Below, piece by piece: positions 1-50,708 of a stretch of DNA of 50,708 nt; within the stretch, counting starts at the first letter, position 1; the number at the start of each line of letters is the position of its first letter. Source of the DNA: a virus. Both the position numbers and the translations under genes were made by a program. The stretch covers positions 19,407-70,114 of the IMG/VR virus record IMGVR_UViG_3300002514_007974; one strand, written 5' to 3'. The notes under the pieces are model-generated. The model saw only the letters and a program-made list of their open reading frames with translations. It was not told the origin of the DNA and ran no database searches.

Positions 1-309
1 CCTTGGTTGGATCGCAAGAAAAAAGCACATGATAGTTGTAGTTTGTTTAGATTCAAATATGAAAAAATGACAGAATTAAAAAAGATATGCGGTTACGATC
101 AAAAGAAAAATTTTAGCGTTGGTACCACCTTTGCTTGTCTTTGTGTCATATCGGGGGTAGTGCCTCATCTATATGGATTTGATGTAGAGGACAGATATCG
201 TGGGCATTACTTCGAGGCGCGCCCGCCCGCCGGTCCAATCCACAATATAATTCAAGAAAAGAATTTACTAAAAAAAATGAATGAGGAAGGTCTCATAATC
301 GTAAAGTAG
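1..309 (+). CDS. Probable GT29-type sialyltransferase, C-terminal part (5' end outside window)
   Basis: The reading frame is open from base 1, so the start lies to the left and only about 102 C-terminal residues are visible. The end of the protein has the layout of family GT29 sialyltransferases: an S-motif-like stretch with SVGTT followed by PHLYGFD, then HYFE resembling motif III (HYY/F), then H-N-I-I-Q-E matching the HX4E of motif VS, and a final hydrophobic LxxxGLIIV end. GT29 enzymes move a sialic acid from a CMP donor onto an acceptor glycan. NeuA-like (1339) and NeuB-like (8303) genes in the same cassette fit this role. The assignment is by motif memory on a fragment. Another glycosyltransferase with a similar C-terminus is possible. 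Confidence 0.6.
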   Translation, partial: PWLDRKKKAHDSCSLFRFKYEKMTELKKICGYDQKKNFSVGTTFACLCVISGVVPHLYGFDVEDRYRGHYFEARPPAGPIHNIIQEKNLLKKMNEEGLIIVK

Positions 310-321
310 TGTAAATTTTTG

Positions 322-350
322 TTGACATATGCTTGACATTATGCTAATAT
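322..350 (+). promoter_or_regulatory. Sigma70-like promoter with extended -10
   Basis: TTGACA at 322-327, a 17-base spacer and TAATAT at 345-350, preceded by TGC (extended -10), make an almost consensus bacterial housekeeping promoter. It lies in the only real gap before the sugar cassette. A near-repeat of 11-12 bases (322-332 and 333-344) supplies a second TTGACA at 333-338, which is 16 bases from a weaker TAGAAT at 355-360. It would probably let host RNA polymerase transcribe the genes from 379 onward. Confidence 0.7.
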
Positions 351-378
351 AAGATAGAATTCCATCGAAAGGAGATTT

Positions 379-1329
379 ATGAAATATCAAAAAATTAAAA
401 ATCATCTGAAGGGTCCTGTCTTTCCTATAATTACGCCATTTACTTCAGCACCCTCTTATGGTATAGATTACGATTCGACATGTGCTTATGTTGATTTTTT
501 ATATGAAAGCGGAGTGCGCCACTTCTATGTCATGACTTACAACAGCAGATTTAGTTTGCTTTCATGGGAAGAGATGAAAAAATTGAACGAAGTTGTCACT
601 AGGCGCGTGAAAGACAAGAAAGAGGATTGTATAGTTATTGTAGCTGACCCTCTGACTAACCCCACTAATGTGAGTGTTGACTTCGCGAAGCATGCCCAAG
701 ACATTGGTGCCGATCTCATTAGTTTGATTTTTATGGAAAGATATTATAGTGATGATCAGATTTACAATCACTACAACACTGTCGCTTCGAATTCAGATAT
801 CGCAATACTAATTCACGAGCAAACCCTTCCGTCATCAAAGGGAGGACCGGCAACGCTTTATCCAATAGAGTTATTAGATAGACTTGCTGATATAGATAAC
901 GTAATAGCGCTAAAAGAGGATAGTAAGATTCCCACATTTTCTGAGCAAGTGATTGAAGCAGTCGGAGACAGACTAAACATTATTATTTCTGGAAGAGGAA
1001 AGAGACAGTTTATACATTTTAGCAGGATGGGGTGCGATGGGTACTTAGTTGGTGTAGGCAGTTTTGCACCAAAGGTAAGTTTAGATTTTTACGAAGCATG
1101 TCTGAAAGATGATATGGACACTGCGTGGGGAATTATCAACGAGATTGAGCGACCCTTTCTACGGGCCGGCATGAAATACGGTTGGCACCCAGCTCTCAAA
1201 TCGGCAATGGATGAGTTGGGCATCATGAGCAGGACAGAGCGCCCACCACTAGTCCAAATATCAGACCAAGATCATTCGCAACTAGTTAAAGTTTTGAAGA
1301 AGATCCAAGACTCAAAATATTACAGATAG
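379..1329 (+). CDS. DapA/NanA-family aldolase-like protein
   Basis: A 316-residue protein of the dihydrodipicolinate synthase / N-acetylneuraminate lyase TIM-barrel family, close to the usual ~300 residues. The N-terminal GPVFPIITPF segment is typical, and the Schiff-base lysine is K179 in VIALKEDS. Two family hallmarks are altered. The pyruvate-binding GTTGE loop reads about VMTYNS near residue 52, and the catalytic tyrosine position (the YNxP segment) appears to be isoleucine at about 145. It may act on an unusual keto acid or have lost classical lyase activity. AAAGGAGA just before the ATG is a strong ribosome site, and the gene is first after the promoter at 322. The surrounding NulO genes favour a role in making or breaking a nine-carbon keto sugar. 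Confidence 0.75.
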   Translation: MKYQKIKNHLKGPVFPIITPFTSAPSYGIDYDSTCAYVDFLYESGVRHFYVMTYNSRFSLLSWEEMKKLNEVVTRRVKDKKEDCIVIVADPLTNPTNVSVDFAKHAQDIGADLISLIFMERYYSDDQIYNHYNTVASNSDIAILIHEQTLPSSKGGPATLYPIELLDRLADIDNVIALKEDSKIPTFSEQVIEAVGDRLNIIISGRGKRQFIHFSRMGCDGYLVGVGSFAPKVSLDFYEACLKDDMDTAWGIINEIERPFLRAGMKYGWHPALKSAMDELGIMSRTERPPLVQISDQDHSQLVKVLKKIQDSKYYR

Positions 1330-1338
1330 GAGGAGAAT

Positions 1339-2031
1339 ATGAACATAGCTGTTATCCCGGCTCGCGCAGGATCTACCAGATTGAAGAATAAAAATATTCA
1401 TCTTCTTGGAGGCAAGCCTCTTATTCGTTGGACAGTGGAATCTGTAGTTGAGTCTGGGTGCTTTGATAAAATAGTTGTTTCTACTGATGGCGATGAGATA
1501 TTTGAAGCGGTCAAAGATCTTCCAGTTGCGAGGCATATACGCCCAGATAATCATGCCACTGTTACTGCCACCGCTCTTGATGCGATGGTGGATTATATGA
1601 AGCACAATCCACCTCACAACACCTCCCGGCCAGACGATGTAATCTTTGCTTATTTTCTTCCTACTTGTCCCTTTGTTTCTCCAGAAGATATTAAAAGAGG
1701 CATTGAAATGATGAAAAAAGGTGCAGATACCGTCGTTAGTATGACTGAAATGCCTGAAACTATTCAATTAGCATGTATTATGAGGGATGATTGGGTGATG
1801 CCTGTTTTTGATAATCTAGAATGCGGATTGACTAACAGCAAATTCATTAAAAAATATCACAAACCTTCCGGTGCCTTTTATATGGGGCGCTGGGATAAAA
1901 TTTTAGAAAATAGAAACTTTTTTAAAGGAAATGTAAAGGGGGTTCTCATGCCACCGGAAAGGTCGGTAGATATTAATACCATCGAGGATGTGCACTACGC
2001 GTCCACCGTGTTGAAAAGGGGAACTAAATGA
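1339..2031 (+). CDS. neuA: CMP-nonulosonate cytidylyltransferase (NeuA-like)
   Basis: The 230-residue protein begins with IPARAGSTRLKNKN at residues 6-19, the nucleotide-binding signature of CMP-sialic acid, CMP-legionaminate, CMP-pseudaminate and CMP-Kdo synthases. GGKPLIRWTVE, VVSTDGDEI and the C-terminal DINTIEDV metal-site segment follow in the expected order. The length matches the family. It would activate a nonulosonic acid with CTP, giving the donor for the transferase at 1-309. The sequence alone does not settle which sugar is used. GGAGGAG precedes the ATG, and the stop overlaps the next start in an ATGA. Confidence 0.85.
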   Translation: MNIAVIPARAGSTRLKNKNIHLLGGKPLIRWTVESVVESGCFDKIVVSTDGDEIFEAVKDLPVARHIRPDNHATVTATALDAMVDYMKHNPPHNTSRPDDVIFAYFLPTCPFVSPEDIKRGIEMMKKGADTVVSMTEMPETIQLACIMRDDWVMPVFDNLECGLTNSKFIKKYHKPSGAFYMGRWDKILENRNFFKGNVKGVLMPPERSVDINTIEDVHYASTVLKRGTK

Positions 2032-2924
2032 AATGGGAACCCACGCTCTTAACTCCCGGATCCCCAGTATATGTGAGAGATCTTGATATGGATTTTTTAG
2101 AGGAAAGATTGCGCGCGCGGAAACCTTTTAGTTTTTGGAAATTAAATCATGCGCATTGGGAATTGTTGTTGAGATATTACAGGTCGACCGAGGGGGATTC
2201 TCCTATTGAGAGAGAGGTTTTATTATCTTCTCGCTTCTGTGAAGGGTTTGCTAGGTGGATGCTTAAAGAACAACGGTTTTATCCATGCGCGTCACCGGAG
2301 GCGTTTGTGGAGGTGCTGACGCGCATCAATACCTTATTATCCACGATGCCTTACGACTCCACAATTGATAGCAATTACTATATTGGAGTTTCGGACTCAT
2401 CGGTATGGGACTATAAAAATATTAATGGAAAAACTAATAGCAAACACAAAGTGTCAGTGAGGGGAGTTAATGAGATTATAAGAGGCCATCTCCCGCTGGA
2501 TCATTCTATGGAGTCTTCCAACCTTCCCGTGAGAGGCACTCTATTTAAAAAAGCATACCGCCAACACCGGAAGCGCTTGGAGAGTTTTGTAGCAACGGCG
2601 GCTCATGGTTTTCCCACCTTATACGTGGGGAACATTGAGATAAGACCTCATCTTCGCAAAAAAATAGCACATATTCCTACACATCCACACAACAACCTTA
2701 GTGCATCAAACGCTATATTAGATAAAATACGGGCATGGCATGCCACCCTTGATCCCGGTGCACCAAAGATTATTTTTTTTAAAGGTGGACACACGCAAGC
2801 ACTCTGGATTGATACCCTCTACCAGGAATTGGAAAATACTTACCTTCTTGATGTGGGACAGGCACTTGATCCCCTCGTCAGGCACAGTCATATAAGTAAG
2901 AGATGGGAGAGGGTGGGGCAATGA
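2028..2924 (+). CDS. Possible GT-D-type glycosyltransferase
   Basis: A 298-residue soluble protein with no confident family. The N-terminal KPFSFWKLNHAHWE resembles the KPFSxxRLGDGE opening of GT-D fold glycosyltransferase domains, but the DGE residues are not kept. The C-terminal half has IIFFKGGHTQALWIDTLYQE followed by LLDVGQALDPL, which resembles the end of that fold, where the protein is compared with a sugar-nucleotide site. It is coupled to neuA by an ATGA overlap and to the ATP-grasp gene by another, so it belongs to the same operon. A glycan-related role is inferred from fold resemblance and context. Confidence 0.4.
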   Translation: MKWEPTLLTPGSPVYVRDLDMDFLEERLRARKPFSFWKLNHAHWELLLRYYRSTEGDSPIEREVLLSSRFCEGFARWMLKEQRFYPCASPEAFVEVLTRINTLLSTMPYDSTIDSNYYIGVSDSSVWDYKNINGKTNSKHKVSVRGVNEIIRGHLPLDHSMESSNLPVRGTLFKKAYRQHRKRLESFVATAAHGFPTLYVGNIEIRPHLRKKIAHIPTHPHNNLSASNAILDKIRAWHATLDPGAPKIIFFKGGHTQALWIDTLYQELENTYLLDVGQALDPLVRHSHISKRWERVGQ

Positions 2925-4132
2925 CTTTTAAATTACTTTTTCTTGGTGGCAGCGATATTCAAATTCCCGCCATAAGGCGCGCCAAACAAATAGGATACGA
3001 AATTATTTTGTGCGACTATCTTCCCACGAACCCAGGACGAACGGTGTGCGACAAGTATTATGATGTGAGTACTACCGATTTTGAGGGTATACTTGAGGTG
3101 GCTCGTACAGAAAATATAGATGGTATTATTGCTTATGCATCTGATCCCGCCGCCGCTACTGCTGCTTTTGTATCTGAAAAGATGAATCTGCCCGGAAAAC
3201 CCCTCAGTGGAGTACAGACTCTCACCAATAAGTATCAATTCCGTTCGTTGCTTAAGACGAGGGGTTATCGATGCCCCACCTTCGCCAAGGTGGAAGGACC
3301 GCTTGATTGTATAGCATTTGTAGGAAAGCATGGAAAAAGTATTATAAAACCGCTAGATTCGTGTGGAAGCAAAGGAATTAGGGTGGTAGATAAGCATACA
3401 GATTTTGGTGACGCCTTTAGTATTTCTAAGTCATTTTCTAGAGAAGGTGGCGTAATTATAGAAAAATTTATTGAGAAAAAGGGATTTCAAATGTCTGGAG
3501 ATGTATTGATAATCGAAGGAAAAGTAGCTTTTTCTAAGTATGGCGACGTGCATTTTGATGCGCAGTGCAATTCTATTGTTCCCTGCTCCATCACAGTGCC
3601 TTCGACCCACTCTCCTTCCGTCCATAGTGCCATAGATGATATATGTGAGAGAATATTTGAGGATTTAAAAATAAGATGTGGAACATTTAATGTGGATGTC
3701 CTTGTGGGTGACGATGACGGCATTTACATAATAGAAATTGGAGCACGGAATGGAGGAAATTTATTGACTGAAGTGATTTCCATGCAGTCCGGTTATGACT
3801 TGGCGGGGATTACCTTGCGGAATGCTATGAGACATCCCACCATAGGAGAGGCACTGCGTAGCGAGAATTGGAGTGAAGGTGCACCTGCCTGCGCGCACTA
3901 TGTTATTCATGCCGAAAAAGACGCCACCCTCGACAATATTATTTATTCGGAAGAGATTGAAAAAAACATTGTGTATCAATACTTAGCAATTAAACACGGC
4001 GCCGAAGTTAAAATGTTTGATGGGTCGAATAAAAGGGTGGGAGTCTGTCTGTTGAGATTTGACTCGCCGACTGAGATGCGCGATAAAATTATTAATATGA
4101 AAGATCATATAATTCTTAAATATAAAAGATAA
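2921..4132 (+). CDS. ATP-grasp carboxylate-amine ligase
   Basis: The ATG at 2921 overlaps the previous stop (ATGA) and follows a purine-rich GGGAGAGGGTGGGG. It is preferred over the in-frame start 18 bases earlier, giving about 403 residues. A preATP-grasp Rossmann domain (LLFLGGSDIQIPAIRRA) is followed by the ATP-grasp core: SIIKPLDSCGSKG (phosphate loop), GGVIIEKFI and the magnesium-binding IIEIGARNGGN. The overall plan is that of PurK/CarB-like ligases, which join a carboxylate to an amine through an acyl phosphate. The substrate is unknown. With the PLP enzyme and methyltransferase downstream, it may attach an amino-acid-like group to a sugar or precursor. Confidence 0.8.
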   Translation: MTFKLLFLGGSDIQIPAIRRAKQIGYEIILCDYLPTNPGRTVCDKYYDVSTTDFEGILEVARTENIDGIIAYASDPAAATAAFVSEKMNLPGKPLSGVQTLTNKYQFRSLLKTRGYRCPTFAKVEGPLDCIAFVGKHGKSIIKPLDSCGSKGIRVVDKHTDFGDAFSISKSFSREGGVIIEKFIEKKGFQMSGDVLIIEGKVAFSKYGDVHFDAQCNSIVPCSITVPSTHSPSVHSAIDDICERIFEDLKIRCGTFNVDVLVGDDDGIYIIEIGARNGGNLLTEVISMQSGYDLAGITLRNAMRHPTIGEALRSENWSEGAPACAHYVIHAEKDATLDNIIYSEEIEKNIVYQYLAIKHGAEVKMFDGSNKRVGVCLLRFDSPTEMRDKIINMKDHIILKYKR

Positions 4133-4143
4133 GATGGTGTATA

Positions 4144-5010
4144 GTGAAGAAGATGAATGAGACTAATGATGGCATATATATAGGTCCAAAATCGGACACT
4201 CCAGGCGCTACTTTTCATGAGAAGAGGGATAAACCCGCCCTTCTAAGGAATTTGGCGGAGGATTACCGCCAGCAATCTTATTGGGAAACTCCTTACTACT
4301 TCTCGTTTTTAGATAAATGTTTAGAGGGGATCCCCCTCCAAGATAAGGTGTGTCTGGACGTGGGATGCGGCGACGGACGATTCGCTGAATATCTTATTAA
4401 GAGGGGAGCGCGCAAGATTATTTGTATAGACTCTGATTATGAATCTTTAAAATCTTTGCTGAGTTATAGCGAGGAGAAAGGGTTTAGAGAGTCGCTAACT
4501 CTTATACAAGCGGGAGCAGAGAATATTCCCCTCCCACCAGACTCAGTAGACGTGGCAATTGCCATTGGAGTTTTTTATTATTTGGGAGGCGACTATGAGA
4601 GGGGCATTGAATCCGTTTATGAAAAGATTAAGAAAGATGGTATTCTTATCTCATCTGAACCTAACCTAGAGGGACTCGCATTGCGTTCGCTTTTATTTGA
4701 TTCTTTGGGCGAGATGATATCTATTTTTCAAGATGGCGTGTTTAGAGAAAAATCAGGCGACATTAGTTGCATCTTCCCTCTTCATTCTACGGGAAAGATT
4801 GAATCTTTCTACGAAACGGCAGGATTTAAATTGATTCAAAGGCATGCAATTTCTCTTTTCCACCAGTTGGTGCGTATTTTATATTTGCGAGGAAATATTA
4901 GTGACGATGAACTAGATACTAATAGGGGCAAGTTGCGCGAGGTCTTTGACTATTTAGATAGAGAGAAAGGCCAATTTACGAAAACTTGGATTTATGGGTG
5001 GCAAAAGTAA
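4144..5010 (+). CDS. Class I SAM-dependent methyltransferase
   Basis: A 288-residue protein with motif I VCLDVGCGDGRFAEYL, an acidic end of strand 2 (IICIDSD) and a motif II/III region around SVDVAIAIGVFYYLGGDYE. These are typical of Rossmann methyltransferases of the Methyltransf_11/25 type. The start is GTG 4144 or ATG 4153. The ribosome site is weak in both cases. The target is unknown. Its place between an ATP-grasp ligase and a PLP enzyme suggests it methylates a small molecule or sugar made by the cassette. Confidence 0.8.
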   Translation: MKKMNETNDGIYIGPKSDTPGATFHEKRDKPALLRNLAEDYRQQSYWETPYYFSFLDKCLEGIPLQDKVCLDVGCGDGRFAEYLIKRGARKIICIDSDYESLKSLLSYSEEKGFRESLTLIQAGAENIPLPPDSVDVAIAIGVFYYLGGDYERGIESVYEKIKKDGILISSEPNLEGLALRSLLFDSLGEMISIFQDGVFREKSGDISCIFPLHSTGKIESFYETAGFKLIQRHAISLFHQLVRILYLRGNISDDELDTNRGKLREVFDYLDREKGQFTKTWIYGWQK

Positions 5011-5927
5011 TTTATGAGAATATGCTCGACTCAATAGGCAATACTCCCTACATACGCTTCCAGACAGATGAAGTAAAGGGGGCGAAAATTTATATTAAAC
5101 TAGAGGGTTATAATCCTACGGGGAGCATCAAGGATCGTGCCTGTTTGTATAATATTAAGGGCGCAATTAAATCGAAAAAGTTAAAAAAAGGAATGACTAT
5201 TCTAGATGCATCTAGTGGTAATATGGCCTGCGCCATCGCGTACTACGGAAAGATTATGGGATATAAAACGCATTTGGTGTGCGGGAGTAAATTAACTTCA
5301 GAAAAGAAAAATTTTATAGAATATTTTGATGGCACATTAGAAATGCACGGAGACTATACCATTCAGGGAAATGATTATTGTCGTAAAATGTTGGTGCCCT
5401 CGGATTCTTCTTATTGTTTTTTAGACCAACTTCATAATGAAAATAATCCTTTGGCATCTTATGAAACTCTTGGGCCTGAAATTTTAGAGTCATTCCCGCA
5501 AGTTAAAGCTATTGTAGGTTCGTTGGGATCGGGGGGGAGTATGTATGGGTCCGGAAGATATATAAAGGAAAATTCTCCTTTGACTAAGGTGATCGCTGTT
5601 GAAGCAGGGCACGGGTCTAAAATTCCGGGTACTGGTGCATTTGCTGATGGTGATTATATTACCCCTTTTATTGGAAATGCTCGTAGGGAAGGTATTTTTG
5701 ATGACTCTATTTCAATCTCGATTGACGATGCTATACTGAGAACTAAGCAGTTGTCGGAGCAGGGAATATTTGTGGGATTTCAAACGGGGGGCGTTCTTGA
5801 TGCTTGTATAAGGACGATTGCTCGCGATGAAATTAAAGGAGATGTTGTGATGGTGTCCGGAGATTCGGGGTGGAAAAACATTGACAAGTTAGTGGCACAT
5901 GCCCAGGAGGTACCTAATTGTGTGTAA
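4998..5927 (+). CDS. Cysteine-synthase-like PLP enzyme (beta-replacement family)
   Basis: GTG 4998 is preferred because the start then lies about 10 residues before SIGNTP, as in CysK. A longer TTG start at 4986 and a shorter ATG at 5022 are possible. The protein has about 309 residues. GSIKDR carries the PLP lysine (K45), SSGNMA binds the substrate carboxylate, GSLGSGGSMYGSGRYIK binds the PLP phosphate, and SGDSGW stands where CysK has PDSGERY. It should catalyse a beta-replacement on serine, O-acetylserine or O-phosphoserine. In secondary metabolism, relatives of this kind (SbnA type) make 2,3-diaminopropionate precursors, so cysteine need not be the product. Confidence 0.8.
   Translation: MAKVIYENMLDSIGNTPYIRFQTDEVKGAKIYIKLEGYNPTGSIKDRACLYNIKGAIKSKKLKKGMTILDASSGNMACAIAYYGKIMGYKTHLVCGSKLTSEKKNFIEYFDGTLEMHGDYTIQGNDYCRKMLVPSDSSYCFLDQLHNENNPLASYETLGPEILESFPQVKAIVGSLGSGGSMYGSGRYIKENSPLTKVIAVEAGHGSKIPGTGAFADGDYITPFIGNARREGIFDDSISISIDDAILRTKQLSEQGIFVGFQTGGVLDACIRTIARDEIKGDVVMVSGDSGWKNIDKLVAHAQEVPNCV
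5905..5910 (+). promoter_or_regulatory. Ribosome binding site fixing the GTG 5920 start
   Basis: A perfect AGGAGG lies nine bases before GTG 5920, inside the end of the PLP gene. It argues that the HAD-like gene starts at 5920 and not at the ATG at 5899. Confidence 0.65.
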
Positions 5928-6393
5928 TTTAGGCGTAGATTTTCACGACACTATTTCATTCGCTCCCGACTTCTTTAAAGAAATATTTCGGACGTGGGGA
6001 ACAAAACGATATATAGTAACTGGCACTCCGGAGTCAAGGAGGGGTGAGACTATAAAACAATTAGAAGACATGGGGATTACTGCGGATTTATACGATGAAC
6101 TTTTAATGGGGTATGAATATAATAAGAGCGAAATGACAATCGATCATTTCCATCGGATGAAGGTGCATAAATTACAAATAATAAAGGATTATAACATATC
6201 AATTTATTTTGATGATAATCCCTTTTACGTAGAATATTTGCGCAATCATAATATAATCGTTTTTCAAACAATATTGAATGATAAATATTTGACAGAGTTC
6301 GAAAATAAAAACAATTTTTTCACCTGCAATTTACAGAGAGGACAGTTTAAATATTTAGCAGATGGCGAGAGCGGGCAAAATAATGAGAGCTAG
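5920..6393 (+). CDS. HAD-like small phosphatase/nucleotidase-type protein
   Basis: About 157 residues, beginning MCNLGVDFHDTIS from a GTG placed nine bases after AGGAGG. The start VDFHDT resembles HAD motif I (DxDxT), with histidine where the second aspartate normally sits. YIVTGTPESRR fits motif II, and ISIYFDDNPFYVE fits the acidic motif IV. The small size means no large cap domain. The altered motif I makes phosphatase activity uncertain, because the second aspartate is the usual acid/base. It overlaps both neighbours and is part of the cassette operon. Confidence 0.55.
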   Translation: MCNLGVDFHDTISFAPDFFKEIFRTWGTKRYIVTGTPESRRGETIKQLEDMGITADLYDELLMGYEYNKSEMTIDHFHRMKVHKLQIIKDYNISIYFDDNPFYVEYLRNHNIIVFQTILNDKYLTEFENKNNFFTCNLQRGQFKYLADGESGQNNES

Positions 6394-7024
6394 CGGCGTA
6401 TATAAGGTCACGGAAGAATTCGAAAGTGAAGTGGCGAAATACACAGGTGCTCCCTACGCAGTAGCGGTGGATAGTTGTAGCAATGCACTTTTTCTGGCGT
6501 TGAAGTACGAGGGAGTTGAGGGTATGGAAATTACTATTCCTTCTCGGACTTATCCGTCCGTTCCGTGTGAAATAATTCATGCTGGCGCTTCAGTTAATTT
6601 TGAGAAGGTTAGGGGAACTACTATTAAAGGCGCTTATCAGTTGTTTCCTACTCCCATATGGGATTCGGCGCTAAGATTTACTCATAATATGTATATGTCA
6701 GGTACCCATATGTGTCTATCTTTTACGGGTCCCTTTAAGCACCTTAAGCTTAGCAAGGGTGGAATGATTTTAACTGATAATGAAGATGCATACGAATGGT
6801 TTATGCGCGCCCGATACTCGGGCCGACGCCAATGCCCTTACCATGAAGATAATCTAGATATGCTGGGGTGGAATTTTTATATGATGCCAGAACTCGCAGC
6901 ACGCGGACTTTTGTTGATTCGCCAATTCTATACTCCTATAGGGAAACTCCCCATCGCATATGAAGACGCCGAGATGATGTATCCTGATTTGTCCAAATTT
7001 ACTGTTTACGGAGGTAAAAAATGA
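6362..7024 (+). CDS. Short DegT/DnrJ/EryC1-type aminotransferase-like protein
   Basis: A 220-residue protein matching the large domain of DegT sugar aminotransferases: GVYKVTEEFESEVAKYTGAP, AVAVDSCSNALFLAL (PLP phosphate region), IPSRTYPSVP, WDSALRF (the aspartate before the PLP site) and LSFTGPFKHLKLSKGGM, with the probable PLP lysine in PFKHL. Family members are usually about 370 residues, and the C-terminal small domain is missing. Either this is a minimal version or the gene has been shortened. The start is ATG 6362 or ATG 6383. The ribosome sites do not decide. The stop overlaps the ATG at 7021. Confidence 0.65.
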   Translation: MARAGKIMRASGVYKVTEEFESEVAKYTGAPYAVAVDSCSNALFLALKYEGVEGMEITIPSRTYPSVPCEIIHAGASVNFEKVRGTTIKGAYQLFPTPIWDSALRFTHNMYMSGTHMCLSFTGPFKHLKLSKGGMILTDNEDAYEWFMRARYSGRRQCPYHEDNLDMLGWNFYMMPELAARGLLLIRQFYTPIGKLPIAYEDAEMMYPDLSKFTVYGGKK

Positions 7025-7294
7025 AGAACTATATAGACTGGCGCCCAACCGAGGATAAATATACGAAGAAGGGGCAAAAACCTTAGAAAACTCCAGCGCG
7101 GCAAGCCTTACGGAGAGCAAGCAAATAGAATAAAAATTGATTATCCTGAGTTGTATGAAGATATCAAATCAAGCATAACTCCTATTTATGGACCATCTGG
7201 GACTCTGGTAATATTTGAGACTGATACATTTCATATGGGCGGAACAGTAAGCGGCGGTCATGAAAGAAAGATATGCCGGTTGCATATGAGATAA
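7021..7294 (+). pseudogene. Frameshifted remnant of a phytanoyl-CoA/2OG dioxygenase-like gene
   Basis: ATG 7021 sits in an ATGA overlap with the aminotransferase stop, but its frame ends after 21 codons at TAG 7084-7086. The +1 frame then reads through to TAA 7292-7294 and encodes a coherent segment: RGKPYGEQANRIKIDYPEL, then GPSGTLVIFETDTFHMGG, then HERKICRLHMR. This resembles the C-terminal strands of PhyH-type Fe(II)/2-oxoglutarate oxygenases, with the distal iron histidine in TFH and a 2OG-binding arginine after it. Dropping one base in the G4 or A5 run (7070-7080) would join both frames into about 91 codons. The N-terminal half of the fold, with the HxD motif, is absent. The start of the next gene overlaps this stop (TAATG), so the second frame was probably translated. 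Confidence 0.5.
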
Positions 7295-8313
7295 TGATAG
7301 AAGATATGAAGAAAAGAGCATTGATTACTGGTATAACAGGTATGGACGGAAGTTACATGGCAGACCTCCTTTTGTCTAAAGGATACCAAGTATATGGATT
7401 ATCCAGGAATTTACCTCTAGAAAATGATAATGCGTCGCACCTTCATGATGATGTAGAGTTCTTTACAGTTGACATTAGAGATTTTGGTGGTGTAAAATCA
7501 GTGATATCAGACATTCAACCTCATGAAATATACAATTTTGCTTCTCAGTCTTCTGTTTCTTCTTCGTGGAAAGATCCGCTTCTTACTCATCAGACGAACA
7601 CAACCGGAGTTCTAAACTTATTAGAATCAATTAGAGAGGTGAATAAGAATATTAAGTTTTTTCAGGCTAGTTCGTCAGAAATGTTTGGCGAACTTATCGG
7701 CGAGAAATCCCCAGCGAAGCAAAGCGAAATAACTCCATTTTGGCCTAAGAATCCCTATGCTTCTTCTAAACTATACGCTCATTGGATTACTAAAAACTAT
7801 AGAGATGCATACGGAATATTTTGTTGTTGCGGTATATTGTTTAATCATGAGAGCGAAAGACGTGGGAAAAATTTCGTTAGTAGGAAGATAACTTCTGAAA
7901 TAGCTAAAATATATTTAGGAATGTCAAATGGATTTTCTCTTGGAGATATAAGCGTGAAGCGTGATTGGGGATATGCCAAAGATTATGTTGACGCCATCTG
8001 GCGCATGCTACAGCAGAGTGAGGAATCTTTCTGCTCTGGCAAGAGGGGAGATTTTGTGATAGCAACCGGCGTTACGAGGTCTATCAGGGATTTCTTATCA
8101 ACTGCGTTCGGCGTAATAGGGGTAGAAAGGTGGGATGATTATGTACAATATGACACCGAACTTCTCAGACCGGATGACACCCGCGTATTGTGCGGCGATC
8201 CATCTAAGATTGAAAAAATTCTTGGATGGCGCCCAACAACTTCTTTTGAAGAGATAGTGAAAAGAATGGTAGAGCATGATATAGATATCTTAGGGGGAGA
8301 TCTTGATCTCTAA
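7294..8313 (+). CDS. GDP-mannose 4,6-dehydratase-like SDR (copy 1)
   Basis: ATG 7294 overlaps the preceding TAA by one base. ATG 7306 and an upstream ATG at 7273 are alternatives. About 339 residues with the extended-SDR plan: ITGITGMDGSYMADLLLSKGY binds NAD(P), FASQSSV and FFQASSSEMFG follow, and YASSK is the catalytic YxxxK. GILFNHESERRG and KRDWGYAKDYVDAIWRM are characteristic of GDP-mannose dehydratases. It would turn GDP-mannose into GDP-4-keto-6-deoxymannose. A second, more canonical copy lies at 10225, so this one may have shifted to another NDP sugar or reaction step. Confidence 0.8.
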   Translation: MIEDMKKRALITGITGMDGSYMADLLLSKGYQVYGLSRNLPLENDNASHLHDDVEFFTVDIRDFGGVKSVISDIQPHEIYNFASQSSVSSSWKDPLLTHQTNTTGVLNLLESIREVNKNIKFFQASSSEMFGELIGEKSPAKQSEITPFWPKNPYASSKLYAHWITKNYRDAYGIFCCCGILFNHESERRGKNFVSRKITSEIAKIYLGMSNGFSLGDISVKRDWGYAKDYVDAIWRMLQQSEESFCSGKRGDFVIATGVTRSIRDFLSTAFGVIGVERWDDYVQYDTELLRPDDTRVLCGDPSKIEKILGWRPTTSFEEIVKRMVEHDIDILGGDLDL

Positions 8314-10165
8314 GGGCGAGACCTATATCATAAGCGAGATAGGAATCAATCATAACGGGAGTCTTAAGACGGCACTCGAATTGATTGAAGCTTCCGCCGC
8401 TGCGGGTGTCGATGCTGTTAAGTTTCAAAAAAGAAAACTTGAAAATATATATGCGAAAAGTATCCTTGACAACCCCAATTCGGCGGAGTGGAATTTTGAT
8501 TATCTGATTCCTCTCTTGAAAGAATTCGAATTGACTCATGAAGAATATTATGTAATAAAAAAGAAATGTGATGATCTTAATTTAGAACTAATTATCACTC
8601 CTTTTGATGAAGATTCTGCTACTTTTGCGCATGAGTTAGGCATAAGTGCTTTCAAGATCGCTTCTGCCGACATGACAAATTATTCACTAATACGGAAATG
8701 CGCTTCCTTTGGAATACCACTTATAATTTCCACGGGAATGTGGAATGAAGAAGATATAAGAAAGTGTGTAAGTTATTGTGATACATTAGAATTTGAATAT
8801 ACTTTGCTTCTTGCCAACTCAACCTATCCAACTCCTTATGAATCTCTAAATTTGGGATTTTTTGATACACTAAAAAGCATTCATTCCTCAGTTGGATATT
8901 CGGGTCACGAAAGGGGCACCTTTATCCCCATTGCCGCAGTTGCCAAGGGCGCCACGATTGTAGAGAAGCATATAACCTTTGACAGATATGCGGAAGGACC
9001 CGATCACAAAGCTTCTATGTATCCTGAAGAATTTAGGGAAATGGTGGATAATATAAGAAATCTTGATCTTGCCATGGGAGATGGAAAGAAAGTTAACCAG
9101 GCGGAGACTTTGGCAAAGGAAGCTTTCGCTAGGTCGGCGGTGGCAGTGACCGATTTGAAGGTGGGTCATATTTTGTCACTGGAGGATGTGGACTATAAAT
9201 CACCAGGGAAAGGAATCTTTCAGCATGAAATTGAAGATTTTATCGGTCGCCCTCTAAAGAGAAATATCAAAGAGGGTGGATATATCGCAAGCAAAGATTT
9301 TGAAGAAATTGTTCCCATCAAGGAATGGAAGATTCCCGATTTTACTAAAAGGTGGGGAGTGAAATGTCGCTTCCATGATTATGATGAATATGAATCGGTC
9401 AAATCACCCGTGGTAGAGTTTCACTGTTCCGAGACGGATCTAGATGTTGACTTTACGGGAGAAAGCAAGCACTCTCAACTCGTTGTCCACGCGCCGGAAA
9501 TAGTAGGAAGAGAACTCGTGGATCTCTGTTCTGATGACCCAAGAATCGTGAAGAACTCCATAGATATACTGCAAAAAACCATAAGCAAGACTCTCCAGAT
9601 GGCACAGAGATTCCCATCTGCGAAACCAAAGATTGTTATGCACTTGGGGGGAATGAGTTTGAAGCACGTCCTTAGTGAGAAACCAAACGAACTAATGATC
9701 GAGAAATCGATAGATAATTTTAAAAAACTGAAGTTCAATAACGCAGACGTAGAAATACTACCAGAAAACCTTCCGCCCAGACCGTGGTACTTGGGAGGAC
9801 AGTGGTTTCAGTATGGATTTATGCCCGCAGAAGATATGATTAGATTTTGCGAACATTTCGATTTAGGGATGACTTTTGATATTTGCCATGCGGGACTTTA
9901 CTGTAATCATAGTGGAGTGGATTTGAAGGATTATAGTAAAGACGTATTGCACCTTGTTAAGCACGTACACATCTCCGATGCCCGAGGAATAGACGGCGAA
10001 GGAGTTGGCATAGGGGAGGGAAATATAAAATTTGAAGAAATTTTAGATGTTTTGCGACCTGGTGATTTTTCGTGGGTAACTGAAATATGGAGCGGACACT
10101 TACATCAGGGATGCGGGACATATAAGTCTATGCACCAACTGAAGAAATTCTCTTCTTTACTGTAG
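8303..10165 (+). CDS. neuB: NeuB-type nonulosonate synthase fused to a TIM-barrel isomerase/epimerase
   Basis: The start is TTG 8303 just after GGGGGAGA, because no ATG or GTG is available near the family N-terminus. Residues ~8-270 are NeuB: ISEIGINHNG, VKFQKRKLE, GYSGHE and IVEKHITFDR, which include the metal-site histidines. Residues ~275-340 form the SAF/antifreeze-like domain (RSAVAVTDLKVG to GGYIASKD). Residues ~350-620 form a second TIM barrel of the AP-endonuclease-2/xylose-isomerase type, with candidate metal ligands in ILPENL, FDICHAG, HVHISDA and TEIW. Usual NeuB has about 350 residues. NeuB condenses phosphoenolpyruvate with an N-acyl hexosamine. The added barrel may supply or modify that sugar, but this is inference. 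Confidence 0.85.
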   Translation: MISKGETYIISEIGINHNGSLKTALELIEASAAAGVDAVKFQKRKLENIYAKSILDNPNSAEWNFDYLIPLLKEFELTHEEYYVIKKKCDDLNLELIITPFDEDSATFAHELGISAFKIASADMTNYSLIRKCASFGIPLIISTGMWNEEDIRKCVSYCDTLEFEYTLLLANSTYPTPYESLNLGFFDTLKSIHSSVGYSGHERGTFIPIAAVAKGATIVEKHITFDRYAEGPDHKASMYPEEFREMVDNIRNLDLAMGDGKKVNQAETLAKEAFARSAVAVTDLKVGHILSLEDVDYKSPGKGIFQHEIEDFIGRPLKRNIKEGGYIASKDFEEIVPIKEWKIPDFTKRWGVKCRFHDYDEYESVKSPVVEFHCSETDLDVDFTGESKHSQLVVHAPEIVGRELVDLCSDDPRIVKNSIDILQKTISKTLQMAQRFPSAKPKIVMHLGGMSLKHVLSEKPNELMIEKSIDNFKKLKFNNADVEILPENLPPRPWYLGGQWFQYGFMPAEDMIRFCEHFDLGMTFDICHAGLYCNHSGVDLKDYSKDVLHLVKHVHISDARGIDGEGVGIGEGNIKFEEILDVLRPGDFSWVTEIWSGHLHQGCGTYKSMHQLKKFSSLL

Positions 10166-10224
10166 GTTATGTTAGTATTTAAAGTAAATGAAATTGTGAG
10201 TTATACTACTGTAAAGGATGCCGA
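10166..10224 (+). other. 59-base spacer with a possible weak -10
   Basis: This spacer is long for this window. It holds TATACT at 10202-10207 but no good -35 seventeen bases before it, then AAAGGAT shortly before ATG 10225. An internal promoter is possible but not demonstrated, and no terminator hairpin was seen. Confidence 0.2.
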
Positions 10225-11205
10225 ATGAAGACAGCGATTGTAACGGGCGTAACGGGTCAAGATGGATCTTATCTGGCGGAGTTTCTTTTATCAAAAGGAT
10301 ATCGGGTAGTTGGACTAAAAAGAAGAACCTCTCTAATAAACACGGAGAGGATAGACCACATCTATGAAGACACCAATCTAAAATTAGAATATTATGATTT
10401 AGATGATACAGGGTGTATATATAAATTCATACAGAAGTATGAACCAGATGAAATATATAATCTTGGCGCGCAATCTCATGTAAGAGTATCTTTCGATATC
10501 CCCGAACATACAGTCAATACTGTTGCTTTAGGTCCCTTACGGATTCTTGAGGCGATAAAAAATATCAATGATAAAATTAAGTTTTATCAGGCGTCATCTT
10601 CTGAAATGTTTGGAAACAATCCTAACCCACCACCACAAGGGTTTAACGAGGATTCAAAGTTGATGCCCGCATCTCCCTATGCCTGCGCGAAGGTATTTGC
10701 TCATAGTTTAGTAAGAAACTATAGAGATTCTTACGGGATGCATGTGTCTAGTGGGATACTCTTTAATCATGAGTCCCCCCGAAGAGGCGAGACATTTGTA
10801 ACTAGGAAGATAACGATGGCCGCGGCTAGAATAAAACTTGGGTTACAAAGTAAGTTGTGTTTGGGAAATTTAGATTCTCAAAGAGATTGGGGACATGCTA
10901 AAGATTATGTCGAGGCGATGTGGGCAATGCTTCAACAACCAGATCCCGATGATTATGTCATAGCGACTGGCGAATGTTATTCTGTCAAGGAATTTTTAGA
11001 AGAAGTTTTTACATATGCTGGGATGGATCCATATGAATATTTAGACATTGATGAGCGGTTGTTCCGCCCCCAAGAGGTTCCCTATTTGCTAGGGGATAGT
11101 TCGAAGGCACGCGCAAAATTAGGATGGAAACCAAAGTATACTTTTTCATCTCTCGTGAGAGAGATGTACGATGTGGATAGCAAGAAAGTTGAGGGGTATT
11201 TGTGA
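10225..11205 (+). CDS. gmd: GDP-mannose 4,6-dehydratase (copy 2)
   Basis: A 326-residue extended SDR with VTGVTGQDGSYLAEFLLSKG, the exact nucleotide-binding opening of Gmd. VVGLKRRTSLINTERIDHIY, QASSSEMFGN, the catalytic YACAK and ILFNHESPRRGETFVTRKIT follow. It converts GDP-mannose into GDP-4-keto-6-deoxy-mannose, the branch point for fucose, rhamnose and perosamine. The cassette also has an aminotransferase-like gene (6362), so a perosamine-like product is conceivable. It has no visible fucose synthase. The stop overlaps the GTG of the following cupin gene (GTGA). Confidence 0.9.
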   Translation: MKTAIVTGVTGQDGSYLAEFLLSKGYRVVGLKRRTSLINTERIDHIYEDTNLKLEYYDLDDTGCIYKFIQKYEPDEIYNLGAQSHVRVSFDIPEHTVNTVALGPLRILEAIKNINDKIKFYQASSSEMFGNNPNPPPQGFNEDSKLMPASPYACAKVFAHSLVRNYRDSYGMHVSSGILFNHESPRRGETFVTRKITMAAARIKLGLQSKLCLGNLDSQRDWGHAKDYVEAMWAMLQQPDPDDYVIATGECYSVKEFLEEVFTYAGMDPYEYLDIDERLFRPQEVPYLLGDSSKARAKLGWKPKYTFSSLVREMYDVDSKKVEGYL

Positions 11206-11567
11206 GATTTTATTTTGAACGCCCGTGGGGGAAATATGACATCCTCTATGAGAGTGACGAGTGTAAGGTAAAAATTATAAATGTACACCCAGGAGAAAGG
11301 TTGTCTCTTCAATCTCATGACAGGCGACAGGAATCTTGGACTATTGTGAGTGGAACTGGGAAAATGGTTCTTGGAGAGGATGAAATAGATATATGCTCTG
11401 GAGATAACATTATTATTGACAAAGGACAGAAACACAGGGTTGAAAGCACAGGCATTAATAATTTAGTGTTTATAGAAGTTCAAACGGGAGAGTATTTTGG
11501 GGAAGATGATATAGTTCGGTATGAAGATGATTATGGAAGATTGTCGAAGGAGCAGGATGATGCATGA
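11202..11567 (+). CDS. Mannose-6-phosphate isomerase type II-like cupin
   Basis: GTG 11202 overlaps the gmd stop. The 121-residue protein is a single cupin: RPWGKYDILYES at the start, GERLSLQSHDRRQESWTIVSGTG carrying the metal ligands (QSH and E), then IDKGQKHRVE and VFIEVQTGEYFGEDDIVRYEDDYGR. It corresponds to the isomerase domain of ManC-type bifunctional enzymes without the guanylyltransferase part. It would supply mannose-6-phosphate towards GDP-mannose, the substrate of the adjacent dehydratase. Confidence 0.85.
   Translation: MRFYFERPWGKYDILYESDECKVKIINVHPGERLSLQSHDRRQESWTIVSGTGKMVLGEDEIDICSGDNIIIDKGQKHRVESTGINNLVFIEVQTGEYFGEDDIVRYEDDYGRLSKEQDDA
11547..11552 (+). promoter_or_regulatory. 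Ribosome binding site for the gene at 11560
   Basis: AAGGAG lies seven bases before ATG 11560. This favours that start over upstream in-frame ATGs at 11521, 11527 and 11533, which would overlap the cupin gene more deeply. Confidence 0.6.
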
Positions 11568-12333
11568 ATCGATAGGCAAAGTTCCATGGACTAGAGACGA
11601 CATTGGTTTTGAATTGGAAATGTTTCTAGATATCTATGACCGCCGGCCCATCACAGACAACCAGGGAGGCATGAACTCGGCACACCTATTCCCGACTTGG
11701 TTTTTATGCAAACGATTGCAACCCAGATATATTATAGAGAGCGGAGTATGGAAGGGGTTGGGCACTTGGATGCTCGAACAAGCATCTCCTTGCTCTAGTA
11801 TAATATCCTTAGATCCTGTAACAGAAAACCGTCAGCACACATCACCCGGAGTCGAATATACAACTGAAGACTTTTCGATAAAAGACTGGGATTTCATATC
11901 CAAAGAAGACAAGTCACGTACATTGTGTTTCTTCGACGATCACCAAGGGGCAGGAAGGTTGCGACAAGCACAGAACCTTGGGTTTGGGCATATAATATAT
12001 GAAGATAATTATTCCGATGGAAGAGGGCATGAGGGAAAGTTTGAGTTGCCAAACGAGGACATATCTCCAAAATCTGCTCTCGCCGGTCTAAATACTACTT
12101 TGGGAGAGTGGATACGACAAAATACAGAAATTTATTATGAATTTCCGCCAGTCTATACGGCGCTGAATTCAAGCAGAGGCGCAGAGTGGGCGAATATAAG
12201 TTGGCAAGAATATTTAGATATCACGCCACGTCCCTTATTGTCTCAATACGAAGAAAAATATAAAGTGTTTTATGATGAATCAAACGGATACACTTGGTTA
12301 TGTTATATAAAATTAGGAGAAAAAAAAACATGA
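11560..12333 (+). CDS. Rossmann-fold CmcI/methyltransferase-like protein
   Basis: About 257 residues from the ATG after AAGGAG. IIESGVWKGLGTWMLEQ resembles the EiGvxxGxS nucleotide/SAM-binding loop of cephalosporin-hydroxylase (CmcI)-like and class I methyltransferase proteins, followed by an acidic strand end (IISLDPV). A later segment, CFFDDHQGAGRLRQAQNLGF then IIYEDNYSDGRGHEG, is rich in acidic residues and histidine and could bind metal. The exact reaction is unknown. It closes the sugar cassette and its stop overlaps the next start in ATGA. Confidence is reasonable for the fold and low for the activity. Confidence 0.5.
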   Translation: MHESIGKVPWTRDDIGFELEMFLDIYDRRPITDNQGGMNSAHLFPTWFLCKRLQPRYIIESGVWKGLGTWMLEQASPCSSIISLDPVTENRQHTSPGVEYTTEDFSIKDWDFISKEDKSRTLCFFDDHQGAGRLRQAQNLGFGHIIYEDNYSDGRGHEGKFELPNEDISPKSALAGLNTTLGEWIRQNTEIYYEFPPVYTALNSSRGAEWANISWQEYLDITPRPLLSQYEEKYKVFYDESNGYTWLCYIKLGEKKT

Positions 12334-12509
12334 AACTTTCAGATCAAGCACAGGGCGCTCTCATGATGGCGCTACAAAAATGTCTCATGGAACAAATTGA
12401 TATTGTTCCTATCTTAGAGGAGATGAATTTTATTACGGGGGAGGAGGGACACTTACATGTTGAAAATCCCCCCGTTGTAGAGGTGGAAGAGGAGGAGGGT
12501 GATGCCTAG
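12330..12509 (+). CDS. Small conserved phage protein, copy A
   Basis: A 59-residue protein starting MKLSDQAQGALMMALQKC. ATG 12330 is chosen because it follows AGGAGA (12315-12320) and the paralogue at 13882 starts at the same residue. The N-terminal half looks helical, followed by IDIVPILEEMNF and an acidic tail. I recall similar proteins from T4-like aquatic phages, without a known function. The end overlaps the next gene by eight bases, as in the second copy. Confidence 0.75.
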   Translation: MKLSDQAQGALMMALQKCLMEQIDIVPILEEMNFITGEEGHLHVENPPVVEVEEEEGDA

Positions 12510-12747
12510 ATACACTTATCATTGCGAAGAATGCGATAAGTATTTTGAAACATCTCATGGAATGACCGAAATCCCGTCTCTTAACTGCGAGTGCGGGGAG
12601 ATCTTGGTTAAGGTACCTTCCCTTCCTTTACTATTAGAGGCCACGAAAATTGATAGTAAAACAGGTGATGTAGTTAAGACTTCCATAGAAGAATTTAAAA
12701 AAGACTTGAAAGAGCAGCGCAAAGAAGCATCTGAGAGGGAAGTGTGA
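12502..12747 (+). CDS. FmdB-type zinc ribbon protein, copy A
   Basis: An 81-residue protein. It opens with PRYTYHCEECDKYFETSHGM and then NCECGEIL, giving two CxxC/CxC pairs typical of FmdB putative regulatory zinc ribbons. The C-terminal half (TGDVVKTSIEEFKKDLKEQRKEAS) is helical and charged. ATG 12502 follows GGAGGAGG. It could bind nucleic acid or a partner protein through the zinc ribbon. No specific role is known. It is paralogous to 14048-14290. Confidence 0.8.
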   Translation: MPRYTYHCEECDKYFETSHGMTEIPSLNCECGEILVKVPSLPLLLEATKIDSKTGDVVKTSIEEFKKDLKEQRKEASEREV

Positions 12748-12750
12748 ATT

Positions 12751-13479
12751 ATGATTGATAAAAAAGAAAGAAGCATCGTCAAAGCGCTTTCGTGGCGAGG
12801 ATTCGCAGTGCTTATTTTAGGAATTGTTACCTACGCGGTTACTAAAGATGGGCAGCAGGCGTCGGTTATTACCATCGCTTACCATGGTGTCCAGATCGGC
12901 GCGTTTTTCGTTCATGAGAGGATCTGGAATTATGTAAACTGGGGACGCACTCAAGGGTTATTTGTTCAGATGACAGGACTTAGCGGAGCAGGCAAAACAA
13001 CGATTGCTAAGAAACTTCAACTTCGACTTCAAAAGAGGGGATTTAAGGTGGAGGTGATTGATGGCGATGAATATCGTGAAGGACTGTGTAAAGACTTAGG
13101 GTTTTCTAAGGAAGATAGGAACACCAATATTCGCCGTTTGGGTTTTGTGGGTAAAGTTCTGGCGCGCAATGATGTCATTACTATTATGTCCGCAATCAAT
13201 CCTTATGAGGAGATTCGTAAAGAAGTTCGCCACCTGAGTCGACGAGTGAAGACTGTTTTTATCGATTGCGATATAGAAGAGTTGAAGAAACGCGACACGA
13301 AAGGACTTTATGCCAAGGCACTCCTCCCAGACGGGGATCCTAATAAAATTCATAATTTTACAGGTATTTCGGATCCTTTCGATGCGCCTTTTGTGTGTGA
13401 TTTAACCATTAACACTACCAATGAAGCAGAAAAACAATCTGTGGATAGACTAGAAAAATTTATTTTGGAGAATATATAA
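12751..13479 (+). CDS. cysC: DUF2061 membrane domain fused to adenylylsulfate kinase
   Basis: A 242-residue fusion. Residues ~7-68 are a DUF2061 domain: RSIVKALSWRGFAV, a hydrophobic segment, and VHERIWNYVNWGR. Residues ~70-242 are a full APS kinase with P-loop GLSGAGKTT (76-84), DGDEYREGLCKDLGFS, DRNTNIRR, INPYEEIR and a C-terminal FDAP segment. APS kinase phosphorylates adenosine 5'-phosphosulfate to PAPS, the sulfate donor for sulfotransferases. The DUF2061 part would place it at the membrane. No sulfotransferase is seen in this window. A kinase with another substrate is possible. The last base overlaps the next ATG. Confidence 0.85.
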   Translation: MIDKKERSIVKALSWRGFAVLILGIVTYAVTKDGQQASVITIAYHGVQIGAFFVHERIWNYVNWGRTQGLFVQMTGLSGAGKTTIAKKLQLRLQKRGFKVEVIDGDEYREGLCKDLGFSKEDRNTNIRRLGFVGKVLARNDVITIMSAINPYEEIRKEVRHLSRRVKTVFIDCDIEELKKRDTKGLYAKALLPDGDPNKIHNFTGISDPFDAPFVCDLTINTTNEAEKQSVDRLEKFILENI

Positions 13480-13880
13480 TGAAAAAAAGAGCAATGTTTA
13501 TTGGACGTTGGCAGCCTATGCACGATGGACATAAGTGGTTGATTAGTCAAAAGTTAGATAAAGGAATTCCCGTTCTTATCTGCGTTCGCGACATTCCACC
13601 TGACGAGAAAAACCCGTTTACCACCGAACAGACAGTTGAGATGATCGGGGATGTATACGACGGCCGAGATGTTGAGGTTTTGGTGATATCGGATATAGAG
13701 AGCGTGAATTGGGGAAGAGGAGTTGGATATGAGACAAATGAGCACAAACCACCTCCTGATGTAGGTTTTGTTTCGGCAACGAGCATCCGAGAGTCGATTA
13801 AGAATGGAACAGATAAGTGGAAAGAGAGTGTGGACGGAAAGATTCATGATAAAGTAATTCATTATTTAAAGGAGAATTAA
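13479..13880 (+). CDS. HxGH nucleotidyltransferase (cytidylyltransferase-like)
   Basis: A 133-residue protein with GRWQPMHDGHKWLI (the HxGH nucleotide-binding motif) and SATSIRESI (the ISxTxIR-like motif) near the C-terminus, as in NMN adenylyltransferase and glycerol-3-phosphate or phosphopantetheine-type transferases. It would transfer AMP or CMP to a small phosphorylated substrate. It overlaps the APS kinase gene by one base (TAATG), so the two enzymes are probably made together. The substrate is not apparent. Confidence 0.75.
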   Translation: MKKRAMFIGRWQPMHDGHKWLISQKLDKGIPVLICVRDIPPDEKNPFTTEQTVEMIGDVYDGRDVEVLVISDIESVNWGRGVGYETNEHKPPPDVGFVSATSIRESIKNGTDKWKESVDGKIHDKVIHYLKEN

Positions 13881-13881
13881 A

Positions 13882-14055
13882 ATGAAATTATCAGATCAAG
13901 CGCAAGGAGCGCTTATGATGGCACTTCAAAAGTGTCTTATGGAACAAAGCGATATTATGCCTATATTAGGAGATATGGATTTTGTTACTGATGAAGAGGG
14001 AAATTTACATGTTGAAAATCCACCTTCGTTTGAGGTAAAGACTAAGGATGCCTAA
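13882..14055 (+). CDS. Small conserved phage protein, copy B
   Basis: A 57-residue protein with ATG 13882 after AAAGGAGAAT, clearly paralogous to the gene at 12330. MKLSDQAQGALMMALQKCLM is identical in both, followed by EQSDIMPILGDMDFVT and HVENPP. It is below the size at which many gene finders report. It again overlaps a zinc-ribbon gene by eight bases. Function unknown. Confidence 0.8.
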   Translation: MKLSDQAQGALMMALQKCLMEQSDIMPILGDMDFVTDEEGNLHVENPPSFEVKTKDA

Positions 14056-14290
14056 GTATACTTATTATTGCGATCAGTGTAATGAGTATTTTTCAATAAC
14101 TCACGGAATGACGGAATCTGCGAATCCATGCGAATGCGGTGAGGACCTACGGAAACTTCCATCAGTGCCGCTGTCTTTGGAATCTAAAATTACTAAAAAT
14201 AAAACAGGAGATGTGGTCAAGTCTTCCATAGAAGAATTTAAAAAAGATTTAAAAGCAGAGCGTCGCATTGCATCTAACAAGGAAATATAA
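14048..14290 (+). CDS. FmdB-type zinc ribbon protein, copy B
   Basis: An 80-residue paralogue of 12502-12747: PKYTYYCDQCNEYFSITHGM, NPCECGEDL and TGDVVKSSIEEFKKDLKAERR. All four cysteine positions are retained. The two copies diverge most at the start of the second half. It may keep the original function while the other copy accompanies the inserted kinase genes, but which copy is older is not known. Confidence 0.8.
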   Translation: MPKYTYYCDQCNEYFSITHGMTESANPCECGEDLRKLPSVPLSLESKITKNKTGDVVKSSIEEFKKDLKAERRIASNKEI

Positions 14291-14293
14291 TTT

Positions 14294-14605
14294 ATGATAT
14301 ATATATTTTTGTCAATGTCCGTTATTTTAAACGGTATTTTGGCATGGTTTGTTTATAGACTAATAGGAAAATCACTCCACTATGCAGAAAATATTAGTTT
14401 TCTTGTTGATTGTTTTAGTGATTTTGTGGCTCATTTAGAATCCATTTATAAGATGGAAATGTTTTATGGCGAAGAAACACTGAAGGGACTCTTGGAGCAC
14501 TCAAAGGGTGTGAAAGAGGAACTTGATATCTTCAAAGAAAACTTTCTTTTAGATGCGGCAGATGATAAGGAGACCTTCGATGAAGAGGAGACGACGCAGG
14601 ACTAA
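14294..14605 (+). CDS. Small membrane-anchored phage protein
   Basis: A 103-residue protein with one N-terminal hydrophobic segment (MIYIFLSMSVILNGILAWFVY), then a helical region (KMEMFYGEETLKGLLEHSKG) and an acidic C-terminus. It appears in the same position next to late sigma genes in some T4-like aquatic phages, as far as I recall. It could be an inner-membrane protein facing the cytoplasm. The function is unknown. The 3' end overlaps the sigma gene. Confidence 0.6.
   Translation: MIYIFLSMSVILNGILAWFVYRLIGKSLHYAENISFLVDCFSDFVAHLESIYKMEMFYGEETLKGLLEHSKGVKEELDIFKENFLLDAADDKETFDEEETTQD
14567..14572 (+). promoter_or_regulatory. Ribosome binding site for the late sigma gene
   Basis: AAGGAG with a 7-base spacer to ATG 14580, inside the end of the membrane-protein gene. 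It supports MKRRRRRTNTRGG as the true N-terminus, not the upstream ORF start at 14553. Confidence 0.6.
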
Positions 14606-15275
14606 TACCAGAGGGGGAAACAAACCCTATTTTACCGGTGTTCATCAAGAGGCAATCGTTTCATACGCCTTGTCTACTGATTCTAAGGAGCGCGAGCACC
14701 TATACGTTACACTGATAGGACCTGCTTTTAGTGAGATGGTCGATAAGATTGTGTATACATATAAGTTTACTAATCTTCCAAATATTGATGATCTTCGGGC
14801 AGAATGTAAAATTTGGCTGACCACTATTCTGAATAAATTTGATCCCGAAAAAGGTTCCAAAGCGTTTAGTTATTTTAGCGTTATAACCAAAAACTGGTTT
14901 ATTCACAAAGTAAAGACAAATAGTGTCCGGGTCAAGAGAGAAGTCACCTTTGATGATTCTTCCAAAATAAAAGAATTGTCGGAACTTGTGTCTCATAATA
15001 CTTATGTGGAGGATAGAGAAAAACAAGAATTTTGGGTTCAACTTGGGAAAGAGACGGATTCCTGGAAAGAGGAAGCAGTGAAACCAAATGAAAAAAAGGT
15101 GGTAGAAGCGATACAGATACTCTTATCTGAACCAGATGCGATAGAAATTTTTAATAAAAAAGCTATTTATTTATATCTACGTGAAATTACAGGGTTGAAC
15201 ACAAAACAAATTGTCAATAGTCTAAACAAGGTTAGGGTTAAATATAAAAATTTTAAAATTGAGTGGGATGAATAA
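14580..15275 (+). CDS. 55: Late-transcription sigma factor (T4 gp55-like)
   Basis: About 231 residues from ATG 14580, with a basic N-terminus (MKRRRRRTNTRGG). The central part has the layout of a divergent sigma region 2: NIDDLRAECKIWLTTILNKFDPEKGSKAFSYFSVITKNWFIHKVK, close to the T4 gp55 type. It would redirect host RNA polymerase to late promoters for the structural genes that follow. The C-terminal half shows a helical, charged pattern. A good late-promoter set was not found in the intergenic gaps I read, so the regulatory target is inferred from family. Confidence 0.75.
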   Translation: MKRRRRRTNTRGGNKPYFTGVHQEAIVSYALSTDSKEREHLYVTLIGPAFSEMVDKIVYTYKFTNLPNIDDLRAECKIWLTTILNKFDPEKGSKAFSYFSVITKNWFIHKVKTNSVRVKREVTFDDSSKIKELSELVSHNTYVEDREKQEFWVQLGKETDSWKEEAVKPNEKKVVEAIQILLSEPDAIEIFNKKAIYLYLREITGLNTKQIVNSLNKVRVKYKNFKIEWDE

Positions 15276-15580
15276 TGGAAGACAAATTTAGCAGACATCT
15301 AGAAGAGGCGATTACCAATATTCATGATGACAGAAAGGTGGCGGCAGAGTTACTTAGGGATGTATCTGAATACATTGGAAAGAACAAGGAGCGCCACAAA
15401 GACGTGGGTCAAGTAGCAGCAAAATATTTGGAGACCTTGCAGAGGTCCAACGAGCAATTGGTAAAGTTAACTGGCATGTTGCAGAAAGCAAGAATTGAAG
15501 AGTTCAGCGATCTAGACGCGAATGACAGGGAAGATTTATTTCGTTCACTCGAAGAGGGGGGATTAGGCGATGGCGGATGA
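15275..15580 (+). CDS. Conserved helical phage protein
   Basis: A 101-residue protein almost entirely helical in appearance: EEAITNIHDDRKVAAELLRDV, then HKDVGQVAAKYLETLQRSNEQLVKL. Its short length and position after the late sigma gene are typical of conserved hypothetical proteins of T4-like aquatic phages. It overlaps the sigma stop by one base (TAATG). Function unknown. Confidence 0.6.
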   Translation: MEDKFSRHLEEAITNIHDDRKVAAELLRDVSEYIGKNKERHKDVGQVAAKYLETLQRSNEQLVKLTGMLQKARIEEFSDLDANDREDLFRSLEEGGLGDGG

Positions 15581-16232
15581 TATGCTAAAGCAAACTTGTG
15601 AGTTTGAATACGGGACACTCAATCCTGCTGTTCCTCATGACACTAATCCGATGCTAGATATTAATACGTATGATCCTCTCGCATTGGTTTCCAGAGTTTG
15701 TCATGATGCTGCTTATAAAGTGGGAGACAAAAAGGACAACGCCTATAAGGCGATTGTTATGAGAGTAGATTATAATTTCAATGGATATTGCGAGGTGAAA
15801 GCTAGGATACCAGAAAAAGATGGATGCCGACCAGAACCAGCGGAATTCTGCGCCACCAATATCAAATCCAACTCACATTATACTATAGATATGCATCGCA
15901 CATACTCTTGGTCCGGCCGCACTCCTCTTATTGGTCAGGTGGTTCTGGTCAAAATACCCGAAGATGGGTCTTACAACACTCCCGGAGAAATAATAGATTT
16001 ATTGCCTGAACGCTATGTCGCAGGTAGAATAAAAAGTTCAAAACTTGATTCTCAGAGTGCAATTCCTCCTCCCGGCAATTCACTTTCAGTGGATCCTCCG
16101 CCTGGTGATCAGCCTGGCGGACCAATGGATCCGGGATCTCAAACTTCGCCGTTCGGGGAGCAGTTGGCTTCCGCAGCGGATGAGGCAGTAGAGGCAGCTT
16201 CAGATTATCTGTCAGGATTGTTTGGGGCATAA
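15570..16232 (+). CDS. Possible baseplate hub protein with OB-like region
   Basis: A 220-residue protein. ATG 15570 follows a G-rich GGGGGGA. The middle (residues ~50-150) has alternating strands, as in VMRVDYNFNGYCEVKARI and PLIGQVVLVKIPEDGS, which would suit an OB-type fold like the hub protein of contractile tails. The C-terminus is rich in proline and glycine (PPPGDQPGGPMDPGS), then an alanine-rich helix. Placement directly before the peptidase gene matches T4 gp5, where OB, lysozyme and needle parts form one chain. The OB assignment is by pattern only. Confidence 0.4.
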   Translation: MADDMLKQTCEFEYGTLNPAVPHDTNPMLDINTYDPLALVSRVCHDAAYKVGDKKDNAYKAIVMRVDYNFNGYCEVKARIPEKDGCRPEPAEFCATNIKSNSHYTIDMHRTYSWSGRTPLIGQVVLVKIPEDGSYNTPGEIIDLLPERYVAGRIKSSKLDSQSAIPPPGNSLSVDPPPGDQPGGPMDPGSQTSPFGEQLASAADEAVEAASDYLSGLFGA

Positions 16233-16251
16233 AACATATTTAGGAAAAAGT

Positions 16252-16878
16252 ATGAGACTTACACAGGAACAGGCAAAGGCGCTTTTAGAGAGAATCAATA
16301 CTCCCTTTTATTTATACCCTGATTTTACAGAGACTATGTTTGATCTAATAAGGGCAATCCGTCAACAGCGCCTCCCCTTCGCCGTATACGAGACCTATAG
16401 GACCCCGCAGCGACAAAGAAAGTTAATTTCTTTGGGGTTTTCAAAGTTGAAAAATGTATACCAGAGCAAACACGTTCACGGATTGGCAGTTGATTTTTTG
16501 ATTGAAAGCAAAGTTGTTACTTCTCCCAGCAAGAACAAGATTATTGAAATGGTTAGTAAGGGGAATATAAATGATAACCCGGAGATTGCCAAAAGTAATC
16601 TTATTTACAATACTGGCGTCAATATATTGGGAACTGAAAGTAAAAAACCACGAACAATCGTGGAGGATGGGCAGGTTCTAGAGTGGTGGAAGACGCTGGG
16701 ATTGCTGATAGAAAGACAGTTCCCTGACTTGGTGTGGGGGGGAGACAAGAATATTAGCGACGGACAATTGATAGGAAGTGATCCTATGCATGTAGAATCT
16801 CGGCACGCAGATAAGTTGATGCGTGGCGGTCATACGATAAAGGCACTGAGAGCAAACGGAAATCCAGGATTACACTAG
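16252..16878 (+). CDS. M15-family peptidoglycan peptidase (tail-associated lysin)
   Basis: About 208 residues from ATG 16252, with AGGA six bases before. The upstream TTG start at 16222 is less likely. VYETYRTPQRQRKLIS resembles the conserved arginine segment of VanY/M15 peptidases, HVHGLAVDF is the HxxGxAxD zinc motif, and DPMHVE supplies the last histidine ligand. These enzymes cleave D-amino acid or L-Ala-D-Glu bonds in peptidoglycan. In this baseplate context, a role in local wall degradation during injection is likely. Confidence 0.8.
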   Translation: MRLTQEQAKALLERINTPFYLYPDFTETMFDLIRAIRQQRLPFAVYETYRTPQRQRKLISLGFSKLKNVYQSKHVHGLAVDFLIESKVVTSPSKNKIIEMVSKGNINDNPEIAKSNLIYNTGVNILGTESKKPRTIVEDGQVLEWWKTLGLLIERQFPDLVWGGDKNISDGQLIGSDPMHVESRHADKLMRGGHTIKALRANGNPGLH

Positions 16879-16893
16879 GGAGATAGATAAAAT

Positions 16894-17802
16894 ATGAGTG
16901 TCAAGCCAGCAGTATCAGGAGTGAATAAATCTTATGAAGCGGCAATCGAAGAGTTGCCAAAAGATCGCCAAGGACTAACTAAGGGCGCCGCCGGTACCCA
17001 AAATATCGAAACTATTCCCACATATGTCGTGGGTGATCGGGATACGATTTACGGAGACGAAAATAAAGCTAATGCTCAGATTGTGTGCGGAGTAGACCGA
17101 CCCGCCAGCAGATGGAGCGGGTATGGTGGTAAAGGACACACTCAATGTGGCGCCATCGATATTGTAACTGGTCGTATGTCCTATAGACCTCGTAATGTTT
17201 TTTGTGATCCATCTTTCGAAGACGATGCAGCGCGCATATACATCTCGGCGAAGACGGACGCAGATACTAATTTTGGATTAGCGCCTGGCACTGTGGGGAC
17301 TGCGGACGCACGTTCGGCAGTAGTTCTCAAGGCAGATGGCATCCGAATTATAGCGAGAGAGGGAATAAAAATTTGTAGTTCTATGCACTCCAAGAATTCT
17401 CAAGGAGGCGACTTGAAGTCTATCATAGGGGTGGACATAATTGCAGGTGGCAAGACTGATGACTTACAACCACAAGTAAAAGGAAGGAACTTGACTGAGG
17501 CTCTTAACCGGGTTGTTGAGCACATCAATGGTTTGAACGGAATTGTGGATCACATGCTTACGACACAAATGAATTTTAACGAAAGTCTGACTCATCACTT
17601 TCACTATTCTCCGTGGTACGGTAACGCGACTACTCCTTCTGATGCGGTAGTGGGGAAGGGCGTTAAGACTTCAATTGATTTTTTACAGGATACTAAGAGA
17701 TCTTTGGTTACTCATAAAACTAACTTGGTGAATTTTAAACAAACTTTTTTGGAACCGTCGGGTTGTAAATATATCAATAGTCGCTGGAACAACGTAAATT
17801 AG
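16894..17802 (+). CDS. Baseplate spike/needle-like structural protein
   Basis: A 302-residue protein without a firm family match. It has a repetitive beta-rich middle (SAVVLKADGIRIIAREGIKIC) that resembles the ladder of strands in phage spikes. It then has two clustered histidine stretches (HHFHYSPWYG), a feature sometimes used to bind metal at spike tips. GGAGA lies before the ATG. With the hub and lysin genes it may form the central spike complex. This is inferred from position. Confidence 0.4.
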   Translation: MSVKPAVSGVNKSYEAAIEELPKDRQGLTKGAAGTQNIETIPTYVVGDRDTIYGDENKANAQIVCGVDRPASRWSGYGGKGHTQCGAIDIVTGRMSYRPRNVFCDPSFEDDAARIYISAKTDADTNFGLAPGTVGTADARSAVVLKADGIRIIAREGIKICSSMHSKNSQGGDLKSIIGVDIIAGGKTDDLQPQVKGRNLTEALNRVVEHINGLNGIVDHMLTTQMNFNESLTHHFHYSPWYGNATTPSDAVVGKGVKTSIDFLQDTKRSLVTHKTNLVNFKQTFLEPSGCKYINSRWNNVN

Positions 17803-17813
17803 AGAGAACATAG

Positions 17814-20800
17814 ATGTCCAAATTCAAAGATAGCGGATACGTAAGTATAAACCAAAGTTTCAATGAGTGGTGGTTGAAACCATCCAACAAACCCATTCTT
17901 GACAGGCAAGAGGTGGCCTATGCTTGGATTATAAAAGAATCTTCTCCTCAAATAGATCCAGCACTCGTATATTATCCCGAAGAAGTCGTAAAGGAACGAT
18001 GGGAGGAGGACCCATCTCTTTATTATGACTATCAACCAAAAGAAGAAAAAACTCAAGAAGGCGAGACGGTTTCGACCTATCCCCTTATATTAGATCAAGA
18101 TTACTTGCAACCTATTAAAGAAATGGCGATTGATAAGTTAATCGAGTTTTATAATAAGGAAGACGATGATGGACTGAAGAGAGATTGGGTGCGTCCAATT
18201 TTGAGGGAAAATTCTAAAGTAAAGGCGGTATGGTGGGACGAGCGCCCCGATCCAGGTGGTGCTCCACCAATTTCTTTTTATTGTATTGTCGATGCAAAAT
18301 CTTTCGATGACATTTTACCTCTAGGATCCTATAAGCTTACGACTCTCAGTTCTGGCGATACTCTGAATAAGTTGGAAAATGATTTCAAGGAGTATTTTGA
18401 AGTCGTAGATGGAAGCGACGCGGCAAAGAGAGCAAGAATTGCCGAAATTCTAAAAGCAAATGGGGTTCTTTTGAATAACTTGAGTTCCTCGACTGATGTC
18501 ACGGACTGGATTCAGAAACAGAATGAACCTGTATTCAACTATGATGAGATCAACAGCGATCCCCAATATGATGAGAATGGTGATATCTGGACAACCCTCA
18601 CCGCCTATGATCCGGATCTCCTAAATCCCCCGTCTACTTTCTTTTCTCAAGGCGCTCAAATTTATCTTCCCAACCCCGAGCCCCCGCAACCTCCATCACC
18701 CGCACACCTAATTTCTTTACCTATAAGCCTTATCAATCCATGGATCGAACATTTGACAGAACCGAATGTGGGTCTTCTCGATATTTATAAAAATCAGGTG
18801 AAGGGCAGTGAAAAGATGATTGAAAATTTTGATTTTGATCATCACCGCGATTTACTAGATAATTTTGAACCTGCATTACGTCAGCACCTTTCTTTCAATG
18901 ACTACGAGAAGAAAAACGTTCTTGGCAATAGGGTAGAAATATTCTTTAATAGTGAATATAAAGTTATTTATATGGCACTAGATGTCGCCGGATATAAGAT
19001 ACCTCTACCTAAAGGATTATCTGCATTACAGTTTGACAGTCCATTTGGAAACTTACGAACAATGGCACTTATTTCCAGATTGGATGCCATTCAGCAGATT
19101 ACTACCACTGGTGGCGAACCATCGATGGGATACCAAGAATTTTTTCTTGGACCGGAACTGACGCCAGCAGATAGCGCCATGATCGAACCACCAGGAGATT
19201 CGGACACTGCAACTCCTCCACCTCCCCCTGTCCGACCTCTTGGATTTATAATACCTAGACCCATTATAAGAAATCTGATTCCTAGCAATCCTTTCGATCA
19301 GGCTCGACAAAAAACTCTGTCAATTGCTGAAGAGTTGGCAAAAAAGTTTGATAAGTATGGTACCAAAACGGATTCTATTTTAGATGAGGAAGACGAATCT
19401 ATAGGAAATAGTCAATACGCAACTGCGGTCGGCGCACAGGCAGCATCCGATGTTACCTTTTCGGGCGACTTGATTGTTAGTAATTTATCCAATATTCAAA
19501 TGAAGATTGCGATGACCGGCGGCGGCGCCGAAGCAATTAACGCTGCCTATATGCTCCTTCTAAATAAATTAAGCGTCGATAATTTGATGAAGGCAGCCAT
19601 CGATTGTTTAAAGGCACAAATTCCCTTTGATTGTGAGGATGTCGTCAAGGCAATCATGGAGTCGGATTTAGATGCTGGTTATTTATTTTTCAAGTACAGA
19701 TTGCGCGGTGAACTACAGATTTTAGCAGACGAGGCATATCAGGAAGCAGATGGTAGTGCGGACGAGTTTTTAGCTATTTTGGAAGGCAAACTAGAAGTGG
19801 AAGGATCTGTAAGTTATGACGATACTTTTGAAGAAGTATGTGCACTTATAACAAGCATTCTTTTGAATCCTGAGAAAATATTTGATATTCCGCTTATGGC
19901 ATTTCCGGACGACCTACCTACTGTTGATATTATGGGTAGTATTTCTATTATGCTAAATTCAGCTATTGTCGAGTTGATCACATCCCTTATTATGACTTTG
20001 GTTTCCACTCTTATTGATAATATTCTGGAAAATTGCAGCAGTGTGGTGGAAGTGTTTGCAGATAATGATTTTGGAACTGCGGATATCGCCGGCGCCATAG
20101 CGCAAAAAATGGGAGACGACAGTCTTGGTGCCGCATTGGCCGCCTTTTTGGATGCCCTTTCTCCGGATGGAGCATTTGAATTAGGGTTGGGGCCCCCTCC
20201 TGAGAGTGAGCAAGGATTAGACAGTGCCGGCGAAGAAGTGCTTCCGGAAGAAGAGGACATTGAACCTCCTCCGGAATGTCCCGAAGGAATGACATGGAAC
20301 GAAGAGACAGAAAAGTGTGAGTCATACAGTTTCATAGATAGCATAATCCCAAAGAGCACCACCACAACTCAGTTTGAAAAGGAGCATCCACTAGCTCAAA
20401 AGGTTGCGGCCGCAAAAAACTTGATAGATGATTTATCTGATATCCTTACTCCAGTTGAAACAATTGCCTTGTTTGAAGATAGGGCAGCAGGAGTCGTTTA
20501 TGATGCTATTCTGAGAGTGATAGAGGCGCGCCACGAAGAATTACATAGAGTTCTTCGAACCCACGATGATATAAGACTTTTCTTTAGGCAACTTGCTCCC
20601 ATTGTCAACATTGGCGCTATTACCGAAGTTGTAACTACAATGCCAAATGGACTTCTTGGGTGCACCTACGATAGCACTTGTGAGCGCATCGCCAATCTGA
20701 AGGTTAACTTTGATGTTGGACCGCAAGTAACTCAAATTGTGGAGGAGCAGGGAGGAAAGAAGCGAGAAATATTGGCGAAACTTATTGCTGACTACGTTAC

Positions 20801-23800
20801 TCCACCGCCCACCCCGGACGGCGAACCGGGCCCGATAACAGACGAACAAACAGATACTTTTTGTCAAGAGGGAAAGAATAAAACTGGTAAAGCACTTATA
20901 CCCAAAGATAATGCATCGTTGATATTTTTGCTGGAAAAAGTGATCGACATTATGTACGACGGCACTTACATGTCGTTCGATCAAGAGATAAGTAAGATAG
21001 CGGATTCAATGAACGTAATTGAGAGCATCCCGAAGGTTATTCCACGGGTACTCGACATGGAGCAGGGACTCAAGTTTGATGTCTTTAGTATGCATGAGTT
21101 ACGAACTGAAGAATATATAATGCCTATTCCTGATTGGATGTCGGATCATCTCCCAGGCGGCAAGACTTTGAATCCCGAATTTCGGAGACTATTGGCGACT
21201 GGATTTGTCCCGGCACAAGGCGAAGAGGATGGAAAATACGGACCCTATACTACCTTGAAAGCAACCACTGAGCAAACAGCAATGATTATTCACGCCATTG
21301 CTGGTACTTTGGGCACAGCCGGCGTTGTCATGGCTGGCGCCGGAGGGCAAATGATAGGCGAGGGCGCCATGGCCGCCCTGTTGATGCCGGGGTACGGTAC
21401 CGGTTTTGGGATGGCCCACGCAACAGTAGGCGCCGGTTTGGTGGGCGGCGGCGCCGCCCTGGGATTGACTGGGTTTCTTTTGGAGATGGCGATGATGATG
21501 GGGATGTTCAAGACAGATGTTCTCGCACCGGATGTTAGGTACGACGAGAAAATTCCAAAATTTGCGGGAACTTCTATAAAGGGGTTCAATAAGATTTCCG
21601 AAATTGTAATATTGCCTCGCTATGAACCCGGTTCCGACGCTCGCTGGCCTATTGCAATAAATCTTTCTCTGAGTCAACCCATGCCGTCGGAACCGGGAAC
21701 AAGTCCTAGTTTTAGAGCATCCAATTTTGTGATGAAATTTATGATGGGAGTTGCGTTATCGAAGGATGCGCGAGAGTCCGAGCAAAACCTACGACCCAGA
21801 GATCCCTTTGCCACGGATTCTTCTATACAAGGAATGGGACTATACGAAAACAAATTTATTTTGCGCATTGGTGATCTCCCGTTAGATGTGAGCAACCTCA
21901 TGGCACCACAACCTGGTCATGAACTTGCATACGAGGCAGGCGCGCCCCTTTTTCTAGATCAAGATCAACCTTCTATGGATGCCGCCATCTTTCGTTCTAA
22001 GTATTATGGAACCGCCGCCGTTCCCGAACCCGCCAGTCATCTAATCAAACAGATCGAACAAGAAAAACGCTCGCCCCTGACTTCGCCCGGTCGGAATCCT
22101 CAAATAGACGTACTGACAGAGTTTATAGAATCTATTTTTCGAAAGGGAGGACTGGATGAAGAATCCGATCCGCATTCTAGACCGAATCTAAATGGAGATA
22201 CTCGAAAACTAGCGCAATTCCGCATGGTAGACGACATGACAACTCAGATAATGACAACGATAGGTCGGGAAATTCTTAAGAGTCCACTCTTCTTGAAAAC
22301 TGAAGGCACTTCACGTTATGATTCTGGGGGTCTTCCAATCTCTACTACCGAAGGGATATCCTATGTTAGGTTGATTGATTGGGCGCCCATCACCACTCCG
22401 GATCAGAGAGCGTGTGGTTTTGACCCTCACATCCTTGCTTTAGATACTATCAAAAAACGAACACGGGAAGACTACGAAAACATGATTGAATGTTCTCCTC
22501 TCGAAGACGAAATAAGCACCGCTGGTTTGGGAAGACCGGAACTTTCTGCCCTTGAGGCAGCTTCCATGACAGGGTGCGTAATGACCACGATCAGAGCATA
22601 TGCGCTAGAGCAACTGGTTCGTGCTATGTTTCCGCTATCAGTTTTTGTGGGTAGGGAAGTGGTAACTAAACTTCTCGTTGAATTCATAACCGAGGAAACA
22701 CTTGAGCAAATAAAGAAAAAGGAAGAAAAATATTATGAGGAGTTTTTAATTCAAGTTGAAAACTCTTTTGCCTCACGAATGAACGAGTTTAGTCCCTATG
22801 GATACGTTCCAGATATTGTACAGCAGAGTCGCGAGATTGGGTTAGACTGGCTTTATGCAGATTCAGCGATAAAGGAATTCAATGGAGAATACACGGGAGA
22901 AGAGATTGATGAAGAGCAGGTAGATGCAGGGGTGGTGAACCCACCGGGACCACCGTCGTGTCCAGACACGGGCGAGGATTCAAGTACACAGGCGGCAGAA
23001 GACGAGTCTCTTGAAAAATTGTTGATGAGCGAAACTGAACAAAGGGTTCGAAGCCGCTTGAGATTTTTGGTTGAAGAGCAAATTTACTCTGTTTTGGTAA
23101 AACTTCAAGATATGATTTGTTTCGGAAATACCTTATCTTTTGATGATAATTTCCTTGCACGCCAGTTGCCGCTTGTTCCTGTTCAGAAATTTCCGGGAGA
23201 AGCAAGATTCGCCGAAAAGAAATTCGATTTAGAAACGATGGAGCAAAACGAGATATCCCGCCAATTTCAGGAATATTCTACTCAATGGGCTCTCTGGGCC
23301 CAGGCGCGCCCATTTGCAATGGTAGGCGGTACCATACAGTCGATACAAGATGCAGCAACAGCAACAGGAACTTCAATAGCATGTGTGGGCGAAGCATTAA
23401 CTTTTGACATTCCCGAGATTCCAGATCCTCCTGAAATGCCATCCGCAGAAGAACTCGCTACGGAGATAGATTTTTCAGACGACAACGTTGCCAATTTCGC
23501 GCCATCAGGGAACAAACCGCTAGCAGAGAACTATGAATATGGGATATTTGACTTGGATTTTCTCAAGAATATTGCGGAGTATAATCTAGATAAAGCGTTG
23601 GAAGAGAAGTTTGACGAACTCGCGGCCGGTGGATTGTCGGCGATTGAAGCCTTTGAAGAATCCGCGGCCTGGGATGTGATCGAGGGACTGGTCAGCGCAG
23701 CCAGTGCGGCCCGCGTTGCCGCCGGCGGGTCGGGTATTGATATCAACAATGTCAGTCTTTCCGGGGTGTATACAGGCGCGGTGAGTGCCGGTCTCAGCGG

Positions 23801-26666
23801 TTACAACGAGGCAGTAGACCAAGTGAACGAGGCGGAGTCTGCTTTTGATTCATTTATGGATAATTTTGATGTGATGGGCACCCTCCAAGAAGCTGGATCT
23901 TGCATCACCCAGGGCGCAGAAGGAGTTAAAGACGCTGGACTTCAGTTGCTTAGAACGACCCTAAACAGTCCTACGCCGTTTTCTGAATTTGCGAAAGGTC
24001 GAGACGTGGGGACTACTGATCGCATGGGGAACATTACTGAATTTGGTGCACGCGTGCAGACCGAACCGGGAGAAGGGCGATTTGATAATCCCATTGCTTC
24101 CAATCTGACTGACAAGACTGGGATGTTGATGTTGGAGAAATACATAAAAGTAAAGACTGCTCCCGGCGCCAATGCCGTACTAAATCTCCAAGCGCTCGAT
24201 GAACCCTCTAATATAGTTCTGCCACCACCGAGCGACTCGCCACAACCTCTGGAAGATATTCATAACGATTCGACTGACTCTCCACCAGAAGATGCTGTGA
24301 ACTGGCCTCCAAGCGATTCCACTACATCCGACACCGGTACGCCTCCGCAGGCGTATAATGATAGCACAGTAGACCCCAACATCGGCGACTCCGCTGCGGA
24401 TGACTCGTCTCCCGCAGGAGTAGTCGAGGGCAACAACTATGTGGTATCCACTTTTGGAACACTCGATCTAGAAGGGTCTCCATTCGCCGGAAGTCAAGAC
24501 AGGATGCACAACCCCTCCCTTTCCCAAATCTTAGGACCCAGAGAGGTGATCAATACATCTCGCCGCCTAGATCCCAAGAAACCGATTGATACTGCTCCTA
24601 AAACTGTTGATCTTGTAGGAAATAAGGCGAACGTCTCTTTGGTTCCGAGCACCTCTCCACATCGCGAGAAGATTTACAACATAGATAAGTGGCAAGAAAT
24701 ATTCCAACAGTTAGCAACTGATAATCCTGATGCTAAGTTCAGTGATTATTTTGAGGAATGGTCATACGGCACCAGGTTGGTTTACATAGCGCCCACTAAT
24801 GATTTTCAAGTCGTGAGTGAAACCTCAGAACCCGGCGCCCAAGTTGATCGCACCATAAAAATACCTCAGAGTCCTCTTGGAGATGCCAATCCTGTTCGAT
24901 ATTTATTTGACAAGGATTTGTCCATTGCAAGTAACGCCTATATGCAGTATGAGCGCACCACCGTAAGAGAGAAAGTAGAGGCAGTTAATTATAAGTTTTA
25001 TCACGAGTCGCAAGCTTTTAGGACCGACGGGATTATAACCATCGAGGAGCAAAAGCGAAACGAAGAAGTGCTAGCAGATCTCTCAGAGCAAAGTCTGATT
25101 GATATTGTTGCAACCGGAGCAGAAGACTTGTCGAAATTGACATTTGATGCCGGCATGATGGAGAATCCTTATTTGGATACGTCGGTATTTGAGAGTTTCT
25201 TCGGTCGTCAGTTTCGCGATTCGACAAAGGAGTCTGTGGTAGAGAGGGCACTTACAGTAATACCTCTCTCGTCGGCGGAAATACCCATTGACTTTCCCGA
25301 TCCCAATATTCCCCTTTCTAAAATTTTGGGGTACGATGGATTATCTCTCGAACCCTCTCCTGATAAAAGTGCAGATGCGGGGACTGCCTTTAAAGATTTA
25401 GACGAGTTATATACTAGAAGATTCATGAGCAAGACGCTCAATCTCCTCAAGGGATCTCCCGGATATAAACTGGCATTGAAATATTGCGTACCGGGCAACA
25501 CTCTTCTTTCATTCGCTACTATCTATGCGAATCTTCTTAGCGAACTCCCAGAAACATTCTTCGACCAGACAAAATTTGAATTAAAGAATTTATTTGAGAT
25601 TCTTTTGAATGGCGGAGATTATACTTTCGAAGGTGCAACAGAAAAAGAAAAGGGCAGTAATCGAGAACAGATGGCACTCGCACAAAGCAACATGGGTACC
25701 GACGGTGGTGCCCGCAAGCCTGGGTTAGTTGATCTCGCGATTCAAACTCCTAAACTTATTTTCAAGGGATTAGCAGAATTTGCCGATCCAGTAATCGCGC
25801 CTGCTGCTTTGATTGCTAAAAAAGCGAAGGGAGGAGAATTTTTTCCTCGCATGATGAAGAATGGCGATGTAAAGGGGACCTGGTATATGCTCCCCATCGA
25901 ATTGAATCAGTATGACATGCCTCCTCCAATTGGAACGGTTGACGATCCCACCAAGACTGTTTCGTACATAAACGAGGAAGAGTCTCGCATTATTATACCC
26001 GAAGAAAACGAGTTTGTCCCCGGACTTCCGGACAACATAAACCTCTCTGTCCCCGTTCCTGCTTTCATGGATAAGATTACGGGGAAGGATTTAGACGGAT
26101 TTCTAAAAGATTATTTCTTTAAATTGGGCGACATCGGCAACGCCCAGCAGAAAACAAATTATTATAATTTTACGAGAGCGCTTGCGGGATTCCAAATAGC
26201 GCAAACTATCAATATAATTATTACTGAATATATGTATGCGATGAACGATCCTGTTCTAAGGTGTAAAGAGTTTATGATTAAGAAGGACGGCAAGGTAATC
26301 GTCCCCGTCGTGGTATTGGATTTCCCAGGCGATCCCATAGATATTCCCGTTACTGCTTTGGGCAACTCTTTCTTGCCGATGGATGTTACAATGGGATTTG
26401 GTGTGTGGCCACCACATAGTCCACTTGGTTGGATTTACCGAGCAATCGATGCAGTAGAGTCTCTTAAAATGCCAAGTTTGGTAGATATGGAGCGATTGCG
26501 GGAGAAGGAAGGGTTTGAGAACAAGAAAAACACTTTGGATCGACTATGTATAGATGTGGATCAGTTGCGCGAAGAAAATACAACCCGAACCAGGGAAAAC
26601 GAGGCCCGCGCAGAACAAATGAGGATTAGTTTGAGCAATACCGATAAAGCGAAAAAAGCTTGTTAG
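17814..26666 (+). CDS. Giant virion structural protein (2950 aa)
   Basis: A single uninterrupted chain of 2950 residues lies between the spike genes and gp25. Residues ~165-290 include SYKLTTLSSGDTLNKLENDF and then GAQIYLPNP, which look like a split LysM. A proline-rich stretch lies at ~456-476, and a hydrophobic helix run at ~703-740 (SISIMLNSAIVELITSLIMTL). A cysteine motif near 820 reads CPEGMTWNEETEKCE. A glycine/alanine-rich hydrophobic block lies at ~1160-1233, and a Ser/Asp/Pro linker at ~2136-2205. The C-terminus is charged and helical and ends in cysteine. It could be a baseplate hub scaffold or a membrane-penetrating component. A tape-measure role is less likely, since it lacks long coiled coil. 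Confidence 0.6.
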   Translation: MSKFKDSGYVSINQSFNEWWLKPSNKPILDRQEVAYAWIIKESSPQIDPALVYYPEEVVKERWEEDPSLYYDYQPKEEKTQEGETVSTYPLILDQDYLQPIKEMAIDKLIEFYNKEDDDGLKRDWVRPILRENSKVKAVWWDERPDPGGAPPISFYCIVDAKSFDDILPLGSYKLTTLSSGDTLNKLENDFKEYFEVVDGSDAAKRARIAEILKANGVLLNNLSSSTDVTDWIQKQNEPVFNYDEINSDPQYDENGDIWTTLTAYDPDLLNPPSTFFSQGAQIYLPNPEPPQPPSPAHLISLPISLINPWIEHLTEPNVGLLDIYKNQVKGSEKMIENFDFDHHRDLLDNFEPALRQHLSFNDYEKKNVLGNRVEIFFNSEYKVIYMALDVAGYKIPLPKGLSALQFDSPFGNLRTMALISRLDAIQQITTTGGEPSMGYQEFFLGPELTPADSAMIEPPGDSDTATPPPPPVRPLGFIIPRPIIRNLIPSNPFDQARQKTLSIAEELAKKFDKYGTKTDSILDEEDESIGNSQYATAVGAQAASDVTFSGDLIVSNLSNIQMKIAMTGGGAEAINAAYMLLLNKLSVDNLMKAAIDCLKAQIPFDCEDVVKAIMESDLDAGYLFFKYRLRGELQILADEAYQEADGSADEFLAILEGKLEVEGSVSYDDTFEEVCALITSILLNPEKIFDIPLMAFPDDLPTVDIMGSISIMLNSAIVELITSLIMTLVSTLIDNILENCSSVVEVFADNDFGTADIAGAIAQKMGDDSLGAALAAFLDALSPDGAFELGLGPPPESEQGLDSAGEEVLPEEEDIEPPPECPEGMTWNEETEKCESYSFIDSIIPKSTTTTQFEKEHPLAQKVAAAKNLIDDLSDILTPVETIALFEDRAAGVVYDAILRVIEARHEELHRVLRTHDDIRLFFRQLAPIVNIGAITEVVTTMPNGLLGCTYDSTCERIANLKVNFDVGPQVTQIVEEQGGKKREILAKLIADYVTPPPTPDGEPGPITDEQTDTFCQEGKNKTGKALIPKDNASLIFLLEKVIDIMYDGTYMSFDQEISKIADSMNVIESIPKVIPRVLDMEQGLKFDVFSMHELRTEEYIMPIPDWMSDHLPGGKTLNPEFRRLLATGFVPAQGEEDGKYGPYTTLKATTEQTAMIIHAIAGTLGTAGVVMAGAGGQMIGEGAMAALLMPGYGTGFGMAHATVGAGLVGGGAALGLTGFLLEMAMMMGMFKTDVLAPDVRYDEKIPKFAGTSIKGFNKISEIVILPRYEPGSDARWPIAINLSLSQPMPSEPGTSPSFRASNFVMKFMMGVALSKDARESEQNLRPRDPFATDSSIQGMGLYENKFILRIGDLPLDVSNLMAPQPGHELAYEAGAPLFLDQDQPSMDAAIFRSKYYGTAAVPEPASHLIKQIEQEKRSPLTSPGRNPQIDVLTEFIESIFRKGGLDEESDPHSRPNLNGDTRKLAQFRMVDDMTTQIMTTIGREILKSPLFLKTEGTSRYDSGGLPISTTEGISYVRLIDWAPITTPDQRACGFDPHILALDTIKKRTREDYENMIECSPLEDEISTAGLGRPELSALEAASMTGCVMTTIRAYALEQLVRAMFPLSVFVGREVVTKLLVEFITEETLEQIKKKEEKYYEEFLIQVENSFASRMNEFSPYGYVPDIVQQSREIGLDWLYADSAIKEFNGEYTGEEIDEEQVDAGVVNPPGPPSCPDTGEDSSTQAAEDESLEKLLMSETEQRVRSRLRFLVEEQIYSVLVKLQDMICFGNTLSFDDNFLARQLPLVPVQKFPGEARFAEKKFDLETMEQNEISRQFQEYSTQWALWAQARPFAMVGGTIQSIQDAATATGTSIACVGEALTFDIPEIPDPPEMPSAEELATEIDFSDDNVANFAPSGNKPLAENYEYGIFDLDFLKNIAEYNLDKALEEKFDELAAGGLSAIEAFEESAAWDVIEGLVSAASAARVAAGGSGIDINNVSLSGVYTGAVSAGLSGYNEAVDQVNEAESAFDSFMDNFDVMGTLQEAGSCITQGAEGVKDAGLQLLRTTLNSPTPFSEFAKGRDVGTTDRMGNITEFGARVQTEPGEGRFDNPIASNLTDKTGMLMLEKYIKVKTAPGANAVLNLQALDEPSNIVLPPPSDSPQPLEDIHNDSTDSPPEDAVNWPPSDSTTSDTGTPPQAYNDSTVDPNIGDSAADDSSPAGVVEGNNYVVSTFGTLDLEGSPFAGSQDRMHNPSLSQILGPREVINTSRRLDPKKPIDTAPKTVDLVGNKANVSLVPSTSPHREKIYNIDKWQEIFQQLATDNPDAKFSDYFEEWSYGTRLVYIAPTNDFQVVSETSEPGAQVDRTIKIPQSPLGDANPVRYLFDKDLSIASNAYMQYERTTVREKVEAVNYKFYHESQAFRTDGIITIEEQKRNEEVLADLSEQSLIDIVATGAEDLSKLTFDAGMMENPYLDTSVFESFFGRQFRDSTKESVVERALTVIPLSSAEIPIDFPDPNIPLSKILGYDGLSLEPSPDKSADAGTAFKDLDELYTRRFMSKTLNLLKGSPGYKLALKYCVPGNTLLSFATIYANLLSELPETFFDQTKFELKNLFEILLNGGDYTFEGATEKEKGSNREQMALAQSNMGTDGGARKPGLVDLAIQTPKLIFKGLAEFADPVIAPAALIAKKAKGGEFFPRMMKNGDVKGTWYMLPIELNQYDMPPPIGTVDDPTKTVSYINEEESRIIIPEENEFVPGLPDNINLSVPVPAFMDKITGKDLDGFLKDYFFKLGDIGNAQQKTNYYNFTRALAGFQIAQTINIIITEYMYAMNDPVLRCKEFMIKKDGKVIVPVVVLDFPGDPIDIPVTALGNSFLPMDVTMGFGVWPPHSPLGWIYRAIDAVESLKMPSLVDMERLREKEGFENKKNTLDRLCIDVDQLREENTTRTRENEARAEQMRISLSNTDKAKKAC

Positions 26667-26683
26667 AGTAGGAGTTTAGTATT

Positions 26684-27058
26684 ATGGCAGGGTTTTCGCC
26701 AGCGTTACCATTTGGAATGTCACCAGGAGAGGGAATCGTTCTAACCACGAGTTTGTTGGAAGTTATCAAGCAAAACTTTAAAAATCTTGTTTTGACAAAT
26801 CCAGGGGAAAGAGTGATGCTTCCCGATTTTGGCGTGGGAATAAAGAGATATTTATTTGAAATGAATGACGCCGTGACTCAGAGTAGTATCCAATCCAAAA
26901 TAGGCGAGCAGGTAAAGAAATATATGCCTTTCTTATCTTTGGACAATATACAATTTTTATCTACAAACGATATGTTTGACGCGGGCACTGTCAATATTCG
27001 GATATTTTATCATGTTTCTCCCCTAGAAGCCGCTGATGTGCTGACCCTAACAATATAG
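26684..27058 (+). CDS. 25: Baseplate wedge protein gp25-like
   Basis: A 124-residue protein of the GPW/gp25 family. The signature NPGERVMLPDFGVGIKRYLFE matches the conserved EPR-type core (here GERVMLP) that anchors the sheath to the wedge. The length is normal (T4 gp25 is 132). It is the initiator for sheath assembly in contractile tails. A purine-rich GTAGGAG precedes the ATG, and gp6 follows. Confidence 0.9.
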   Translation: MAGFSPALPFGMSPGEGIVLTTSLLEVIKQNFKNLVLTNPGERVMLPDFGVGIKRYLFEMNDAVTQSSIQSKIGEQVKKYMPFLSLDNIQFLSTNDMFDAGTVNIRIFYHVSPLEAADVLTLTI

Positions 27059-27076
27059 AGCAGGAGAAAAGTTGAT

Positions 27077-28876
27077 ATGCCAGATGGTAAAAAAGTTGCG
27101 ATAAATTACACAAGCAGAGATTTTGCTACCATTAAGAGAGACCTAGTAAGTTACGCTAAGAAATATTATCCCAACACATACCAGGATTTCAGTGAGGCGG
27201 GTTTTGGTTCCCTCTTGATGGACATGGTATCTTATGTGGGAGATATGTTATCTTTCTATGTTGACTTTCAAGCGAACGAAAGTTATTTGGACACCGCAGT
27301 AGAATATGATAATGTCGTTCGCCTCGCTCAACAGATTGGTTACAAACTAAATGTCAACCCGTCTTCTTACGGCATAGCATCTTTGTATATTATTGTGGAT
27401 GCAGATATCACTGGTCTCGCTCCCGACAGAGCCTACATACCTGTCTTAAAGCGGGGTTCTCTATTCTCAACTGAAAACGGAGTTGGTTTTATTCTGAATG
27501 AAGATGTCAACTTTGCCGACTCTAAGAATAAGATAGTGGTTTCTCAAGTTAACGAGGCAACTGGCATCCCGACCTCTTACGCTATTCAGGCATATGGACA
27601 AGTCGCTTCTGGAAAGTTAGTTCAACAGAACGTAACGGTGGGAAATTTTGAAAGATTCTATAAAGCGGAACTAATCGGAACAGACATTACTGAAGTGATA
27701 TCTGTTCAGGATTCCGAGGGAAATGATTATTACGAAGTAGACTATTTGTCTCAGAACACAATTTATAAATCAGTCATGAATACTGATACGGATGATAGAG
27801 AATTGACCCCCGCTCTTATAAAATCTCAGATAGTTCCGCGCCGCTTTGTTGTTGGGAAAGTAGGAACCAGGACATTTCTTCAATTTGGCGCAGGCGATGA
27901 AGCGAGCGATATAAACAGCGCTTTTTCGGAACCCAACTCAGTAGTTCTATTTCAAAACGGCCGCAACTATATTAGTGATACGGCGATTGATCCAACTCGC
28001 TTGTTGGATTCTAATAAGTTGGGCATTGCTCCATCTAATACTACATTGCGGGTTGTGTATCGAGTGAACGACGCAGGGAATGTTAATGCTTCTGCTAATT
28101 CTTTAGTTGTTATTAATGAACCTACATTCGCATATTCGGACATCGCCAACCTCATTCCAGATAAGGTTCAGAGTGTAAGCGACTCTTTGGAAATTTCCAA
28201 TGAAAGACCTATTGTAGGAGATATTTCGTTACCGTCGTTGACAGAACTTAAGTTGCGCGCACCCGCCGCCTTCTCCTCTCAGAACAGAGCGGTTACTCGG
28301 GAAGATTACTTATCTTTGATGTACGCGATGCCGGAAAGGTTTGGAGTTATCAAAAAAGCAAACGTGGTACAAGACAGTGAATCTTTTAAAAGAAATCTGA
28401 ATGCTTATGTAATTTCCCAAGGTACAGCGGGAAATTTAGTAAAAGCTAATGAGTCGCTAAAATCTAATTTGAAGTCGTGGTTGAATAAGAACAAAATGAT
28501 TACGGATTCAATTGATATTCTCGATGCAAAAATTGTCAATTTTGGGATTGTTTTCGAGGCTGTGGGGAAAAGTAATCAGGATAATTCAGACCTCCTTTCC
28601 ACTGCCGTCGGCGCCCTCTCGCTAAAGTTTCAAAAATATTTTGATCTTTCCGAGAATCTTTATATTTCTGATATCTATTCCTCCCTAAAGGATGTAGAGG
28701 GAATATTGGATGTTATAAGTGCTAAGGTAATTTTGAAGAATGGTGGTGCATATTCAGATACCTTTTTCGACATGACAGAAAACTTATCCGCTGATGGTAG
28801 AATGATTAAGATTCCTCAAAATGTTGTATTGGAATTGAAATTTCCGGATATTGATATAAAAGGAGTCATCAAATAA
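27077..28876 (+). CDS. 6: Baseplate wedge protein gp6-like (baseplate J-like)
   Basis: A 599-residue protein (T4 gp6 is 660). The N-terminus has INYTSRDFATIKRDLVSYAKKYYPNTYQDFSEAGFG, then a helical stretch (SLLMDMVSYVGDMLSFYVDF), typical of baseplate J/gp6 proteins. PAAFSSQNRAVTREDYLSLM near residue 400 is another family hallmark. It forms the wedge ring that controls sheath contraction, working with gp25 next door. The stop overlaps the next start. Confidence 0.85.
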   Translation: MPDGKKVAINYTSRDFATIKRDLVSYAKKYYPNTYQDFSEAGFGSLLMDMVSYVGDMLSFYVDFQANESYLDTAVEYDNVVRLAQQIGYKLNVNPSSYGIASLYIIVDADITGLAPDRAYIPVLKRGSLFSTENGVGFILNEDVNFADSKNKIVVSQVNEATGIPTSYAIQAYGQVASGKLVQQNVTVGNFERFYKAELIGTDITEVISVQDSEGNDYYEVDYLSQNTIYKSVMNTDTDDRELTPALIKSQIVPRRFVVGKVGTRTFLQFGAGDEASDINSAFSEPNSVVLFQNGRNYISDTAIDPTRLLDSNKLGIAPSNTTLRVVYRVNDAGNVNASANSLVVINEPTFAYSDIANLIPDKVQSVSDSLEISNERPIVGDISLPSLTELKLRAPAAFSSQNRAVTREDYLSLMYAMPERFGVIKKANVVQDSESFKRNLNAYVISQGTAGNLVKANESLKSNLKSWLNKNKMITDSIDILDAKIVNFGIVFEAVGKSNQDNSDLLSTAVGALSLKFQKYFDLSENLYISDIYSSLKDVEGILDVISAKVILKNGGAYSDTFFDMTENLSADGRMIKIPQNVVLELKFPDIDIKGVIK

Positions 28877-30300
28877 TGGCAATCAAGAGATATGTCGCCG
28901 ATGCTGACAACACTATTACAAACGCCTTCGAAGCAAACCTCCTCACGCGCGGCACAGGATCTAACATGGGGATGTCAGATGTCTCCGAAGTATTTTCCCT
29001 CTACGCGCAAGCGAATTCATCTTCGGTAGAACTATCTCGTATTCTTACTAATTTTCCGGTCAGCACCATTATTAGTGACAGAACTGCCGAAAAGATTCCT
29101 GTAAGTGGAAATGTAAACTTTGTATTGAAAATGTCAAATGCAGATTTCGCCGGAACTCTTCCTACCAAATTTACACTCACCGTTGCTCCCATTTCAAGAT
29201 CCTGGGATGAAGGTTATGGATTGGATATGGAAGATTATAGCGATGCCGGATCATCAAATTGGATATCTTCCTCCAATACCCAAGCATGGACCGCCGAGGG
29301 TGGAGATTATCTTACGTCTCCCGTATATAATACATATATGGAAAAGGGAACTGAAAACTTAGAGGTTGACATCACTTCTCTTGTGGAGAAGTGGATAGAT
29401 GGCACTGTCTCAAGTTATGGCGTGGGCATTCACCTAACAAGCAGCGAGGAGAGTTCCTCTAGAAGTTATTACAATAAAAAGTTTTTTGCACGAGGGAGCG
29501 AGTTCTTCTTCAAGAGACCCTACGTCGAAGCACGCTGGGATCCTTCCATTACTGATGACAGGAACGATTTTGTATTGAGTAGTTCATTGCTCCCCGCCGC
29601 AGATAACTTGAATAAACTTTATCTTTATAATAAATTCCGTGGTCGACTTGTAAACATTCCCGAGGCGGGAACCGGAAGTATTTACCTTAGTTTATATTCA
29701 GGATCCACGTCACCTTGCGGGTCTAGGTTGCCTCTTCAGGGCGGCACCCATGTGGTAACGGGGGGATATGTAAGCACAGGAATTTACTCTGCTTCTGTAG
29801 CGATGGGAACAGATTTAGATCGGGTTTTTGATGTTTGGCACGATAATGCTATTTCTGATCATACTGAATATTATACGGGAAGCGCAATTACTGTTCGCGA
29901 TCATCTAGCAGACATTAATGACGATCCGGGCGAATATATTGTTAAAATAACCAACTTGAAATCTTCATATTCCACGATAGAGACACCACGATTTACTCTC
30001 TATGCACGCAGCAAAGATTGGTCTCCAACAATATACACAATCTCTAGCGGCGAAATTGAAAATACTACAATTCATAGCATGTATTATAAATTATATCGAA
30101 CCACTGATGATTACGAAGTCATACCTTATGGTACGGGAAGTGTAGAGTATACGAAGTTGTCTTACAATGACTCAGGAAATTATTTTAATTTTGACATGTC
30201 AATATTGCAACCCGGATATGAATACGCTTTTAAATTTATGATACTGGAATATGGGGAATATCACGAGCAACCGGAAGAATTTAAATTTAGAGTAGAATAA
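28876..30300 (+). CDS. Tail/baseplate protein with DNRLRE-like domain
   Basis: A 474-residue protein. Residues ~30-220 resemble a DNRLRE beta domain: SWDEGYGLDMEDYSDAGSSNW, then LEVDITSLVEKWIDGTVSSYGVGIHLT and FFKRPYVEARWD. DNRLRE domains are common in surface and adhesion proteins. The rest is beta-rich and ends with EEFKFRVE. The start overlaps the gp6 stop (TAATG). It may be a wedge accessory such as gp7/gp8 of T4, but homology is not evident. Confidence 0.55.
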   Translation: MAIKRYVADADNTITNAFEANLLTRGTGSNMGMSDVSEVFSLYAQANSSSVELSRILTNFPVSTIISDRTAEKIPVSGNVNFVLKMSNADFAGTLPTKFTLTVAPISRSWDEGYGLDMEDYSDAGSSNWISSSNTQAWTAEGGDYLTSPVYNTYMEKGTENLEVDITSLVEKWIDGTVSSYGVGIHLTSSEESSSRSYYNKKFFARGSEFFFKRPYVEARWDPSITDDRNDFVLSSSLLPAADNLNKLYLYNKFRGRLVNIPEAGTGSIYLSLYSGSTSPCGSRLPLQGGTHVVTGGYVSTGIYSASVAMGTDLDRVFDVWHDNAISDHTEYYTGSAITVRDHLADINDDPGEYIVKITNLKSSYSTIETPRFTLYARSKDWSPTIYTISSGEIENTTIHSMYYKLYRTTDDYEVIPYGTGSVEYTKLSYNDSGNYFNFDMSILQPGYEYAFKFMILEYGEYHEQPEEFKFRVE

Positions 30301-30302
30301 AC

Positions 30303-33300
30303 ATGGGAATTAAAAATCTTTTCAATAGAGATGCTGACACTAAGATAGTGTCTCTCACAAATAAGACCGAAGCATCTGAGAATATTGAATCTACGAGTTA
30401 TTATTCTGCGAAAGTAAAGCAGAAAGGTAGATTTGAACCTCATATTGATTATTCTAATCCTCTGTTTTTTTCCAAGTTTGGTTCTGCTGAAAAATATTAT
30501 CACGATGCGATAACCAATATCTATACTTACTATCCCTTTGATGGATCTCTCTATGAGAGAACCGCATGGGAACTGAGCGCGTCTGGAATTCAGAAATATA
30601 TTTTTGAGGAAGAATATCCGCGAAGAAATGGTTATATAGACTTTTCTTATGGTGGTTGGGGATCAACAACCCTTTCTACTGGATCTTACGCGCTCCCCAC
30701 TGACGCCGAGTATATTACTGTCCATGGCGGACCGAACAAAGATCCAGAGGGGAACGGCAAATCTTTAGCTAGTATTTTTATAAACTCTAGTTCCAACTTT
30801 TATAATGTCAGTCATAACCGAGAATCAAATCTAGAATTCGCCAGCGCCGGAAACGCGATTGAATTTTGGATGAAAAAAGACGGTTTCGTCGCCGCCGGTC
30901 AACAAGAAGTCATATTTGACCTCTGGTCCAGCGGTTCGGCAGTGGCCAGCGCTGATTACGGAAGATTCTGCATTCTTATTAATAGTTCTTCTTCCCCTCT
31001 TCATGTTACTTATTTATCGGGAACAACTGGACTTTCGGCAAGTTTTAGTGGCACAAGCGCTCCCACCACTGCTTCTTTGGCAGATGGACAGTGGCACCAT
31101 TATGCGGTAAGTGCAGACTCTTCTACTGGAAAGGCGGAACTGTATGTTGATGGCGTCTATAAAGATTATATTCTAGGCGCCCCCATCACTGAGGTAACCG
31201 GCGCGCTCATTGCTAACATAGGATCTTATTATGAAGCACGCAGCGCCGATACACTTGAAGCGTTCACGGGGTCACAAGTCCCTGGTTGGTGTAAATTATC
31301 TGCCTCCTTAGACGAATTTAGGTTTTGGAAAACTACCCGTAATGATAAAAATATTGGGCAATATTGGTTTACTCAAGTTGGCGGTGGCACTAACGAAGAT
31401 AATGCCAATACTGATTTGGGAGTTTATTATAAATTCAACGAAGGTATTACCCAGACTGCTTCCATAGATTCTAGAGTTCTCGACTATTCGGGAAGATTCT
31501 CAGATGGAACGTGGACAGGATACGCTGCCGGCGCGCGCAACACTGGATCTGCTATGGTTATTGCGGGAGCAGCAGAGAGAGAGTTTAAAGATCCTATTAT
31601 CTATTCTTTTCATCCTGCTGTTGTTTCATTGTTGTCGGATAAGAAATCTATTGGGAAGCAATACGATTATACTAACGCTGCTTCCTTATATTACAGTCTT
31701 CCATCCTGGATTATTGACGAGGACCATGATGTCGGCGGCGACTTACTGAATGTCGTCCAGATTGTGTCTAACTATTTTGATTCTCTTTATTTACAAACCA
31801 AAGAACTTCCTAAACTAAAAAATGTTCAGTATCTTAGTTCTTCGGAGAAACCTTATCCATTCACCAACAAGTCTCTTGAATCTCTGGGGTTTGCCACGCC
31901 CGACCTGTTCTTAGAGTCTGATATTCTAGAAGCAATTGGTTCACGCAACGATACAGAAGAGTTCGATGAAAAAATCTGGAATGTTAAAAATCTAATTTAT
32001 CAAAACATTTATAATAATTTAGTTTACATTTATAAAACTAAAGGAACGATGAAATCTTTTAGGAACCTTCTTAGATGCTATGGTATTGATGAAGAGTTAG
32101 TAAGAGTAAACTTGTATGTGGATGGCACCACCTATGAGATGAGAGATGATTATAAATTACAGGCGCTAGAGAAAAAGTTTGTAAATTTTGCTGGTACCGA
32201 CAGATTCAATGGAACTGTGTATCAGACTGCATCTTCGGATATCGCTGATTCGCGAACCTATATAGCGGGTTCTTCTCATATTGCGTCTTCTTCTTGGACA
32301 TGGGAATCTCAAGTAGTGGTCCCATCTAAGTTTCCTATTAGTTCTGATTTATATTTCGAAACTGCATTTATATCTGCTTCATTGTTCGGACAACACCAAG
32401 CAGTCTCTGATCAGGCAGATTATACATGGCATACAGATGATAATAATAATTTTCAAGTTTATCTTGTCAAGGAAGAAAAAGAATCTCTTAATGCTAAGTT
32501 TGTGTTGAAAAGTTTGTCGGAGAACTCTCCCCTTCCAACACTAGAGAGTCCTATCTACACGGATATATATGACAATACTAATTGGAATATAGCAGTCCGC
32601 ATAAAACCTCAATATGAATTATACAATACTAGTTCAGCAACTCTTACAAGTTCTTATACTTTAGAGTTTCAAGGAGTGGAAACAGAGGGAGAATATATAA
32701 GGAATGAGTTTATTCTTTCCGCGTCCCTCGATGCCACATCAGGTTCGAACTTTGTTAAGAGCAATAAGCGCGTTTATGCTGGTGCACACTATACTAATTT
32801 TACTGGCACCATCTTAGAGCAAACTGATGTAAAGGTTACGAATAATAGAGTTTGGGCGAGTTTTCTACCCAGCGACGTGATTAGAATACACGCCAAGGAT
32901 AGTACCAACTACGGGACCAAGTACCCATACCGAAATGCATATCCAGAGAATTCTGACATTTCCGCTAAATCTATTCCGGCGATAGAGACTCTATCTTTGT
33001 TTTGGGGATATGATACTCTAAGCAGCTCAGACGATGGTGCCGGACCTGGGTATACGGCGGGGTTCAATGTCGATGATATATCTTCGGGATCAGCAGACCC
33101 ATATAGAAATTATGGGTTTCTCAATGACGCCCTCAAGACACAACATCCCGGAAGAGGAAACAAATTTTTAGCAAATGACACAGATGCTATCCAAAAAGAA
33201 TATCTGTCTAATGCCAAACTCCAATCAATTGAAACTGTCCAGAGCGATGATCTCGTAGAAATCATTAGCGAATCAGATGAGGAGATATTTACACGCGAAT

Positions 33301-34010
33301 CTCGTCCGCTCGAATATGTGTACGCTATAGAAAAAGGCATGCAACAAGTTATTTCTGATGAAATGATTGATGTCTTCGGATCTATTGCAGATTTTAATAA
33401 TATAATCGGGCAACCTGTCAATCGTTATCGACAAAATTATCATGACATGGGCAAACTGAGACAGATATTTTTTAGTAGAGTTAAAAACATACCAAGTCTC
33501 ATAAAGTATGTTGAATTCTATAAGTGGATCGATGGAGCAATAACATCCATGATTCAGCAACTAATTCCTGCTACTGCTCAATTTTCGGACAGAGTGGCAA
33601 CGGTTGTAGAAAGTCACGTATTAGAAAGAAATAAATATTGGAATAAATTTCCCACGGTGGAACTGGAAGAGGACACCCCTAGTTCGCCCTTAAGGGGCGT
33701 CAATGAACTTTCTTATCCATGGAAATCGGGATCGCCGCCCCTCAATACCTCTCAAAGCAGAAATTGCTATTGGTGGAAAAACAGAGCAGAATTTCATGGG
33801 TCTGCTCGCGCCTCGATTATTTCGTCTTCCCATAGCACCTTTGACCGCGAATTTGGGAGTCCTATTCAGTTCGATGCTCCAGGCGTTGAAAGAACCGGCG
33901 GCGGTGTGATAAAATTAGATATAACACGCCAAACGACAAAATTCGGATCAAACGGATATTTATTAGTATCCACGAGTAGCTTTTCGCAAGCGGACTGTTT
34001 AGATGACTAG
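30303..34010 (+). CDS. Large baseplate/tail protein with LamG-like domain
   Basis: A 1235-residue protein. Residues ~170-340 form a concanavalin/LamG-type jelly roll: AIEFWMKKDGF, then DGQWHHYAVSADSSTGKAELYVDGVYK, then ASLDEFRFWKT. A later segment, YIYKTKGTMKSFRNLLRCYG (residues ~575-600), resembles the KGT..FR motif of phage tail proteins. The LamG domain suggests binding of a sugar or protein on the host surface. The end overlaps the next start by eight bases (ATGACTAG). Its relationship to T4 gp7 or gp10 cannot be set from sequence alone. Confidence 0.65.
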   Translation: MGIKNLFNRDADTKIVSLTNKTEASENIESTSYYSAKVKQKGRFEPHIDYSNPLFFSKFGSAEKYYHDAITNIYTYYPFDGSLYERTAWELSASGIQKYIFEEEYPRRNGYIDFSYGGWGSTTLSTGSYALPTDAEYITVHGGPNKDPEGNGKSLASIFINSSSNFYNVSHNRESNLEFASAGNAIEFWMKKDGFVAAGQQEVIFDLWSSGSAVASADYGRFCILINSSSSPLHVTYLSGTTGLSASFSGTSAPTTASLADGQWHHYAVSADSSTGKAELYVDGVYKDYILGAPITEVTGALIANIGSYYEARSADTLEAFTGSQVPGWCKLSASLDEFRFWKTTRNDKNIGQYWFTQVGGGTNEDNANTDLGVYYKFNEGITQTASIDSRVLDYSGRFSDGTWTGYAAGARNTGSAMVIAGAAEREFKDPIIYSFHPAVVSLLSDKKSIGKQYDYTNAASLYYSLPSWIIDEDHDVGGDLLNVVQIVSNYFDSLYLQTKELPKLKNVQYLSSSEKPYPFTNKSLESLGFATPDLFLESDILEAIGSRNDTEEFDEKIWNVKNLIYQNIYNNLVYIYKTKGTMKSFRNLLRCYGIDEELVRVNLYVDGTTYEMRDDYKLQALEKKFVNFAGTDRFNGTVYQTASSDIADSRTYIAGSSHIASSSWTWESQVVVPSKFPISSDLYFETAFISASLFGQHQAVSDQADYTWHTDDNNNFQVYLVKEEKESLNAKFVLKSLSENSPLPTLESPIYTDIYDNTNWNIAVRIKPQYELYNTSSATLTSSYTLEFQGVETEGEYIRNEFILSASLDATSGSNFVKSNKRVYAGAHYTNFTGTILEQTDVKVTNNRVWASFLPSDVIRIHAKDSTNYGTKYPYRNAYPENSDISAKSIPAIETLSLFWGYDTLSSSDDGAGPGYTAGFNVDDISSGSADPYRNYGFLNDALKTQHPGRGNKFLANDTDAIQKEYLSNAKLQSIETVQSDDLVEIISESDEEIFTRESRPLEYVYAIEKGMQQVISDEMIDVFGSIADFNNIIGQPVNRYRQNYHDMGKLRQIFFSRVKNIPSLIKYVEFYKWIDGAITSMIQQLIPATAQFSDRVATVVESHVLERNKYWNKFPTVELEEDTPSSPLRGVNELSYPWKSGSPPLNTSQSRNCYWWKNRAEFHGSARASIISSSHSTFDREFGSPIQFDAPGVERTGGGVIKLDITRQTTKFGSNGYLLVSTSSFSQADCLDD

Positions 34011-37000
34011 AAATAAAAGATTATATAACTCCCTAGAATTACCATTCAACATTTACAGTTCTTCTGCTGAGAATGCATATCTGTCTAGTAGTTTCCAAGG
34101 TTTTGATATTACAAACCTTCATGAAGATACCTATGGCGGCATAAAAGATGCTCCCATGCAAGGTCCATTTGCATACAAGTATGTTGGAGGAAACCAACAC
34201 AGGCATGTTGCTCTCAACCCCGGAAGCGATAATATTGCTAACCGTCCTGAGTTATTCCGCATAGATTTTAATTCTTTGGGTGGAATAAAGGTTGTGGGGC
34301 AAGACAGCGGATCGACTTCTTATCCCCGCGCGCCATATACTCGCGACGGTTTGGCAAAAAGGCCGCTCAATTTGGCGAACATACAGCAGCGAACTGGGTC
34401 CACTATTATCGGAAACTATACTCATGATTATGAGGTAGTTCAGACAGTGGGAAGAACTTCAAACAACAGGGCGTTTATTGAGGCGAGCGGAGTGGGGTTT
34501 ATTGGTGATCCTAGTTTACCTCACAGCGGAGCCCTGGTAACACAATTTGTAAGCGGCGCAAGAAGCACACAAAGAGCACTTCCGCCCATGAACGTCTCAG
34601 GCACAAATAGTTTTGTCTTTGTCAATCGTTTTAATGCCCCAGGAGGCACTGACGTTAGTTCTAGGGGCGTTTTGGATACATACGCTGAAGAGTATGCACC
34701 CAATAACGCAATGCCCTGGAGGAACCGCTCAGTGCGTTCTGTGCTAAGATCAGATTTGACAAGATATACCCCAAAAGCGACGGATATACCGCCCCAAACA
34801 CCAACTCTATATCATACAACCAATAGGAATCCGAAGAGGATATTCTATAAGCCCACCATCAGTACGCAGTCGTTTGACAACGGATTTGTAACACACGCCA
34901 TTCCACAATGTTCACTACAATACGCGTGGATTAAGGCATCAGCGATAACGACAAAATTAGAATTACCAGGATATGAGAATAGCAGTTCTGTTCCTTATGG
35001 ACCATATACAGATATAACTTTTGTTCAATCAGGAGCATATGATCGGGGAGATTTCGTTGGCATCAGTGGAACCATGATTGATAAGTCACAGATCGAAATT
35101 CAAACTCCTCTTGGATCAACGAATTTTCTTTCTCGATCTTCTGCCACTTTTTTGAATGCTTATAACGGACCCTATCAGTATCCATCTTGGCAACAAGTTA
35201 GAAATCTTTATAATCCTGTAGTAAGGCAATTAGTAAAAGAAAGTATTCTTTCTTTAGCAGATGTCCCGCCGTTGAAAGTAAATTCTATAGGCAATCAAGT
35301 TCGCGCACTTCGCGGAGGAGTGACAAACTTCAAAGAGCCCGTTGTGAGCAACAACTCTTTCGCCCTTAATCACGGACTTCGCGCACGACCAGATCCAAAT
35401 ATTGGAAATTTCGTCACTTCGTCTCTTACTTATACCTATAATAATAATCTTTCATCTTTTACCAATCCAAAAATTCGTAATAGATTGGGCATGCACATAT
35501 CGGATGCGGGATCGCCATATGATAACCTAAGTTCACTTTATTTAGTTGATTCCACGAACAACGATGAGTCCAATTCATATGCCATGTTTCTTTCGCTAGA
35601 ATATTCACAAGTTCTTTATCCTGCTACTCTTAACGCTTTTCTAAATGAAACTAGAACTAGGACAGAATATGCGGAAGTTTCTGGAACTGGGAGCAATGGA
35701 TATGACCGGATATTTGGTCACCAAAGAACATTCTTTAAAGAGGTCCCCGCTTCCGGTGATCTTACGGGATTGATAAGGACTGCTGGAGTTGCTCCAAATT
35801 CACAAGGATACGCCGGCATTGCTGGTGCGGAAGGACCCAACACTAGACGATCATTTCCTTTTACATCTCAGTTTGATTCGTATATATTCGACAAGGATGC
35901 ACAAAGCGGCATACAGTCCGCACTCTACGCGGGATGCGGATCGGGTGGTACCGACCCAGGCGCATATTGTTTCAGTTTTGGCAACGTTACCGACATCAGT
36001 GTCCCTATTAGGTATTTGAGGTGGAAATCGGCGCAAGCAGTCAACACGTCCACAGGTTCGGGGGACGGTACCATTGTGGTGGAGTTTACGGTCATGAGGG
36101 GAGATCATAGCGAATACCCCGCTCTTGCCTACCCAGACGGCGCCGAGGATAATTTATATGTTCAATATAAACATCTTCCTTCTGGTAGTTGGACAAATAT
36201 GGAATATGGCGGCACCATAACCGCCGCCGATTGCAGTAATGTTGGATTGTGCACACCGGTGACCGCAAGTATATCCGCATCAACGATGTTCACAGAGACT
36301 GACTTATTTGAGATCAGAATTGCAATGACCAACTTTCAAGGTCATCAATTCGATCACTATGCTATTGGGGACTTGTACCTTTCGTCTCGATTCGCCACGC
36401 AGTGGGTTGATTGTCTCAATTTTGATCCTATGGCAACTGATGGAATAAGGTCTTTTCCCGAAAGCGGATCCTATAGGAGCGTATTGGGAGAATTGATGGG
36501 CGACACTGAAAAATCCATGTTTGGAGCATCTGGTGAGGCCCAACCATCAATGGCATTTAATGAATTATATTATCTATCTAATGCATCTGGAAATTTGGAG
36601 GTTTATAGTGATTATACCGAGAGACTGACACAACAAATTGCCAACAAGAATTCTTGGTATAATACTTATGAAAAATACGCTTCCGATCTTCGGACTATGG
36701 ATAAAAGCATATCGATTCTTCCAGAATTTAAAATATCAGATTTTATAGATTATTATTTGATTGAGCGCGGCGGCAACTTTAGAGTAAAGAATCATAAATT
36801 TCTTTCTCTCCCCGGCGCATCGATTACATCAAGTGCAGACACAGAAGACTCTCCTATCAGCGCCGATTTTGTTTCCAGGTATGTAGATTCATCAAAAGCA
36901 GATAAATTTTCTAAAATATCACGAGAGCATAAAGAAGTCGCCGCTATTTCGCGTGTAGAGTTATCTTGCAAGGGGATTAAAAAGTTGCTGCCATACAATG

Positions 37001-40000
37001 GATTCTACCCAGCAGATAGAACTCTTCAGTTGGGAAATCTTTTGAGTCAATCTGTCTCTCCGCATATAGCGGGGAAGGGAGAAAATTCGACATCTACTTT
37101 TTTTGACCAAGGACTTCAAGGATTGTTGAAACCATTAGTTTCTCCGGGAATTCTATATAACAGTATAAAATCTGGCATTGCTGTAGACTATCCGATCTAT
37201 ACAGGTTCGGTTCCTGGGTTGGTTGCCGGCACAGATGCCCCTTCTGATTTTAGGTTGTCTAGCGGGTCCAACTATAGACTACCTTTCGACTCTTTACTAA
37301 ACCTTAAGGGCGCCCTCCCAGAGGGTGAAGATAAACCAGTTAGATTGGTTTCTTCCTTTTCTACTTTCGATGACTCTATTTCAACTGAAGACCTTTTTCA
37401 ATATTCTTTTACTTGGGATGGCGAGAAGTCTCCTTTATTTGAACTTGGAATGCATAATTTTCTAGCAGAAACGGTAGACTTTTTTCTAGAAGATGGTCAA
37501 CTTACCTCTTACAAGTCACAAGTTCAACCTACGGATGGTTGGGTATTTGAATCTAACAAAACTTATTATATGGACGTGGTGCTAAGAGATACAGTTGAGA
37601 TGAGTAGGTTTGTGGAGTATAGCGGAAGCAAGACCGTGAGAGAAAATCTAAAGTTTGGTGCTAACGATGGTGCGCAATATGATGCTTTCGGAAACGAGAC
37701 TCAAGTTATAACAGGAAGTCCTGGATCGGGTCTCTTTTCGATAGTCGGCGCACGATACAATGGTGAGGTTGGATACAAAGCCGGCGCCGCCTATGTTTTC
37801 CAAAACGCGCTCGATACACGAGGGTGGAGGCAACTGCACAAATTAACAGCCAGCGATGGTGCATCCCAGACTGAAGCCTTTTTTGGCAACGCAGTGGGTC
37901 TCGTATCCGGCACCAATGAGTTTCACTATCTTGTCGGCGCCCGACGTGATGACGATGTAGGTGAAGATGCCGGAGCTGCCTATCTTTATCATTCAACGAG
38001 CGCCGGCGTAACGGAACTGAAAATAACAGCAAGTGACGGCGACGAATCAGAGGAATACGGTTATTCCGTTTCAATCACATCCAGTTCGAATGGCATCTAT
38101 TTTGTTGTGGGCGCCCCGCGCCAGCGCGATACTACTGGCACCGATTACGGCGGGGCCTATCTCTACCATTCAACAAGTGCCGGCATGACAGAATACATTT
38201 TGGAACCAAGCGCTGAAGAAAACAATGATGCCTTCGGAAGTGATGTTTCAGTGGTTTCTAGTTCGAATGGGGTATATGTGCTGGTAGGTTCTTATGGCAA
38301 GAACGAATCCGTGAGCGATCAAGGCGCGGCATATCTCTACCACTCCACCAGCGCGGCGGTAACAGAGCAAAAACTAACAGCGTCCTCGCCGACGGGAGTG
38401 AAATATTTTGGCGTATCCGTTAGTTTAGCATCTGGTTCAAATGATGACGGCATTTATGCTCTTATTGGCGCTAACTATGGCGATGGCCCAGCCACGGATT
38501 GTGGCGAGGCATATCTTTTTCACTCCACAAGTGTCGGCGTGACAGAGCAAATACTAACGGCGAGCGATGGGCAGCTAGGCGACCGCTTCGGACACTCTGT
38601 TTCTATCGCATCAGGATCTGACGGCATTTTTTGTCTCGTGGGCGCCATATATGAAGATACGCCGGCCTCGAAGGCGGGCGCCTTATATCTTTTTCACTCA
38701 ACTAGTGCTGGAATAGCGGTGCAATTGCTGGAGAATGATGATAGGCGCAAAAACAACGAATTGGGATGGGGCACCTCCCTGATTAGTTCTAGTGACTCTC
38801 TATATGCACAAGCGGGAACCTACAACGGCGATTTTAACGCCAGCGGATCTGGTGCAGCGTATGTGTTCGCTGGATCCTTTGGATCTTTATCCCAATTTAT
38901 ACCGCATTCAGGCACTCAATTTGATTACAAGCAGCATGGCAAACTTTTTGGCATGGCGATATCCGAAGAATATGTGACTCGAACCGGATCAAACTATCAA
39001 ACCCTCACTTGTCAGGCAAACTCACAAGATCCTGCTTATATTTCTTACACCCCTCCCTACTTTTATGGTGAGTCGGTTGCACGTATTAGTTTTAGTCCAG
39101 GAATTCTTGGACCCATCTCGTTTACCTTAGATGAAATATTTGAAAGAGTAAAGGTTGAAAATATATTAACTCCTGACAGCAATAGAATGGCGACTCTTTT
39201 TGGTATAAAAAATTCAATAACTTCACTGCAAAATGAAAACAGAATGCCCCTCTCGGCATCAGCGAATATGTTTGGCAGGTTTTATAAACCGGGGGTGACC
39301 TATGATCCACAGAGCGGCGAGGCAACCTCCATTGACGACAACATAGATACCAAACCTGCTTGGGTTATTTCTACGAGGTTTGAAAGTCCCGTTCTCGATG
39401 TATCTAGTAGCAAATATAATGAACTTTATACTGCTCACAACCCGGCGATGACTGCGACATATGGTTGGGAAGGTGACGGCGCGTCTCATATCAGGCACAA
39501 CCCGCGCTCAATGTGGACAAGTTATGGTGATGTCCCTCAAGGAACTAAGGGGGTTTATTTTGAGATAAGAGAGTCTTATCCGAGTGAATTAAACCAAGAC
39601 TCCTCTACTACTGCCTCTCTTTTGCAAACCTGTGGGTTTACCATTCCTGAGCAGGGTAAATCAAAGATCGGGAAGGTAAGAGAGAACAAAGTTATTAGCG
39701 AGGCAATTGTTGCCCTTCCTTACTTAGATAATGATGAAGCGAGCGTTCCAACTACCTTTATTGACGGGAAATATTTCATCAAAATAAACAAAGCAATGTT
39801 TTCCTATCAGAAACTTAACATTCAGAGTAGCAAACCCGCAGTGCTTTCTGTCAACAATGATGATCTGGGCGATATTCAAACGACCACCATAAGTGATATG
39901 ATAATGTCAATGACAAAATATGTTATGCCGCCCCACATGGATTTTGTAAAATATGATGATATTGATCCTTTTATTGCATATTTTCTAGAGTTTGAACATA

Positions 40001-40374
40001 CATTGGACCAAAAGGAATTGACTGATATCTGGCAGGGCGTCATGCCCGACTCGGCACTAAAGATTGAAAAGGATGAGGTTATGATTTCCCATGATGTTGG
40101 TAAGTTTGATTTCTTTGGAGGGATTTTTGATCCAACAGTTTTTAGTAAAATAAAATTCTTTATTTTCAAAGTTAAAAGAAAGGCAAAGCATAACTACTAT
40201 GAGATAACTAAAGATTCTACTGATGATTCGAGATTCAACTTTGTATTTTCCGGAGATCCTACACAGGCGGCAATCCCGCTACAAGGAAGTTACAATTGGC
40301 CATACGATTTCTTCTCTTTAGTAGAGGGCGCGAAAATAGAAGCAAAGTTTACTTTGAGAAATAAAACTGGTTAG
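34003..40374 (+). CDS. Giant tail protein with seven FG-GAP-like propeller repeats
   Basis: A 2123-residue protein. Residues ~1220-1630 contain seven repeats of about 58 residues, each having F/Y-G-x-S-V-S, then (V/L)VGA, then GAAYLYHSTSA. This matches a seven-bladed FG-GAP/integrin-type beta-propeller. The calcium loop DxDxDG of integrins is replaced by SSSNG in most blades. The C-terminal part has PYLDNDEASVPTTFIDGKYF and a final SYNWPYDFFSLVE, which I recall from other marine phage structural proteins. It is probably a receptor-facing baseplate or fibre protein. Confidence 0.65.
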   Translation: MTRNKRLYNSLELPFNIYSSSAENAYLSSSFQGFDITNLHEDTYGGIKDAPMQGPFAYKYVGGNQHRHVALNPGSDNIANRPELFRIDFNSLGGIKVVGQDSGSTSYPRAPYTRDGLAKRPLNLANIQQRTGSTIIGNYTHDYEVVQTVGRTSNNRAFIEASGVGFIGDPSLPHSGALVTQFVSGARSTQRALPPMNVSGTNSFVFVNRFNAPGGTDVSSRGVLDTYAEEYAPNNAMPWRNRSVRSVLRSDLTRYTPKATDIPPQTPTLYHTTNRNPKRIFYKPTISTQSFDNGFVTHAIPQCSLQYAWIKASAITTKLELPGYENSSSVPYGPYTDITFVQSGAYDRGDFVGISGTMIDKSQIEIQTPLGSTNFLSRSSATFLNAYNGPYQYPSWQQVRNLYNPVVRQLVKESILSLADVPPLKVNSIGNQVRALRGGVTNFKEPVVSNNSFALNHGLRARPDPNIGNFVTSSLTYTYNNNLSSFTNPKIRNRLGMHISDAGSPYDNLSSLYLVDSTNNDESNSYAMFLSLEYSQVLYPATLNAFLNETRTRTEYAEVSGTGSNGYDRIFGHQRTFFKEVPASGDLTGLIRTAGVAPNSQGYAGIAGAEGPNTRRSFPFTSQFDSYIFDKDAQSGIQSALYAGCGSGGTDPGAYCFSFGNVTDISVPIRYLRWKSAQAVNTSTGSGDGTIVVEFTVMRGDHSEYPALAYPDGAEDNLYVQYKHLPSGSWTNMEYGGTITAADCSNVGLCTPVTASISASTMFTETDLFEIRIAMTNFQGHQFDHYAIGDLYLSSRFATQWVDCLNFDPMATDGIRSFPESGSYRSVLGELMGDTEKSMFGASGEAQPSMAFNELYYLSNASGNLEVYSDYTERLTQQIANKNSWYNTYEKYASDLRTMDKSISILPEFKISDFIDYYLIERGGNFRVKNHKFLSLPGASITSSADTEDSPISADFVSRYVDSSKADKFSKISREHKEVAAISRVELSCKGIKKLLPYNGFYPADRTLQLGNLLSQSVSPHIAGKGENSTSTFFDQGLQGLLKPLVSPGILYNSIKSGIAVDYPIYTGSVPGLVAGTDAPSDFRLSSGSNYRLPFDSLLNLKGALPEGEDKPVRLVSSFSTFDDSISTEDLFQYSFTWDGEKSPLFELGMHNFLAETVDFFLEDGQLTSYKSQVQPTDGWVFESNKTYYMDVVLRDTVEMSRFVEYSGSKTVRENLKFGANDGAQYDAFGNETQVITGSPGSGLFSIVGARYNGEVGYKAGAAYVFQNALDTRGWRQLHKLTASDGASQTEAFFGNAVGLVSGTNEFHYLVGARRDDDVGEDAGAAYLYHSTSAGVTELKITASDGDESEEYGYSVSITSSSNGIYFVVGAPRQRDTTGTDYGGAYLYHSTSAGMTEYILEPSAEENNDAFGSDVSVVSSSNGVYVLVGSYGKNESVSDQGAAYLYHSTSAAVTEQKLTASSPTGVKYFGVSVSLASGSNDDGIYALIGANYGDGPATDCGEAYLFHSTSVGVTEQILTASDGQLGDRFGHSVSIASGSDGIFCLVGAIYEDTPASKAGALYLFHSTSAGIAVQLLENDDRRKNNELGWGTSLISSSDSLYAQAGTYNGDFNASGSGAAYVFAGSFGSLSQFIPHSGTQFDYKQHGKLFGMAISEEYVTRTGSNYQTLTCQANSQDPAYISYTPPYFYGESVARISFSPGILGPISFTLDEIFERVKVENILTPDSNRMATLFGIKNSITSLQNENRMPLSASANMFGRFYKPGVTYDPQSGEATSIDDNIDTKPAWVISTRFESPVLDVSSSKYNELYTAHNPAMTATYGWEGDGASHIRHNPRSMWTSYGDVPQGTKGVYFEIRESYPSELNQDSSTTASLLQTCGFTIPEQGKSKIGKVRENKVISEAIVALPYLDNDEASVPTTFIDGKYFIKINKAMFSYQKLNIQSSKPAVLSVNNDDLGDIQTTTISDMIMSMTKYVMPPHMDFVKYDDIDPFIAYFLEFEHTLDQKELTDIWQGVMPDSALKIEKDEVMISHDVGKFDFFGGIFDPTVFSKIKFFIFKVKRKAKHNYYEITKDSTDDSRFNFVFSGDPTQAAIPLQGSYNWPYDFFSLVEGAKIEAKFTLRNKTG
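37664..38890 (+). repeat. Seven tandem FG-GAP-like repeats in coding DNA
   Basis: Repeat units of about 174-180 bases. The clearest anchor is the codon run for YLYHSTSA or YLFHSTS, at 37981, 38158, 38332, 38512 and 38686, giving spacings of 177, 174, 180 and 174 bases. The DNA is visibly similar (for example, catt/cact caac agt at each anchor), so the blades may have multiplied by duplication. The first and last units are more diverged. Confidence 0.75.
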
Positions 40375-40389
40375 GGGTATTTACTATAA

Positions 40390-41505
40390 ATGACGTTTTT
40401 TGATCCCAAAGAAGATGTACTTGATGTCGAATTCACTCAATTCGGAAAATATTTACTTTCGCAAGGAAAATGGAATCCTTTTTATTATTCTTTCTTCGAC
40501 GACGATATAGACTACGACGCGCAGTACGGTGGAATTAGTGAAGGACAAAACGAAGCACAAGATCGTATTGTTGAAAGTGTCCGACCTCGAACTCAATATG
40601 CTTTTGCTGGAATTGAGACTGAAATAAAGAAACAATTGTCTTTGATCCCGTGGGGCGCGAGCGAACATGATAGAATAAGTTTGCAACCGACTGCCGATAG
40701 AGATTACGCTCTTAGCATGCCGATGGGACGAAGCGACATAGGGAATCCAAATTTTCCCGCCTGGTCAGTTACTTTTCTTAACGGCGAACTTGATTCTGTT
40801 ATACCGTATAGCACCTCGTCTTTAGGGAACATTCCCATTGTCCAAATGACCGCAGATAATGTAGTCTTCAAGACAGAGGTCAGAAATAAAAATGAAGAAG
40901 GCACGATTCGGAAATCTGATTGTACGGAAACATTAGACTTAGCTAAGAATTTGAATCAAGTTGGAGAGTCGGCACCAGAAGCAGAACCATCCGATTTGAT
41001 TTTAGCTAATCGAGTATATGAGGATGGTTCTTACATCGGGATTGATGAAGACTATGTGTTGTTAGAAATTCTAGAAAAGAACACTCCCTTCGAAGAAGAA
41101 AATGTGGATATTCAAGTTTTCAAACATGAGGAGAATACGAAAGGACAACCAGTTCTAACTCCTTTGAAATTTTATAAAAAGAAAAAGATGGTTGTAAACG
41201 ATATCCTTTTAGATGATACAGACGCGGAACTTAATCAGCAAGCAGAATTGACCCCAGAGTATGTTGAATATTTTTTCAATGTTTGGGTCGATGACGAGAT
41301 AGATATAGAAACCCTATGCAAAGCAGTCACGGTTAGAGAAACTTTGGGACTATATGCTCCTCCTATCGATTGCCCCGAGCGCCTCCCCAAAGATCTTGAT
41401 GCGCCCAGATATGATTGTGATCCTGAGTGCGAAGAGTGTGACGTATGTGACGGCCCGTGCTGCGGCGAAGAGGGTCATGTATGTCCTGAGGAGGGAACAG
41501 CATGA
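40390..41505 (+). CDS. Structural protein with cysteine-rich tail, paralogue of 48400
   Basis: A 371-residue protein. The N-terminus FTQFGKYLLSQGKWNPFYYS then FFDDDIDYDAQYGG matches the start of the protein at 48400 (LTDTGRLRLARGDG, then GDDEIDYGKYD). The C-terminal ~45 residues carry eight or more cysteines (CDPECEECDVCDGPCCGEEGHVC), suggesting bound metal or disulfides. The ribosome site is weak (GGGG about 12 bases upstream). The next gene starts in an ATGA overlap. Likely a tail or baseplate component. Confidence 0.6.
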   Translation: MTFFDPKEDVLDVEFTQFGKYLLSQGKWNPFYYSFFDDDIDYDAQYGGISEGQNEAQDRIVESVRPRTQYAFAGIETEIKKQLSLIPWGASEHDRISLQPTADRDYALSMPMGRSDIGNPNFPAWSVTFLNGELDSVIPYSTSSLGNIPIVQMTADNVVFKTEVRNKNEEGTIRKSDCTETLDLAKNLNQVGESAPEAEPSDLILANRVYEDGSYIGIDEDYVLLEILEKNTPFEEENVDIQVFKHEENTKGQPVLTPLKFYKKKKMVVNDILLDDTDAELNQQAELTPEYVEYFFNVWVDDEIDIETLCKAVTVRETLGLYAPPIDCPERLPKDLDAPRYDCDPECEECDVCDGPCCGEEGHVCPEEGTA

Positions 41506-44500
41506 TACCAATAAGCGCTGTTGAAAGTCTCCTCCCTGCGATCAAAATAAAGAGCGTCGTCATTGCCGACCCAACTCAAGTTACTGCTGATCCGTCGAGA
41601 TCAAGAAGAAGAAATGCTATAAAAAAACCTAGTACTTTAGATGTGAGGGTTAAGGTTTCTGCTATTACCACCGTTGGAACATCCGACCCGGACAACGTGG
41701 ATTCTCAAGATTTCCTATCTATTCCTAATTTCAAATTCAAAGAGCACTTGCGAGTCGCTATTATTCAGAGTTCCCATCAGAAAGCAACGTGGTTACTTCA
41801 GACGCTGGGGGATGAAATATTAGAATATATCGGTCCTCTTGATCAGTGGCACGGGAACGCCAAATTTGATGATCTTCTTTATACGAATGTGGTCTCGCGC
41901 CTGGGAATTTCAAAAGGCAGAACAGCGGCGTTCAAGTCCTCCTCCTATGAGGTTCAGACTAAAAAATTATTTGAGCAAATAACTAAACCTATTTTAGAAA
42001 AAATCGACGAAGATGGAAACCGCGTCGAGTCTATTCCCATAGATTTTTCTTTTACAGTCCCTCAAAAAAATCCCAAGCATTTGGCATACTTTGTTCTTTG
42101 TTATATCGATTATGATTCTCTTGCTGAGTCTCTGAAGATTCCATCTCAAGATAAATTTATAAATTTAGATTTAAATCCTAGAGACTTTGAGCAACTCGGG
42201 TTTTTTGCCACTCCCCTAGAGAATGAAACTGTTTTTGATGATGGAGCATTGTCTAATGTGACTCATTTTTTTAAGTCCCCCGACAATAAGATATGGACGG
42301 GCACCGTTCACAGGACGAAGGGCGGCAAATATATGACAGGGTTACGCTCAAGTGCAGACTCGGTGAACTTGACTTCTTTCCAAACGAAGAATGTGAAGAT
42401 TCAGGATTTCAGGAATAGAGAAGCATTTATGAGAATAAACACTATGAGTGATTTTCAGGATGAGCAGGCGGCCTTATTTAATGTTGTAGGAAATTTTGAT
42501 CCCAAACTAAGAGTTCTAAATCCGAAACTCAGCGCCAAACACCCTTATGTTAGTGACGCTTTTTTGTCTGTCAATGCAGCCAACACGGTGAAGTTCATGT
42601 TTTTGGTAAATATGGATTCCTTGTTTACTTCTAATTCTATGTTTGGCAAGGTGATAAAAACAAGCAGACCCTCTTTACGGAGAGAAATTCTCTCTAAATC
42701 TACTATAAAATCTATGAAGATTTATAGAGAAACTGTTCGGAAAGTGATAGGGTCCAACGCCTTGGGAGATCCGGCTGAAAAATATTTGGAACAAAATGAG
42801 GCGCCCGTTCTAGTTGCTTCCGTCTCTCAACCACGGAACTTCAAAACAGTAAATAGGACGACTAGCCTAGATGAGGAAACAAAGATGTCCTTTTCTGATC
42901 TCCATATCAGAAGTTTCAATGTGGTAGATAGAGATTTTCATGGAGCATCCAAGGGTCAATATCGGTATAGATTAGAATTGGAAATTTTTGATGGAACCAT
43001 CGAATATTTTCGAGAACAGGTTTTCAAATTAAGAAGATTTGCCGATGTGCTGAAAAACTTCGCCTCGGATATGAACAATTCTCTCGTCCGCCCAGACGAA
43101 GAGAGAGATAACCCATATATTGCAGACGCCGCCGTATCCTTATCTCGCACCAGAGAAGTGGGGGGGTATGATTCGAGGTTTGGTAATCTAACTCCGAACT
43201 ATGCGATTAAGATGAAGGCGAAATATTCTACCGACATCAGAGAGGGCATAGATGGTTTTATAAAGATAATGAAGATCTTTATGCATGATAAAAATTTTGA
43301 TATTGCGGCACAAAGTAGAATTAAAAACTTTTTCATGCTTATTACGAACCCCAACACAGTCAACCCCGAGAGTGTTCTGTCAATATTATCGCTCGTTGAC
43401 CTTACGATTGGTAAAATTTCTTCGTTTATTGGAGAAAATGTTGAAATTACTGATCCTAAAACCAAGAAATCTGAAAATATAATAGGCGGATCCAATTCAT
43501 CTGCGGACAGCAAGACCATTACAATAACTAAACAATTTGGTAATATTGCAGATTTGTCCACTTATAATGTGGGAGGGTATGATTACTTATCCCCCAGCAT
43601 CAGACAAAGTATCGCAGAAGGTCCGGCACAAATTGGATTGAAGTTTATTAATGGAAGAAGTTATCGTCAAAGGGCGCAATCAGAAACGTTAAGATATTTT
43701 TTGACCACTACTCCCAATATTAGCAAAGGGATGACTGGGGGCAACCCCCCTCAAAGTTGGTCAGGCGGCGACAGCGCACAAAGCAATTCTCTAACTTTTT
43801 TTGCACCATCCATTGTGAAAGTTGATGGATTGGTAGATATCTTAAACGGGGATAATATCAGAAATAATGAAATGCTTCGAAAACTGGAAGCAAGAATGGC
43901 GCTCGCCACAACAGAGAAAGAGAAATCTTACGAGACACCATCGTTTATGCGCACCACAACGTCCCAACTCAGAGCAAACACCTCCCCGGCCATCGCGTTG
44001 CAGGATCAGGTGGATTATTTTGCGACAAATTATAGTCTCATACCCACCCCTCCCAAATCTATCACCTTGGCAGAGAGGGGAAATACGACCCCCGCCTTGC
44101 CGACTGAGGAGGAGGATTTCGATCCATCTCCGCTTGCCCTAACCGACCCGTCGACCCATCCCGGCGCCCTTTACCAAGAAATGTTTCGTAGAGACGTAAG
44201 CAAATCTAAAGAAAAAGATGCTGCAATGTATTTCGGCTCCGGCGAAGAGAACCAGATTAACTTGTTCAATCTCAACGATACGTCAAACTATCTCCAGCGC
44301 GCACCCAGGTCTTCGGTAATGAAATTACCTAATCAAATAAAAGCGCTCTTTATGGCGGCAACTGGTAATTTTGCCGAGATTAAAACTCGCCCTTTCGTGA
44401 AACCAAACATATTTTTGGATCCTAGTCGAGGATCTGCCTCGACTATGCAATATAAAATGCTTGTTAAAGTAGAATATTTGGGAGGGTTCTCCTCCAGCAC

Positions 44501-46058
44501 GCTAACTTCTAAGAAGGCGTTGCTGATGAGTGCACCACAGTGGCTCCCCCTTACCTCCGGCGCGTTTTCAAAAATGGTAGGAAAAAAACTCCTGTGTCGT
44601 CTAAAGAAGTATGAAGTGGGCACATGGGGATTGACCAGACCAGCGCATATGGATCTTCCTATTTTTGATGAGTATTTTATTTTACAACCAGATGTCTCCT
44701 TTACGACCCCCCTCGGCGCAGAGGAAGACATTTCCTCAGAGAGTTTTTCAGATAATGATATTATTCCAGAGGGGTTTGGAGAGTTAGAAGATACCTTCGC
44801 AGGACTCAGGGAGTTCGGAAGGACCAATAGACCGAAGAAGGTGTATCGACTTCGTTCAAGCAATTTTAAGAATATCATATCTAAACTAAGAGACTCCAAA
44901 GAAACCATTCACAGTGATGTGGTAGCGGATGCTTTCAACTTCAATCGTATTGCGGTCGATGCTCACGGAAAGCGTATGTTTGTGGGAAGCGGGAAGATTC
45001 CAAAAAATAGTGCAATCGCTAAGAGAATTTCATCTCTTCCAAAAGATAAAGCTAATCCTTCTTTGTTGGAGGCGATCAAGGGAGGAAAGGGTTCTTCACG
45101 AATGGAATTGAAAAGTAATTTTCAAAGTTTTGAATTTGTAGGACGACTTCCTCAGTTGAGGGAAAAGTTGGTAGAACTTAGAACTCAATCGAATATCATG
45201 AAGCAAAGGAAAGAAACCTTGCAGCAAAGATTAAAAAATTTCAACGAGAAGAAGGGGGTGGAATCTAAGAACCTAAGTTCTGTTCGCCCAACTCAAAAAA
45301 ATAAGAACTCAAGAGACGCTCTTCTAACGAGGATGGGCAAGTATGATAATATAATAGACAAGATGACCACTCGCATGAATGGGAGCAACCGCGAGATGAA
45401 AAAGTTAGATCGCGAAGAACGAGACACGGTTGCTGCCATAAAAAAAGAAATGGGCAGTCTCCAAACGAAAATCATTCAAGGAAGAACTGGAGGAGAAAAA
45501 CAAACGAAGGGGGTGAAACAAACCCACAAAACTGAAAATCCATATAGTTCTACTAAAAATTTGCAGGCATCCATTGATATAGAATTAGATAGGATATCTG
45601 CTAACGAAGTTTTTGTTCAAAGCAAGGACATCGAAAAAATATCTAAATACAAAAGTCACATGTCGGATAGCGACGCACAGGAGTTTAGTCTTTTGGTTGA
45701 CGGACTAAAGGAGTACTCAAAGGGCGAAGATTTTTCAAACAGAATGATTGACGAGGATCACCGTGTCGTAGGAAGCGTTTCCACTTTGGTGGACAAAACG
45801 AAACCGGATTCGTGGTCATCACCCCCTCAGGATCTATTTAGTAGTGTTGAGAGGAAAGATTTCAATTATCAGTTTGCTCTGCAAGAGGTTGCATCTATCA
45901 GAGATGCTCTAAAGAATTCTGGCGCCCCAGAGATGTATATCAAGCAGACTTCCATTGATTTGGCGAAAAAGATTGTGGGGAGAAGCAGGTTGGGCACCGA
46001 AACTCAAGCGCTTGCTATTGAATCAATTATTAGTGAAATTTTTTCGGATACGGATTAA
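41502..46058 (+). CDS. Large baseplate/tail protein with C-terminal coiled coil
   Basis: A 1518-residue protein without a confident family. The N-terminus is basic (PSRSRRRNAIKKPS). Residues ~1210-1255 and ~1278-1325 are strongly helical and rich in K, E, Q and R, consistent with coiled coils (REKLVELRTQSNIMKQRKET and DKMTTRMNGSNREMKKLDRE). The middle has beta-rich segments with RYRLELEIFDGTIEYFREQV. The coiled coil suggests a fibrous or trimeric arrangement. Order in the operon places it between two paralogous structural genes. Confidence 0.55.
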   Translation: MIPISAVESLLPAIKIKSVVIADPTQVTADPSRSRRRNAIKKPSTLDVRVKVSAITTVGTSDPDNVDSQDFLSIPNFKFKEHLRVAIIQSSHQKATWLLQTLGDEILEYIGPLDQWHGNAKFDDLLYTNVVSRLGISKGRTAAFKSSSYEVQTKKLFEQITKPILEKIDEDGNRVESIPIDFSFTVPQKNPKHLAYFVLCYIDYDSLAESLKIPSQDKFINLDLNPRDFEQLGFFATPLENETVFDDGALSNVTHFFKSPDNKIWTGTVHRTKGGKYMTGLRSSADSVNLTSFQTKNVKIQDFRNREAFMRINTMSDFQDEQAALFNVVGNFDPKLRVLNPKLSAKHPYVSDAFLSVNAANTVKFMFLVNMDSLFTSNSMFGKVIKTSRPSLRREILSKSTIKSMKIYRETVRKVIGSNALGDPAEKYLEQNEAPVLVASVSQPRNFKTVNRTTSLDEETKMSFSDLHIRSFNVVDRDFHGASKGQYRYRLELEIFDGTIEYFREQVFKLRRFADVLKNFASDMNNSLVRPDEERDNPYIADAAVSLSRTREVGGYDSRFGNLTPNYAIKMKAKYSTDIREGIDGFIKIMKIFMHDKNFDIAAQSRIKNFFMLITNPNTVNPESVLSILSLVDLTIGKISSFIGENVEITDPKTKKSENIIGGSNSSADSKTITITKQFGNIADLSTYNVGGYDYLSPSIRQSIAEGPAQIGLKFINGRSYRQRAQSETLRYFLTTTPNISKGMTGGNPPQSWSGGDSAQSNSLTFFAPSIVKVDGLVDILNGDNIRNNEMLRKLEARMALATTEKEKSYETPSFMRTTTSQLRANTSPAIALQDQVDYFATNYSLIPTPPKSITLAERGNTTPALPTEEEDFDPSPLALTDPSTHPGALYQEMFRRDVSKSKEKDAAMYFGSGEENQINLFNLNDTSNYLQRAPRSSVMKLPNQIKALFMAATGNFAEIKTRPFVKPNIFLDPSRGSASTMQYKMLVKVEYLGGFSSSTLTSKKALLMSAPQWLPLTSGAFSKMVGKKLLCRLKKYEVGTWGLTRPAHMDLPIFDEYFILQPDVSFTTPLGAEEDISSESFSDNDIIPEGFGELEDTFAGLREFGRTNRPKKVYRLRSSNFKNIISKLRDSKETIHSDVVADAFNFNRIAVDAHGKRMFVGSGKIPKNSAIAKRISSLPKDKANPSLLEAIKGGKGSSRMELKSNFQSFEFVGRLPQLREKLVELRTQSNIMKQRKETLQQRLKNFNEKKGVESKNLSSVRPTQKNKNSRDALLTRMGKYDNIIDKMTTRMNGSNREMKKLDREERDTVAAIKKEMGSLQTKIIQGRTGGEKQTKGVKQTHKTENPYSSTKNLQASIDIELDRISANEVFVQSKDIEKISKYKSHMSDSDAQEFSLLVDGLKEYSKGEDFSNRMIDEDHRVVGSVSTLVDKTKPDSWSSPPQDLFSSVERKDFNYQFALQEVASIRDALKNSGAPEMYIKQTSIDLAKKIVGRSRLGTETQALAIESIISEIFSDTD

Positions 46059-46061
46059 GGA

Positions 46062-48371
46062 ATGAAGAGTATAAAGAAATCATTTGGCAGAGATGCTTTT
46101 TATGTGAATGGGGAATTGGTAGGATCCGAATCGACCTTTGTGGCGGATACTCTAAGAAATACTCTAGGAAAATTCTTCATCGTCGGTGCAGACAAGACCC
46201 TTCGATACCACGAGCAGATCTATCCTCCTATTGAATTTTCCTCTCGCACTAATTTTTCGAATGTAACCAAAAAAAATTCCCTAAGGGTACAATTCGCCTC
46301 CCAAATAAAAAATTTTGAAGATGAATTTGACGCCCTAGCGTCTGTGACCAACACTTCGGAGACTTTTTATGACTATTGCTTTAGGAAAGATTTGCCCATA
46401 AAGCATTCTCTCTTGGAGAGAATGAATAAGGTGGGCACTACCGAACATGTGGACGCGGATTCGCACTACAATTTCTTAGTAAAACCGTACGAACTTCTTC
46501 TTTCCAAGAACGAATCAATCCCGGAAAATATTTTACCCAACTTTTACAGTTTATATGCTCAGGGAGTTTTTGATCAAAAGAATGTAGTAAATTTGAATTC
46601 GTTGCGCGGCAACTATAAAAAGAAAATTAGTGAAGATTTTTTGACAGTCTTTAAGCGAGATAATGAAAATGTGAAAAGTAGGTATGCTATGTATTTTACG
46701 AAGTTTGCCGAAGTTTCTAAAAATTTGCTTTCCAACCTGACTCCGACACGGACTCGGGACATGGGAACTTCTCTCTTTTCAAGTTTGTCATCAGAATATG
46801 ATACTTATATTTTTAGTGATTCCAGTCTTCCCCTCCTTACAACTGAAGCGATTAAGGGGGAAATGTTTCCAATGCATAACGAGATCAGATTTTCTACTGA
46901 TCGAAATACTGCATTTGCCAACATTTTGCGGGAATTGAAAATTGAGGGAGAATTGATAAAAGAGGTGATAGGCGCCTCCGACCCGATACGCCAGAGATTC
47001 GGAAGAAGCATTGAGGAGTACACCCCCTCTAATATTCCCAGCGTCCCCCCATCCTCAGTGAGCACATACGGAACATCTAATTTAAAAATGTGGGATATAA
47101 AGGAGTGGATTACCAAAAAGATTTTTAGGAATGAGACAACCAAGGGAGTGTTTCTGGGGTCTGTTCAAGAGGAGAGCGGCGAGGCGAATAAGAGTTTGCA
47201 GGAGATTCTCACTAAACTATTGCTGAGTACCAAAATCAATAGATTTTCCCAGAATAATTTTAGAAGTTTGCAAGAGTTGTTTGATGGGACTCCATCTTAT
47301 TCTGAAGTGGTTTTTTATAAAATAACTAAAGTTGCTCAAAGCAATCCCGGAGTTCCGATTACCACCTATTATATTCCTAATTCAAGTGCCTTGGATGTGT
47401 GCCGATTTATTGACACCCAAGTGAAGTATGGAAAGAAATATGATTATAAAATAACTTCCTACACCCTCGTGGTCGGATCTAAGTACACTTATAGTTCTAT
47501 AAATAAAGTAAACAATAGTACATTAGAATTTGATGTGGGGACCGTCCCCAGCATGAAGTTGATCGAAGTGCCATTCCACGATGTCAAGGGGTTGATGGTA
47601 TTAGATTCTCCACCGATGCCTCCAGAATCTACAATTATTCCCTTAAAGGGAATCAATAATCGGGTTATAATAAACTTGAATGGAACAACGGGAAATCGTG
47701 TACTGGATCCAATAAAGATTGAACCAACCGATCAAGAGAAAATTGATTTGCAAAAAACGACTCAGAGGAGAGGCGATAACAAACTAAGATTTCGATCCGA
47801 CGATGCGCCTGCTCTGTTTGAGGTCTTCAGAACTACGAAGAGACCTGCTTCTTATGCGGACTTTCAAGGAACGAAATCAGCGGAAATTTCTACTGGAAAT
47901 GTGGCCACCGCGGCCGCATACAAGGATACTATAGAACCCAACACTAAGTATTATTATGCATTTAGGACAATAGATATCCACGGCAACATTTCTAACCCCT
48001 CTGCTGTCTATGAAATTGAAATGATAAGTGATCGCGGATTACCGTTCCTAGAGATTAGATCGCCTCAATTTGATGAGGGCGATCCTTATGAGAAAAGTAA
48101 GAAAGAGTTTTCCAAAACCATGAAAAGATACATCCAGGTTTTGCCCACCGTCCCCCAGGGACTTTTGAATGTCGCTGATTCTAATTTGCTGGTGAACGCA
48201 GATGGTGAACCAATCGAGACAGTCAAGGGAGTGCAGTCTGTAGTGTTGGGAGTGGCGGATGAAAGATTGTGGGGTAAAAAATTTAGAATTAGGTTCACTT
48301 CGCAAAAGACAGGAAGAAAGATTGATTTAGATGTTAATTTTAGTGTGGAACATCAACTAAAGGAAAGTTAA
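46062..48371 (+). CDS. Structural protein with FnIII-like region
   Basis: A 769-residue protein. The middle (residues ~590-660) contains an FnIII-like stretch: LFEVFRTTKRPASYADF, then YKDTIEPNTKYYYAFRTIDIHGNISNPSAVYEIE, with the tyrosine and proline pattern of Ig-like domains common in phage tail proteins. The N-terminal ~250 residues are mostly helical and do not match a family I know. AAGGA sits right before the ATG. Probably a tail-tip or fibre-adaptor component. Confidence 0.5.
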   Translation: MKSIKKSFGRDAFYVNGELVGSESTFVADTLRNTLGKFFIVGADKTLRYHEQIYPPIEFSSRTNFSNVTKKNSLRVQFASQIKNFEDEFDALASVTNTSETFYDYCFRKDLPIKHSLLERMNKVGTTEHVDADSHYNFLVKPYELLLSKNESIPENILPNFYSLYAQGVFDQKNVVNLNSLRGNYKKKISEDFLTVFKRDNENVKSRYAMYFTKFAEVSKNLLSNLTPTRTRDMGTSLFSSLSSEYDTYIFSDSSLPLLTTEAIKGEMFPMHNEIRFSTDRNTAFANILRELKIEGELIKEVIGASDPIRQRFGRSIEEYTPSNIPSVPPSSVSTYGTSNLKMWDIKEWITKKIFRNETTKGVFLGSVQEESGEANKSLQEILTKLLLSTKINRFSQNNFRSLQELFDGTPSYSEVVFYKITKVAQSNPGVPITTYYIPNSSALDVCRFIDTQVKYGKKYDYKITSYTLVVGSKYTYSSINKVNNSTLEFDVGTVPSMKLIEVPFHDVKGLMVLDSPPMPPESTIIPLKGINNRVIINLNGTTGNRVLDPIKIEPTDQEKIDLQKTTQRRGDNKLRFRSDDAPALFEVFRTTKRPASYADFQGTKSAEISTGNVATAAAYKDTIEPNTKYYYAFRTIDIHGNISNPSAVYEIEMISDRGLPFLEIRSPQFDEGDPYEKSKKEFSKTMKRYIQVLPTVPQGLLNVADSNLLVNADGEPIETVKGVQSVVLGVADERLWGKKFRIRFTSQKTGRKIDLDVNFSVEHQLKES

Positions 48372-48399
48372 TACTAATTATTGTGATAGGAGAGTTATT

Positions 48400-49308
48400 A
48401 TGGCATTTTTAGACAATTCGGGAGACATCATTTTGGATGCCGTCCTTACAGATACAGGCAGATTGCGCTTGGCAAGAGGAGACGGATCATTTCGTATTGC
48501 AAAGTTTTCTCTTGGCGATGACGAGATAGATTACGGAAAGTATGATAAGAACAATGCAAGCGGGAGTGCTTACTATGATTTAGACATTTTGAAAACTCCT
48601 ATTTTAGAGGCATTTACAAATAATACGTCGAATATGAAATCAAAATTAATTTCTATTGCGCGTACTAATTTACTATATTTGCCAGTTATTGAACTCAACA
48701 CTTTAAATTCCAACAATGAGACTTATTCTACCTTCAACATGTTTTTGGTCACGGTGGACAATGCGACATCCCTTCAATTGGAGTCCGATAGTGTTAACTC
48801 TGGCATTTTGAACGGCAACAATGTAACCAATTCTGATTCATATATACGCCTAGACCAGGGACTAGATACTACAAAATTGTCTGCCACCAATCCTATTGAT
48901 GCGGATTTGAAGGAGACACAATATATTATTGAAATGGATAATCGTTTCGGAAGAATGTCTTCCACAACTGGCGTACAGGCAGATGTAAGTTTTGTTGATG
49001 ACGATAATATTGCGAGTTATTTTCTCTCTCAAGGCGCCTCATCGGGGTTTGTTGCCGACTTGCCAACCGATGGTGGCAAAGAAAAGAACACCCGGCAGGC
49101 AATCGCTGGACCAAGGGGCACCAAGCTCATGTTTAAAGTCAAGTCATCTGTAGACTTGGAGGGGAGCACTTTCCTCTTTACACAACTAGGATCTACCATG
49201 GTCATTGGCAGCACCACTTATCGGACGATTGATTCGACAATCAAAGTGACGGGCGCGACTACGGGATATAGAATTGATGTTCCTGTGAGATACATCAAGA
49301 AGGTCTAA
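48400..49308 (+). CDS. Structural protein, paralogue of 40390
   Basis: A 302-residue protein. It starts MAFLDNSGDIILDAVLTDTGRL and has GDDEIDYGKYD, the same motif seen at 40390, and then diverges, without the cysteine-rich tail. The body is beta-rich with a C-terminal run of strands (TTGYRIDVPVRYIKKV). TAGGAGAG precedes the ATG. It probably occupies an equivalent position in the virion, for example in a baseplate or tail-fibre attachment ring. Confidence 0.6.
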   Translation: MAFLDNSGDIILDAVLTDTGRLRLARGDGSFRIAKFSLGDDEIDYGKYDKNNASGSAYYDLDILKTPILEAFTNNTSNMKSKLISIARTNLLYLPVIELNTLNSNNETYSTFNMFLVTVDNATSLQLESDSVNSGILNGNNVTNSDSYIRLDQGLDTTKLSATNPIDADLKETQYIIEMDNRFGRMSSTTGVQADVSFVDDDNIASYFLSQGASSGFVADLPTDGGKEKNTRQAIAGPRGTKLMFKVKSSVDLEGSTFLFTQLGSTMVIGSTTYRTIDSTIKVTGATTGYRIDVPVRYIKKV

Positions 49309-49329
49309 ATACTAGAACGAGGTTAGAGA

Positions 49330-50373
49330 ATGGCTACAATTTATAAAACTTTTTTGAATAACGATGTCGCTTCCACAAGAACACTCTTGCACGAGGCGGT
49401 TCCCATTACGGGTTCAATTGTTTCTGGAACATATTCAGATGCTAATATTAAAACATTTACTGCGGATTTATTTGAATCAGTTTATGATTATCCATATTTG
49501 AGTTCATCTGCAAATCATATTTTTGATATTACTGCGGGTTATGCTTCGAACTCTTCATTGTCTGCTTCTGCTGTGGCAAACAGCGTGTCTGCCGCAGACA
49601 TAAAAAGCAAGATCAACATGTACAATGAAATGGCACAGGTTCTGATGGGACACGATCTTACTGGTTCGATACTCCAATTTGATCAGGACGGGGATCTTGG
49701 CGCCGGCGGAACTAAACTTAAAGAAATTTATGTTCTCAATTTTGCTAGACTGGTAACCAAAGATGAGATAAAAAAAGGATCTTTTAGTTTGTCGCTTGCC
49801 AAGGGAGCTACCCACTCTACGATTGATTTTACCGACGTTCTCAATATAACCGACTACAATGCAGATAACGATTTCAGAGTCAACTCTCCAGTTGGGGAGT
49901 ATGGTGTTCTTTACACTTCTTCGGTGGCCATCAACACAGGTTCGGGCGTCGGATTGCTTTACTATCAGGCGGGCATGTGTGTTTTGACCGCCTCAGTTTT
50001 TGCAGGCGCCGAAATGAATGTAGGAGGGGAAAATGTCGCTGCTCTTTTGAGTGGTTCGGGCATTACTACCAATGCAAATGAATTGCGCCGCCGTTTTGCC
50101 AACGTTGACTTTAACAACACTACGGAACTCAACTCTACTGTTTATTTTTGCCGAGCAAATCATAATGAATTCAACTACAGCGCTAATCCAACTTATCTAA
50201 GTTCAAGTCAGATTGTGGTTAAACAAGAAACAACAGATGCCCCAGTTGCTTATATGACAAGCGTAGGACTTTACTCAGCGGATAATGAATTACTGGGAGT
50301 AGCAAAACTTTCGGAACCTCTTAAGAAGGATCCAAATAATGAACTTATTTTACGGGTGAGATTAGATTATTAA
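49330..50373 (+). CDS. Virion structural protein, beta-rich
   Basis: A 347-residue protein without a family I can name. It has serine/alanine-rich strands (SSLSASAVANSVSAADIKSK) and a C-terminal half with EIYVLNFARLVTKDEIKKGS and ITTNANELRRRF. It ends PNNELILRVRLDY, a typical beta finish. It lies between two structural genes with a short spacer, so a tail or fibre component is the best guess. Confidence 0.55.
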   Translation: MATIYKTFLNNDVASTRTLLHEAVPITGSIVSGTYSDANIKTFTADLFESVYDYPYLSSSANHIFDITAGYASNSSLSASAVANSVSAADIKSKINMYNEMAQVLMGHDLTGSILQFDQDGDLGAGGTKLKEIYVLNFARLVTKDEIKKGSFSLSLAKGATHSTIDFTDVLNITDYNADNDFRVNSPVGEYGVLYTSSVAINTGSGVGLLYYQAGMCVLTASVFAGAEMNVGGENVAALLSGSGITTNANELRRRFANVDFNNTTELNSTVYFCRANHNEFNYSANPTYLSSSQIVVKQETTDAPVAYMTSVGLYSADNELLGVAKLSEPLKKDPNNELILRVRLDY

Positions 50374-50384
50374 AAAATGCAACT

Positions 50385-50708
50385 ATGTCATTGTATAAAT
50401 TCGAATCAGAAGATATTCTCATCAATCGGATAAAAGCGTATCCTACCGTAAAATTTGTTATACACACAAGTTCAGTACATTACAATAACGAAGTAAATAA
50501 GTTCGGCACTCCGAATGGAAATATTTCTCTTAATGAACTGGGAACGCTGAAAGCTTTTGGTTCGGATTATTATTCTTTTATAACTAAAGATAGTTCAAGG
50601 ATAGGATGGAAAACTATTTCTGTAGGCGCATTCAATTCTCTTAATTACGGAGATGTGATGACATCTTCGCTACCCCTCACCGCGTCCATTCAGAGTCAGT
50701 ACTTTCCT
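50385..50708 (+). CDS. Structural protein, N-terminal part (3' end outside window)
   Basis: ATG 50385 opens 108 codons to the right edge without a stop. It begins MSLYKFESEDILINRIKAYP and continues with VKFVIHTSSVHYNNEVNKFG and a short beta-rich segment. A shorter ORF at ATG 50377 in another frame ends after 18 codons and is not convincing. It lies 11 bases after the previous stop and probably belongs to the same tail operon. The full product is unknown. Confidence 0.6.
   Translation, partial: MSLYKFESEDILINRIKAYPTVKFVIHTSSVHYNNEVNKFGTPNGNISLNELGTLKAFGSDYYSFITKDSSRIGWKTISVGAFNSLNYGDVMTSSLPLTASIQSQYFP

Follow-up and report, generated by a model that had tools for sequence, protein, structure and literature searches.

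Among myophage baseplates, LysM domains act as connectors between hub and wedges, as in gp53 of T4 and gp16 of A-1(L) (PMC10966104). Both proteins are small, at about 150–200 aa. A very large protein beside wedge genes is known from the marine T4-like phage S-PM2, where S-PM2p084, a virion structural protein of 3048 aa, adjoins gp25/gp6. In Flavobacterium phage immuto, a protein of 371 aa occupies the slot between a spike-like gene and gp25. The giant protein described here resembles the first of these in its baseplate context and in a LysM-like string found in its own sub-clade, the second in size and surroundings, and the third in its slot. However, the counterpart of gp53 and gp16 in its clade is a separate gene of ∼110 aa; S-PM2p084 comes after gp6 and has no profile similarity to the giant protein (E 7.9); and the immuto protein is eight-fold shorter, and a profile-profile comparison found no homology to it. 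A 223-aa slot protein of LR756508 was discarded as a relative, its match (E 0.099) extending over a charged helical stretch.

The giant gene and its neighbours

The window (the whole stretch of DNA analysed, 50,708 nucleotides) is the last 50.7 kb of a 70,114-base virus contig, IMGVR_UViG_3300002514_007974. It contains an open frame of 2950 codons with an ATG start and no internal stops, and residues 375–2950 of the product are also encoded, with 100% identity, on contig IMGVR_UViG_3300002514_007712. The gene, its parts and its neighbours are listed below in order.

15570..16232, + strand: probable OB-fold spike base (inferred by reading)
16222..16878, + strand: tail-associated cell-wall enzyme, endolysin- or M15-peptidase-like (phrog_465, E 2.5e-8)
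16894..17802, + strand: spike-tip-like protein of 302 aa, conserved (columns 34% identical on average across 25 aligned members)
17814..26666, + strand: giant baseplate-locus protein, 2950 aa (open reading frame and family profile; 89 loci, 86/92 readable slots)
18324..18677, + strand: LysM-like stretch, residues ∼171–288, sub-clade specific (pattern kept in L005, L021 and L047)
19923..20048, + strand: hydrophobic block 1, residues 704–745, conserved core (hydropathy and alignment; predicted helix, low confidence)
20277..20321, + strand: cysteine loop CPEGMTWNEETEKCE, residues 822–836, this phage only (family comparison)
21276..21518, + strand: Gly/Ala-rich hydrophobic block, residues 1155–1235, apparent private insertion (gap in L005, L021 and L047; codon usage)
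22095..22763, + strand: conserved middle module, residues 1428–1650 (alignment, profile)
25251..26663, + strand: C-terminal module, residues ∼2480–2950 (family profile, gene fissions)
26400..26447, + strand: C-terminal signature GVWPPHSPLGWIYRAI, residues 2863–2878 (family comparison)
26684..27058, + strand: gp25-like baseplate wedge protein (PF04965, E 3.5e-13; phrog_261, E 1.1e-19)
27077..28876, + strand: gp6-like baseplate wedge protein (phrog_219, E 5.3e-20; PDB 9f4a gp6, profile E 4e-5)

An earlier note on this DNA had described a baseplate-region protein in which a LysM-like region, hydrophobic blocks (one of them Gly/Ala-rich) and a cysteine motif suggested wall binding and membrane insertion in a single chain. 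The open frame and all of these features are indeed present in the sequence, and the assignment to the baseplate region is borne out by the gp25-like and gp6-like genes directly 3′ and by a slot that is conserved across loci. On the 5′ side, profile searches gave no reliable family match for 15570..16232, and the 302-aa protein (16894..17802), for which no PDB match was obtained, is a candidate spike tip. The wall enzyme 5′ of the giant gene varies: it is endolysin/M15-like in the window (16222–16878), and Amidase_2 or Muramidase in other loci (L037:15748–18264; L043:782–2485).

A fast-evolving family in a fixed slot

The giant protein gave no match in profile searches of PHROGs and Pfam and no tblastn match among 50,697 phage records, and two diverged relatives used as queries against the same records retrieved nothing significant. 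Since there were no direct matches, relatives were sought through the conserved neighbour gp6, and scans of viral contigs on this basis yielded 30 loci at first and then at least 80. A family profile built from 16 full-length members matches open frames in 89 of the gp6-derived loci listed, and where the slot is readable a family member lies directly 5′ of gp25 in 86 of 92 listed loci. The giant open frame in related loci stands between an open frame of ∼300 aa and gp25. Most of the six exceptions are accounted for, either by other genes inserted at the slot (L057, L048) or by membership of a different lineage (L030–L032). A DNA methyltransferase (8207–9507) is inserted beside gp25 in L057, with the giant gene just past the insertion, and other genes (34–2339) are inserted among the baseplate genes beside gp25 in L048.

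The phages concerned form an uncultured, mainly marine clade with contractile tails (myoviruses), whose family members range from ∼1,650 to >3,000 aa. The group is numerous, since the gp6 search gave at least 600 rows. A literature search found nothing specific on the clade. Relatives of gp6 were also found in five contigs of bacterial MAGs, but these belong to unrelated phyla and so give no host signal.

The giant protein is ∼32–40% identical to its nearest relatives and 15–20% to others; gp6 identity across relatives is 42–69%, the upper value being that with L047, the nearest homologue. Pairwise dN/dS is 0.17–0.25 for the giant protein versus 0.02–0.06 for gp6, which is a 3- to 4-fold difference and more in one pair. 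These values indicate a real protein under purifying selection that evolves faster than the wedge.

Conservation is modular. The best-kept stretches are residues ∼1–125, 300–450, 500–1150, 1428–1830 and 2235–2950, and the linkers between the conserved N-terminal, middle and C-terminal modules are highly variable. The C-terminal module is the part conserved most widely across the family, and in many members its C-terminal signature reads GxGPPxTPxGxxYxAL, with a cysteine after it. The same module is a gene of its own (∼510–610 aa) in L071, L078, L079, L084, L093 and L114, and in L088 the gene is split near residue 650–690 into parts of 592 and 1316 aa, so that both fission joints fall near variable linkers. 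Residues 1918–2034 (about 23565–23915) are poorly alignable and deviate in codon usage (z 4.1), slightly more than the Gly/Ala block. Fission into separate genes and fast divergence would suit a scaffold that serves assembly but stays out of the virion, or a precursor subject to cleavage or removal, as with the assembly factors of the T4 baseplate; the size of the protein and the deep conservation of several of its modules make this quite unlikely.

Structure models

Two models were assessed. The first (residues 31–1230, 16 rows) was poor (pLDDT 52.6); it made block 1 a low-confidence helix and gave no confidence over the Gly/Ala block. The second covered half of the compact relative L076, its C-terminal 1,199 residues (51 aligned rows), and was fair (pLDDT 72.7, pTM 0.69). 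It is mainly helical with two alpha/beta parts, and the counterpart of the conserved middle module is both helical and well modelled. The earlier note had set buried beta strands in the hydrophobic blocks against its own reading; the conserved block 1 was instead predicted to be helical, at low confidence.

Against the PDB, the second model had no Foldseek match with E ≤ 0.001 (best VIA Z 4.7), the first gave weak rows (best Z 6.8) from a model that is itself poor, and a sequence-profile search with the family reached E 0.051 at best, with an unrelated bromodomain protein. Some likeness of the second model to the transmembrane bundles of Ptch1 and MmpL does not rise above noise (Z up to 4.7) and was disregarded. 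Among viral models (BFVD), the second model had four matches with E ≤ 0.001, namely A0A516M7H3, A0A1B1IUZ9, A0A516LBU8 and A0A1B1IUR6, whose predicted folds are similar to it over much of its length (TM up to 0.55, E 1.6e-26 to 4e-4). All four are unnamed proteins of uncultured viruses with no assigned function, and on these model comparisons they are probably members of the same family. We take their accession series to represent marine metagenomic phages. The family is a real part, encoded beside the tail-tip genes, that had no earlier name, profile or known fold.

The models bear on whether the protein might be a peripheral wedge or fibre-anchor protein that displays host-adapted modules at the baseplate rim, like the S-PM2 giant after gp6. 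Fast divergence, variation in size and the presence of add-on modules all fit such a role, and S-PM2 offers a precedent for a virion protein of this size adjoining gp6. Nevertheless, the mainly helical model lacks fibre-like beta repeats and the gene has its fixed place between the spike-like gene and gp25, not after gp6, so that we regard this explanation as unlikely.

The LysM-like stretch and the cysteine loop

The LysM-like string (GSYKLTTLSSGDTLNKL ... RIAEILKANG ... GAQIYLP) is visible in the window phage and alignable in three relatives, and in the family comparison it was found in these four phages only (the window phage, L005, L021 and L047). Its columns are absent from the family profile and the stretch is missing from most members. 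The LysM profile (PF01476) did not match the full giant protein, its fragments or the record, and did match control genomes. The predicted order of elements is compatible with beta-alpha-alpha-beta, at a pLDDT of only ∼50–60. The region is therefore fairly called LysM-like, as the earlier note had it, but the name LysM is not justified.

No other family member has the cysteine loop, and L047 has a different cysteine motif at this place. Assignment of the loop to CBM_14 was rejected, the match being a half-motif of 16 residues (E 0.015; 15.8 bits against a cut-off of 22.1).

Tail genes of complete relatives

Complete relatives (G001–G003) encode a contractile sheath, and in two of them, which were examined further, it is followed by a tube and a tape measure (phrog_167, E 8e-10 and 1e-8). 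In ∼35 loci the tape measure is followed in order by a protein of ∼300 aa, a LysM protein of ∼110 aa and a protein of 700–1600 aa. The LysM protein matches phrog_7145 and the A-1(L) baseplate protein gp16 (8kea, E 1.2e-4). Position and reading suggest weakly that the 700–1600 aa protein is the hub, and its best profile match, to an R2 pyocin protein, is also weak (E 0.096). The record of the window phage ends before the tape-measure region, and its separate LysM and hub genes are thus presumed from these relatives.

The giant protein was considered and rejected as a tape measure, the slot behind the tube being held by the separate phrog_167 gene in complete relatives; tape-measure profiles run against 16 giant members gave one weak match (phrog_11265, E 0.06). 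The giant protein could alternatively be a greatly enlarged form of the hub, or of the canonical hub–wedge connector known as gp53 in T4 and gp16 in A-1(L), and the LysM-like stretch of the window's sub-clade is in keeping with this. In the relatives, however, other genes encode the LysM connector and the hub candidate, most family members lack the stretch, and comparison of the stretch with the clade's own connector gave an hhalign probability of 0.7% and no profile match, all of which renders such an identity very improbable. Complete relatives encode the tape measure, the LysM connector and the hub candidate apart from the giant protein, which therefore appears to be an additional part.

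Hydrophobic blocks

Three Kyte–Doolittle segments reach 1.6 or more, starting at residues 704, 1156 and 1205, and the 70-residue window richest in Gly and Ala (49% G+A) starts at residue 1161. Octanol-scale hydropathy, which called segments in every member, was set aside. Block 1 is the only feature of the earlier note that lies in the conserved core. The Gly/Ala block corresponds to a gap in L005, L021 and the nearest homologue L047 and differs in codon usage from the remainder of the gene (GC3 54/81 versus 39 expected, P 0.0003), and its absence from near relatives together with the deviant codon usage makes it look like an insertion. A search for relatives of the block elsewhere matched only the same phage. 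Among 479 open frames of at least 300 aa in related loci, one other protein (L104) carries a comparable block, a Gly/Ala-rich, glycine-zipper-like hydrophobic stretch (L104:1702–9540, residues 201–270) at a different site. Other hydrophobic stretches occur near the position of residue 1835 in L004, L006 and L021.

The earlier note proposed an ejection component that binds the wall and whose hydrophobic blocks enter the inner membrane during DNA entry. Hydrophobic segments do exist, with at least one segment of 1.6 or more in 36 of 45 full-length members, and the Gly/Ala block looks like a genuine insertion, with a similar one elsewhere in the protein of L104. Yet 9 of the 45 have no such segment, family maxima are mostly 1.6–2.4 versus 4–5 segments and a maximum of 2.6–2.8 in the tape measure, and near relatives do without the Gly/Ala block; we judge ejection improbable. 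As functions of the family, wall binding and membrane insertion are not supported: the Gly/Ala block and cysteine loop are absent even from L047 and the LysM-like stretch is seen in the nearest sub-clade only, while wall degradation resides in genes just upstream and the strongly membrane-like protein is the tape measure. The earlier reading was right as to location and blocks, and its function was drawn mostly from private decorations. The private Gly/Ala block may still have a membrane-active role.

A proposed baseplate scaffold

On balance, gene order and elimination lead us to lean towards the giant protein being an extra, fast-diverging, clade-wide scaffold of the baseplate, near hub and wedges. 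We propose that it is a structural part beyond the canonical set of the contractile-tail baseplate throughout one uncultured myovirus clade, its gene keeping a fixed position after the spike/lysin genes and before gp25–gp6. Several copies, perhaps six, would pack round the hub between spike and wedges, bracing the baseplate and moving with the wedges on sheath contraction. The linkers would hold swappable add-ons (the LysM-like stretch, the cysteine loop and the Gly/Ala block), which may tune the tail tip to particular hosts. A bolder version, in which an obligatory clade-wide protein of new fold braces hub and wedges and is also a chassis for host-adapted inserted modules, including independently acquired membrane-active Gly/Ala hairpins, seems doubtful to us.

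One of the largest conserved tail-tip proteins of a numerous phage group has been without name, profile or known fold. If its presence in virions is confirmed, the baseplates of these uncultured myoviruses hold a clade-wide part that the T4, P2 and A-1(L) models lack. The family profile provides a marker by which such phages can be recognised.

Other features of the window

Positions 379–12333 hold a cluster resembling sugar-nucleotide and nonulosonic-acid pathways (lyase-, CMP-transferase-, NeuB- and GDP-mannose-dehydratase-like open frames, by reading), which may allow modification of surface glycans by the phage. The open frames at 12499–12747 and 14048–14290, by reading both small, alike and of zinc-ribbon (FmdB-like) type, are an apparent duplication. 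Downstream of the baseplate genes, a 1235-aa LamG-bearing protein (PF13385) precedes one of 2123 aa (34003–40374) that, by reading, contains repeats of FG-GAP-like type, and the product of 40390–41505 has a cysteine-rich C-terminal tail (CDPECEECDVCDGPCCGEEGHVC).
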